Assembly: GCA_903813345.2 (NCBI GenBank)
Contig: CAIIXF020000010.1
Coordinates: forward strand, 18,301,181-18,365,180
Direction: 5' to 3'
From: Owenia fusiformis
Taxonomy: Eukaryota > Annelida > Polychaeta > Sabellida > Oweniidae
DNA: 64,000 nucleotides
Below the pieces are notes generated by a model. The model saw only the letters and a program-made list of their open reading frames with translations. It ran no database searches and was not told where the DNA came from. A program made the translations under genes and the position numbers. Of the stretch, positions 1 to 64,000 are shown one piece after another; the stretch's first letter is position 1, and every line of letters begins with the position of its first letter.

Positions 1-1015
1 TTTTTGTCTCAATTTATAACCTGGAGATAACAAGTTTATGTTCTGGTGGCATTGGGCTTGTAGCCATGAAATGGGAAAATATTTTTTTGCGTTTTTCAGA
101 GTTCAATACCTGTTGTGAAAAGTTCTGTTTGCAGTGTCCAGAAATGAAAAAGAAATACAGCACATTATGCATGCATGAACAACGATTTATTTGTGTATTT
201 TGGAGTTTGTTTTATCAACACATTTTGTCCCAAGGAGATTTTTATTGAGATTCTTAGAAATATTTTTAATGTCCAAAATCTTGTCAGCTGTACTGTGTTA
301 AACTTAGATTTCCTATTTAAATAAAACCAGTGTATGTTACAAACCAAGAAAACTTGTTTTATTTGTTGATATTTAAACATTTTATTATGCACTTTCTTAC
401 ATGTTGTAAATCTTACTTCTCTCATTTTCCAATGCAGATCAGCCCTAATCTAGTACAAGGATTAAAGTGAAATACCAATTCACAGGGCGTTAAAAGTCAT
501 ACATCCGTCTCATTGAAATTATTGAAATCCTGACAAAATTTTGTAAATTGTATTAAGCAACTGTAAATTGGCAATCTAGAATAAGCACCAAATTAACACA
601 TCACAATCTTCCTTAACAAAATACAAAAGATGTTCAAGAGGGCATTTTTGTTAGGGATTGGACTGCATGTTCCACTTGTTAATTTAAAAATATTCATGAC
701 TTTCCAGAAGAAAATGCCTCTATTGAAAGAGTTATGAAGTACAAGTAGAATAGATGCCAATTATGGAGGAATCCATTTGAGATTTTAAATTGATCTTCCA
801 ATTGTTTGAAGCTTTTTGCAGAAAATTCCAAAATAGCCCCACTTTTTCCAAATTTTTGTACTGACAGTGATTGATGTCATAACCACTCATCTATATCTTT
901 AAAGCCATACAAATTGGGGTACTTTTTTAGTTGTTTTCATATAAATGACACATAATATGATGTAATACAACTGAAGATGCATGTACACTTAATTTGGCTC
1001 ACTTTTTAATTTGGT
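1..1015. other. AT-rich spacer, no gene seen
   Basis: No splice-bounded or long open frame and no recognisable protein motif is present on either strand. The short open frames here are AT-rich and unlike any family I know. This is probably intergenic DNA downstream of the Sel1-MYND gene, which is read leftward towards it. Confidence 0.5.
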
Positions 1016-1019
1016 GGAT

Positions 1020-2175
1020 TGAAAAATCAGCCAATTTTCAGATCTATTTCTGTAGTGTATAAATTACCATTTCTGTTGTGTGAACACCTACCAACACTGG
1101 ACATTTTTTCTTGGCCAAACCAGAACAGCAATGCCAAAGCGTAGCAAATCCCATCAAACAGAAATGGCTGGCATATTTTAAAATGGCCGCCTACTACCAA
1201 AAATGTCATAAGACAGTTTGCAATCCTTACGTGTATTCACATCTCAAATATGAACAAATCGATCTTTTACTTTTTGAGTTATAATAAAAAATGAAAAATA
1301 ACACACATAAAAATGGCGGCCATTTTTCAAAATGGCCAACTACCCCCCAATGTTTTATTAGACAATGTTCCATGCTTAAAGTATTCACATATCAAATGTG
1401 AACAAAATCGCTCCAATACTTTTCGAGTTATAGTAAAAATGTAAAAATGACAGCCATTTTTTAAAATGGCCGCCTACTACATGAAGTGTCATGAGACAGT
1501 GTGCAAGGTTCATGAGTATTCACATATCGAATATGAAAAAGTCTCTCCACTACTTTTCAAGTTATAGTAAAAACGTAAAAAATGGCCGCCTACTACCCAA
1601 AGTGTCCCATGCTTATAGTATTCACATATAAAATGTGAACAAAATTGCTCCACTACTTTTTGAGTTACAGTAAAAAATGTTACATAACACACGTAAAAAT
1701 GGTGGCCATTTTTAAAAATGGCCGCCTACTACCCAAAACGTCATTAGACATTGTGCCATGCTTAAGTATTCACATACTTAATATGAACAAAATCGCTCCA
1801 CTACTTTTTGAGTTACAGTAAAAAATGTTAAAAACACACGTAAAAATGGCGGCCATTTTTCAAAATGGCCGCATACTGCCCAAAATGTTAGTAGACATTG
1901 TGCCATGCTTAAAGTATTCACATACCAAATATAAACAAAATCGCTCCACTACTTTTCAAGTTACAGCAAAAATCGTAAAATGATGTGCAAAGGCAGCCAT
2001 TTTTCAAGATGGCTGCCATGCCATTTCTTCTATATTTACAATTCTAGCTTAATCAATGTCCTATATAACTTTTTTACATTTAAAACATATTGCTATTACA
2101 GTTTTATATGCAGAACCTAAATTACTGTAAAATCGGCACTAAAATGGCCGCCATTTTTAAATGAGCGGCCATTTT
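1020..2175. repeat. Tandem array of about 148-bp units with ATGGCGGC/GCCGCCAT palindromes
   Basis: A unit recurs that contains a near-palindrome of AAATGG-CGGCC-ATTTT type, then CGCCTACTACCCAAAATGTC, then GTATTCACATATC and AAAATCGCTCCACTACTTTT. The TATTCACAT word appears near 1234, 1382, 1516, 1619, 1767 and 1915, so spacing is about 148 with shortened units of about 104-133. At least six diverged copies are present, ending in a degenerate one near 2140. The core resembles the binding word of the zinc-finger factor YY1. Related palindromic words recur near 56855-56885. Confidence 0.8.
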
Positions 2176-2282
2176 GATCAATATTTGAAAAGCAAATCAT
2201 CCAAATTAAGTAGTATCAAATTAAGTGTATTTACGAGGACATTAAGTAGAAAAAATTTGGCAATGACATATTCTTCATAAAA

Positions 2283-3308
2283 TCACTTTTTACAAGAATG
2301 CTCAGTGCCTGTCTTCTGACACACTTTCTTGTGCAACTTCCAATGGGCTTTTTGACATTCTTTCCCACAATAAAAGGCCACTCTACACCTTGTACATTTC
2401 AAAAGTTTCTCTATTCCTCCTTCCCCTTCCAATTTATTACACGACTCATTATGGCACATTTTACGAACTGTCCCATCAGCTGGAAATGACAGCTTATTCA
2501 ATAGTCTCTTGGCGATAGCATCATTTGCCTGTGCCTTTTCAAGCCAAAGCTTACAGGCGGCAGTATTCTTTTCAACATTCATATCTCCTTCTAAATATAA
2601 TTTCCCAAGTTCCCTTTGGGCCTCTGGGAAACCTCCTTCTGCAGAGCCTTTTAGATATTTGACAGCAATGTCATGTTGAGGTGCCCTCTTTGAGTTCCGA
2701 TCAGTACTATACATTTCCCAAAGCCGATACAAACATACATACTTTAAGGGGTCAGAATCTGCTTCAGGATCTCGGAGAAGTTTCTGATTGGCTGTTAGGT
2801 TTTCCTCCTTATCAGCACTAGCTCTTGAGAACCAGTTCTCAGCATTATTGTAATCGACTCCCATACCAAAATCTCCATACATAAACATCATTCCTAAAGA
2901 ATGCTGGGCACGTCTTTGACCGCCTTCTGCAGCAACATTCAACAAATGAAGGGCCCTTACAGCAATATGTTCATTCAAATCACCTATCACCTCCTTGAAT
3001 CCTCCGACCAGCAATAACGTAGCAAATTCATAATAATAATCAATGAGGACATCATGGGCTGGGCTCTTCTCAGCAGCTTGGATACCATGTTCATACCATT
3101 TATAAGATTCCTTTCTATCCTTTTTACAATGTGTGCCAACAAAGTATGCATTGCCAAGAGTTAACATGGCCCCAACATCTCCAGTTTTAGCCTTTTTTAG
3201 AAGTTCATCAAATCCGCCATAATAGTTTATAATCTCTTTGATATTCTCTCGATCTCCATCTAGCTCTTGTAGCAGATCATTTTCGATAAAAGAAAGTTCA
3301 TTTGCCAT
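2283..3308 (-). CDS. Sel1-repeat and MYND zinc-finger protein
   Basis: A 341-residue protein in one coding exon. The ATG at 3308 (MANELS) is chosen because a good 3' splice site (TGTATTTTCAG) lies 27 bases upstream, making 3309-3335 5' UTR. Residues about 38-80, 126-165 and 220-262 are Sel1-like helical repeats (AxxGxxxAxxxLGxxY pattern), typical of adaptor scaffolds. Residues 285-330 form a MYND finger: C285, C290, C305, C308, C314, C318, H326, C330, with C-x3-C-x7-H-x3-C at the end. MYND domains bind short proline-containing peptides and zinc. There is no SET domain, so it is not a SMYD methyltransferase. A 5' non-coding exon probably ends at 3967 (TTCAG/gtaaga), giving a 631-bp intron and placing the start of transcription in the promoter shared with ARL15. 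The partner and pathway are unknown. Confidence 0.87.
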   Translation of the reverse strand: MANELSFIENDLLQELDGDRENIKEIINYYGGFDELLKKAKTGDVGAMLTLGNAYFVGTHCKKDRKESYKWYEHGIQAAEKSPAHDVLIDYYYEFATLLLVGGFKEVIGDLNEHIAVRALHLLNVAAEGGQRRAQHSLGMMFMYGDFGMGVDYNNAENWFSRASADKEENLTANQKLLRDPEADSDPLKYVCLYRLWEMYSTDRNSKRAPQHDIAVKYLKGSAEGGFPEAQRELGKLYLEGDMNVEKNTAACKLWLEKAQANDAIAKRLLNKLSFPADGTVRKMCHNESCNKLEGEGGIEKLLKCTRCRVAFYCGKECQKAHWKLHKKVCQKTGTEHSCKK

Positions 3309-3335
3309 TGTGCTAATTTGGGAACTACTTTTAAC

Positions 3336-3966
3336 CTGAAAATACACAAAATTATAATTAGTACATGCAATTCAAACTCCTTAGGGTAACAAATCCAAAT
3401 ATAAATATCATTCATGAATCTGAAATATTATACAGTACATAATACAGATAATATATAATCATCTACTTATAAAACCTTTTTTCAGTAAGTACCCATCTCC
3501 TGTGAGAGTGAGGTCAGTGGTACAGTATATCGCAGTCATTCACCTTTTCATTCAGCCCAAATTATGTGGTTCAAAATGGCGCAGAAAACCATGCAAAGCT
3601 GACAGTAAAACTGCCTTAAACAACTTTAAGCACACTGGGTCAGACAGACTGGAGAATCTACGTCGCGAGGAGATTTTGGTATGACCCACCCTCTGACTAC
3701 GGGCCTGATTGGACTTTGATGAAATTGTACTAAAGAAATGAAATAAGTTCTGAAGACAATGAATACATACTGTTTCACACCCCAGACCCCATGACATTGA
3801 ATGAGATTGACAATGGCATTGACAGTGACAATGAATGTGAATGTCACTGACATTCAATGACAATGAAAGAAGTTCTATCAATTTCTAAGGGTTTCTCAGA
3901 ATTTTGGGGTTGGTCCTATAGTTTGATTAACGATTATGACAAAAAGATATCTACAATATTTCTTAC
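3336..3966 (-). other. Predicted 5' UTR intron of the Sel1-MYND gene
   Basis: Read on the minus strand it begins gtaaga at 3966 and ends in a pyrimidine-rich tract and CAG at 3336. It holds a low-complexity patch of TGACAATG/TGACATTC words (about 3785-3870) and, near 3690-3715, a fragment of the GACTACGGGCCTGA repeat end seen elsewhere in the window. No coding exon is seen. Confidence 0.55.
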
Positions 3967-4019
3967 CTGAATGAATAATAAAGAAAATCAACGTTTTCTT
4001 TATATATTTCACCTTCAAA

Positions 4020-4082
4020 AACCCGGAAGAACAGGTACTTCTCGTATAATCTCGCGAGATCTCGATGTAAACTTCCGGTGAA
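4020..4082. promoter_or_regulatory. Bidirectional promoter: TCTCGCGAGA palindrome flanked by two ETS-type sites
   Basis: The spacer between the divergent Sel1-MYND and ARL15 genes has CCGGAAG at 4023-4029, the perfect palindrome TCTCGCGAGA at 4050-4059 and ACTTCCGGT at 4071-4079. TCTCGCGAGA is the known CGCG promoter element bound by BANP in vertebrates. CCGGAAGT is the ETS/GABPA word. The two ETS words face opposite ways around the palindrome, a symmetric arrangement suited to a two-way housekeeping promoter. That the factors act here is inferred. Confidence 0.75.
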
Positions 4083-4180
4083 AAAAATATTCAAAATAAT
4101 TAATATTTGTAGGTTTACAGCTAATTTAGCTCAATGTACGGACTATATTTACCAAAACATGGTCAGTATTAAAATTAAAG

Positions 4181-7100
4181 ATGTCTAGTATCTTGGAGAG
4201 TCTCCAGTTTGCTTGTGGGATCTGTAGAATCTGTGTTTACACTGTAAGTAATTTTTACAATTGTTTTTCTTTGAATTTAATTATTTAGACTAGAGTCAGT
4301 ACGTCTATTTCCAAACACCCCCATCAAAAAATGTAGTTAGCTTGGCTGTACTGCACATCTATGCTATGATTCTATATATATTATGTGTATTATCCACGGT
4401 AGAATGCATTTGCAGAAAAAATTACGAAAAATTGTAAAAAATATCTGGGTTATTCCATTTTTACTACAAGGTATTTCAGGGGGGTAATTCCGAACAGGAG
4501 TTTTTTTGGGGGGTAAATCCGAACACTTGCATGGGGGTAATTCCAAACACTTAACTTAAACTTAATTGTTTTAATTATTAGATTGATGGTATATCATTAT
4601 ATGATACCCTTAACTTATGATACTGGATCCTGTCACCCCTGCATATCAAGAAACCCAAATTTAAATCATTTATTACTGACATCTATTTATTTAAACGCAC
4701 AGAGTTTGTGGGGGTAATTCCAAACACTAGCATGGGGGTAATTCCGAACACCTAAATCATCATAATTGATTATTTTATTGTAAGATTGTTGGTATACATC
4801 ATTATATTGTATCTTTCAGGCTATAAATATTATGTAGAGGTAGTAGAGGTACTATTATTCAATTCAATGATCTGCTTGCCATTATTTGGAACCCGTTCGT
4901 GTTTACCCCCCTGTTTGGATTTGGACGTATTGACTCTAGTGTAGCTTAATGCCCTTCTATAGAATGTCGCTACTACAGTCTCAGCTGTCTACGTCTGCCT
5001 CGAGAGCGGATAATCCATGGTTTCGATTCCCACATTGAATTTAGCCCACCCCTTTTGGCCGGGTCTAGTATAGACTATAGACTGTATCCTTCGTCTGAAT
5101 AAATTCAGACCGAATATTATATTCGGTCTGTTGGATACATACTAGGGTCTAGTATCTGGCTTGTTACACTACATCTTCCCGACGAATGTGCCCAAGGGTC
5201 ACTACAATAGACTCACTAGAGGACCTAGATGCATTCTCGTCCAAGGGGCATTCCTGTACAAGCCCTTATCTGAAGAAAATTGTGGTCGTTGTTAGACCTT
5301 TTATATATATATATATATTTATACATATCACCATATTCACTTAGACCCACAACAGAAGATTTATTCATTTTAAATAAAATCTGGCTGTTCTAGTATGGCT
5401 TAGTTCAATTACCCTTCCAAAGGCCATCTACATGTAGCTTGTAGGCTATGTTATGAAACCCACTGAGTTACTCCCTCTCAAAGGACAGCGGCACAGCTGC
5501 TGATTCCCCTTCATTGTGTGTCTAAGTGTATTTATAAAACAATTTATCTAATTTGAGGTTTCTATAAAGAAATCATATAACCTGTATTAAAATCAATGAA
5601 CCAAATTTCACATGACTAAATGTTTGTGCTTATGCTCCATAGTGGAGAGAACGAAGTGGGTACAGTTAAATGTATGAGTATAACCAGACTCAATACTGGT
5701 AGATAAGTTAAAGTCTTATTCGTTTCATTTTCCAAATCTTATTGATTACATGTAATTGAAAAAGAAAAAAATGAAATGGACTTCAACTTTTGAAGAGCTT
5801 TGTTTCAGTGTATTAGAACCCTTGTTATCAATAGTATAATACTTCAGTCTCATAAGTCACACTTTCAAACATGACTGTATTCACGCCTTCTTTAAACTGT
5901 GAACAAAGTCAATATTTCACCTGGTATTTATTTGTCTGTACAATACCTGGTCTATACCATGGGCTCTCTAGTTGAAAGCCCATGTCTATACTAAGTGTTT
6001 TGTTCAGAATCATTGAATTGATCAATTCGCATATAACATTTGTATGTATAATATGTTTAATACAGTTATCTCCACAGGATTCTTTCTCAAGTGGGTGCAA
6101 AATTCTCATTATCACGATTCAGTCCAAATTTGGTCAAAATATGCCCACTTTTCATGATTTTTCTCATGTTCAAGTGGGTGCAAATGGATTTTCAGGTGGG
6201 TGCAAGCCTATTTTCAAAATTTCAGGTGAGTGTTGCGCCCACATGCTTTAATGATGGGGAGATCATGCATGATTATGATTATGATAGGGGTTTGCTTAGA
6301 TTAAACCTGCATTGCAAACCAAACATGAATTGTTCTGCTTATTATATTTTTAGGTGTTTCAAAGCATATGTGGGGGAAAGCCACGTGCCGCAAAGCCTGA
6401 ATTCTCAGTGATCTGTATTGGCCTGTCAAATACCGGAAAATCCACTCTGTTAAATCTACTTAGTGGAGAGAGTTTCAATGAATTACAGCCAACTTCAGGT
6501 AAGAGTTCCAAAAGCCAGTTTTTTATGATATTTTTTAAGTTTCTTTTTTTGAGATGGTTAAAAGTACAGTGCAGGAAAGCAAAGGACATAATGGCATGGA
6601 ATTTGGAAATATCGCTTCCTACATTTTCATGGTTCTAATCTTTGTTGCCACATTAATAGGATATAGTTCAGGAGTTTCACCAGGATTTCTCACAACAGGC
6701 TAAATACTAATAAATGAAAACTAGTAAATGAAAACAACAGGTAAAATTACTGGAAATCATAAACTTGAAATAAATTCGAATCATTGAGATTCAGTCTGTT
6801 GAATACAGACTACACTGTGACTACTACCTAGTGTTAATGGATTATAGTCTATTTTGAAAGAGCAAACGGGATAGAAATATGATTTATGATATTTGCTGTT
6901 GATTTATGTAAATTAATTATATATGTATATTAAAATAGATAGTTTAAATTGCCCATTATATTTTCAGGTTTTAACATTAAAGCTCTGCAATTCAATGACT
7001 GTGTATTGAATGTGAAGGAAATTGGAGGTAAGTTAGAAAAAACACCACTTGACTAAAACCTCCTTCCTTCTATAAATGAATTTTCAAGTTAACTCCACCT

Positions 7101-8501
7101 TAATCTGAACTTCATATTATAGAGCAAAATGATAGGAGGTTAACCATGGGTTCCTAATTTTTTACAATACATACAGTCCCATAGCCAGGGGGCTCGATGG
7201 GTTTGAGTGAACCCCCCTGGCCAAAAATTCTTTCAAAATCATGCAGTTTTTCATCATTCTGAGCACATTTAAGTGATTTTGGCCATTTTTAGACCACAAT
7301 TGTCAAAAGTGAACCCCCCCTGGAAATTTTCAAAAAGTGAAACCCCCTTGGCAAATCCTGGCTACGGGCCTGACATATGAATTATTTTAAGAACCAGTGG
7401 AGCAACTGAGATCTTGTGAATCAAGATGTAGTATTTTACTGGTTCTCATACCTTATAGCTTCTAATAGCTTCAACAGTATGCTGTGTGATACCAAATCCT
7501 TATCACATACTGAAATACACTGAAGTGTCACATGCTTTGATGGTTAATTCATTATTTTCTGTTGAAATACATGTACAATTTAAAGCCATCTTATTGGGTC
7601 CTATTTTTATGTCACTTCCACATTTGGCATCCGTAACAAATAGCAGGAGTGACATTTAATGTTAATGCCTTGTTTGTATTTTAGTCAAATTACTGAACAC
7701 CATTTGAGGAACTAGTATTATAGGCTGCCTCATATACAAAAGATTCATGGAGTAAATAAATCAACTTTGTTTCAGGAAATGACAAAGTGAGACCATTCTG
7801 GAACAAATACTACTCCAAATCAGAGGGAGTCATATTTGTTGTTGACAGCTCAGTTAACAATGAAGAGCTAGAAACAACTGAACTGGAACTATGTAAAGCC
7901 CTAGAGAATGACAATTTGAGAGGACTCCCTTGTATGATCCTTGCTAATTGCCAGGATAAAGAAGGAGCTCAATCACTAGATGATGTAAGTTGTGTATCTG
8001 GTTGCACAAAACTGTATTTATTTGTATTACTCAGAATGTAGTATTTTATGGTTGCTTTTATATTAACTAATGACTTGTGAAGAAATAATACAGTAAAACC
8101 TGTCTCGTCCAAATACAACTGGGACTGGGCAAAAGTGTTTGGATTAGGAGGTATTTTATTTTTAATGTGAGTCAATGGGAGATAATAGAGGTCAAAATAA
8201 AAAATTTACATTGAGAAATGTTTATATATACAGGTTTCACTGAATCATCTTTTGTGACATTTGGAGAAATATATTTCCTTCATTTGGTATATTTTTGTAG
8301 CTGAAAGCAGCGCTGGAGCTTGAGACTCATTGTAAAGACCGCAAATGGACTATCCAGGGCTGTAACAAATCTGATGTCAGAGCAGTCAAGTCGGCTTTTG
8401 AACAGTACGTTAAATTATTGATGGACAATGAATCTGACGCAACTCCACCAGAACAAGGGATGGAGAAAGGAGACGAGGATAATGAAATGAACAGAATTTA
8501 A
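4181..8501 (+). CDS. ARL15: ARL15-type Arf-like small GTPase, five exons
   Basis: Exons 4181-4243, 6354-6498, 6968-7027, 7776-7984 and 8301-8501 have GT/AG borders and compatible phases, giving 225 residues (human ARL15 has 204). Residue 2 is Ser, so there is no Arf myristoylation site. A Cys-rich start (CGICRIC, 12-18) takes the place of the Cys-rich N-terminus of ARL15. The P-loop GLSNTGKST is at 44-52. The segment GFNIKALQF...LNVKEIGGND (70-92) matches human ARL15 GFSIKAVPF...LNVKELGGAD, so the usual DxxGQ is EIGGN and lacks the catalytic Gln. The guanine motif is NCQD (NHQD in human), followed by DK. The C-terminus is acidic. Human ARL15 binds CNNM magnesium transporters and has been linked to TGF-beta signalling; the same role here is inferred. 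An out-of-frame ATG at 4159 would overlap the start codon if it lies in the transcript. Confidence 0.92.
4288..4941. mobile_element. TA-flanked MITE, 654 bp, in ARL15 intron 1
   Basis: Terminal inverted repeats of about 35 bp (ACTAGAGTCARTACGTC plus CCAAACA) lie at 4288-4322 and 4908-4941, each bordered by TA. The inside has no open frame and carries two copies of a GGGGGTAATTCCRAACAC block (about 4480-4640 and 4705-4830). TA duplication and length suit a non-autonomous Tc1/mariner-like element. Confidence 0.8.
4963..5160 (+). mobile_element. tRNA-derived SINE fragment with hairpin tail
   Basis: Positions about 4963-5035 read like a decayed tRNA: a D-arm-like CAGTCTCAGCTGTCTA, then GTCTGCCTCGAGAGCGGA, then the B-box-like GGTTTCGATTCCC with one extra T. 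The tail has an exact inverted repeat, CAGACCGAATA and TATTCGGTCTG around a 3-base loop near 5105-5130, inside a wider imperfect palindrome. The extra base argues against a working tRNA gene. Confidence 0.45.
5165..6353 (+). other. Remainder of ARL15 intron 1
   Basis: AT-rich with a short (TA)n run near 5310. A GTGGGTGCAAA word is repeated about 6094-6210. The intron ends in a pyrimidine-rich acceptor before 6354. No coding exon is seen. Confidence 0.6.
7176..7378. mobile_element. MITE of the GTAGCCAGG family in ARL15 intron 3
   Basis: The ends are inverted: TCCCATAGCCAGGGGG on the left and CCTGGCTACGGGCCTGA on the right. The inside (TCATGCAGTTTTTCATCATTCTGAG, cited as a 25-bp word at about 7240-7264) recurs in copies near 51520-51710 and 61830-61975. 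Short, no open frame, non-autonomous. Confidence 0.7.
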
Positions 8502-9405
8502 AATTATCCAATGAAATTCTTCTAAAATTAGAAACAGAGGTTGTAAGGTGTGACAAAATTGCTTGCAATGTCCACAATTTTCTTACTAATGTTTCTTTAA
8601 ACATTCCAAATATGAGATCTCAAAAAGATTCATAATATCTTTCAAAAAGTGAAGTTGAATCATGTTATATACTGTATTAATGCACGTTTGCTGATTGAGC
8701 CACATTTTACCATATTGGTATTCACTCCATTGCACAAAAGGCGACATCTTTTTTCAAATTTATTGCCAGAAGTGCAAAGTTATTGCTATTGGCAGTTAGG
8801 CAGCTTTGAGATAAAATTTTGTTGACTGACATTTTTTGTACACTTTTAACAGTGTCAAGATATAGGGGCAGAAAATATTCTAGCATAGTAAGAGCATTCA
8901 ATATACAGTTACCAAGTGTAACACAGGCCTTGAGTTTATTGATTTTCTCCCTTTATCATAGTTGGTCCATAGTTTTTCAAGCTTACCTCTTTTGTCAAAT
9001 GATTGATTGATGTCAGAGCCAATAGCTAGACTCTGTTTTTCTGATGTCAATGCCTTATCACCATAAATGAATACATAGGCATTAATCGGGCATTACTCAT
9101 TTTTCAAAATATTTATTTTACTTTAAATACTCATTATATTCTACGGAATATCACCCTCCACACATGCAAAGAATTTTGGAAATGACATTTTAAAGAGACT
9201 CACCATTGCACAAATGATTTTGTAAAATGGGCTGAACAAATTCATTTATTTATTATTAGTGTTGTACATACAAACTATAATGTATTACATTATCTTTTAC
9301 ATTGAGTATTGCATAAAAATGGGTACCGTATTTCACTTGTTTGTTCACTTTGGTGACTAAAGGGAAGCAGTTTACCACTATAACGTCTTAAATTTGTTTA
9401 CATCT
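8502..9405 (+). other. ARL15 3' UTR and spacer
   Basis: AT-rich sequence after the ARL15 stop. The 3' end is not obvious: I see no clear AATAAA close to the stop. No second gene is recognised. Confidence 0.45.
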
Positions 9406-9715
9406 TACTTTTAGAGGTCACACATATTTTTAATAATCGATAATTCAGACCAATGCATAGCATTCATCCTCACATGTTTTTAGAAAAAAATATTTAAAAG
9501 ATTTATCCATAAATAAGCAAGAAATGAACTCATCCATGTATGAATATGGTTCAGAGATGACACAATGACGTCACTAAGGTGCAAAATATTATTGATATGC
9601 TAAAACATGAAAGTGGCACATTATATAAGATATGACATTTTATTATTAAAATAGTTTGTCCTTTTTCAATCTTTGTATTACTGTTAAAAAGTCTTTTGCA
9701 CTGTATAGTGGAATA
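9405..9715. repeat. Dispersed repeat, copy A
   Basis: Contains ACTTTTAGAGGTCAC, CAATGCATAGCATTCATCC, AAGAAATGAACTCAT, ATGACGTCACTAAGGTGC and TTTTATTATTAAAATAGT in the same order as the region 24185-24655. Copy B has about 170 extra bases in the middle. No coding capacity; family unknown. Confidence 0.75.
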
Positions 9716-9970
9716 AGAAACATCAACTTTTATTTGTAAATGTATTGTATTGTATTAGCTTTATTCCTTCATATAGTGAGTACAATATTATGCTATTTGA
9801 TTAAAAAAGGAAGAACATCTATAATCTACAATTATTTACATCACAACATTATAATCAGTATTTTACATATAGTATCTTATGGAAATATACTATACGCAGC
9901 TTTTGTACTTCTCGTTCAGTCAAAGTTCTGATGAAATATAAACACTTCATCATTCTATAATGTACTTAAA

Positions 9971-10225
9971 TTAAACATCAGAATTGCCTAACAGTGTTTC
10001 AATTAAAACGTCTTCTTCCCCATTAAGGAGTGAAGTTGATGTTGTTACATCAACATGATCAAGTACATTTGTGATTTCATTGAACAGGTCATGTCTCACA
10101 TTGGATACATGTAAACAGTCTGTCTGGTGACATCTCCATATTCACAAATACATACTCTACATATTATGTATGTTTCATGTTCCTCAAGGATAGTTGAAGC
10201 AAGTGTGCTATTGACCATAGATTTT
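9971..10225 (-). pseudogene. Decayed non-LTR retrotransposon (LINE) 3' coding end
   Basis: Minus-strand reading ends with NVRHDLFNEITNVL, a run of Thr/Ser and GEEDVLIETLLGNSDV before a stop. Just upstream, in another frame, is a CRVCICEYGD piece. The order (Cys-rich knuckle, then C-x6-R-x2-L) is that of the C-terminal tail after the reverse transcriptase of many LINEs. The frame change between the two pieces shows decay. No reverse-transcriptase core is seen upstream. Confidence 0.45.
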
Positions 10226-10229
10226 CTGG

Positions 10230-11640
10230 GTATTTCTTACTTAATGTGTAATGTATACAGGGATTTAATCTGGGATCGATATTTGAGAAGCGAAAAATGG
10301 TAAATGAATGATGAAATCATAGGGCCTTTAAGATATATATATTTAAATTATTATATAGACTATATATATCTATAAATAATGTGATATATATCATTTTTAT
10401 GTTTCTTGAATATGTTCAAATATTGTCCAATACTGCCATCTATCTGTAGTTCAAAGTCAGAAATATTTGACAGTTATGATGGGGGGGGGGTAAAGCAGAC
10501 CCGATGATACAGTGAGCTTGCTCGGCAGTATCATGGCTGTCTCATGGCCTTACTGTATTAACGAGCTCGGCGGTAGGTTCAAACAACGTGGATCCTCAAA
10601 GCATGTGCTCATGGTATCATCGTGGCTTTACACCCATGATGGTAGAATCTGTTTTGATGAGAGAAGAAAAATGTATAGATTTGAAACAGAGAATTAAATT
10701 CTACGGTCTGGTGTAAAATGAGTCCAAAATGATATGGTGTTCACATGATATTATTAGTGATGAAGAATTGTTATTTTTTATTGATGGTGTTGTTAAGTAA
10801 TTTTGTATTTAATATCAAATAGATATTTGTATTACAGCTTTTTGCCAGGATTGAGATCAAACTTCATAATTTAATGTCAAACTTAGAATATTAATGTCAA
10901 AATTGAGTTCAGACTGAGGGATTTTTGGTATGTCATTTGCTGAGATTTCATGCATATATCTAGATCTGCTGTTAGAATCTGAAATCAGGAGGAAACCCCA
11001 TACTGCATGAACAGATCTAGACATATATTTGATGACTATACACATGGGGAGTAAGTCACCCCTCCCCCTTATATTCTGTACTCTATATTACATTAAGGAA
11101 GGGGGTGATTTACTCCCCGTGATTATACACTCCCTCCAAACGTTTGGCAATCCAATCACCTTTCAGTGCATGTGTCATTTTCTAACCTATTGTACTTAGG
11201 AATTAAATTAAAATTTAAACATAAAGTAGACTACATACATATTCAGTGCATGTGTCATTTTCTAACCTATTGTATTTAGGAATTAAATTAAAATTTTAAC
11301 ATAAAGTAGACAGGCTCTTATAAGCTATCAGATGCGAGAACTTTTGGTTGCCAAACTGATGTTGGGTGGTGTATCACTATTGCTACTATGTAACAGGTCA
11401 CATATTTCATTCACTCAGTATCATATCTGTTCTCTCTTTCTCTTACTTTCACTCATTGTGAACAAAATATAAAATTACCCAAAATAATTTGTATCATGAT
11501 AGGTATTATATGAATCGGTTTTAATTTATATTTTATTATTGTTTATTTAGCGTATGTTATTGTGATGTGGATTGCAAATATTCTAATTACATTAGAAGAG
11601 GATTCCCATGTGTAGACGTTTTGCTATGTATTTATTTCAT
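10230..11640. other. Spacer with small inverted and direct repeats
   Basis: Contains a poly-G run (about 10480-10490), an inverted pair GGGGAGTAAGTCACCCC / GGGGTGATTTACTCCCC type hairpin at about 11045-11122 and a two-copy direct repeat (listed separately). At about 11127-11150 there is an ACTCCCTCC...TTTGGCAA piece resembling the end of the foldback element that follows. No gene seen. Confidence 0.5.
11162..11311. repeat. Two-copy direct repeat, period 80 bp
   Basis: TTCAGTGCATGTGTCATTTT... through ATAAAGTAGAC occurs at 11162-11231 and again at 11242-11311 with only a few differences, a recent tandem duplication. Confidence 0.85.
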
Positions 11641-11643
11641 ATA

Positions 11644-12520
11644 CACTCCCCTCCATAAATTTGGCAACCTTTTTCCCCCATTGAACTACGTGTTAAAGCC
11701 TCTTTACCTTTGAATTTTTATTTACTTAACCTGCGATGAAAATACTTATACTATTGATGGAAACGTAATTTGACTTTAATTCCAATACCTCCAAATTTTC
11801 TCAATTTTTTTTCCTCAATTACAATAGGTCGAAAATTGATGATAAATTTGATGAATTTTTGAAAATCGACATTCCCATGTTAACCAATGGGAAATGGTAG
11901 GTTTGCCGCAAGTCATATGACAGAATATCCACCCATCCGAGTCCTTGCAAAAAATACGAGTTAGGCAGGCAATTGAATTTGCTAACTTTATTTAACAAAA
12001 AATTGATATGTTTCTTCAGGTTAAACAAAGTTATAGTGCTTTAAAGTCAAAATTGTTTTTCAAAAAACCTCTCCCATTGAAATAACACAGGAGGCAAAAA
12101 AATCATTTTCAAAAATGACTTTGAAGCGCTGTAACTTTAATATTCATCAAATAAACTAAACACTTAGCGTTCAAAAAAGTTAGACAATTCAATTTTCTAT
12201 ATAAAAATATTTTTTGCTGAATCTTTTACTGAAAAGATATCCTGATTTCTGATTTGCCTCGAACCCTTCATTTCTCATTGGATTACATGGGAATGACGAT
12301 TTTCAAAAATTCATCAAATTTATCATCAATTTGTGACCTATTGTAATTGAGGAAAAAAATTGAGAAAATTTGGAGGTATTGGAAATAAAGTCAAGTTACG
12401 TTTCCATCAATATTATAAGTTATTTCATCGCCGGTTAAGTGAATAAAAATTCAAACCTAAAGAGGCTTTAACACGTAGTTCAATGGGGGAAAAAGGTTGC
12501 CAAACTTATGGAGGGGAGTG
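11644..12520. mobile_element. Foldback (long-TIR) DNA transposon, TA-flanked, 877 bp
   Basis: Starts CACTCCCCTCCATAAATTT and ends with its inverse, with TA on each side (11642-11643, 12521-12522). The first about 250 bp are repeated in inverse at the other end at roughly 90 percent identity by eye. The middle is also inverted (AAAGTTATAGTGCTTTAAAG near 12020 against its inverse near 12120), so the whole element is one large palindrome. No transposase frame. Most like a non-autonomous Tc1/mariner-type element. Confidence 0.88.
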
Positions 12521-12522
12521 TA

Positions 12523-13140
12523 CGTACCATTTAGTTGAATTTTCAAGTACAGTGTTATTTACAGTATATGTTTAGATGTTTTAATAAATATATATTATAA
12601 CTTGATTTTGAAAATTTAACTTAATTTTAAAATTTATCATGCCAGAACCCATGCTTCTTTATAATTTTTTTATGTCAATTTTGTAAATTTTATGTCAATT
12701 TTTTTTTTATTTCTTTTTTATGTCTAAATTAAGAGATAAGGTAAACGTATAATGGTTTTCGATTTGTTTTTCTCATTCATACTCGCTTTAATTGATAATG
12801 GGCCATACATAAGACATACTTGGGTCGGTAAATGGATGTGCATATGCATAATATATTAAGTGTCAAAATATTAGGTCAAAATAGCACTTTTGAACTGCAA
12901 AATCTTCACTTATACTTTGTCCTAAAAGATCCGATGTTATCGGACTTCGGACCCGATGTGATCGACGAGTGATATTATAAAGATCCGAAAATATCTTGAG
13001 TAAATTAGGATCTCAGAATCCGAACATTACTTGAGTAAAATCTGTTGAGATCCGATTATATCGTCGAGTTTATGACGTCCTGATAAAAAAATAAACATAC
13101 AATCTGCATCATTCATGTGAATCATTTTGTTGTGAACAAT
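12523..13140. other. AT-rich spacer with a GATCCGA cluster
   Basis: Between 12925 and 13080 the words GATCCGA/TCGGA, ATCTTGAGTAAA and ATCGWCGAGT recur in both orientations, suggesting a decayed inverted-repeat element. Similar words (CTCGGTGGTAG, ATAATCGGGTC) occur at about 14115-14190. No gene is seen. Confidence 0.4.
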
Positions 13141-13142
13141 AA

Positions 13143-13364
13143 ATGAAACTGAAAAATATGGCCATCACCAGTTACCACTGCACATCGAAACATTGTATTT
13201 CAGGTCCTCGGTACAAATGCTTCCACTGTAGTTATAAATCACACGAGATGGATGACTTTGTGGTCCACTTCAGTCAGCACCATCCATTACTGAGTATTAA
13301 AATATTCTTTGGGATATACAATATGTGTTCCCTTGGTTCCTATGAGCCCTCGGGAGGAACATAA
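13143..13364 (+). other. Possible C2H2 zinc-finger fragment
   Basis: An ATG-initiated 73-residue frame includes YKCFHCSYKSHEMDDFVVHF then SQHH, which fits C-x2-C-x12-H-x3-H, the classic C2H2 finger. The frame then runs into a repeat-like sequence (about 13305-13400) related to the GGGATATACAATAT palindromes near 63.5 kb, so the 3' half is probably not host coding. It may be one exon of an undetected gene or a transposon remnant. No clear splice partners were found. Confidence 0.3.
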
Positions 13365-13829
13365 TCCCCTATGTATATCTGATGGATACTATTTTTTCAT
13401 TGGTTTTGAATTTAGCACCGAAAATGGTTTGACAAATAACTTCTTTGCATTGAACTGCAAAGAATATAGTTCCAAGCAGTATGTGCTTTTTAAATGTTTT
13501 ATGCAGTCATTTTGTATAACACCTGTTCAGTTTGAGTAAATAATTAAGTTTTTGAATAATTTAAAACATTGCAACGAGTGCGAAGGACCAAATGTCGTAC
13601 CAAAATCTTTGGACTATGATCAGATAGAATAGAAGTGATCATCGACAATGAATTACAGTAGCCGCTGCCTAGCGCATTTTGCATTATAGGCTAGCATTTC
13701 AAGTTATACATAAAACAAAAATTAGAGAATGCGAGTGAGTAAGTGCCAGTAAGCTTTAATGCCAACAGTTAATCATGAAGAAGTGAATTAAGTTTTACTA
13801 GAAACGAATTCAACAAACTTTTCTTTTAA

Positions 13830-14252
13830 TCAGAATCCTTTCCAAGTGAAAGGAAATTTTGAAAAATTAAAGAGATTCAATTTTTTCTTGTCCACTGAGT
13901 GGGGTCCACATGTCAGGTTGTACTGTTCGAGGGATTCTTCAAGTTGTGTTCTTTGAGTAGAATGGCGCTTGCAATGCAGAATTAAATGTTTTTGGGTTGC
14001 ACTCTTACCATAGACACATAGGAAATTATGGTGATTCAAGTGTAAGAATGAATTCAATGTTTTAAAGAACTTTGCCGGAAACAGACGTTGACGTATAGTG
14101 CTGGTTTTACTCACGGTATAGTCGGAATTGCTCGGTGGTAGCTTCGGGTCCTGTATAATCGTACTCGTGACATAATCGGGTCTTTCATTTTCAACTTTCA
14201 CCGGTGATTTCAATGATATGCAACGTATGGCCGTGAAATAAATATGATACAT
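13830..14252 (-). pseudogene. LINE-like C-terminal fragment
   Basis: A 140-codon minus-strand frame contains FLCVYGKSATQKHLILHCKR followed by HSTQRTQLEESLEQYNL. The C...H-x4-C...R-x2-L layout is the zinc-knuckle-like tail that follows reverse transcriptase in several LINE families. Nothing upstream on the minus strand looks like the polymerase. It lies downstream of the P-element-like gene on the same strand but shares no motif with it. Confidence 0.4.
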
Positions 14253-14259
14253 TTACACC

Positions 14260-15380
14260 TATTGTATCTTTGAATCGAATGAAGTAAAGACAGCCATGGT
14301 TGTTACTTATTCAAGATGTAAATCATCATTCAAATATTTAGAAGTTGAATTTAGCGATTGGATAGTAAACATTGCGCTAAGTACTCATTATTTTGCAAAC
14401 ATGAGTGCCTGGAACAATAACTTTATCAGTTACACACAATTCTGTGTTTTATCTGTTTCTCATATTGAGAAATTCAAGATATAAACAAACGTTTATAACT
14501 TAACCCCTACATTTTCAGACATCTTCGGGTCTTTGCTCGGCGGTAGGTTGTATATACACGGGTACTCTTTCCCCTCGTGTATAGCAGTAGCTCGCTCATG
14601 CAAAGTAATATCCCTAATTTTGTATTCCTTGTTTAAAGCTCAAAATAAATATAGGACAATCAGTGAAATCATCTTGTCAACAGAATGAATTATTGGGTCA
14701 TCATTGGTAATTTTTGTAATTTCATGAAAGCCAACGGATAATGAAACACATTTCTTTTGTAGTTTTAAAGGGGCAATAAGGAATGTAGAGAAAATAGGAA
14801 AGTTTTTTCATTTTTTCTGAGCTATCAAGGCAACATTTGGTTTAACATCTTCTTTGACATACCTATTTTCTTAAAATGTATGGATAAATTATCAATTTCA
14901 GCATTAAGAAGTGTAAATTCAGTTCAAAGCTTCAAAAAGGGGACTTTCACTTTTATATTTTTAAGATCCACCATGTTTCAAGAGGAATATCAGCTAAAAT
15001 AATGTTTATCTATGGGGTTTCTTTGTAGATAATAAAAATAGATGTTAGTCTTGATGAAATATCCAAACTTAAATATATTTTGACACTGGTCTATGATCGT
15101 TGAATGACCCCTCTGCACTAATTATTGCACCTTTAAGTTTAAAATATTTTACATTGTTACAGTCTTTGGAGGATCGTAAAGTACTTAATGTTATGTAAAC
15201 TCAACCTTGGGTGGAAATAAAAAGCAATGCTAACATTGGTATCACATGAAGGCCAATATTATATAATTTTATTTTATTATTATGTATTCATTATATTATT
15301 ATGCATTCATGTATTTATTTTGTACAGATGTCGTGAACTTTTACCGGTCTGTAAATATTTGTTGTATGTTTTGGTCTCAT
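14260..15380. other. Spacer downstream of the P-element-like gene
   Basis: Contains a CTCGGCGGTAGGTT word near 14535 shared with about 10568, plus AT-rich sequence. No gene is recognised; the rest of the transposase domain was looked for and not seen. Confidence 0.4.
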
Positions 15381-15382
15381 TC

Positions 15383-18300
15383 TTAGTATATGTCAATAAA
15401 CTCGTCAAAACGAGTAGAACTATTGTTTGTATCATGACGTAATTGCCGCAGAGTTAAGAGGTGGAGGGTGTGACGTAATTTATTGGGATAGTGACATACA
15501 AAATTGCTATTTCCTGCTGTTTTAAAAAAAGCACGTGAATATGCAGATCCATCGCAGACTGAATAAAGAATTTGCATGGTTTCTTTGTCATTGAGTTCAA
15601 TTTTACTCAGGCATTGGATCACTTGCCATAGCATTGCATCAATTTTCATATGGTTAACCCTTGCCACTGGAAATGAAGCTACGGGCCAACAAAAATCTCC
15701 CTCAATACTGGTGAAGAAAAATTGACATATCATGGTAGCTAGTTTATTTTTTTCAGGGATAGTTTGATCATCTGTTGTTGAAGATTGTGTGGAAAAACAA
15801 TGAGATGATTGTGAACTAGATTGTGACTCTTCATTTACTTGGGAGGATTCTTGAGAGGATTTTGTTTCATGGGTTTCATGGATGTTGCAAAGGTATTCTT
15901 CTGGAATGTTCAAGTTTTCAAAACCTACTAAATTTCCTGTTCGCTTATTGATACATAATCCTTTCTTAATTATTATCTCATCAAAATGAATACCGCCGAC
16001 ACCCTTGCATTTTCTTCGTTTAATTTCCTGAACCATTTTAGAAATGTTTTCAAGATTAATTGGGTCAGAGTTACATGATTGCTGCCTATATTGTTTGATG
16101 GTGTTCCATCTTGGAATTGGAAGGATGTTACTTATTGCATCGTAGCCACTCTCTTTACACTGATTTGCAATGCGGCAACACCATTTTATTGTCAAGGGAC
16201 TATATCGCATACCTTTAGGACGTGGTTTCTTTTTCTCTTTTGTTAATTTTCCCTTTGATCTTTCAAATTGGGTTTCTTGTCTTTGTAGGGATAGCATAGA
16301 ATCTTGTAAGATATGAAAGAGAATGGAATCAGATGACAACCATTTATTTGCTATTGCTGTGTCTACCATTTGACCAAGTTGAGATGCATTGACCTTGAAA
16401 TTAGCTGGAGCATTAACACGATTAGATCTTTGCTCTCGTAGGAGCCTATTGGCATAAACTACCTTTTTAGTAAGATTCATGTTCTCTTTTTTCAGGGATC
16501 TCGATTTCTCAAGTATTTCCTGGTATGAGAGGAATACATTTGGCGTATTGATGTTTGTATGGTCCGAGCCTCTCAGAAGATATCTAAGAGTGTTACGATG
16601 AGCCTCATAGCAATGCTTGCACAATGTGGTATGGACAGACTTAACTTTATATTCACAACATTTGGTTCTTATCCTTGAATGATTTCCAATTGTTTCAAAA
16701 GTTAACTTGTCAAATGTTTTTCCTTGATTCACTCTTGATTGAAATTCTTTGATAATTTCACCATCTGTGATGCCAGTGCATATTTGAATATTGTCTGTCA
16801 TTGGCAAAACATAATCAGAAATTACAGTTGACAGAGATTTCACATTGTTTGTAAGGTGACTTGGTATACGAAAATTGTCAATCTCAGATTTTTGTATATG
16901 AATTGCACAATTCCATGAATTTTCAAGTTTGGATATGTACACATCAAAGTGGGAAAATTTATCAACATGCTTTGTCATTTTTATTTGATTTGCAGATATA
17001 AGAGCCATACTCCAAGGTTTACCTATTAGAGAAAGGCAGAGCTCTGTGATGACATTTATACAAGAGAATTCAAGTGGATCAGTGGCTGATTCAATCCGCA
17101 GACTAAGCAACTTCTCACAGATACCTGTCTCTGATTTAGATTGATAGGAGGTGGAGTTAGGGTCATTCGATTGTGTAACAAACAACGGTTTATCAACTGA
17201 TTGCTGTTCAAATGAGGTCTGCTGCGCCTTTTCTGGAGAAGGCATATCATTTATCTCAGCTCCACTTGGATGTGACATCTTGGATATTGAACATTGTTCT
17301 TTCAATGGCACGGACAGATCATCAATTAATGAGTCTAATTTGTTAGAGGTTTTGATGAGCTCAAGAAAGTAGGACTCGCACTTTGAACAGGCATAACCTG
17401 CAATTTCAAGACTTGATGAAGATTCAGTTTTGCCAGTTGTATTTGGATCAATACTATATGTACAAGGGCATGAAATCGTTTTTCCAGAAATGTTTAATAC
17501 ATGGCTATGACATGCACTCGATGTTAAGGTGTATGTTTCATTGCAATGCAAACATTGACTTTTGGTAAATTGTCTACTACAGGCTTGTTTTGTATGCCTA
17601 AATCGCTTAGATTGCTTGTGTGGTTGACGACTATAATGAGCATTACAGATTTTTAAATTACCAGCATCATCAGTTGTGAAGTTTTGGTCAATATCAATTT
17701 CATACAAGCCATTCAGCGTTTTCAATGTGCGACTACCTTCATTAGTACAGTGCAAAATGCAGCATCGACTTCCCCCTGTATTTGTTATGTTTCTGTTTAT
17801 TGTCTGGTTGATGTCAATACTATCCTGATCAGATTCAACGAGATTGTCATCTAACACTGACTGACTATGCTTTCTAACAAAAGCTTCAACATACTTGTCG
17901 TAGTTGATGGTGGAACAAGTTGATGTTTTATTTTCAAATGTTGCCCTTGGTGACTTTTTACAGAACAGGCATATTTTCTTTCTCTGGGTGTAGAAGGTGT
18001 TAATACTGATAAATACTATGAGTATTGTGTCAAAAAAGAGTGACATTGTATCATATGATTCATTTTGACAGACCCAGTTTAATGCAATTGTGAAGAACAA
18101 ACACATCATTTCTGTGTGAAACGTTTGGAGAACTGCCCTGTACAGAATTACACAGAACAAAATCAAAATTGTTATGACTTGTAGTTCTCGTGGCATTCCA
18201 AAATACTCAGTGACAAATAGTATCCAGATAAGGATGGTCGAGAGAAAGTGTTCAAAAGAGGAGCATTTGTATTTCAGTAATTCTTTGGTGTCATCAATGT

Positions 18301-18835
18301 CTCTGTTGATGTATTGGCGAAGTCCTAGTATCAAAACATCAAGGGCAAGATAGAATACTGCACTAGGAGAACAAATAATTTCTCTGAATGTATCGATTAG
18401 GCGCAGAATCCATAGTTTGGTGTGCTTTACTAATGTAAACAAAAGGCCTACCCGTGGTTCACTATCGCAGGTAATTGAATCAGACTTGTCTTGTTTGGGA
18501 GGAATTTTGATCTTTGATTTCCACTGGTTTAGTCTCATGATTCTGTTAAGGTTCATACGCACAATGCATTTTCTCAATGGAATAGGCCTAACTGATCTGG
18601 AGTGGTGTTTATTAGTTCTGAATTTAAAAAAAGCCCAAAATGGTAATATCGGTTCAGGCAGTTTACTTTGACCTTTTGGTTTGCTATTGGAGGGATTTGT
18701 GAGGAAGAATCCGAAGACTGCACAGAATAAGTGCCAGAACAATATGGGTGGTATGGGAACTAAACACATGAGATCTAATATTGCAAAATAAATGAGCAAA
18801 GTCAGAGATATAAATGTTGGTTTATGATAAGCCAT
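15383..18835 (-). CDS. P-element-type transposase-derived protein with THAP-like zinc region and multi-span N-terminus
   Basis: One uninterrupted exon of 1150 codons. The ATG at 18835 (MAYHKP) is used because the frame upstream runs into a splice-bounded leader. Residues about 5-50 and 190-310 hold six or more hydrophobic spans, unusual for a transposase. A C-x2-C pair follows (CLFC). At about 358-402 is a THAP-like run (CCILHC ... ICNAHYS, C-x3-C...C-x2-H). Then come CLHC/CPC clusters and a spacer. At about 875-915 RYSPLTIKWCC...LPIPRWNTIKQY matches the P-element/THAP9 segment before the RNase-H fold. GGIHFDEIIIKKGL (about 947-960) and YSVCDGSAYSRAFF (about 1090-1104) fit its first two acidic blocks. 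The frame stops soon after, so the last catalytic acid and C-terminal part appear absent. It is either a truncated transposon copy or a co-opted gene. A long Ser/Gln-rich insert lies between the acidic blocks. Confidence 0.7.
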   Translation of the reverse strand: MAYHKPTFISLTLLIYFAILDLMCLVPIPPILFWHLFCAVFGFFLTNPSNSKPKGQSKLPEPILPFWAFFKFRTNKHHSRSVRPIPLRKCIVRMNLNRIMRLNQWKSKIKIPPKQDKSDSITCDSEPRVGLLFTLVKHTKLWILRLIDTFREIICSPSAVFYLALDVLILGLRQYINRDIDDTKELLKYKCSSFEHFLSTILIWILFVTEYFGMPRELQVITILILFCVILYRAVLQTFHTEMMCLFFTIALNWVCQNESYDTMSLFFDTILIVFISINTFYTQRKKICLFCKKSPRATFENKTSTCSTINYDKYVEAFVRKHSQSVLDDNLVESDQDSIDINQTINRNITNTGGSRCCILHCTNEGSRTLKTLNGLYEIDIDQNFTTDDAGNLKICNAHYSRQPHKQSKRFRHTKQACSRQFTKSQCLHCNETYTLTSSACHSHVLNISGKTISCPCTYSIDPNTTGKTESSSSLEIAGYACSKCESYFLELIKTSNKLDSLIDDLSVPLKEQCSISKMSHPSGAEINDMPSPEKAQQTSFEQQSVDKPLFVTQSNDPNSTSYQSKSETGICEKLLSLRIESATDPLEFSCINVITELCLSLIGKPWSMALISANQIKMTKHVDKFSHFDVYISKLENSWNCAIHIQKSEIDNFRIPSHLTNNVKSLSTVISDYVLPMTDNIQICTGITDGEIIKEFQSRVNQGKTFDKLTFETIGNHSRIRTKCCEYKVKSVHTTLCKHCYEAHRNTLRYLLRGSDHTNINTPNVFLSYQEILEKSRSLKKENMNLTKKVVYANRLLREQRSNRVNAPANFKVNASQLGQMVDTAIANKWLSSDSILFHILQDSMLSLQRQETQFERSKGKLTKEKKKPRPKGMRYSPLTIKWCCRIANQCKESGYDAISNILPIPRWNTIKQYRQQSCNSDPINLENISKMVQEIKRRKCKGVGGIHFDEIIIKKGLCINKRTGNLVGFENLNIPEEYLCNIHETHETKSSQESSQVNEESQSSSQSSHCFSTQSSTTDDQTIPEKNKLATMICQFFFTSIEGDFCWPVASFPVARVNHMKIDAMLWQVIQCLSKIELNDKETMQILYSVCDGSAYSRAFFKTAGNSNFVCHYPNKLRHTLHLLTLRQLRHDTNNSSTRFDEFIDIY

Positions 18836-18852
18836 AGCTTGTTCTATATTTA

Positions 18853-19600
18853 CCTTGAAAGAAATGAGAAGTGATGAGAACTGAAGCCTAGTGCTGTAGT
18901 GATAGAGATAGAGCAAGAGAGTGTTCTGAAAATATAAAATAATAATACCACTTTATGCCTTTTATTTATAAAATCAACACAGTGTAATATCTAATAATAT
19001 TGTAAAAAATAAACATATAATCTAATATGTTGCATGTACAAACATTGTTTATAATCACCTATCTTGTTTATATATTTACCTCAATGAGTGAAAGTGAAAG
19101 TGTAGGCTTGTGAGAGTGACACCGGGTGAGTGACAAAGCAGATGAAGATAGAGTAGACAGAGAGGGTGGTGATGATTCTGAAAAGATAAAATAATATCAA
19201 TTTATGCCTGTTATTGTTAATAAACTCAAAATAATATGTCATGTACAAACATTGTTTATAATCACCTATCTTGTTTATATATTTACCTCAATGAGTGAAA
19301 GTGAAAGTGTAGGCTTGTGAGAGTGACACTGGGTGAGTGACAAAGCAGATGAAGATAGAGTAGACAGAGAGGGTGGTGATGATTCTGAAAAGATAAAATA
19401 ATATCAATTTATGTCTGTTATTGTTAATAAACTCAAAATAATATGTCATGTACAAACATTGTTTATAATCACCTATCTTGTTTATATATTTACCTCAATG
19501 AGTGAAAGTGAAAGTGTAGGCTTGTGAGAGTGACACCGGGTGAGTGACAAAGCAGATGAAGATAGAGTAGGCAGAGAGGGTGGTGATGATTCTGAAAAGA
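18853..19600 (-). repeat. Tandem array of about 207-bp units, each with a splice-flanked leader exon
   Basis: Three near-identical units (starting at about 19036, 19242 and 19450) and a diverged fourth next to the coding region. On the minus strand each unit has TCTTTTCAG / exon / gtaaatat. The three good exons are 19494-19591, 19287-19384 and 19080-19177, each exactly 98 nt. The fourth acceptor at 18925 leads straight into the coding exon, and its old donor-like site at 18853 lies 18 bases before the ATG. They are probably alternative 5' UTR exons. Since 98 is not a multiple of 3, including one or more would shift any upstream reading frame. Confidence 0.8.
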
Positions 19601-20371
19601 TAAATAATAGGCCTATCATTTATGTTGATTTCGGCTATGTCTTTGACTGTATATTTACATGCATAAGTAGGTCCTATTTAATGGACCCTAGGGTGATATT
19701 ATATGTAGAGAAATATTGAACACATTTAAATATTAAGTACCATGGGTTGGGCTGCTGGAGAAGACATATATGTACATGCAAACTATTGTACATTAGCCTA
19801 GTATTTAATTGAGCCTAGTACAAAGAATGAAACATACATGCAAAATATATAAGCAAGGGAATGTTCAATAAAGCTGACATGCAATGCAACAAACTGGCAA
19901 TGTGTCATTGAGACAAGTATGACTACAACTAGGCTATATAAAAATTTTACTCTATCGATTTATAGATGTCACTCCTGCAATCCCAATTTCTTAGAATGCA
20001 CTCAGTTGAACTTGCCCGATAGCCCCCCTGTTCATAGCAACGAATAGCGTCGTTGACAAATGTTTCTAAGTCTAGATATGTAGATAGGCTCTAGATACTA
20101 AAATAAACATATGAGTATGATAGAAAGACAGTTGCAGTGTTTTTGTATCATCGAAATAAATGTAGTGCAATATAGGCCCTAAATGGATTTTCGCGGCAAA
20201 TTTTCGGATTTCAAAATTTGCAAATTAAAACATCAAATGATGAATGTATTTGACATAGACTTAAATGAATAACTAATGAAATCAAAACATAAATATGTTA
20301 TGCATATTGTCATAGTTTTTAATTAAACGGTTATGTTCATGGTGTGTAATAAAAAAAGAATTTATACTCAC

Positions 20372-20445
20372 CACTGAAATGCACACGTACTTGTTGTATG
20401 TATGAGTGAAGCAGAGGATGTGCGATGAACGAAACTATTTTACAT
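20372..20445 (-). other. Possible first non-coding exon of the P-element-like gene
   Basis: On the minus strand a good donor (TTTCAGTG/gtgagta) ends at 20372, about 780 bp upstream of the first leader exon. The 5' limit is not defined. It is supported only by the donor match and position. Confidence 0.3.
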
Positions 20446-22358
20446 GAACGTGTATATCGTTCCCGGGAACATATTTACCATCAAATAAAAGAAAGAAGAT
20501 ATGTATGTTATCTTTAGTACTTTTATTACATTATGTGCATATTATTATGCCTTACAAAATGTTAACTATCTTATTTTCAAACAATACAGAAACAATCTTA
20601 AAAATAGCCCAAATTCCCGGGAAAATGTAACGTGAAAACGAAAAATATTTTGTAGTAAATACACTTTAAACGCCTTGATGAAGAAATATACTTTGATTTG
20701 AAATTTTATTTTTCGATAATTGGTTACCCATATATATGGAAAGTAATAATTAACAAAAATATTAATAAAATATCCAGTATTAATAGAAATACAGTCGTGT
20801 GAAGTGAAGACTCGCATCGTAAATGATCACGTCAGAAAGGTGGACAGTCCATGTCTACACAATGCTACGAGAGAGAATAAACAGAGAACATTCCTATTTT
20901 GTATACGGTCTGAAAGAATATATAATCAGGAACATGCTCGTTCAAAAATCATAGAATTTGGTTCAGTATTGATCAAGTAGCAAGTATTTTAGTGTACAGT
21001 ATTCTTTATTTTTTAGCGCGATCGCGTCATTTCAATATTGACGCGACAAATAGAGCGGCTGCTCCTATGTGGGGAGACAGGCTATCGAAAGCGCATCGGC
21101 CAAATCGCTGTCGTTTGCGACGTCAAACACAGAAGACAGCGGCCCCCTGGTGACGGGAGAGAAATTAGGGAGTAGTGCGCATATGATAAGATAGTAATGG
21201 GAGACTATTTGTCATTAGCTGGACCCTCCAGTCTCCATACGAGTGTTGATCATACTAGTGTAGAAATATGCACGAGGTTTTTTATTTGCTACAGGTCCCT
21301 TGATTTTGGGTTACTATTGTAACCATTTTCGTGAATGAGATATTTCAATTAGCTCTAAAATTGCGAAATGTTATTGTACACGATGTTATCCATCCAATGT
21401 CTGATTTAATCAAAGGTTGTGCTTCACTATTTGTTTTAAATGACCTTTAGTCTCAAAAGCGCGAGACTCAAACGAAGTACTGTAAAGTATCATGTACAGT
21501 ATCATGCGGTATTATGTGACGTTTTCGTGTAAAATACAAATTGCATATCTCATTTTCAATTCAGATATTCTCAACATTTCTGAAAAAGGTATTAGTAAAG
21601 ATTTCAAGAGAAATCCTTGGAGCGAATATTTACTACTAAATTAAAATGTATTTAGCTCTTTCTCAATATTATAAACATAATACTCATTTCCAGATTATAG
21701 CTTATGCAAATGTGCTAGAAATACGTAGTTTCCCTTATTAGATCTAGCTGACAGAACACTCTTTAATTTGTGATTTTAGCTCATAGGGATAATTTTCTAC
21801 AAACTTTTTTTTATAACTTAAATTCCAGCTGTGATTTCATTGATGAAGCAAAATAATTTAAAATCACATTTTTATTCAATGGAATCAGTAGAATAAAAAA
21901 TGAGAAAAATCCTCGGACGCGCATTTATCTCTATGGTGCATAAAACGTTACAAAGTTGAGATGTTCCTTAGCCTTGGGTTAGGCCTATGAAATTCGACCA
22001 AACTGTCGTAGAATAGTGAATGGCCACTCCTTAAAAAAGAATTGCCAAAGGGAAAATTTTTTTCTCTCGCACATGGCCTTCCACGTGGCATGTTCCTTAA
22101 ACACTGTTTCGTAAACGTAACCCGACATTACTCAGTTTACAGAACTAATAAAAAAGCTATTGCTTCTATGGACACACTATCCAAAAATCCGGAAGCTGCT
22201 TGAAACCAACAAATAATTTGTTTCCTCCAGCTCATTAGAATACAAAGCTCGTGTTTGTCATTTCAATATATGCTGCCGAAAGAGCGCGTACTTTGTAAAT
22301 ATCATTAATTAGTGATATGTTTCATTTCAATGGTCCACTCTGAGAAAAGGATTTCAGC
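20446..22358. other. Intergenic region between divergent genes
   Basis: Head-to-head spacer between the P-element-like gene (-) and the mucin-like receptor gene (+). About 21010-21160 is locally CpG-rich (GCGCGATCGCGTCA, GACGCGACA, GCATCGGCC) against an AT-rich background and is a reasonable regulatory segment. No coding exon is seen. Confidence 0.45.
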
Positions 22359-25300
22359 ATGGCATTCGTTGTTTTTGGACTGCTTGCCGTTTTGATTTTA
22401 AAAGATAATTTTCAATTATCACAGGGTAAGTTAATATCAATTTATTTTGATTATTTCATGTAATTAAAAAGCAAAAATTTTGAGAAGACACTTTGCAAAA
22501 TTCAAAAGCGGATAGTTTCACTCATGCCCTTGCATGACCCCAACGCTTTGAAAAAGAACGTAATTTCACGTGAATCAATAAACAGATTTTATCTGATAAA
22601 TGTAGAATGCTGTGAGTTTTATTGTATTAATTACATAATCATATATAAAGACTAATGCCTCGGTCACCTTTGATCTATAGCAACCGTACGGCGACAGTAG
22701 CTTCCAAAAATCGAGAGAAATATGCGGCAAAAAGTCACATACGATCCTAGTGTGAGCCAACCACCCGGCTGTGCAGTACGATGTAGAATTTCTATATCGA
22801 TCTTGTAAAGCTACGGCCGCCGTAGAGCAAATATGACAGAAGCTGAGCTTGTATTCGTGAATGCAACTAACGCCTGTCGGCTACCGGATTAACTTACTAT
22901 TTTATGGGTAACTCATTTAAATATGAATAGTACCTGCCACTATTACATTCATATTTAAATGAGTTGGCCATGGAATAGTAGGTTAATCCGGTAGCCGACA
23001 GGCGTTAGTTGCATTCGCGAATACAAGGTTATTCACGAAAAGATTATAAATCAATGTATTTAGACACCATTAACTAAACCTATTTTTCAATTTTTTCTTA
23101 TCAGGTAGTCCTGCGACGCCTTGTACATTCAACGGGCAGTACCTCAGAGATAACGTAGATGATTGCACGTTCCATAGATGCCTCTACAACGCCTATTTAC
23201 AACTGGTCACGACAGAGTTTCAGTGCGCGACGGGGACTGCAGTCCCAGATACGTATTCCGATGGGATTTCCAACCCATGTTCCAAAGTGGTGACCCAATG
23301 TAACAGCGATGCTGTTCAGTCTTGTAAGTGATACAAATGGCTATATTTTCATTGGGTTCGAGCATTATTAAAGGCCCAGATCCGGACCAACTTCTTTGTT
23401 TGACATGAGTTTTTAGGGTTACCCCTTGTGCTATCAAATGGTATTGATCGAGTGTGTATTATTTTTATAGTGAAGTGAATAGAATTATCTCGCAACCTCA
23501 GTTATATCACAATTTAATTTAAAGCCTAACATGTGTCTTTAAAGATCATCAAAATAGAGATTTTCCTCATTCAAATATCCGTCAATAGTGCAAGACAAAA
23601 TAGTTCAAAAAACGTAGAATGTTATTATGACGTGCATGGACCTGGGGACAATTCGGGAAATGCAGGCTAATCTCAGCTTTAAACGTTGATATCTGCCTTA
23701 TTTAAAAAGCTAACTATGTGCTTTATACATCATTTTGAAGTATTTTTTATTCGCATTTAACTGAAACTATTTTCCTTGAAAAGTTAGATGGGATTTACCA
23801 TATTTTTAAAGTTAAATGTACCCCGACATCGTCAAATACGCTGTAAGACGTAACATTTCACGCTTGCACAGTTCGTTGAAATCGGGATAACTTTTGAAAT
23901 ACTGATCAGAATTTTACTAAAATTTCACATTTTATTCAATAGAACATGTGCATTTATGACGTCACAATTGCATAACTGCTACAGTTCAAATTGTCTTATA
24001 TGAACGCTTTTAAAAGACAAGCAATAAGTTTACCTTTACTTAAAGGCCCCGTATAAAGTTTAAACCACTTTGGCTTATATTGTAGTCTTACCCAATGTTA
24101 TCAAAGTGTGATATGTGAAACTTTTTTTTTAAATTTCAAAAAGTGGTTTTTGACTTTTTGTTCCAAAATTTGTGATTTTATTTAAAACCAACTTTTAGAG
24201 GTCACTTATATCTTCTAATTAGCCACAATTCATACCAATGCATAGCATTCATCCTCCCATGTTTTTTGCCGAAAAAATTAAGAAAATCGGTTCATAAATA
24301 AGCGTGAAATGAACTTATCAGTACATGAAAATAGTTCTGAGAAAAATGCATTTCAAAATTTTAGTTCTCATAGAAACCAATGGTACAATGATACATAAAA
24401 CATAAGTTATTCTTCCTTTTAACCTGGTTAGACAATCAACATTGTTTTTTTATGAAAGTCTAGCATATTTAGAAAAGATTGACATCGAAAAAAAAATTTC
24501 AATTTTGTTCAAAAAGTTTTTGGTACCTTAGTGACATCACTAATGGAAGTGGCCCATTAAATATAGCATTTTATTATTGAAATAGTGTGTCCTTTGTTCA
24601 ATCTTTGCATTGGTGTTAAAAAGACAATCTTTTTTGAAATGCACTAAGAAATATTTGATGATTAAGAAATTTCAATAATTTTCCTGACAAATAGTAAATG
24701 AATGATAAAAAAATATTTTCAAACTTTAGACAGGGACTTTAACCTTCTAATTTAGGTCTGATTTCAAAAAAAAAATTAACTGCACAATATTGTCATGGCC
24801 AAATTTACAAAACAATAACCGATTTTTTTATTTTTCAAATAATAGCAAAATAAGAGCTGATTTTAGAGACTTGAAAAATGTAACGCATCGATTGTTTACC
24901 ACAAATTCCATACATATCAATTTTTACTAACGCCCCGAGTGGATTTCCTGACCGTTTTTTAAAAATCAAAAACATTTTAGAAAGATATTGTCCTCGAGAT
25001 CTTGTTGCTCTGTGAATTTTAACAGGATTGAATAAGGATAAAGCATCTTATTTTTAGGTTGACTAAACTTGACAAAATGTAACGCCTGTCGTTTTTGACG
25101 TTATAAGTCTCTTTGCGCCCTATACTGCCCATTGTTTTGTTTTGGTATTTTGACGCCATAATGTTACGCTAATTGTCCCCAGTTTCGTGCAACGGTTTTA
25201 TACAATCTGACATCATAGTGTTGTAATTTACTATTAACATAAAACAATACATTATTTGAACTATTTAGGTTGTGACTTTCACGGTCAATTTATTCGGGAT

Positions 25301-28197
25301 AAATCTAACCGTTGTTACTACTGGTGGTGTCAGCAGCGAGCAGATCTCAGCCTCTATTCGATTCTATGGCCATGTGCCGCTGGGGCTGGTTTACCACTAG
25401 ACTACTCCGATGGAAGATCTAATCCATGTGTCGAGTTCGTAGTGCCGGCTAACTGTAAATTAAATGGAGGTAGCTTTGAACCAGAATGCAACGCAGACAC
25501 ACCGACAACTACACCAATTAATGTACCAACCACCACCACAACTGTACCAACCACAACAACAACTGTACCGACCACAACAACTGTACCAACTACCACTACA
25601 ACTGTACCAACTACCACTACAACTGTACCAACCACTACCACAACTGTACCAACTACTTCTACAACTGTACCAGCTACTACCACAACTGTACCAACCACTT
25701 CAACAACTGTACCAACTACTTCAACAAGTGTACCAGCTACTACCACAACTGTACCAACCACTTCAACAACTGTCCCAACTACTTCAACAACTGTACCAAC
25801 CACTACAACAACTGTACCAACTACTTCAACAACTGTACCAACCACTACAACAACTGTACCAACTACTTCAACAACTGTACCAACCACTACAACAACTGTA
25901 CCAACTACTTCAACAACTGTACCAACCACTACCACAACTGTACCAACTACTACAACAACTGTACCAACTACTACAACAACTGTACCAACAACTACCACAA
26001 CTGTACCAGCTACTTCAACAACTGTACCAACCACTTCAACAACTGTACCAACCACTACAACAACTGTACCAACTACTTCAACAACTGTACCAACTACTTC
26101 AACAACTGTACCAACCACTACCACAACTGTACCAACTACTACAACAGCTGTACCAACCACTTCAACAACTGTACCAACTACTTCAACAACTGTACCAACC
26201 ACTTCAACAACTGTACCAACTACTTCAACAACTGTACCAACCACTACAACAACTGTACCAACTACTACAACAGCTGTACCAACTACTTCAACAACTGTAC
26301 CAACCACTTCTACAACTGTACCAACTACTTCAACAACTGTACCAACCACTACAACAACTGTACCAACTACTTCAACAACTGTACCAACCACTACCACAAC
26401 TGTACCAACTACTTCAACAACTGTACCAACCACTACAACAACTGTACCAACAGTGCCGACAACAACGACTGAACCTAGCACAACAGCAGCACTGACTACC
26501 ACCCCTACAGAACCTACCAAAATCGTCTCCACTACAACAACAACTGTACCAACAACAAAAGCTGTATTAAACTCAGAGGTTGCACGAGGCCTGGAACTTT
26601 TAGCTATGTTTAGTTTCCAGGTATGTTGTCAACGTCTACCAACAATCTTGTCACTTCTATGTTTTTACTTTGTGTTTCATTCCCATATTAGTCATTCTAT
26701 CAGTTTTGAACCCAACGATTGTGTATAAATCGAGTTAAAAATAGTGAGGCTTCTTTGGCCTAGTATTATAGGACCGTGAATTATTTGTAGAATGAATCGT
26801 GGGAGTTTTTTCATCCATTTCGCTTTCTCATCTTATAAACACTTTAAAATACCCTTTAAAACATTTATGATTGCACCATATAATCCCAAAAAAATATTTC
26901 TCATTTTCAAAGATTACCTATGGATTAACACCCAGGTATTGTTATTTTTAAACTTCAGAGGGCTTGGAATCAATGATTACGGACGCTTTTGAATAATATA
27001 AATGCTGTTTTAAATAGGTTTCAATTAAGTGTGCCAATAATTTCTCAAATTGTGTAAATGGTACGCATTCCTTTATCCCTAAAATCGTCTCTTTGACGAA
27101 TTTCCCATAGTAGTCCAATGGTATAGTTCGAAGCAGATTTTGAGATAACAGAAAAGTTAATCATTAATACACACCTTATAGAGTAGTGATATAAACCAAA
27201 ACAACCCAATAAGGTGAAGATGAAAAACACAAGCAAAATGCATGAAAAAACTCACCCGATTCATTCTACAACTCGCGGTCCTTTAGACATCATGGAGGTA
27301 AAGTTACAATTTAAAAAAAAACCACTTAAACATGAACATGTAGAATTATGGATTAGTTCTCCCATTTGTAGTATTGACTTGGCCGATTGAGTTTATAAGT
27401 ATTCGGGAAATAATTTTAATTGTCCCCGGGAAGGTGAATTGAGAGCGGTCGAGGGTCGAAATATTACATGGTCACGTATAGCACTTGAGGTTATCTTAGA
27501 AACGTGTAACTTCACCTCACTAGGAAGGTTGAGCTACACGTTTTTAGAGATATGGTACGTGAACATTTAGAATTATGGTCCTCTATGGATTAGTTCTACC
27601 CTCCGTTGTATTTACTTGCCCGTTTAAGAATAACGGTATAAAAAATAGTTGTAACTAGTTTCTTAGAAAAGCAATTGCAATTGGACCATCATCCCGTGGC
27701 ACATAATATTACACGTTCACGTAACGTTATCTTAAAAACGTGTAGCTTAACTTCCATATTCTCCGAGAACACACGTGAAACCCTAAAAAGCAAACGCTCA
27801 ATGGTTAGCATCAAAATAAAGCCTGGGCATGAATCTATCTATAAAATATCTTGATTACTTTTAGTCGGCAGCTGAACAAAAACAACAAGAGGACGTTACT
27901 ATTGCGACGGGAACAAGTGTCCCAATTGCAGTGTTGTTAGTAACGGGTGGTGTAGTTACCGCCTTGCTATTGTATAGACGACGCAAACGCAAACAAAGCC
28001 AACAAGAACTCGAAGGAGACGAGCTCGAAGACGAAAATATGGATAAAGATAATGAATCTATTACTCCATCGCATGCATCAATTGCTTTGGAGACAAGACC
28101 ATCAAATGAAGACCATGTACCGCATCTACAAAAGCAGAGCAGTTCATGTTCGATGCCACCTGTAGAGTCTGTAGATGTTGGATTTCATTACGTATAG
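22359..28197 (+). CDS. Mucin-like single-pass membrane protein with two Cys-rich modules
   Basis: Exons 22359-22425, 23105-23323, 25269-26620 and 27865-28197 join in phase to give 656 residues. Residues 1-22 (MAFVVFGLLAVLIL...) are a signal peptide. Two homologous Cys modules follow, about 29-88 and 97-160, sharing C-x-F-x-GQ-[YF]-[LI]-RD, a C-x4-C or C-x3-C pair and YSDGxSNPC. The Cys spacing recalls chitin-binding peritrophin (CBM14) domains, but the match is loose. About 44 copies of a 7-residue TTSTTVP/TTTTTVP repeat form a Thr/Pro stalk suited to O-glycosylation. Exon 4 encodes a membrane span (about 565-583), a stop-transfer RRRKRKQ and an acidic Ser-rich tail without a known signalling motif. 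Likely a surface receptor or glycocalyx protein; the ligand is unknown. Confidence 0.85.
22848..23027. mobile_element. 180-bp MITE with about 48-bp TIRs in intron 1
   Basis: Begins CTTGTATTCGTGAATGCAAC and ends with the inverse; the arms share AACGCCTGTCGGCTACCGG. A second copy lies at 53432-53588. The centre holds another inverted pair, TCATTTAAATATGAAT and its inverse. No coding capacity. Confidence 0.88.
23324..25268 (+). other. Intron 2 of the mucin-like gene, with dispersed repeat copy B
   Basis: Bounded by gtaagt and TTTAG. The segment about 24185-24655 matches copy A at 9405-9715 word for word in several blocks but is longer. The rest is AT-rich with no exon seen. Confidence 0.7.
25530..26456 (+). 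repeat. Coding minisatellite, 21-bp unit, about 44 copies
   Basis: Unit ACAACTGTACCAACTACTTC (20 of 21 bases) encodes Thr-Thr-Val-Pro-Thr-Thr-Ser/Thr. Copies vary mostly between TCA/ACA/ACC codons, that is Ser or Thr. The period is a multiple of three, so gain or loss of units keeps the frame. It lies wholly in exon 3 of the mucin-like gene. Confidence 0.95.
26770..27282. mobile_element. MITE-like element, about 513 bp, in intron 3
   Basis: AGGACCGTGAATTATTTGTA...GAGTTTTTTCAT at 26770-26812 is the inverse of 27240-27282 over about 43 bp with few differences. The inside is AT-rich with no open frame. TTA-like bases flank it. Confidence 0.75.
27331..27762. repeat. Old direct duplication, offset about 225 bp, in intron 3
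   Basis: GAACATGTAGAATTATGGATTAG...ATATTACATGGTCACGTA...TTATCTTAGAAACGTGTA (about 27331-27520, pieces) is repeated in diverged form from about 27558 to 27755. Non-coding. Confidence 0.6.
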
Positions 28198-29818
28198 TAA
28201 TAGACAACGTTTTCTGTACCAAAGAGCAGCTAACATGGATATGTATACGTACTTTCTACCAAATTTAAACTCTTACATTGGTATTCTTTATTGAACACGC
28301 CTGAAAAGTAAATAACGTTCTCTGGACAGTGGTACTTGCGCTTTGGTAAAATCGGATATAAATAGGCTAGTGAGGTATAACAGTGACTAAGTTGAGGGAG
28401 ATTCGATATTGAATTAAGCGAAATGTAGCTATGCAATGCAAAAGCAATAGGGAGCATACATCGGGTTTCTCTGCCCAACTTAAAATTTTAAAGATAGTTG
28501 ATGTTTACCATCTTAATGTTCTCATATTCATGTTCAAATGTTTAAGAAAAAATCAAAATTGATTTTCCAGTTATCTTTTTTGTAATTATTATAAATGCAA
28601 TATGGACATTCATCATCATTTCACTCGGCAAGTGAATGATGTCCATATCTCCAAATTTAACACTTACTATTGAAAGAAAAGTATTTTTGTACAAGGTGAC
28701 CTTATATGGAATGAAACACCATCTGATATCAAAACCTCAAAAAGCATCCCTATTCTCAAAAAGTCATTTAAAGATTATCACTGCAATCTATACTTGGAGG
28801 AGTAGTTCCTTGAAGTACTGTACAATCTCATCAGATGTTATCATGTTATACTATTTGATAATGTTATATTGAAATTTATTCTATTACTCTACACATTTTT
28901 ATTGCTTGCACCTGTTATTGTAGAAGAGACCTTTAACCATTTCCATTAAATCAGTTTATTTTCTCAATTATGTACAATATCATACTTTACAAAATTACAA
29001 GTACACTTCTTATAATATTTCACAAATCATTGTAAATACCATTATGTGGCACCTAATACTCCCTCTTGGGGGTCATAGCCACTACAAACTGTAAATATGT
29101 TACATTGATTTTAATAAAAAAGAGAGTGGTGCCAACATCATGTCTAATGCAGAATAAAGACATACATTTTCTCTATAAATCATGCTTGGAAACAGACAGA
29201 TATTTATCTAACTCAACAACAAGATCCAATAGTATAGTTTCCATATAGATTTTGAAATCGCGCTAAATCTCGTTTTTCGTGAGATTTTAAGAGACTTGCA
29301 TATTTGACCTCTAATGACTTACATTGCCTTCTTTTAAATGGCATATTTGAATTCAGTGAAATGTTTTCTCCTGTAGCTAGCTTTGATTTACACAGTTATG
29401 TAATTTGAATAATTTTCTATGACAAATTCAAAAAACTTGGGCCAAATATCCATAGATGCAATGCTAAAATTTTTTAAAACCTTGCATTATTTGTATGTCA
29501 ACCAACATTTGCATGTTTAATCACAACATGTACATAAACAGGGTCATCATGTGGTATATCATTCAAGTTTTATACAGATTCAACTAACAAACTTTCATAA
29601 ATCATGAAATTAAGCCACTTTTCCAGGATTTTAGCATGCAAGTGAATGGAACTCTAGCCCAAATTAAAAGCTGAATAAAAGATGGCAGCACTAGATTTCA
29701 TTGATTTTTATGCTATTTAGAAACTATCCTATTATGGATAAAGTACACGGTCGATAACTTAAGTCACATAACTACAATATTTCATATAATTTTTCATAAT
29801 ATTATTCATAATATTCTT
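28198..29818. other. 3' spacer of the mucin-like gene
   Basis: AT-rich sequence between the convergent ends of the mucin-like (+) and receptor kinase (-) genes. A hairpin (ATGGACATTCATCATCATTT against AGTGAATGATGTCCAT) lies at about 28600-28645. No gene is seen. Confidence 0.45.
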
Positions 29819-30121
29819 TATTCTATTCCAAGTAGAGTTTTAGGGAGATAAGTTGTTAAGATATATTCCGTATCCTGATTTTGAGGTTTCCATATCCCGA
29901 ACCTCCATATCTCCCGCCATATCTCACGCTCCAGGGCATATCTTCCCGCTTCGAAAAAAAATTTGAAAAAGTTAGAAAAAATAAAAAATGTGAAAATAAA
30001 TTGAAAAAAATAAAAAATTGAAAAGAAAAAAAATTGTAAAAAATTCGAAAAATGAAAAAATAAAAAAAAATTGAAAAAAAATTGAAAGAAAATTAGAAAA
30101 CTCTACTTGGAATAGGATAAA
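29819..30121. mobile_element. MITE with 27-bp TIRs, AT-rich core
   Basis: TTATTCTATTCCAAGTAGAG at 29817-29836 is matched in inverse by CTCTACTTGGAATAGGATAA at about 30101-30120. The core is a GAAAAAATTG low-complexity tract plus CATATCYCCCGC words. Confidence 0.72.
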
Positions 30122-30124
30122 GAA

Positions 30125-30251
30125 GTTATGCACGGTCGGTTTGGATATTGGGTTCATCCCTCGTGAGATATGCACATCTACCTTCGGTCCCTACGGTCCC
30201 TCGGGTAGATATGCATATCTCCCTCTGGATAAACCCCTCCCAGTACATAAC
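30125..30251. mobile_element. Short palindromic element, GTTATGCACGGTCGG family
   Basis: Left end GTTATGCACGGTCGGTTTGG, right end (inverse strand) GTTATGTACTGGGAGG. The same two unlike ends, in opposite order, bound the element at 63424-63564. The centre is a palindrome of GGTCCCTACGGTCCCTCGG type. It abuts the preceding MITE. Confidence 0.75.
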
Positions 30252-30376
30252 ACTTATATATCACTGAATAAAATATTTACAGAAACTCTGTTTTTTCTAC
30301 ATATTGATATAACCCGTATAGGCTCCTAACCTGAGATCCATAGGCTGAAAATAGAAATAGCGTTCATCATTTCGCA

Positions 30377-33300
30377 TTACACATCGGAATCAAAAACGGG
30401 GTTGATATAGGCATCATGTTTTACATTGATATAACTGTGTGCAATTTTACCCCAGTCGTATTCACGTTTGAATGATTGGCCAGAATATGACTGTTTCTTA
30501 TTGAGATCAGTATGGCGATGGTACATTGTTAAAGCTGACGCTTGTGTATACATATTTGTAGCAGCATCTGCCTTTCTCTCGAACAATCTTTGAAGACGAG
30601 ACCCATAACGCGACTGACTTATCCATTTTGGTTGTTGTTGTTGTTGTTGTTGTTGACTCTGCCGCACAGTGGTGGAGGTATGGAGTACTTGGTCGCGCTC
30701 TTCGATCTCCTCCAGAATATTTCTTTCCTTTACTACGATCTCTGCAAAAGTGGGTCTTTCATGAGCATCACTGTTCCAGCAAGACCACATAATCTCGTAT
30801 CTTAAAAGTCAATCAATGCAACATTATACAAAATAATGATTTAAAAATTTCGAAAGAACCGCGAGTTCATGTCATATAAGTATATTGATTGATGAACTAT
30901 AATTGATGTTTAATAAACGAATGTATCTTGACATGATTGATTTGTTAATTTTCTCAAATGTGGTCATATTTGGTCCAGCCTGTGCATGCTTACATTGTAT
31001 TAGTATTTGTCTGTAAAACCTACATTTCATTTGGTAGACTTGTTGGTTTGTCCAATCGATGTCCAGACAACACATACGACTTTATATCATATGAATCTAC
31101 ATCGGCGTATGGTGTGCCCCCTCTCGTAAACACCTCCCATACTACTACACCATAAGACCACTGAAAATGATTCAAGTCAAAATGTTTATGGCTGGATGTA
31201 TAATTTATAGTCTCAAGTGAGTGTCCGGTATACCATGATGGAATGACTTAATCGATTTTCTAACATAGTCGCTTCTTTTTGGAAGTTGATTTTGACACAT
31301 ATATCGTGAAGTATATTACCACATCAGACATGCTGCTATATTTTCCATCTCGCAAACTCTCAGCAGCCATCCATCTGACAGGCAGGGGACGAGATAGGGT
31401 TGTGTCCATGTAGTATGTATCACAATAGATGTCCCTTGACAGGCCAAAGTCAGCTATCTTTATGGTCAAATCGGAAGATACCCTGGATATAATTATATGT
31501 TAATGATAAGTGCATTTGAAATCAAATAATAAATTACCAGTAATATATCAGAAATGTATTTTCAAGTAGTTCTTATGAAGCAATATGCTGAATTTAGGTA
31601 TGTACAATCTGATTTGATTTTATCCCTACACTTATCAGGGTCGTAGCCAGCTTTTCAGTCAGGGAGGGGAGGGGGGGGGGGGCTGCGATGAGATCGCCCC
31701 CAAAAATTGGTTTTCAGTCAGGGGAGGGGGTGCGATTGTGAAATAAACAAGGCAAAAAATTAGATTTATTTTTGAATGAAGAAGCTTCAAATAAAAAGCA
31801 TTTAACTGTTTAAAAGCTATTTTCTTCTTTTTTTCTCATGGTTTTATTTTTTATTGGTTATGGCCACATAAGGAATTATTTCTCTCATTGTGATATAATT
31901 TATCATATGAGGTAGGAAATAATCCACACGTGGGATCCTAATTATTTATCATTCAGTTTGTCATGTAAAGGATTGGTATCGATAAGGTGAACTGAATTCA
32001 ATGACGTTTTTATGCTAAACTAATTGTTGAAAAAATTATAGTATTACCATTAAAAGAATGACGATTAAATTGACAATGTGAAAATTCACCATATCGATAC
32101 CAATCCTTTACACGATGACCAGATACAGTGACACATTTGAAACTTACTATATAGTAATATTTTCTTTTAAACATGCCTACGCAGTGACAGGAATAGGTAC
32201 CTGTGTATATGTGATTTCGGTAATGGACTTATGTAAACTAATAAACGAGGTCATTGCTTTTTGAATATTTTCCAATAGATAACTAAAGCATCAATGATAA
32301 CTCACATACAGTTTCTTGCTGCTAAATCCCTGTGTACAAATCTTTTATACGCAAGATACTCCATCCCACTGGCTACTTGAAGACAAAAGTTAAACAACTC
32401 CAGTGTGCTAAATACCTAGAACATAAAAGATAAAAGGTAAAGTTGGAATTTTGAATATCTTCCCTTGATCTGCTCAGTTGCTAATTGGAGAGAACATAAC
32501 AATTCGTGTTGGTGTTATTAATTTATTTTAATATTAAATAATTAAAATAATATCAATTAGCAAGTTTGGTAGTTATATCTGAACACAAATATCGATCTTG
32601 AACTAAAGGGAAGTAGACTTACATGCTTTTCATCCTGCACATACGATTTTAAATCTTTGTTAGCCATATGGGGGAGTATGACATACGGGATATCATTGTC
32701 CAGGGCAACTCCAATCAGGTTCAGGACATTTGGATGCTCGAAATCCTTCATAACCAAGGCCTCCTTCATGAAATCTGAGAGATCGTTTTCAGAGCAATTT
32801 GACTTTTTGATAGTCTTTATTGCTACATCTTGGTCGTGTACGATTCCTTTGTAAACAATGCCAAATTGACCTGTTCATGAATAAAAAATGTCGTTTTGTG
32901 AAAACAAGCTTTAGATTGGTTAATTCCACCAAAAAAATATGTCTATATATAATACATTAAAGCTGCACTATACTTAAGTTAGAAGAAAAATAAGAAAATA
33001 ATCATTGAAACATGTTACTCACACACTTGCTCAAATATGACACAAAGTTTGATTTGCTTTAATATTGAATCAAGAAAACAATAACTCAAATAGGAAAAAG
33101 CATTTGAATTTCTGAGATCATTAGACATGCATGCACATGTTAAACAAAGTGCATATTTCAAATTACTATTGATTTAAAAGATGGCGACACTTCTATAAAA
33201 ATGAATGTATCATGTAATACAAACAACTTCGCCATCTTTCAATGACATTGATAAAACCTTGATATATAAATCTTGAAAGATCAAAAATGTTTTTTGATAA

Positions 33301-36300
33301 TTTATTGTAAGCTTTGCTGTGGTCCATTTGAGCTGTTGTTGGAGTCAAATGAAAGATATGTCTTTTATCAATGCATTGGTCATACTATGAAATTTAAATG
33401 TAAGTCTTTATTTTGCCCAAAAAAGTTCAAAATTCCCAAAGTGGGCCTTTAAGTTATAAGCATTGAAGGAGATAACTACAAATTGACTTTTAAATTTACC
33501 TTGTCCAAGTACCTCTTCTATTTCAATGTCACTGTATTGTAGCTTTCTATCTCCAAGCATTGTAAACAAGGCATCACCAAGAGCTGATAACTTAATACGA
33601 GAGTCAACTATAACAGAAGGTAACATTTAGCACTATTGCAGACAAGTAAGATAGTTAGTATGAATATGTAAAAATACAGATATTAATTGAAGCTTTAAGC
33701 TTGGAGTGACAAATTGAAGACTTATAAATACATATAGCTATGGTGTGCCTACCATATTCACCGTCATCTCCTAGCACTGTCATATTTATGAACCCCATCT
33801 CTTTTAACTTGCGTTGCTTGCATCTTCTTACAGTGCATACTGTTACCACAGTAAGTAAAAGGAATGCAGCGGCTGACAAAGATACGATCAATACCATGGG
33901 AACATATCTTACGTGACCAACTGCATACTGTCTTCCAGTGTCTCCTACTCGTGCCTTGGAAAATAAGTGCCAAATAATCACTCAAAATACATTAACGTTT
34001 AATGTCGGTAATCTTTGGACGCAGTGTTGTTTTGGGGACCCTGATGAGGGGTAAAGCCTGCTTAAAGTACAGTGGATGGAGCTCCCATCAGAAATGAAAT
34101 AAAACTGTTGCATAAAATCGCTTTGGTTTGTGCATCGTATTTCCTTATGAAGCATTCCAAGAGAAGGTTTTACAACACGTTTAGATCTAGAATGAGGCTA
34201 AGGACGCAATATAATAATAACAATGGTTCAAATATTTTTACCATTGTGTATAGTGACAAATCTGGTCCTGCTCCAAGTTTTCCATACCCTGGTTCTTCAT
34301 CCGGAAGCTTACATATCAACTCCCTTGCAGTGAGCAGTTGTATTTTACATACTCCATCCCCAACCTGGACCTGCATATCTTCTGCACTGACACCTTCAGA
34401 GGGAGTTGTCACCTGGAATGAGTTGTTAGTTTAGAACTATATTATATAATCAGAGCCAGAAGTATGATTAAAAGTTAATTAATATTTGATATAAATGATA
34501 TTCTCACCGGTATCGACAAGGTCATTTTCCGGAACCAAGTGTTAGCGTAAAATACACCATTTAACCTTCCAAGTTCAAGGTCTGGGAAAACTTGCAATTG
34601 GGTGTTGGTGCTATTGGGCAGTGCTTCTGTAAGATTTTTAAATGTTTTGACACCATCCAGACGGAGTCCACTCCAGAAACGTGTTCTTGAAAGTGCTGTA
34701 GTGACATTTTGCCCTGTGATATTCACGATGTCATTTACGACTTTACTCAAGTTTGGTACTGGACAATTCATCAACTCCATACTTTGAGTAGTACAGACCT
34801 ACAAATTAAACATCCACATATTTGTAGGGAAAATAAAACCAAGAACGTCTATCTCGAGATAGAACACACTACTATACCTTGCATTTGGCTTTCATGAGCA
34901 ACCCATTTGGCTTATTAGTAATGATTATATATTTGTTTTTATTTGTCTGTTCCTTATTAATGGTTTATCGGTTGAAAGTTAGATGTTGATAAGGTACTTT
35001 CAAAAATATACTAAACAATCCAATTAGACAAACAAAGTATCTTATGCATTTCAAGTTGTTAGGTATGGTAGTGTGTAGAAGTACTTGCTAAAACATAACA
35101 CATTATACTGAGTATTAACTTCATTCGAGTATACAAAGTAATCAAACCATGCTTTACCTGTTTAAGATTTGATTGGACAAATGTATTTTCATACTGTACT
35201 TCAATTGTTATAACAGGGTCACTAACAGACGTGAGGTACCTCCCAACTATAGCGATGTTAACACCGCCACTGAAATGCAAATTCAAAAGCTAATTGAGGA
35301 CTAAGCGACTTTGATGTTCCAAGGATGTCATCGATGTGAAATGACCAACTAATAAATGAAGAAAATATCTTTATATACTGAAACAAACCAGCCAAAGACA
35401 AAAAAACAAGATGTAAAAAATTAATTACAGGTTCAGTGAATTGAACCTGGGACCTCTCAGTCACTCGTCCCATTATCTACTGCTGAGCTATAAATGCCAA
35501 AAAGGAATGGACATTCATGATCAGTAGTAGCAGATTGCTTTCCAGGATGGTAGCATAAATAAATCATAAATGGGCATGTACCATTTTTTCCTAAGAGTGG
35601 AGTGTGTATAATGTATACTCCACTAGACATTATTTCAACATTAGATAAGATCGACAAATTGGCGAGGCAAATTACAAAGACAAGGCAAATCTTGAGCCAA
35701 AGATGATTCTATAGTTCTACAATACAATCAATAGGACATAATCCACATCGTTCGAGTAGAAAACCATAGCAGATATAGTAAATGTACCTGACAGGGGACC
35801 TGTTGTTTAGTACTTCAATAACCACTGGATTCTCCATATATGTATATGTTGAGTTTACATTATCAAGGGTGCGGTTTAGTTTGGCGAAATCGAGATATAC
35901 TTCAATTTTTCCACGACCAGTGACCTCCGAACGTTGTGCGCTACAGTTTACTATAGATGTCATGCCATCTGCCTCGGTCGTATTGCTACAAACATATGCA
36001 TTTAGTAGTCAAAACGGTGCCGTCAAAACTGTCTCGCAATTAGACTGAATGACAAATGAATGACAACTGTTCTGCCGTTAGAATCATTAAGTTCTTACCT
36101 AGTGATGTTACATGGCACTCCAACAACATTTACTGTAACCACTGTTTCATGAAGTCTAATGTGTTGCAGTTCAATGCTGATCATGGTACCTCCCGCCATA
36201 GGACCAAAATTGGGGTAAATATGCGCGATATAGGGAGCCTTAAATATAGATAATCATGGTAATATATAGGCTCATTGGAAGCTTAGATATGGAATATACA

Positions 36301-39300
36301 AAACAAAATCTTTTTTTCAAAATCTTGATTACCAAGTCAATACTATTGTATACCTGGCTTTGAAATTAAGCCCAAAACTGAGTTCTGATAGACCAAGAAC
36401 AGGAAGTAATGGATGTAGTTGACAATAATAGAAAAATGCAAACGTGCAGTCTAATGGTCTTATGACTAAATTGTTGATGTTGGTGAAATAATTTAATAAT
36501 AACTTGCTTGATATTCTAGAAACAAGAACATCATTATCTTTCTCTCTTGCTTGGTTGATTCTTAAATGAGAAATAATAGTACTTACAAATGTGCATTCGG
36601 CGACACTTGTTGCACCAGGATAAGTGGCTGCATGTATACCGTGTCTATCTCCAGGACATCGTGTACATGGTTGCCTCCCATGACTGTCCTTATAGAATCC
36701 AGGCTGGCATGGAACACACCTCTCAGAAGGACCCTCAGGTGCAAAACCACTTTGACAGCCTCTAGGATATTTAGAAGTTGTGGTTGATAGTGTCGTCGTT
36801 GATGTTGTTCTTGTCGTGGTGGTAGTTGATGTTGCCGGCGTTGTTGTGGTAGCGTGATATGTAGGGGTTGAAACTGCAGTTTTATTAGGAGTTGCATTAC
36901 GCAAAGTCGTTTGTACAGTGGCGGTTGTATGGTTCAGATAAAATGGTCGAGTTGTTGTATGATTCATATGAAATGGTCCAGTGGTTGTATGATTCAGATA
37001 AAATGGTCGAGTGGTTGTTTGATTCAGATGAAATGGTCGAGTTGTTGTATGATTCAGATGGTATGGTCGAGTTGTTGTATGATTTAGATGAAATGGTTGA
37101 GAAGTTGTATGATTCAGATGAAATTGTCGAGTGGTTGTATGGTTCAGATAAAATGAATCGGTGGTATTCAAATACGTATAAAATGGCCGTGTGGTTGTTT
37201 GATTCTGATGGAATGGTTCGGTGGTAGAATCATTCAGATGAAATGGTCGAGTGGTTGTAAAAAATGGATCAATAGTGGTATCATTCAGAGTAAATGGTTC
37301 AGTGGATGTATCATTCAGAGTAAATGGTTCAGTGGATGTATCATTCAAATTAAATGGTTCAGTGGATGTATCATTCAGAGTAAATGGTTCAGTGGATGTA
37401 TCATTCAAAGTAAATGGTTCAGTGGATGTATCATTCAGATTAAATGGTTCAGTGGATGTATCATTCAGAGTAAATGGTTCAGTGGATGTATCATTCAGAT
37501 TAAATGGTTCAGTGGATGTATCATTAAGAGTAAATGGTTCGGTGGATGTACCATTCAGAGTAAATGGTTCAGTCGATGTATAATTCAGAGTAAATGGTTC
37601 AGTGGAAGTATCATTCAGAGTAAATGGTATGATGGATGTATCATTCAGAGTAAATGGTTCGGTGGATGTATCATTCAGAGTAAATAGTTCGGTGGAAGTA
37701 TCATTCAGAGTAAATGGTATGATGGATGTATCATTCAGAGTAAATGGCTCGGTGGATGTATCATTCAGAGTATATGGTTCAGTCGATGTATCATTCAGAG
37801 TAAATGGTTCGGAGGATGTATCATTCAGAGTAAATGGTTCAGTGGAAGTAAAATTCATAGTAAATGGTTCAGTGGATGTATCATTCAGAGTAAATGGTTC
37901 AGTGGATGTATCATTCAGAGTAAATGGTTCAGTGGAAGTATCATTCAGAGTAAATGGTTCAGTGGAAGTAGCATTCAGATTAAATGGTTCGGCGGATGTA
38001 TCATTAAGAGTAAATGGTTTGGTCGATGTATAATTAAGAGTAAATGGTTCGGTGGAAGTATCATTCAGAGTAAATGGTTCAGTGGAAGTATCATTCAGAG
38101 TAAATGGTTCAGTGGATGTATCATTCAGAGTAAATGGTTTGGTGGATGTATCATTCAGAGTAAATAGTTCGGTGAAAGTATCATTCAGAGTAAATGGTTC
38201 AGTGGATGTATCATTCAGAGTAAATGGTTCAGTGGAAGTAGCATTCAGATTAAATGGTTCGGTGGATGTATCATTAAGAGTAAATGGTTCGGTCGATGTA
38301 TAATTAAGAGTAAATGGTTCGGTGGAAGTATCATTCAGAGTAAATGGTTCAGTGGATGTATCATTCAGAGTAAATGGTTCGGTGGATGTATCATTCAGAA
38401 TAAATGGTTCGCTGAAAGTATCATTCAGAGTAAATGGTTCGGTGGAAGTATCATTCAGAGTAAATGGTTCGGTGGATGTATCATTCAGAGTAAATGGTTC
38501 GGTGGAAGTATCATTCAGAGTAAATGGTTCAGTGGATGTATCATTCAGAGTAAATGGTTCAGTGGATGTATCATTCAGAGTAAATGGTTCGGTGGATGTA
38601 TTATTCAGAGTAAATGGTTCGGTGGACGTATCATTCAGAGTAAATGGTTCGGTGGAAGTGGAAGTCGATGTATCATTCAGAGTAAATGGTTCGGCGGATG
38701 TATCATTCAGAGTAAGTGGTTCGGTGGATGTATCATTCAGAGTAAATGGTTCGGTGGATGTATCATTCAGAGTAAATGGTTTGGTGGACGTATCATTCAG
38801 AGTAAATGGTTCGGTGGAAGTATTATTACGAGTAAATGGTTCAGTGGATGTATCATTCAGAGTAAATGGTTCGGTGGAAGTATTATTCAGAGTAAATGGT
38901 TCGGTGGATGTATCATTCAGAGTAAATGGTTCAGTCGATGTATCATTCAAAGTAAATGGTTCGGTGGATGTATCATTCAGAGTAAATGGTTCGGTGGAAG
39001 TATCATTCAGAGTAAATGGTTCAGTGGATGTATCATTCAGAGTAAATGGTTCAGTGGATGTATCATTCAGAGTAAATGGTTCGGCGGATGTATCATTCAG
39101 AGTAAGTGGTTCGGTGGATGTATCATTCAGAGTAAATGGTTCGGTGAAAGTATCATTCAGAGTAAATGGTTCGGTGGAAGTATCATTCAGAGTAAATGGT
39201 TCGGTGGATGTATCATTCAGAGTAAATGGTTCGGTGGAAGTATCATTCAGAGTAAATGGTTCAGTGGATGTATCATTCAGAGTAAATGATTCAGTGGATG

Positions 39301-42300
39301 TATCATTCAGAGTAAATGGTTCGGTGGATGTATCATTCAGAGTAAATGGTTCGGTGGACGTATCATTCAGAGTAAATGGTTCAGTGGATGTATCATTCAG
39401 AGTAAATGGTTCGGTGGATGTATCATTCAGAGTAAATGGTTCGGCGGATGTATCATTCAGAGTAAGTGGTTCGGTGGATGTATCATTCAGAGTAAATGGT
39501 TCGGTGGAAGTATTATTCAGAGTAAATGGTTCAGTGGATGTATCATTCAGAGTAAATGGTTCGGCGGATGTATCATTCAGAGTAAGTGGTTCGGTGGATG
39601 TATCATTCAAAGTAAATGGTTCGGTGGATGTATCATTCAGAGTAAATGGTTCGGTGGACGTATCGTTCAGAGTAAATGGTTCAGTGGAAGTATTATTCAG
39701 AGTAAATGGTTCAGTGGATGTATCATTCAGAGTAAATGGTTCGGCGGATGTATCATTCAGAGTAAGTGGTTCGGTGGATGTATCATTCAGAGTAAATGGT
39801 TCGGCGGATGTATCATTCAGAGTAAGTGGTTCGGTGGATGTATCATTCAGAGTAAATGGTTCGGTGGATGTATCATTCAGAGTAAATGGTTCGGTGGACG
39901 TATCATTCAGAGTAAATGGTTCGGTGGAAGTATTATTCAGAGTAAATGGTTCAGTGGATGTATCATTCAGAGTAAATGGTTCGGTGGAAGTATTATTCAG
40001 AGTAAATGGTTCGGTGGATGTATCATTCAGAGTAAATGGTTCAGTCGATGTATCATTCAGAGTAAATGGTTCAGTGGAAGTATTATTCAGAGTAAATGGT
40101 TCGGTGGACGTATCATTCAGAGTAAATGTTTCAGTGGAAGTATTATTCAGAGTAAATGGTTCAGTGGATGTATCATTCAGAGTAAATGGTTCGGCGGATG
40201 TATCATTCAGAGTAAGTGGTTCGGTGGATGTATCATTCAGAGTAAATGGTTCGGCGGATGTATCATTCAGAGTAAGTGGTTCGGTGGATGTATCATTCAG
40301 AGTAAATGGTTCGGTGGATGTATCATTCAGAGTAAATGGTTCGGTGGACGTATCATTCAGAGTAAATGGTTCGGTGGAAGTATTATTCAGAGTAAATGGT
40401 TCAGTGGATGTATCGTTCAGAGTAAATGGTTCGGTGGAAGTATTATTCAGAGTAAATGGTTCGGTGGATGTATCATTCAGAGTAAATGGTTCAGTCGATG
40501 TATCATTCAGAGTAAATGGTTCAGTGGATGTATCATTCAGAGTAAATGGTTCGGTGGATGTATCATTCAGAGTAAATAGTTCGGTGGAAGTATCATTCAG
40601 AGTAAATGGTATGATGGATGTATCATTCAGAGTAAATGGTTCGGTGGATGTTTCATTCAGAGTAAATGGTTCAGTGGAAGTATTATTCAGAGTAAATGGT
40701 ATGATGGATGTATCATTCAGAGTAAATGGTTCGGTGGATGTTTCATTCAGAGTAAATGGTTCAGTGGAAGTATCATTCAGAGTAAATGGTTCAGTGGAAG
40801 TATCATTCAGATTAAATGGTTCAGTGGATGTATCATTAAGAGTAAATGGTTCAGTGGATGTATCATTCAGAGTAAATGGTGCGGCGGATGTATCATTCAG
40901 AGTTAGTGGTTCGGTGGAAGTATCATTCAGAGTAAATGGTTCGGCGGATGTATCATTCAGAGTAAATGGTTCGGTGGATGTATCATTCAGAGTAAATGGT
41001 TCGGCGGATGTATCATTCAGAGTAAGTGGTTCGGTGGATGTATCATTCAGAGTAAATGGTTCAGTGGAAGTATCATTCAGAGTAAATGGTTCAGTGGATG
41101 TATCATTCAGAGTAAATGGTTCAGTGGATGTATCATTCAGAGTAAATGGTTCAGTGGAAGTATCATTCAGAGTAAATGGTTCAGTGGAAGTAGCATTCAG
41201 ATTAAATGGTTCGGTGGATGTATCATTCAGAGTAAATGGTACGGTCGATGTATAATTAAGAGTAAATGGTTCGGTGGAAGTATCATTCAGAGTAAATGGT
41301 TCAGTGGATGTATCATTCAGAGTAAATGGTTCGGTGGATGTATCATTCAGAGTAAATAGATCGGTGAAAGTATCATTCAGAGTAAGTGGTTCGGTGGAAG
41401 TATCATTCAGAGTAAATGGTTCGGTGGAAGTATCATTCAGAGTAAATGGTTCAGTGGATGTATCATTCAGAGTAAATGGTTCGGTGGATGTATCATTCAG
41501 AGTAAATGGTTCGGTGGATGTATCATTCAGAGTAAATGGTTCGGTGGACGTATCATTCAGAGTAAGTGGTTCGGTGGAAGTATTATTCAGAGTAAATGGT
41601 TCGGTGGATGTATCATTCAGAGTAAATGGTTCGGTGGACGTATCATTCAGAGCAAATGGTTCGGCGGATGTATTATTCAGAGTAAATGGTTCAGTGGATG
41701 TATCATTCAGAGTAAATGGCTCGGTGGAAGTATTATTCAGAGTAAATGGTTCGGTGGATGTATCATTCAAAGTAAATGGTTCGGTGGAAGTATCATTCAG
41801 AGTAAATGGCTCGGTGGATGTATCATTCAGAGTAAATGGTTCAGTGGAAGTATCATTCAGATTAAATGGTTCGGTGGAAGTATCATTCAGAGTAAATGGT
41901 TCAGTGGAAGTATCATTCAGATTAAATGGTTCAGTGGATGTATCATTCAGAGTAAATGGTTCGGTGGAAGTATCATTCAGAGTAAATGGTTCAGTGGATG
42001 TATGATTCAGAGTAAATGGTTCGGCGGATGTATCATTCAGAGTAAATGGTTCGGTGAAAGTATCATTCAGAGTAAATGGTTCGGTGGAAGTATCATTCAG
42101 AGTAAATGGTTCAGTGGATGTATCATTCAGAGTAAATGGTTCGGCGGATGTATCATTCAGAGTAAATAGTTCGGTGGAAGTATCATTCAGAGTAAATAGT
42201 TCGGTGAAAGTATCATTCAGAGTAAATGGTTCAGTGGATGTATCATTCAGAGTAAATGGTTCAGTGGATGTATCATTCAGAGTAAATGGTTCGGTGGATG

Positions 42301-44629
42301 TATCATTCAGAGTAAATGGTTCGGTGAACGTATCATTCAGAGTAAATGGTTCGGTGGAAGTATTATTCAGAGTAAATGGTTCGGTGGAAGTATCATTCAG
42401 AGTAAATGGTTCAGTGGATGTATCATTCAGAGTAAATGGTTCGGTGGATGTATCATTCAGAGTAAATGGTTCGGTGGATGTATCATTCAGAGTAAATGGT
42501 TCGGTGGACGTATCATTCAGAGTAAATGGTTCGGTGGAAGTATCATTCAGAGTAAATGGTTCGGCGGATGTATCATTCAGAGTAAATGGCTCGGTGGATG
42601 TATCATTCAGAGTAAATGGCTCGGTGGATGTATCATTCAGAGAAAATTGTTCGGTGGATGTATCTTTCAGAGAAAATTGTTCGGTGGATGTATCTTTCAG
42701 AGTAAATAGTTCGGTGAAAGTATCATTCAGAGTAAATGGTTCGGTGGAAGTATCATTCAGAGTAAATGGCTCGGTGGATGTTTCATTCAGAGTAAATGGT
42801 TCAGTGGAAGTATCATTCAGATTAAATGGTTCGGTGGAAGTATCATCCAGAGTAAATGGTTCGGTGGAAGTAACATTCAGAGTAAATTGCTCAGTGGATG
42901 TATCGTTCAGAGTAAATGGTTCAGTGGATGCATCATTCAGAGTAAACGGTTCAGTGGATGTCTCGTTCATATAAATCGTAGTGTCAGCCAATAACACGCC
43001 AGTGGTATTCGTTACAGGATTTGGTGCAGTGGCATTGATATCAACCAAATATGCAGTTGTTTCAGTAGCATTCATAGAAGTAGATGAAACGGTAGTATCA
43101 GTCATTGAAGCAGTAGTTGCAGCAGTTGTACTCTCGGTGATACCTTGAAATAAAAGCGAATATGTTAAGACATAGAGTTCTAAGGTAGGCTGGTCTATTC
43201 GAAGATAGACTCTGTGGGATACTCAAACGAAGTGCCTAGTTTAGCAATCACACACGGTGGTGGCAATATTGCATCATACGGTTGCAGCAAAAATCCTGCA
43301 TCTTTCAGTATATACAAACACAATCGCTGAATAAACGGCAATGGCGACGAACAGAAATTAGTACAAGGTATTAACATGACAACATGTCACCACCTAGTTG
43401 CTCACAGTATTAGTTCAATCATAAGTCAGATTTGAATTTCTGAAAACTTGTACAGGATTTTGAAAAAATGGTCAATTTGAAGCAAGATGAAAAAATACCT
43501 TTTAGACCTCGAGAAGGTCATTGAAGGTCAATTCTTTTTTTGCCCTTGAGAATGTCATTGAAGGTCAAATCTATAGTCAAATTTGAACTGTTGAGAACTT
43601 GTAGATGATTTTGAAAAAATGAATTCGTCAATTTCAGAGTAAATAATTCAGTGGATGTATCGTTCAGATAAAATGGATAAGTGGAAGTATTAGTAGTAGT
43701 GGTTCAGTTGATGTATCGTTCCAATGAAATGGTATCAGTGGAAGTATCGTTCAGAATAAATGCATTGATATCAGCCAAAGATGCAGTTGTTTCAGTAGCA
43801 TTCATATAAGTAGATGACGCGGTAGTATCAGTCATTGACGCAGTAGACCTTTTGACCTTGAGAAGGTCATTGAATGTCAAATCTATACTCAGCTTTGAAC
43901 TGTTGAGAACTTGTAGATGATTTTGAAAAAATAAATTCGTCAATTTGAAGAAAGTTGAAAAATACCTTTTGACCTTTTTGAACTTGAGAAGGTCAATTCT
44001 CAAATTTAAAGTTAGATTTGAAGTTCTGATAACTTGTAGATGATTTTGAACATGTAGATGGTTTTGAGTCAGTCTAAACAGTATTTGTTTAGTTATTGGA
44101 AGTTGTAAGAATTTGTTACATATGCCAATCGCCAACCACCAACCGTCGTCAAAAATCGGAGACCATAACAATATGTCACCACTTTTTGGTGGTGACATAA
44201 TGACGCAACGCTACACATTATATACGAAAGCTACCCAGAACTGTTATGTGTTGAGATAACTAGGTTAACATCGGGAAAAGATTGAGTGTTATTTAAGTAA
44301 CTTTGTCCCACGTAATGGTACAGTCTAATGAGCAAAACTGGCCTTGTATTCCGAGTATTTTGTAACTTTTTGGGAGCCATGTCCTCCCCGCCTGCCATTT
44401 TGAAATAGACACCGTGCATAGGTGGCACACGGTTGAGTACCGGTTCGTGGTAGATACCATTATCAGAGGTTGTAAAAATGATATGCCATGAAGCAGACGT
44501 GGTGTTTCCTCACCTCGTAAGGAATAAGAGCAAATGGAAACATATCATCAACAAGAATGTTATTCATACTTTACCTAATAAGGCAGATGCATTTATAAAG
44601 ATCAGTATTATTCCGTAGTTCCCATTCAT
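30377..44629 (-). CDS. MET-like receptor tyrosine kinase with a giant glyco-repeat ectodomain and IPT domains
   Basis: Fourteen exons join in phase (high to low): 44629-44575, 43143-36587, 36238-36099, 35985-35788, 35269-35158, 34798-34508, 34412-34242, 33954-33753, 33607-33500, 32870-32623, 32415-32306, 31482-31320, 31160-31024, 30800-30377; 8916 bases, 2971 residues. Signal peptide 1-18 ([18 protein letters not shown]). About 79-1979: some 190 [10 protein letters not shown] repeats. Then [10 protein letters not shown]-type repeats and a Thr tract. A GCC2/GCC3-like Cys module lies at about 2145-2204. From 2205 come IPT-type segments ([12 protein letters not shown]..., then [10 protein letters not shown]). 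Membrane span about 2526-2550. Kinase: GQGQFG 2610-2615, VAIK K2630, Glu 2648, HRDLAARN with D2724, DFG D2742, activation loop [28 protein letters not shown] and VILPHM resemble MET. No Sema domain is seen. The Q8 tract and two YIN motifs end the tail. Confidence 0.9.
30624..30653 (-). repeat. CAA microsatellite encoding polyglutamine
   Basis: A TTG run on the plus strand reads as eight Gln codons on the minus strand in the cytoplasmic tail of the receptor kinase, just after the kinase domain. Confidence 0.9.
31630..31745. repeat. GTAGCCAG-type repeat fragment in a kinase intron
   Basis: CAGGGTCGTAGCCAGCTTTTCAGTCAGGG-type start (about 31637-31665), a poly-G run, then a second TTTTCAGTCAGGGGAGGGGG. 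It is related in its end to the GTAGCCAGG MITE family. One arm only; probably truncated. Confidence 0.5.
31972..32114. mobile_element. Short TIR element, AAAGGATTGGTATCGATA family
   Basis: TAAAGGATTGGTATCGATAA on the left and TATCGATACCAATCCTTTA on the right, about 143 bp, with no coding content. The ends match those of the longer inner element at 57419-58165. It lies in the intron between the exons carrying HRDLAARN and DFG. Confidence 0.82.
34868..35078. mobile_element. Dispersed 212-bp TIR repeat, copy A, in a receptor intron
   Basis: CACTACTATACCTTGCATTT ... AGGTATGGTAGTGTG, with inverse ends. Copy B at 52111-52320 is about 90 percent identical by eye along its whole length. Confidence 0.85.
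35281..35498 (-). mobile_element. tRNA-derived SINE remnant
   Basis: On the minus strand TAGCTCAGCAGTAGA (35476-35490) fits an A box and GGTTCAATTC (35438-35447) fits a B box, 30-40 bases apart as in a tRNA. The stems do not pair well, so it is a SINE head and not a working tRNA gene. The body runs toward 35281. Confidence 0.55.
36920..37262 (-). repeat. Diverged 30-bp coding repeats, [10 protein letters not shown] type
   Basis: About eleven units of 10 residues in which STEPFTLND has become TTRPFHLNH. The N-H-T sequon is kept in most units. This is an older block at the membrane-side end of the main array in the same exon. Confidence 0.9.
37262..42970 (-). repeat. Giant coding minisatellite, 30-bp unit, about 190 copies
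   Basis: Unit encodes [10 protein letters not shown] on the minus strand; with the next Thr each unit has an Asn-Asp-Thr sequon. The frame never breaks over about 5.7 kb. Variants include Ala for Thr, Leu for Phe, Asn for Asp and Ile-Ile for Thr-Glu. One unit near 38655 has a two-codon insertion (6 bases). A segment of about 390 bp from 39691 is repeated 450 bp further on with about one difference over the first 330 bases, showing recent block duplication. All copies lie in exon 2 of the receptor kinase. Confidence 0.95.
43144..44574 (-). other. Intron 1 of the receptor kinase, with duplicated intron blocks
   Basis: A block with GACCTYGAGAAGGTCATTGA and AACTTGTAGATGATTTTGAA occurs at about 43431-43640 and again at about 43853-44060, on either side of the decayed exon copy. 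The remainder has no exon. Confidence 0.75.
43630..43850 (-). pseudogene. Decayed duplicate of the start of the receptor repeat exon
   Basis: The minus strand reads [20 protein letters not shown] then [16 protein letters not shown], nearly the same as the true exon start ([20 protein letters not shown] then VDINAT). After a few repeat-like units the frame is lost. With the flanking duplicated intron blocks it shows that an intron-plus-exon segment was duplicated and one copy degraded. Confidence 0.8.
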
Positions 44630-45655
44630 TGTCAACGAAAAATAAAGTCACCCAATTGCAGTGTAGGAATAAAGCGTTATGTAATTTACATTTTCATGAT
44701 TTCCTTCTAAATGTGTAAATACATTTAGTCATCATAAAATTAAAAGTTAGGTTATGTTGATGGAGGAAATACTTAAAATACTGATTCAAGATAAACCATT
44801 TAAAACTATTATTATTAAGGAACAAAGAAATTCCGATTTGGCCGATGGGAATTAAAAGTAAAAACAAAAAATATATACTTTCTCCTACGTGTTCCTCCTA
44901 AGTAGGCAAAAACCATGTATTTCCATTATTTTACGTGAAGATGGCGAGACTAATATTACCCTGTTTATCCAAATTCAACATTTGAATGAGTTTGATACAA
45001 ACTTCAATTTTTCTTATGAGTCTTTTTGATGATGGCATGGGAATATTAATATTAAAAGAATCTTGGATCAAAATGGTTTTTATATGCAACATTAATGACA
45101 ATTTTGCATTTGTCACTAAATTATTATGTAGATTATGTAAATTATTATGTTTTATTGTGTGTCCATCATAACTACCGGTAACTATGATCAATATAGATGA
45201 CTTGGTGTATTCATATGTTGATGTTTTGACGCACGAGGAAAGATGTTCTTAAAAAGATTATATAACTTGATATCCCGTAGTTGAGTAAATTGCGACCCAA
45301 ATGTGACCAGATATGTTCCTTAAAACATCATGCGTCCTTGATGTTATCACAAGGAAACTCAGTTCGAATATATGAGGAAAAAACATTGTCACTTCGATAA
45401 GGTATATATCAAAGAAGTGATTAATGCATATCCGGAAATAATTCCAGCGACATTGCATCGCTTGATGTTTTTAACTGTTTTGCTAGGATTTAGGCAATGG
45501 CCAATTTAATTAAGGGCAATTTTAACTACAAGTTTTATCTACCGAAGCTTGACACTTCTTGGCTATTTTACGTCAGAAAGCTGTCATATCTAAAAAGGTC
45601 AAAAATAAAAGTTGATAAAATATTAAAATTAAAAAGGATTTAATCCCTGGACTCA
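44630..45655. other. Upstream region of the receptor kinase gene
   Basis: AT-rich, with no coding exon seen. It is the start of the 3.4-kb head-to-head spacer between the receptor kinase (-) and the type II membrane protein (+). I see no clear promoter motif. Confidence 0.4.
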
Positions 45656-46036
45656 GTGCATTGTGAACTGATTATCATTCCTCAAAGGTATTGTTGCACG
45701 AGATGCGTAGCACCGAATGCTAAGTTTAGGAAACAATGCCCAAGTGGAATAAATCAGCCACAATGCAATGATCGTCTTGGGGTGAATTTATTTTCACATA
45801 TTGCAAAATATTTTCTACGATATCACGTAAAAGATACGAAATCACTAATAAAACATATTTTCTGTAGGGTCAAGATCACCTTGCCAACTGTTGAACACTT
45901 ACTATTTGACCTGCATGCGCACTTGTCTTATTATATGTTACTATTTATAGATTTTTACTCCGGCAACTATGAAATTTATCAGCTTTTCACTAGTTTCACT
46001 GGAGTTTACGGAATGTTGGTGACACACCTTGCCTAA
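45656..46036 (+). pseudogene. Possible LINE tail fragment
   Basis: A 126-codon frame contains HIAKYFLRYHVKDTKSLIKH followed by FCRVKITLPTVEHLLFDLHAH. The TVEHLLFDxHAH run loosely recalls the ETxxHLLxxC tail of LINE proteins, but the second Cys is missing. Weak evidence. Confidence 0.22.
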
Positions 46037-46039
46037 CTT

Positions 46040-46905
46040 TGTGTGAATACTCAATACTTTAGGGGCGTTCGAAAAGTTTGTATCATTTTGCTCTGTATCA
46101 CCGGGGCCAAAACATCGTCATTAAAGAATTAAATAGTTCTTGTTGCTTGTTGACGATGTTGCTCAAATACGTTTGGTTTGGTTCGCTCGCATTCAACAAA
46201 GAAGTATAGATGTCAGGATAATATATGTAAGATACGGTAATACCTTCAGATTAAGCTCGGTTGGAACTTGAATTAATCAACCAATGAGTTCTTTGGCATG
46301 GAACGTAGTGTATAATGTTAAATGCAATTTTATAATTGTATAGTATTATTGCAAATCAGAAAAAACATTGTATGGTATCTCATTGAATAAATCTAAGAAT
46401 AAATAGCTTTAAAAAATTATTATTTTATTGACACGCAAAAAATATTTTTCATAAACATTTTTTATTGAATTAAAACACTAAATGTAGTATACACGTTCCA
46501 GATCCATTTGTGTGTGTGGGAGGGGGAGTATGCTGAAAATTAAACTGCAAACTGAAATTATCAAAACAATTATATCACTGTAACAATTATACGAAATCTA
46601 AAGTTAGACAAAACCAGGAATATAAAAAACGCATGGAATAATATTTGAAGAATAAAAGGAAACCGTATGAAAAAATAAAAAATAATATGAAGGGTGAATA
46701 GGACTCTGAAATTGAAAAAACATTTGATAACTTCTTAATTGTTATGTATGTGAGAAAACCTCTAATAATCCTACTTTATATTGCAGCAACACATTCGGGT
46801 ATGCTTTGAAATATATACCTAATCTTAAGGTGGAATTGCAAATAGAGAGATTGGACTGTTGGTTTACATCTAGGATAGCAGCAACAATTCTATTACAGGG
46901 CCAGG
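46040..46905. other. Spacer, AT-rich
   Basis: Starts with AGGGGCGTTCGAAAAGTTTG, which resembles a transposon end, but I found no inverse partner. No gene is seen. Confidence 0.35.
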
Positions 46906-46908
46906 TCT

Positions 46909-47407
46909 CACTGGCGGATTCAGGGGAGGTGGGGGTATGGCCTCAAAATGGGCTTTTTTTGGGCAGAATTTGGCTGTTACATATTCAAAATTTGGGCCCA
47001 ATTTTTGATGATAGAGGCCTAATTTTTTTTCCTAAATCAAAATTTGGGCCCCCCTCCGGCCCTCCCCTTTGTAGCTTCTGAATCCGCCAGTGGATCTGGA
47101 AATTGACAACCTCCACAGGTATCTGTTTTATATGTCTCTGTACAGGCATACAAACCATCCAGGAACCAACAGGGGGGGGGGGAGGGGGCACATAAGAAAT
47201 CTGAAAAAATATTTGGGCGCCTAGAACCAAAAAGTGGGCCCAAATTTCAAATTTTGAAAATCTAAGGTCCATTTTCCTGATAATTTGGCCTAAAATTCAA
47301 AAAGAAGGTCTGAAAAGGCACATTTTTGTCTATAAAGACCCACTAAACGGGACTTTAAAAAAGTTTTGGGCCCAATTCCTTTCTGCTCCCCCCCAGATCC
47401 GCCAGTG
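46909..47407. mobile_element. CACTGGCGGAT-family MITE, one copy plus a partial inverted copy
   Basis: CACTGGCGGATTCAGGGG at 46909 and CTGAATCCGCCAGTG ending at 47092 bound one copy. A further ...AGATCCGCCAGTG end at 47407 bounds a second, longer segment with poly-G and GGGCCCAAATTT words shared with the first. Non-coding. Confidence 0.75.
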
Positions 47408-48053
47408 CAAACCGATCGCGAGTTCTCATCGTAGCTTTTTTAATATCAAATATACAATGATTCTTAAATATCGCCAACAGAGACTATCAGGTGCAGTTTT
47501 CAGATCACGTAACAACATTTGTAAACGAACAAGCTTGTAAAAGCTTTAAAATGTTCGAGCAGGGACTCCTCGCTGATTTAGTCAAATACAAGTAGAGTTT
47601 TCTTACGAACAGAAACCACATACTGCCTTCATTGTAGTTGCTACTAGAGACTCCTGAAATTATAAGAGATCACAATATATTACAAGTTATTAATTTGCAA
47701 TAATAGCACAATGATAATACAGATGGTTTTATATTGACTCTATTCGTATAGTTTTACATACAAATAAATGTTTGTGGTAAACTACTAGATAGATTTGAAG
47801 GAAGTTTATGAAGCTCAGTCAATTTATCGAATCTTTGGAATGGGCAATCTTATAACTTACTGAGCTATAGGTAACACGCTTAGCTTCTTAATAATCCGTG
47901 AGCATCTGTAGGTCTCGGAGATCAGTCAGACACCCTTGATCGATAGAGTGTACCGAATAACTTCATACCATGTATCTTCGACACGATTGGTTCAAAGTTT
48001 AGTTTCTGGTCACGTGGTCTATAGCAGCAGACGATCTTTATCACTTCTTCAAA
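47408..48053. other. Upstream region of the type II membrane protein
   Basis: No open frame of note. TCACGTGGTCTATA at about 48010-48023 holds an E-box (CACGTG) 40 bases before the start codon. The promoter role is inferred from position alone. Confidence 0.35.
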
Positions 48054-48425
48054 ATGGATGGAAAGGAAACGAGCAGGACTTATGTTCTTCACATTAGAAT
48101 TCTTTATGGTTGTATATTAACGTTATCACTATCGACATTTTGTGCGTTGTGGATATGTTTTTCTGAAATACATAATCTGAAACTTCGGTGCGATTTTCTA
48201 AGACAGAAAAATGACAATTTCGCTGAATTTATCAATGTTGACAGTACACAACCAACGTTTACACAGACTGCCACTCATAATGAAGATGAAGGCATGTTTG
48301 ATGTTAATGATCAGACTGTAAGACAGAGGAATAAAAGGTCTATACAACTAAAAGATCTAATGGAGGAAGGTTCCGGGGATGACGACCAACAATGGGTGTG
48401 GATGTCAGCATATTCTAGAATTCCG
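48054..48425 (+). CDS. First coding exon of a type II membrane protein with a furin site
   Basis: ATG at 48054; 124 codons to a donor CCG/gtaggt at 48425, phase 0. Residues about 15-37 (RILYGCILTLSLSTFCALWI) form an uncleaved signal anchor after a short cytoplasmic head, with a Leu/Lys-rich juxtamembrane stretch after it. RQRNKRS (about 92-98) is a consensus furin cleavage site, followed by an acidic segment with SGDDD that could carry a glycosaminoglycan, then WVWMSAYSRIP. This plan (type II span, stalk, furin site) is shared by TNF-family ligands such as ectodysplasin, and by gliomedin and transmembrane collagens. Which it is depends on later exons, which I cannot place; no Gly-x-y stretch is seen to 64 kb. 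If not spliced, the frame would end at 48491. Confidence 0.6.
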
Positions 48426-48491
48426 GTAGGTTTTACAAACATTGCTTATTTGCAGAAATTGAGTTATTTGACAGTGAGGTTTGACAAGTAG

Positions 48492-51400
48492 TAATATCTT
48501 CCCCATCCTATTTTGACATTATTTATATTTAGCATTATTACATCGTTATATATTACTTATTGACATTATACCACCATTTCGCCTCTAACTGTCGCATCAT
48601 ATAAGACCTTTAAATATGCCGCTACGGATCCATTGATGTAATAAAGTCGCAGCAGTAGTGTATGGGAAAGTTCCACTTTGTAAAATCTGATCTGTGAGGA
48701 TTCCCTTATCAATAAATTTCAGATCTGTTTACTTCATCATAATGAACTAAACCACTTGCATGCTAGGAATAAAAACATTGCCTAATTTGTGCCATTTGGG
48801 CCGTCTATTTATCCGCATGTGGTTCCCGTTAAAAGGTTCTCTTTGTTGGGTAACTGAACTGACAAACAGTCCTTCTGCCAGAGTATTAAATGAATGTATG
48901 AGAATGTAAAGATCACTATATCTCAGCTGGAAAACAGAAATACTTAATGAATTTCTCGATTGTTATTTACAACTACGCGTATGTGTACAATTGTACATGT
49001 CTCTGTTTTCTTGAATGCGCAACTAAATATTTCAACAGACTACCAATTACTAACTCAGTTAACGCATGTTTTAAGCGCTTTCATGGAATTAGATCCTATG
49101 AATGTCAGAAATTGATGAAAGGTGCGTAAATCATGTCCAATGTATCAAGTAAATCAAGGTCAATTTCTTAATTTTCTGCATTTCTAAAAACATTTCAATA
49201 ATCCAACCACTAAAGTAATTCGACTTTTGACAAATGTTTTGTAAAAAAGTTAAGGTATGTATACAGTTAAGACAGATAATGTCAAGGTGCATAATGAATT
49301 CCATGTAAACGAGTCTGAAAAGATGTTTAACATCGCGAACATTCTTTGATCTTTCACATCTAACAAGACAGTGGTAACTTCCTCCAAACCATCATGACGT
49401 ATACGTGAACGCGCAACAATGTTTGTTGGGGTTTATTTTGACGTAACTTGGGAGGTTAACGATTTCTGGCACAGATATGTTGATTAATTTTGTTAGATAT
49501 ATTGGCATGTAACATATGTTAGTGATCAGAAAAAATCACCATGGTAACTAAATGAGTAAACATAGTTGAAGCTCTAAATCCAAGCCTCAACATCAACATA
49601 AACACTTTTAACTTATCTCCTTGTACTGCATGGAAAAGTAAGTTTCTTACAGCAGTATGCGCTAAGGTTCCCACCACACACACTTGAATGGGTATTATTC
49701 CACATGCTATATTATAATCGTACATGGTATGTCATAACAATATACACACGGCAGATGGGTGTCTGTTGCCTAAAAACTAAACCCTAATGAAATAAAAACT
49801 ACAGTGCAATCTCTAATGCAATTGTGAAAAAAAAGTTTTTATTTTTTTATGCCATCATTTATGTGATTATAACAATGTAACATGGGTGTTGTTTTGTATT
49901 ACTGTAGAACACGTTAATTCACTGCACTATTATTTCGCGAGAATGCCTCCACCGGAAGGAGTATTTCGTGTTACCAATTTTCCAAAAAGTAACTTGCAGT
50001 AGGTGTATTTTATGCATTTATCCAATCATGTTGTTTTAGCATACAGTATTTCATTATTTTTAAATCCCCAGTGATATACAAATTGAACCAACCCCTTTTA
50101 AGAAAATATCATGACAGCTGAAGTTTGACCTCTGTAACTATAGTTATTGTTAATTAATTGATTGACATGGGATTTACAGGAAAAAGTTATACAATGTGAG
50201 GGTACATCTTGAACATCTTCATGTAAGTATGAGGCCAAAAGGCATTCATTAAAACATGTAAGGGTTGTTCATCATTTAGTCGTACTTGGCCATCAGTCTA
50301 TGTTAAAGTTATATTTGCACAACCCTAAAGGATGACACAACATGGAATAATATGAAAGTAGGATACAAATTATTATTAAGTTTACGTAGTAATAATTTGT
50401 GTCCTCCTTTATAAGTTCCTTATCTCACATTTAACATAAAGTTGTAAATAAACAAAATTGAAAAAGTATGTTCTGGCACATCATCAAATAACGGAACCAA
50501 ATTCTAAAGAAATCGGAAGGAAGGAGTCTCAACCATTTCTTCATCATCTTAGGAAAACAATATGCACTAAACATATATCAAACTTTCCTAGCCTAACAGC
50601 TTAGTACAATATCATAATTGTTTGCACAAATGATTGCTTAGGTTGAGGTAAATATCCAACTTGAGAACAGATTTATCATTCTCTGATGAAGAGGGAGACA
50701 TACAATAGAAGGACGAATTCAAAGCATACCTGGTGAAAAGGTATATAGAAAGTGGCATGAAATCATACCTGATGAATCTGGACGCAAATAGTTACTTTGA
50801 AATCCACCTGACTTCAGGATAAAGCCAGGCGACTTCAAATTCAAAAAATAATATATATAGAAATCACATTGCTCTACTGATATCATTTTTACTTAAATTC
50901 TCATATCATCCCTTATTTAGTGGTATAAAGAGTACACGAATTAGATAAATATTGGTTATTGAAATGTTTGCCCATTCTCAATCAAGAGTTTATTGGGTTT
51001 GTGTATCTGAAATTTTGTCTTCCCGATTCCAGTCATAAATTACGTCATAGCGTGCAAACTTTTGGTAGACGTTGTCATTCCCGAATGCCCAAACGTCTCA
51101 GGAACACACAGGTACTCGAATTAAAAGTAAAGTTTTGGCTAGATTCCATTAATTAATTAGCCCCGCGTGCCATGGTTTGGGACTGAATCCGTGAAGAGGG
51201 TTAACTCCGCAGAACATGTTTTATGTTAATTATTTATAAGTTTCCAGACAAAGAGTATGGATGATCAAACAAAAATCAGACTGAGTGACTTCCCCTATGA
51301 CAAGACACTATATAATACCTGCTTACTCAGTGCAGTTGATGTGGTTATGTGTACCATATATTGGCCATTACCATATGGCTGTATGGTCTCAACAAGAAAT

Positions 51401-51715
51401 ATATACGCCGTGTTCCTTTATTTTAAAGCACACAAAAAGTTGAAAGTAGGAAAACAACCACTGAGACCACCAATCACATAGGCTAATGATAAAGCAACAG
51501 AAACAGCATCAGTATACAGGTCCGTAGCCAGAGGGGGAGCTGGGGGAGCGGAAGCTCCCCCCCTGGTCAGAACTGAATTCTTTTAAAATCATGCAGTTTT
51601 TCACCATTCTGAGAATTTTTCGCATGAATTTTAGCCAAAATTGTGAAAAAGCTCCCCCCCCTGGAAAAAAGCCCCCCCCTGGTAAAAGCTGGCTACGGGC
51701 AAGAGTATATGTAGT
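48492..51715. other. Long intron or spacer with no supported exon
   Basis: AT-rich. An open frame on the minus strand at 49519-49725 and one on the plus strand at 50959-51156 were examined and match nothing I know. The GTAGCCAG-family element at about 51520-51708 ends this stretch. Confidence 0.4.
51520..51708. mobile_element. GTAGCCAG-family MITE, second copy
   Basis: CAGGTCCGTAGCCAGAGGGG at the left, AGCTGGCTACGGGCAAG at the right, with ATCATGCAGTTTTTCACCAT inside as in the ARL15 intron 3 copy. Confidence 0.78.
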
Positions 51716-51718
51716 TAA

Positions 51719-51879
51719 GGAATAAATAATGATAGGCCATTCAATATGGTGAAATTCAGCACGAGTTGGACAGAATGTTGTACAAAGCACGAACCGAAGG
51801 TGAGTGCATTTGTACTAACATTCTGTCCAACGAGTGCTGAATTTCACCATATTGAATGGCCTATCATTATTTATTCCGA
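51719..51879. mobile_element. 161-bp palindrome with 60-bp arms
   Basis: GGAATAAATAATGATAGGCC...GGACAGAATGT at 51719-51778 is matched in inverse at 51820-51879 with one or two differences; the loop is about 41 bp. Such fresh arms indicate a recent insertion. The following 51880-52078 is bounded by GATTCAAACAT and its inverse, perhaps a second element or an outer pair. Confidence 0.85.
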
Positions 51880-52110
51880 TTCAAACATAAAAATTAGTAA
51901 AAGCCGTGTCTGTGGAACGGGCATGAAGGAAGAATACGCATGAGATGTGACGTCACTCAAAACAATGCAAATTGCAGATTGAATAGAGCATGGTCGTGCA
52001 TCTATGGAGAATTAGAGAACGTTCTATATTGGCTATGCTGCATTCTGATTGGTTGAGAAATTCGAATAGAGCACGGTCATGTTTGAATCTTTGATAGACG
52101 TTAATCACTC

Positions 52111-52320
52111 TACTATACCTTGCATTTGGTGTTCATGAGCAACTCATTTGGCTTATTAGTAATGATTATGTATTTGTTTTTATTTGTCTGTTCCTTATGA
52201 ATGGTTTATCGGTTGAAAGTTAGATGCCAGTAAGGCACTTTCAAAAATATATTAAACAATTCAATTAGACAAACAAAGTATCTTATGCATTTCTAGGTGT
52301 TAGGTATAGTAGTGTGTAAT
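52111..52320. mobile_element. Dispersed 212-bp TIR repeat, copy B
   Basis: Same sequence as 34868-35078 with scattered changes, ends CACTCTACTATACCTTGCAT and AGGTATAGTAGTGTG. No coding capacity. Confidence 0.85.
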
Positions 52321-53431
52321 TCGTAAATGTAGATCGACAGCCCAGGTCAGTACCACGACAGGTATTCAAAAACGTAAAATTGGATAGTAAACCCTAACTT
52401 TGTCCCTATTGAACTCTCACACAGATAGGATGTGAGACGTTGGTCAAAAACCTCAGTAGCCTAATGTACACTTGGATGGCTATTCCTAACATATGCAGAA
52501 AAGTAGGTCTGACATTTGTTGCACATATTTCACCATTTATCATCTGAACTGACTGCGCGACATGGCTCTAATTGCGGAAACATTATCGCTGCTTTATGGT
52601 TCCATCAACAAAATTGTTTGAGGGATGTGTATGTTTTGATAGCATTTGCAATGAAAAATATGCCATTCTTAGCCTATCTAGGCTGACCAAACATAACCTA
52701 AACCTCTCCAGTGGCGTGGGTAGTGATTGTTGTTATGACAACAGGCTATAGGTAATTACAAATCATAGAGTCATTGGATCTTTTCCGATCAATGATTTCA
52801 GTTTCTCAAAATTCTCAAAACGTCGCAGAATAGGTCGTTATTATAAACTTATTTTTCGTTCAGCCCTTATCGTCCGTTTTAGAATTATTGAAAGCTATGA
52901 AATATATTAGGGTTATACACATATGAAAAAACGCAACTCGGCGCTTTAATGATGACACTTCCTTCGCAGTCAGATGATGAAATGGGTTAGACGATTCCAT
53001 TGACAATCTTGTCGATATTACTTTAAGTAAATGAGATACGTCTTTGTCCATTTTCATGGTTATGTCAGATTAGAATTTGACGCAATTTTAATTTGATCAA
53101 AATGATGCCATCGATGGATAAAACCGTGCGAAAAAGAATGTTTGAAATGTACCCGGCAAAATCGGAAATCGCAAAAAATGGCCTTTACAAACTAGATCAG
53201 ATTCATAATTTTGAGCGAATTGCCATCGTCGGTTCCCACGCTCAATCACTACGTTCTATCGGATAGGTCCGAAACTTGATGAAGCAAGATGGCGAATTGC
53301 GGCCAACTCGTAAACTGAAACGCTTAAGAGTGAGAAAATGCAATCTCGCTCACTCGTCCAGGTCTCACCTATACTCGAGCTTTACTCGACAAACTCACAC
53401 GTAACACAGCGTGAAACTACTGACATCTTAC
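52321..53431. other. Spacer, no gene seen
   Basis: Slightly more GC-rich near 53200-53410 but without a supported exon or clear repeat on either strand. Confidence 0.4.
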
Positions 53432-53588
53432 CTTGTATTCGCGAATGCAACTAACGCCTGTCGGCTATCGGATTAATTTAAATATGAATGGAATAGTGGC
53501 AAGTACTATTCATATTTAAATGAGTTTTCTAATAAATTCTTGGTCAATCCGTTAGCCGACAGGCGTTAGTTGAATTCGAGAATACAAG
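53432..53588. mobile_element. 157-bp MITE, second copy of the AACGCCTGTCGGCT family
   Basis: Ends CTTGTATTCGCGAATGCAAC and its inverse, with the same AACGCCTGTCGGCTA core as the copy in the mucin-like gene at 22848-23027. The middle is shorter. Confidence 0.88.
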
Positions 53589-56500
53589 CTTAGTCAATCG
53601 TCTCATTCGTAGCCCCAAACACTAAATGCTTCAAACTATTTGTATTTTGAACAAGAGAGGGACATCAAACGTTTCTAGATCTGGTACCATGTTACATGAA
53701 TCACAACATCTTTGATATACTAAATCGAATCCAGAGCACCACATACAAATGAAAGAACATTTGTTTCTAATCTTTCTTTTTAATAGACACACCTTGTTTA
53801 ACAGAAACCACCCCGTTAAACTTGTAATTCTAGTTTAGCTAGAACTGATTAGCTAGTCTGATTAAAATGCACCTTGATATGTAAAAATATGTAGTTAGTT
53901 ATGATGTAGTTGTTCCCTTTGGTGTAACAGCAAGGGCAAATTGAATGATTGGTATTATTTATCAAGATGTGCGTATTAGATATCAACCGTGCCATTGTAA
54001 TGATGTCATCACTTAATGGTGGTAGCAAAGTGCTCTGTTTAGTTATAGGGTTTCCATTCTTGGGATACATTATCGCTAATTATGTTTTTGTTTGTTCCTC
54101 TCTAAAAGTAGATGAAAGATCAATGCTAACTACAATGATTGCACATCCTGTACTTAAAAACTATATTTGTTATTCTACAATTTACCTTCAATTTAGATTT
54201 TACACCTACATCCTTACAATCTGGATGTGTCATCGTGTTTTGTAAATTGTATGGTCAAGATCTTGGGATCAATCATTCTCATAAAAATCGTTAGTTGGTT
54301 ATGTGTTGTTCAGATCTCTCTGCGTTTGTTCAAAAACGCGACTAAACGTGATCATGGTTTTTTACAATGTGAGTAATAAGTTACCACAAGCAGATGACCT
54401 TCATATTGAATAAAATAGATACAATACGATTTGGTTTCATCCAATTTATCTTGATTACAAAGATACGATTTCATCTCTCTTTGATTTCACCAATACAATT
54501 CCATTCCTTACATTACAATTTAACCCTGACAGTTTCCCTATATTTTTCGATTTCCTAATGGACAAATGTAGTCTTTCTTCAAGCCTCTGGGTCCCCTATC
54601 TATTTCAACAATGGGGGAGGGGGTCACAATGGCTTGTAGATAGACCAGGGACCAATGGAATTGAACATAGAAGAGAGCAACTCGGCGTAGCAAGTCTTAT
54701 CGATTATCATATTTAAGAAAGCTGGTTGAAGAAATCATTCTTATGTAATTACTAATTGTTCCACACGCGTAAGCACTTACGAACTTTGTTAAAAGCAAGA
54801 TCTCAAATATTTGCAAGAAACACCACGAGCCATTGTAAACATTTCTTATAAATTTCATACATTGTCATTACAAACACTTCCCGATCCTTAAATACTTGTG
54901 AAATGACCACAATGTAATACACAATTCAGCGATACTTGATATAAATTAAAGTAGTACTTTAAAACACACATCTCCAAACGCAGGACAACAATGAAATGTT
55001 GCCGGAGTGTATCGAACAGCAGACAACAAAATAACAGCCAGATTGCAATTAAATTGAAAATTCTGAAAATATCAACGTTAAAATGCAACACCGTTTTAAT
55101 TTATTAAACACCGAGAGATCGACGGACGGACGGACGGACGGACGAAAGGCGAAGGCATAGGGCTTTGGAGGATTCTGTTTCTTAACGTCATTTGATTAGA
55201 AAATACAGTAACCAGTGGACACCGGACAAGCTCGTATATGTTGAATTGTTCTATATAGTAATTCAGACAGCAGCTGGTTGTTCAGCGGCTTCAAGGGCTC
55301 TCTTAATTAATACTGAATCCCCAATAGGGATTAACGAGTCTCCAGCGGGATTACAGGTCATGAAATACAGATTAGGTACCGTTAATTGTTTCAATAGTCC
55401 TTCGGGAAATGATGAAACGTTTTAATCATTTACATAATCAATGATATTGAACTCACTATGACGTTGAGGAACTCACTATGACGTTGAGTGCCACTTCTAA
55501 CTCCTGTTTCTTTAAAGAAGATCCTCGGTCAGAAGGTATCTTTATTAAAATGTCCCGTTGGCCTTTTAACAACAAACAAATGATTTGATTATTTGAATAA
55601 CAATTGCGCGTGAGACAACATCAAAGTGGAAAAATGCTAGCTTGTCACAAGTAAAAACTTACTATGCGGGGACCGTTTTTAAAGTAACTTATGATAATTT
55701 TGACTTACATGGGTTATTAATGTTTGAAAAACGGGACCCCTGTGAACCATAATAAAATGAAAATCGAGAGTTCTAAAAGTAAAACTATAGCACAAGTTAA
55801 GTTACATTACCTTGGGGTAATTATATCCATTTTATCAAGTACCTTTAACAAACAAACAACTTGCCATTAGGGATGGTTATTTACGATACTATTCTCTATC
55901 TGTTTGTTACATTGCATCATTCATTTACAGTGAGATCAAACATATGTTATGGCTTCTAACAGGTAGGTATTTCTACACGGGAAACTATCTTCCATATCAT
56001 AAACATATTAATATAAATTGGAATTTAAGACATTAATTCTCAATAATATAACGGCATCTATTTCCACGCTCTCATACTCGCTTGCCACTTTGGTTTTCAA
56101 TCAAGGTATAAACACATCAGACCTTTGAAACGTAAGATGCTCTGGCCCAATACCACCCGTGGGACTCGAGGTCTCAATGGAGTCTTTTTCACCAATCACA
56201 TGCTTAAACATCATTCACTTCATTTGGACTTATAATGAAGCATGCTAAAATGTCTTCCGATTACTACACAGTACTTCTATCGTTTCGAACTCAGTTATTT
56301 GGCTCTAGAGCCTCTAAACTGCAACTCCCGGGCATGTGCTTCTTAAAGTGATTCCACTTCTACTTCTAAGTCAATATTACTTCCGTGATTTCACGGATCA
56401 AATCGATAACATCACCATTAACAGACTAAACGAAGATATTTAATTAGCTAATTAATTGAATATCCTCGAGCAATTAATGGCTCATTTAAGACGTAATGCC

Positions 56501-57345
56501 ACTTCTTAAGGAATACATCAAGCCGTTGCCTAAGAAAGCAAGATCAAATATGATATTGATTGGAGCACTGATTCATCAAAGCACGTGAATGGTACTTGGA
56601 CTCCTATAAAATAATCGTCAACTTTTCGCCTTCTTGATCAGGTTTACTGAACTAGATGATATATACGAGTACTATAAGTACAAAACCCGTAAAAACGATT
56701 TACCATCCACTATTTATCAAAATGGTCTTTGTCGTAAAAATGTACATTAATCTTTGATTACCCAAATACCAGTTGGTGGGTTTGGTTCAAATTCTATATG
56801 CTCATGCCTAGCATTAAATTAGCTATGATCAAGAAGAAATTCTCAAGATGGCAGCTGAATTTAAAAATGGCCGCCATTTTACCAGTGGACGGATTTTGTT
56901 CAAATTTCATATGCTGATACCTCGGGACAAAATGGCCGCTATTTATGAGAACATGTTTTATTCGGTGTGATTAAGAGCAAGACGGACTTAAGAATATTGA
57001 TTTTGGGTGACCACAATTAGCTTAAATAAATACATTCCATCAGCCTACTACTATACAGTCAAGCTAGGCCACTGTACTTATCACATAAAGAAGGTCCATT
57101 GACACTAATATTTGGAGTACCTTGGAAGCTTATTTACTGCTCTACTAGACCCATCTATTCATAATCCACGATTTGGCAGTCTGGAATTGGATTGGTTGCA
57201 TTATCTACCTTACTCCTTTAATTTAAAATGGTGCACAAGGCTAGTCACGTTCAAAGACAATATAGACAATAGCCCATTGAGATGATTTGTGTTGTAGAGG
57301 ATATAATCTAGTCAGCAATAAGTGTACATCATAAGGCTAACCAAT
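53589..57345. other. Spacer or intron, no supported gene
   Basis: A (GGAC)n run of about five units lies near 55120-55145. At about 55451-55487 an 18-bp word GAACTCACTATGACGTTG is tandemly doubled. At 56850-56945 there is a GATGGCAGC...AATGGCCGCCATTTT patch like the array near 1-2 kb. No exon or RNA gene is recognised. Confidence 0.4.
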
Positions 57346-57348
57346 GCA

Positions 57349-58271
57349 CACTCCCCTACATAAATTTGGCAACCGGAAGTCGACTTTTTGATCATTGATG
57401 GCGATTTAAAAGAATACATCAAAGGATAGGTATCGATATGGTGAACTAAATTCAACAATGTTTTTTCTCTTAAACCAATTATTGAAAACATTCTGTAAAA
57501 AACACGGTCCCTTATGTAATGTTGACTGATTGACAACAATTTAATGCGAAAATTATTTATATGTATTTTATTTTGTTTTTATTAACATTTTTTGTTTTTT
57601 AGTGATTGTTTTTTGTTCCTTTCTAGCAATTCTTGAGAATGAAATAAAATGTCTTTCCGAACCTTGTTGGAACAAAATAGCATATACAAAATTTTCTTAG
57701 ACCTCTCAATATTCTAGTTATACAAAGAAAATTTGGGTTGATTTTACAAAAAGTATTCAAAAAATTAAACCAAAAAACCCAAAATAGATAAAAATTAAGA
57801 TAAACCTTTTATTTCAAGACACTTTTTCTAAAATCAATCAAACTTTCCTACATACAATTACAATATTGAGAGACCCAAACACTTCGTGTTTATGTCATTT
57901 AGTTCCAATGAGGTTCGGATAGATGTTTCATTTCATTCCGAACATATGGTACCAAGAACAAAAGAGGTGCACGTGCCTGATGTGTTTTCTAAAACAATAT
58001 AGAGAAAAGTATATATATTTATTTCAAATTATATTGTCACCATTCAAAAGATGACCATGATTAAATTGACGATGTGTAAAATTTATGTAAATTGTAGCAT
58101 TTTTGATGACTGGTTTAAGAGAAACGTGTGTGCAAAAAGTTCACCATATCGATACCCATCCTTTGTCATTGTAATTTGATATTAGGGAACAAAATCAAGA
58201 TTCGCGCACTGACAGACGTTGATATGCTATCCAATGCAAACTCCCAGTCGCTAAACTTATGGAGGGGAGTG
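57349..58271. mobile_element. Foldback element, 923 bp, with an inner TIR element
   Basis: Outer ends CACTCCCCTACATAAATTTG and its inverse match the foldback element at 11644-12520. Inside, 57419-58165 is bounded by AAAGGATAGGTATCGATATG and its inverse, the ends of the short element at 31972-32114. Its arms continue inverted inward (TCTCAATATTCTAG... near 57705 against CAATATTGAGAGA near 57868). No transposase frame. Either one element inserted in another or a composite family. Confidence 0.8.
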
Positions 58272-61200
58272 TACGCACATCCGGGATATATTTCACATTG
58301 GTCTAAGATTGGACACAAACATCCAACAGAGAGTCTCCATAAATCATTTCAGACTGTAAAGGGTAAAATAAAAATATATTGATAAAAAACAATTAAGGAA
58401 GTGTAATATCAAAAGGAGACGAACTCCATAAACCAACAGGTGAAGAAATCTTGTTAGATGACCCCTTCAGTCATTAGCACAATTACCAAATTCTTTATGA
58501 TTTGTCGTCCAAGATAAGCGTCTTCAATTTTGAGAACTAGTAATTATTCATTCCCTTTTATTTTGAGAGTAGCAACGAGTGGTAATTAGTCCAGCACAAT
58601 GAGTAATTTAAACATTGTCACGCAGATAAATCATTTAAACATTTATTCAGGACATCGCCCTGTTTAAACTATTCGATTGCAATACTGTCAGTGTGTGAAT
58701 AAAATCAATTTCTATCAAATAAAATAATTATTGTTTAAAAGGTATAGAGACACAATTACATAATCTAATTTCCTACTATCTCAAAATGATACACCCACAG
58801 AAGTATGCGCATGTTTGATGGATTGTATTTGAAATGGCATATTGCAACGTTTAAAATGATTTCTCACCGGAACAACAAATTCAATTACTAGAATATTGAA
58901 CAAACAATTCCCAATCCCTTTACGTCGCTTTTATATCACTTTGAACTTGCGAATATATGTAATTCATAAATTAGAAAAACAATCTCGCACACAAAACACT
59001 TATATTGTAGTAAAACCGCACAATGATACTCCTTCAATGCATTAATCTGAAACAAAATGACACATAGCTGACTTGTTGCATGTAGAATCAATGGGGGGGG
59101 GGGGGGGGGTCATGCATTCCCCTTATGCTTTTCATCTAAAAACATAAGCGGTCCTATGAAACGTTTCTACTTTAATCCGATTCAAACCGAACTAAATTGT
59201 ATAATTTTGGAAAAGTCCACAGAAGTAACGCAGCGTTTACAAACTGATTGCTTTACTCCAATCAAAATTGTGTTTATTGAAATTCCTGGACACATTTAGA
59301 TATTTTCACCTATATAGTACTATCATCATATTATATAAAAGAAATGTGTGTATAGCCAACGTGTGGAAGAACAAAAGAATAAGCCTCCCATTATACCGTT
59401 TGGCATTGTAGCAATAATATAATGACCGTTATAATTGATATACCAATGAATACCAATGTGCTTTCCTCATATAACTTCAAAATACTGATAAATGAGTTAA
59501 TAACTTTCTGGACACCACGTCTTGTCTGGATAGCGGCCACCGTGTGAAACAATAGATGAATCCTCCCATCACACCGTCCAATACCGTCTGGCATTGTGGC
59601 AATAATATAATTCGATAATGGCCGAAAGGTAAATTGACTTCCTAGCACTCGGTAAGTGGAGAATCCTTCAGAATAACGAGACTCGAGAGACAACTTGAAA
59701 GTTCATTTCTATAAAGACGTACTAATGTCTTACTTAGTCAAGATTGTATTTCTTCAGGGTCTACAACTTCAACACGTTATAGTGTAAGTGGTTTGTAGTT
59801 GTTAGTGTCATAAGTTAATCCATATAAACGTGATGATTAGGACTCACATAAATTGAACTTAATTTAACTATTTTCTCTATCATTTTCTAGCAAAGCAGAA
59901 CACTCTGTAGTCATGCTCATGTAAGTTTGATACCTAGATTCAATAGATAGTTAGCCTTGAAAATATTTCCAGTTCCATTCGTTTCAACTGTAGTGTTCCA
60001 AATAGTGGGATAGAGTCGTCATGATGACGGCGTGATCGTTATCGTGATCGTCCCGCCCGCTTTTTTTCATCGCGATTTCGGGAAAAACGGTGATAGGATT
60101 TTCTCGATTGATGGAAATTTTGTAAATTAAATCACTCATAAATCATTGACCCAGTTTGTGTTCATACTGCTTCGAATTAAATAGGTTTTGGCTTTTAATG
60201 TTCCCGGGGACAACTTACCCTTAGAATGGAGAGTGGACATTTCAACTTTACCACTAATGTTATATAGGAAAGATATGAACACTATCAAAATTGAAAATCA
60301 TATTTTTCGCAAAAACATTGTCATTTTGAATGGATGCGTTTTTAAGAACACAGCATGTCAACTTCAATAGATCATATACTGGCATTATAAACCAAAGAAA
60401 AATATGACACATCACCGGAATATAACTTCAAGAGACTGGGACCCTTCAAAAACAATAACACAATCCACAACGATCAATGGTTACCTACAAAGGCGTGATG
60501 ATCATCCCATTTCTTAGAACACTGATGAAGGAGCTCTTAAATAAACAATGGAGCTATATAACGGAACCAATATAATGATGTATTGACTCATAAAATATTC
60601 TTGATGGTAAACATTGTCTTATACTTTCACTACCATCGATATTTCAAAGTATTTTCATGGTTTCCCACGCATCGTTGTCTTAAGCAAATCAAGGATACTT
60701 CATTCCATTACATCGAGATTGAAGGAAAGTTTGTTGAAGGATGTTCCCACGGTTAATACTGTCTCAGCTTCTAAATTCGTTCGGTGCAACAGAGGTTCCC
60801 TCTACTGGTATAGTCCCATCTTCCAACTCCACGAAATCCCCGGCTCCCTTAACTTACCGAAAAAAACCAACGAAGTTTATCAGATATGAAAAAGAGCGAG
60901 TGTTACAAAATAGTGGGTGTTAACAGTTATATAAGTGCTTGCCTCCTTAACTTCTTAAATAAATGCTATACAAGAAATAGCTTCTAGACTGAATGAGTGT
61001 GGTTGGATGCCGGTTGATCATGATCGACAATGAAAAAGTAGTTCTACAAGACTTTGCGGTCGACGATGATGACAATGATAATTTTGAACACATTCTTGAG
61101 TCTTGACCATCTAAGGTAATGGTAATCCCCCGGGAAATCATGGTTGATGCACGAACTTGATCTTCTAATCCGTGTTTGATGTCATATGATTTTCAAGTAG

Positions 61201-61825
61201 TGTATCCTTTTCATATAGTATTTAAAAATAGTCTAATATAGCCATTACTGGCCTATAGTCGCCAGGGTACTTTCGAACAACCATGTCCAGCTCAGAAGCA
61301 GGACTAATTCCATCATGTTATTCAATACCAAACTGGCACTGACTCGATTCTCTTGACAGACAGGAAAATAGCAATCGGAGAGGCCCTACACCGATCATTT
61401 TCAAAAGATAGATGACAGGACATACATGTACGCCTACTTAGCAAGTAGACAAGGGGAGTGTGACACGATTTTATCTCCGAATGTCAAGAGTATTTCATTC
61501 TGGGTTTTAGCCCTAAGCCCTTTCAAAACAAACCAAATGTCAAATAATTCATACATCTCCAGGCCTATTCATGTAGTACCATACTGATAAAGCTGCTTGG
61601 CATTCAATTATCTATAAAATAACTAAATTCTGTCAGTTGAGACGACATACTGTTATTTGTCTGACCAAGATCTCGGCTCATTTTCCCAAGAGATGAAGTT
61701 TGCCAAGATTGTTTTCTTCTCAGAGGTGACATTTTCAACCATTTTTACAATAACTTTAACAGTTCATTTTAAGTATAAGCCATATTAAGATGTGACCATC
61801 TGACCCTGATAATCATGGTGTGACC
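58272..61825. other. Spacer or intron, no supported gene
   Basis: A G16 homopolymer lies near 59094-59110. At about 59390-59425 and 59578-59612 an ACCGTYTGGCATTGTRGCAA word is repeated 187 bp apart. Open frames near 60614-60923 lack splice context and family motifs. Confidence 0.4.
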
Positions 61826-61829
61826 ATTT

Positions 61830-61976
61830 GATGGGATCCCCCTGGCCTATTTCAATTTCAATATCATGTCGTTTTTCAACATTCTGAGCACTTTTTAAGT
61901 GTTTATGGTCATTTTAGACCAAAATTGTCAAAAGTGAACCGCCTTGGCAAATCCTGGCTCCGGGCCTGGTCTGACA
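61830..61976. mobile_element. GTAGCCAG-family MITE, third copy, diverged
   Basis: ACCAAAATTGTCAAAAGTGA...AATCCTGGCTCCGGGCCTG matches the right half of the ARL15 intron 3 copy; the left end is poorly kept. Confidence 0.6.
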
Positions 61977-63020
61977 ATGCATTAGATAGCTCATTTTAAT
62001 ACAGTAGACTCAGAAGGCTTAAAACACGGATGTAAATTTTTGTAATACCAGTGTTGTCCTTGGTGGATTTCATTCTACAACTACTTAAGACAAGAATTGT
62101 TAGTGATTACTGTCTTAGATATAAATGTAGCGTTTCCAAACAGACTACTTAAAAAGCTTGCAGCAAGCATGCCATTACCAGAGATATATTATTTGAATAG
62201 TCGTCAATGATCGGATTCAATTCAGTTCTTAGGGTGATCAATGGATACAACAGTGACAAACCCACGAAGCTATAAATGCTACAAGATAATGGATTGATTT
62301 TCTATGACATTTTAAGATCATTTTGATGAGCAAGGCCCCTGCAGGATAACTGTTTGTTTAAGCAATTTAAAAGAAACAATTTTTTCGTGTATTGTACTCA
62401 AAAGAAATGGTTATAGCCTAAAATGGCAAAAGAAAGAGCTCGATCTGGAAGCTGCATTTTGGGTGAATGGGCAAATGCCGCTTAACAAACATTTAATTTG
62501 ATAGAGCCTAAGGGATAATACAGGTGTTATAAAATAGATAATATGCCGTTTTAATACTTCAATAAATATCTGTCAAATCTATAATACTGATTAAATGTGC
62601 CATTTATGATATTCATTGCTATAGGCTCTATGAAATATAGGTAAGAATATACACGCAAATTCTAAGTTAGTCAGAATTAATTAAGGTTTTATTGCAATGT
62701 ACCCGCTCTCTTCAATTCAAAACGATGTTCTTCATTACAGATAATTTCTGAAACGAGGATTTATATTTTTCACCATTTGTCTATGATTGGCGAAATAGCA
62801 TACATTTATACTGATGATTATACCGTTTGTTACGGCTGTTGGGCTTGTGTCGGGTGCTACTGCTCAGGTGGAAGTTAAACAAAAAAGCTGTAAAGGCTGA
62901 ATCAGATCTGGAAAGTAAGCATTCCAAAAATCATTTGGAATTATTTTAAAGATTATTTTGGGCTCGTTTGAATTTCATTTTCTAAAAATTAAAATGTGTT
63001 TTTAGATATCCACATACAGT
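61977..63020. other. Spacer with one signal-peptide-like open start
   Basis: At 62814 an ATG begins MIIPFVTAVGLVSGATAQ, which looks like a signal peptide, with a possible donor (AGCT/gtaaag) about 76 bases later. No following exon is visible in the window, so this is a weak lead and not called as a gene. Confidence 0.25.
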
Positions 63021-63023
63021 ATA

Positions 63024-63180
63024 TAGAGATTATCCTATATGAGGTTCAGGATATTGGGATTATCCCGAGGCAAATATAAATATTTGCCCGAGGGCCGCAG
63101 GTCCCGAGGGAAAATATAGTATATTGGCCAAGGGATAATCCCAATATCCTGAACCGACTATAGGATAATATGTTTATCCC
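63024..63180. mobile_element. Palindromic element, GGGATTATCCCGAGG type
   Basis: TATCCTATATGAGGTTCAGG...GGATAATCCCAATATCCTGA: the two halves are inverse, meeting in a CCCGAGGGCCGCAGGTCCCGAGGG centre (about 63090-63115). No coding capacity. Confidence 0.75.
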
Positions 63181-63423
63181 ATACCAATCTTGGTAATCTG
63201 GTTCACATTGTTCAATCGTGGAAGTATTTTAGAATATTCATGTCCAGTTTTGTTTTCTTGGCCGTGGGCGGATTTTCCTGTTCTCTCAAATATTCCCACA
63301 TTTATTTTCTCGAATTTTTTGATTGATTAAGTGGATGCTCCTTCCCCTTTTTAAACCATCAAACAGATCCCGATAGTCTGTGTTTTCTCCATTGTCGTTT
63401 ACAACGTTACAAATTATATAGGG

Positions 63424-63564
63424 GTTATGCACTGGGAGGTTTTGGATACAGGGAATATCCCGAGGGATATACAATATATCTTCCCGAGGGACCGAAGGGA
63501 CCGAGGGAAGATGTATTGTATATCCCAAGGGATATTCCATGTATCCAAACCGACCGTGCATAAC
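63424..63564. mobile_element. 141-bp palindromic element, GTTATGCAC family
   Basis: GTTATGCACTGGGAGGTTTT at left, CCGACCGTGCATAAC at right, centre TTCCCGAGGGACCGAAGG as an inverted repeat. Same family as 30125-30251 in the opposite orientation. Confidence 0.78.
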
Positions 63565-63769
63565 TGGTGTATCTCATACTTGAGTGGGTTTAGGGTAGAT
63601 ATAACCTTTTCCACCTTTTTCAAATGACAAGATATTTATATTTAACATTTTCGTAATATCATTTTTGTTCAATACAATGAAATTGTAACATTTAAACTTA
63701 AAAAAATAAACTTTAAAATTAAAAAATTAAAACTTTTCAGTGATATTTAAACTTTTTTTACTTTTGAAA

Positions 63770-64000
63770 AATTCCCGGGAGCGGGATGGATATATTATAT
63801 CTGCCCGCATTTGGCCTGGAGCGGGACATATACAATATATCCTGCCCGCTCCTCAGATACGATATATATTCCCAGGTGATATCTACCCCAAACCCACTCA
63901 AGTATGAGATACGAACAAGTATACGAACAAGTATCTCATACTTGAGTGGGTTTGGGGTAGATATCACCCGGGAATATATATCATATCTGAGGAGCGGGCA
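63770..64000. mobile_element. Palindromic element running off the window end
   Basis: The segment 63844-63923 (GCCCGCTCCTCAGATA ... ACTTGTTCGTATC-type arm) is repeated in inverse to 64000 with almost no mismatch, around a short GAACAAGTATACGAACAAG centre. The left flank has further GGGAGCGGGA words. Truncated by the window edge. Confidence 0.75.

What the first reader, a model, noticed from the sequence alone, without database searches (positions are those of the whole stretch)
30377..44629. MET-like receptor tyrosine kinase whose Sema domain is replaced by a giant glyco-repeat stalk
Seen: 14 exons join in phase into 2971 codons with a signal peptide, about 190 ten-residue repeats, a Cys module, IPT-like segments, one membrane span and a complete tyrosine kinase. 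Known: MET/RON receptors have Sema-PSI-IPT ectodomains. Here the kinase ([31 protein letters not shown] loop) and the IPT part are MET-like, a GCC2/GCC3-like module sits where PSI would be, and no Sema propeller is visible. Inference: a MET relative that lost, or never had, the HGF-type ligand-binding head and uses an extended glycosylated stalk. I know of no described receptor with this layout.
Basis: partly seen in the sequence, partly recalled or inferred. Interest (0 to 1): 0.92.

Follow-up and report, generated by a model that had tools for sequence, protein, structure and literature searches.

The report
Sema-less MET-like receptor with glycan stalk
A gene, by all signs from an animal, appears to encode a cousin of the MET growth-factor receptor in which the part that grips the growth factor is missing and a very long, probably sugar-studded repeat rod stands in its place; this rests on a gene model, not yet on RNA.

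Summary
I rebuilt the same 14-exon minus-strand model (2,971 codons, 13 GT-AG introns in compatible phase). Pfam finds an Ephrin_rec_like (GCC2/GCC3-type) module, three TIG stretches and a tyrosine kinase; no Sema or PSI. The array is 189 ten-residue units, 185 with an N-glycan sequon; 218 sequons lie in a Cys-free stalk of 2,122 residues.

TIG1 and TIG2 match human MET IPT2 and IPT3 in that order (z 10.7, 13.9); the third is only weakly IPT4-like (z 1.9). MET homology thus begins at IPT2. The kinase is closest to MET but joins MET+RON at only 70% support.

Weak points: no transcript, no taxon; exon 1 is no better than background; a Sema split over small exons, or beyond the window, is not excluded. 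Since Sema is the published criterion for Met RTKs and is not found, I call it a Sema-less MET relative: a new variant of a known kind.

The parts
44575..44629 (-). exon 1: start codon and putative signal peptide [19 protein letters not shown]
   Evidence: only candidate in 43.2-64 kb at set cut-offs, but background 16 per 73.5 kb; inference
36587..43143 (-). exon 2: Thr-rich lead-in, 189-unit array, diverged older units, Thr-rich linker, Cys module, one open frame of 6,557 nt
37280..42961 (-). [10 protein letters not shown] array, 189 units, 185 followed by an intact NxS/T
   Evidence: tandem-repeat rows
36920..37279 (-). older diverged units ([10 protein letters not shown] type), 11 sequons in 120 residues
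36587..36760 (-). Ephrin_rec_like (GCC2/GCC3-type) Cys module
   Evidence: Pfam PF07699 E 9.7e-08, 2.7e-07; coordinates
35829..36238 (-). TIG1 (exons 3-4), matches MET IPT2
   Evidence: z 10.7
34688..35828 (-). TIG2 (exons 4-6), matches MET IPT3
   Evidence: z 13.9
33898..34684 (-). third TIG-like segment before the membrane (exons 6-8), weakly MET IPT4-like
   Evidence: hhalign colinear; z 1.9 only
33829..33897 (-). transmembrane helix
   Evidence: read from the sequence; coordinates
33537..33828 (-). short juxtamembrane, KLSALGDAL aligned with MET DLSALNPEL; no DYR (Cbl) motif
   Evidence: BLASTP 36% over 44 aa, E 0.002 (includes the start of the kinase); alone z 1.6; no DYR
30713..33536 (-). 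tyrosine kinase (exons 9-14)
30398..30433 (-). C-tail twin-tyrosine motif [12 protein letters not shown]
   Evidence: pattern in 0 of 200,000 shuffled tails, but the pattern was written after seeing the tail; MET YVHV/YVNV in PMC5344233 (passages)
43633..43846 (-). partial, stop-bearing duplicate of the 5' end of the array, in intron 1
   Evidence: (74.8% over 242 nt), frames

Best explanation
A MET-related receptor tyrosine kinase, by inference of an animal, that keeps IPT2, IPT3 and a third IPT-like segment, the membrane span, the kinase and a twin-tyrosine docking tail, and carries a Cys module plus a Cys-free stalk of 2,122 residues with 218 sequons instead of Sema-PSI-IPT1. Shown here: domain order in the model, no Sema/PSI in it, MET register of TIG1 and TIG2, the tail motif. 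Inferred: with no recognised folded domain at its tip, the stalk itself is the sensor or the gate. My commitment: the glycan brush keeps receptors apart; multivalent lectins (self or microbial) that bridge the repeated glycans, or cleavage of the stalk, bring the IPT/kinase stubs together, the kinases trans-phosphorylate and YINV/YINP recruit SH2 adaptors as in MET. Identity part about 0.75, mechanism part about 0.35.
For: Model and domains; MET is the best single-kinase hit, 264.5 bits against 246.5 MER, 232.0 AXL, 230.3 RON, 228.7 TYRO3; MET is the best ectodomain hit, E 5.6e-11; colinear hhalign to MET 621-1095, E 9.2e-10, and BLASTP to MET 657-805, E 1.6e-13; IPT register and docking motif; sequon kept in 185 of 189 units and 11 sequons in the 120 diverged residues; no Cys in residues 20-2141. 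Precedent for lectin bridging of a mucin that promotes activation of a receptor kinase: galectin-3/MUC1/EGFR (PMC5635220, abstract).
Against: No RNA, no relative, no taxon. Exon 1 and hence the 5' end are weakly supported. RON scores below MER and AXL, and the MET+RON grouping has 70% support with 8 sequences. Plexin-A1 nearly equals MET on the ectodomain, 2.2e-10. Third IPT weak (z 1.9), juxtamembrane weak alone (z 1.6). Sequons and Thr are not proof of glycosylation. Nothing here tests lectin binding or cleavage.
Confidence: 0.5

Rival explanations
1. The 5' end is incomplete or chimeric: the mucin exon belongs to another transcript, or Sema exons lie beyond the window (or in small exons I could not see) and are spliced in.
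For: Exon 1 no better than background; the donor at 36587, which joins the stalk to the TIG exons, scores 3.9, the lowest of 13 in my matrix; the stop-as-X Pfam scan missed the split TIG exons in the control stretch, so a split Sema could be missed too.
Against: 0 families at E<=0.1 in six translations of 44,635-64,000 minus and in three of 43,000-44,640; tblastn of MET Sema-PSI against the window has three hits only, best E 4.8, while MET IPT finds exon 3 at E 0.007 and exon 5 at E 1.0; repeat and Cys module share one exon and run in phase into TIG1.
Confidence: 0.2
2. A kinase from the MET/AXL neighbourhood joined to plexin-type IPT domains independently of MET, as proposed in print for Met-LPs in two lineages.
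For: AXL and MER identity 45.1% against MET 48.2%; plexin-A1 almost equals MET on the ectodomain, 2.2e-10 against 5.6e-11; PMC6374515 argues for independent kinase gains (passages).
Against: Docking-type tail and a colinear match from IPT2 into the kinase.
Confidence: 0.15
3. Same receptor, but the stalk is only a steric spacer or protective brush and an unknown ligand binds the Cys-IPT part.
For: IPT3-like and IPT4-like segments are in place; binding of the HGF N-terminal region to MET IPT3-4 has been reported (PMC5344233, passage).
Against: Not tested. The sequon kept in 185 of 189 units fits both readings.
Confidence: 0.3

Closest known systems
MET / RON (HGF and MSP receptors)
   Same: IPT2-IPT3 register, order IPT-TM-kinase, MET is best kinase hit, twin-tyrosine tail of YxxV/YxN kind
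   Different: No Sema, PSI or IPT1 found; no R-x-K/R-R site in the ectodomain; short juxtamembrane without DYR; 2,122-residue stalk and Ephrin_rec_like module
Met-LP RTKs (PMC6374515)
   Same: tyrosine kinase under plexin-type ectodomain domains in invertebrates
   Different: Met-LPs have a complete plexin ectodomain; here neither Sema nor PSI is found. That survey used presence of a Sema domain as key criterion (section 15 read), so it would not have listed a receptor like this
AXL/MER/TYRO3
   Same: kinase 43-45% identical
   Different: Ig-Fn3 ectodomain there (recalled); IPT here
Transmembrane mucins (MUC1)
   Same: tandem Thr/Ser-rich repeats on a single-span protein
   Different: an N-glycan sequon in nearly each unit here (185 of 189) and a kinase inside
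Eph receptors
   Same: PF07699-type Cys module; EphA2 a weak hit, E 0.73
   Different: no ephrin-binding domain listed; EphB1 kinase 207.4 bits, below MET

Membership tests
MET RTK | Sema domain (key criterion in PMC6374515) | tested here: not met
   model; surroundings; limited for split exons (control) and beyond 64 kb
MET RTK | PSI domain | tested here: not met
   Pfam lists Ephrin_rec_like and no PSI
MET RTK | four IPT domains | tested here: not met
   two clear (IPT2, IPT3), one weak (IPT4), no counterpart of IPT1
MET RTK | MET/RON-type kinase | tested here: inconclusive
   best hit MET, tree support 70% with 8 sequences
MET RTK | twin-tyrosine docking site in the tail | tested here: met
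   [11 protein letters not shown]; tyrosines 8 residues apart instead of 7; motif only, phosphorylation not tested
MET RTK | alpha/beta cleavage site | tested here: not met
   no R.[KR]R in the ectodomain
MET RTK | Cbl site DYR in the juxtamembrane | tested here: not met
MET RTK | binds an HGF-type ligand | not testable with these tools
Met-LP | complete plexin ectodomain | tested here: not met
Transmembrane mucin | long Ser/Thr-rich repeat region on a single-span protein | tested here: met
Transmembrane mucin | dense glycosylation | not testable with these tools
Eph receptor | ephrin-binding domain | tested here: not met

The most novel reading that the evidence does not exclude
A receptor tyrosine kinase whose sensor is a glycan array rather than a protein fold: a MET relative that traded Sema-PSI-IPT1 for about 190 N-glycan units and reads lectins, microbes or the state of the glycocalyx through multivalent bridging or stalk loss.
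Probability: 0.3. Interest if true: 0.8.

Novelty: new variant of a known kind. Interest (0 to 1): 0.6.

Why it matters
The main survey of Met evolution that I found selected sequences by their Sema domain (PMC6374515), so Sema-less relatives fall in a blind spot. If real, this receptor shows that the IPT-kinase half of MET can be kept while its ligand head is replaced, which separates what the IPT part and the docking tail do from HGF binding, and it offers a natural case of mucin-like stalk and kinase in one chain.

Tried and rejected
Sema upstream on the minus strand: six translations with stops read as X, Pfam at E<=0.1, 0 families; three more over intron 1, 0 families. Control on 30.3-36.65 kb: kinase found in 3 of 3 frames, but neither TIG nor the (cut) Cys module, so I weigh this as moderate. 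tblastn of MET Sema-PSI against the whole window: three hits, E 4.8, 7.2 and 9.9; the second lies in intron 1 next to exon 2 (35 residues, 31%); all taken as chance. Opposite-strand gene over the array: long frames exist, best omega-like value there 0.50 against 0.30 in the model frame, and no known domain was looked for on that strand of the array; rejected on the codon test alone.

Exon 1 as independent proof: dropped after the background count.

Own genome: none held. Rfam: 0 families at gathering score. Relatives in the genome, viral and phage/plasmid collections were not searched (prokaryotic or viral), and no metagenome scan is allowed. Structure prediction was not used: it admits window proteins, and I did not want to hand in a spliced product whose admission is unclear; no alignment of relatives exists. 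In the PDB ranking I set aside 9p9u_A, one chain with two EGFR kinases whose sum tops the list (about 169 bits each); 60 of 828 rows were shown.

Paper searches for a Sema-less Met or a TIG/GCC2 receptor kinase. I saw listings only, 25 of 130, 5 of 5, 15 of 26, 12 of 189, 10 of 20,381 (terms too broad to use), 12 of 12, 15 of 75 and 20 of 39 papers; none of the titles or abstract starts shown describes such a receptor. Searches searched HGF-binding sites and glycocalyx. Oyster kinome PMC4883820: 12 of 37 places, no occurrence of IPT, Sema or hepatocyte growth factor in the main text. Holozoan tyrosine kinome PMC8662651: 12 of 40 places.

Full report
What is there. On the minus strand 14 exons (44629-44575, 43143-36587, 36238-36099, 35985-35788, 35269-35158, 34798-34508, 34412-34242, 33954-33753, 33607-33500, 32870-32623, 32415-32306, 31482-31320, 31160-31024, 30800-30377) join in phase into 2,971 codons; 13 of 13 introns are GT-AG, 95 to 1,431 nt long. 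The organism is unknown; introns plus this domain set point to an animal (inference).

Domains. On the 830 residues after the stalk Pfam lists Ephrin_rec_like, three TIG stretches and PK_Tyr_Ser-Thr, plus only weak sub-threshold names, nothing Sema- or PSI-like at E<=1. Exon 2 as a whole, 2,185 residues, gives Ephrin_rec_like alone at E<=0.1. PDB sequence search: the kinase is best with human MET (264.5 bits; MER 246.5, AXL 232.0, RON 230.3, TYRO3 228.7; a chain with two EGFR kinases on top set aside); the TIG part is best with MET, 5.6e-11, then plexin-A1, 2.2e-10.

Relation to MET. hhalign of the membrane-proximal ectodomain and juxtamembrane against MET 560-1095 gives one colinear alignment to MET 621-1095, E 9.2e-10 (single sequences); BLASTP core MET 657-805, 28%, E 1.6e-13. 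Domain by domain (300 shuffles each), TIG1 prefers IPT2 (z 10.7; next IPT1 6.6) and TIG2 prefers IPT3 (z 13.9; next IPT2 6.4); the third segment prefers IPT4 but only at z 1.9 (MET domain limits from PMC5344233, passage). So clear homology starts at IPT2. The kinase tree (8 sequences, IQ-TREE LG+G4) puts the window with MET+RON at 70% ultrafast bootstrap; identities MET 48.2, AXL and MER 45.1, RON 43.5, TYRO3 43.1, FGFR2 41.4, EGFR 37.4%. The tail ends [19 protein letters not shown]; a pattern made to cover the MET and RON docking sites (the RON site recalled) occurs once here and in 0 of 200,000 shuffles. I wrote the pattern after seeing the tail and widened its gap to include it, so the shuffle count overstates the surprise.

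Stalk. Residues 20-2141 hold no Cys, 611 Thr, 200 Ser and 218 of the 230 extracellular sequons. There are 189 regular units, 61 distinct at DNA level and 34 at protein level. The residue inside the sequon varies (D 159, N 16, Y 4, E 3, A 3, and V, H, F, G once each), while N stays in 186 and the leading T in 188 of 189 units. The 120 diverged residues after the array still hold 11 sequons. At a recalled 0.25 nm per residue for a glycosylated mucin the stalk could reach about half a micrometre (inference).

Is Sema really missing? Not in the model; no Pfam family in six upstream translations to the window end or in intron 1; no convincing tblastn match to MET Sema-PSI. Limits: the same Pfam scan missed the split TIG exons, the tblastn control was itself weak (exon 3 at E 0.007, exon 5 at 1.0), and a far upstream exon is possible. 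Exon 1 is unremarkable against background.

How it may work. In the MET/HGF structure HGF is held by Sema (PMC8249616, passages; IPT3-4 not resolved there). Here no Sema is found, and no folded domain is recognised at the tip. A brush of glycans would give two controls: spacing of receptors, and many identical handles for lectins. Galectin-3 binding to MUC1 promotes EGFR dimerization (PMC5635220, abstract). A MET variant lacking parts of IPT1-2 is constitutively active although mostly cytosolic (PMC4469304, abstract), which at least shows that MET kinase can be active with an altered ectodomain. From this I infer bridging- or cleavage-driven activation; no step of it is shown.

Novelty. The listings show no description of such a receptor (only parts of the larger result sets were displayed; numbers in Tried and rejected). 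The main survey required Sema (PMC6374515 section 15). Animal protein databases could not be searched, so an annotated but undescribed relative may well exist.

Noticed in passing
window 23074-28194 (+): Possibly a second single-span mucin-like gene nearby: two Cys-rich segments of one type (frames from 23074 and 25238), a VPTTTTT array (25522-26451) and a membrane span with basic tail (27865-28194); no Pfam hit over the Cys segments. Not shown to be one gene.
   Followed up: partly
window 43633-43846 (-): Degenerate, stop-bearing copy of the start of the repeat exon inside intron 1, a trace of array turnover.
   Followed up: partly
window 15386-18952 (-): 1,189-residue uninterrupted frame with a TNP-like RNase H domain (E 6.3e-08), probably a P-element-like transposase.
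   Followed up: partly
window 11642-12522; also 22848-23027, 51719-51877, 63843-64000: Palindromic (foldback, MITE-like) elements, 78-91% self-complementary.
   Followed up: no
window 34865-35077 and 52106-52318: A 213-nt dispersed repeat, 92% identical, one copy in intron 5 of the receptor gene.
   Followed up: no
window 48003-48488 (+): 162-residue frame that reads like a type II membrane protein with an RNKR site; no Pfam hit at 0.01.
   Followed up: no
window 2286-3371 (-); 6354-8498 (+): A Sel1-repeat/MYND-finger gene and exons of an Arf-like GTPase gene.
   Followed up: partly
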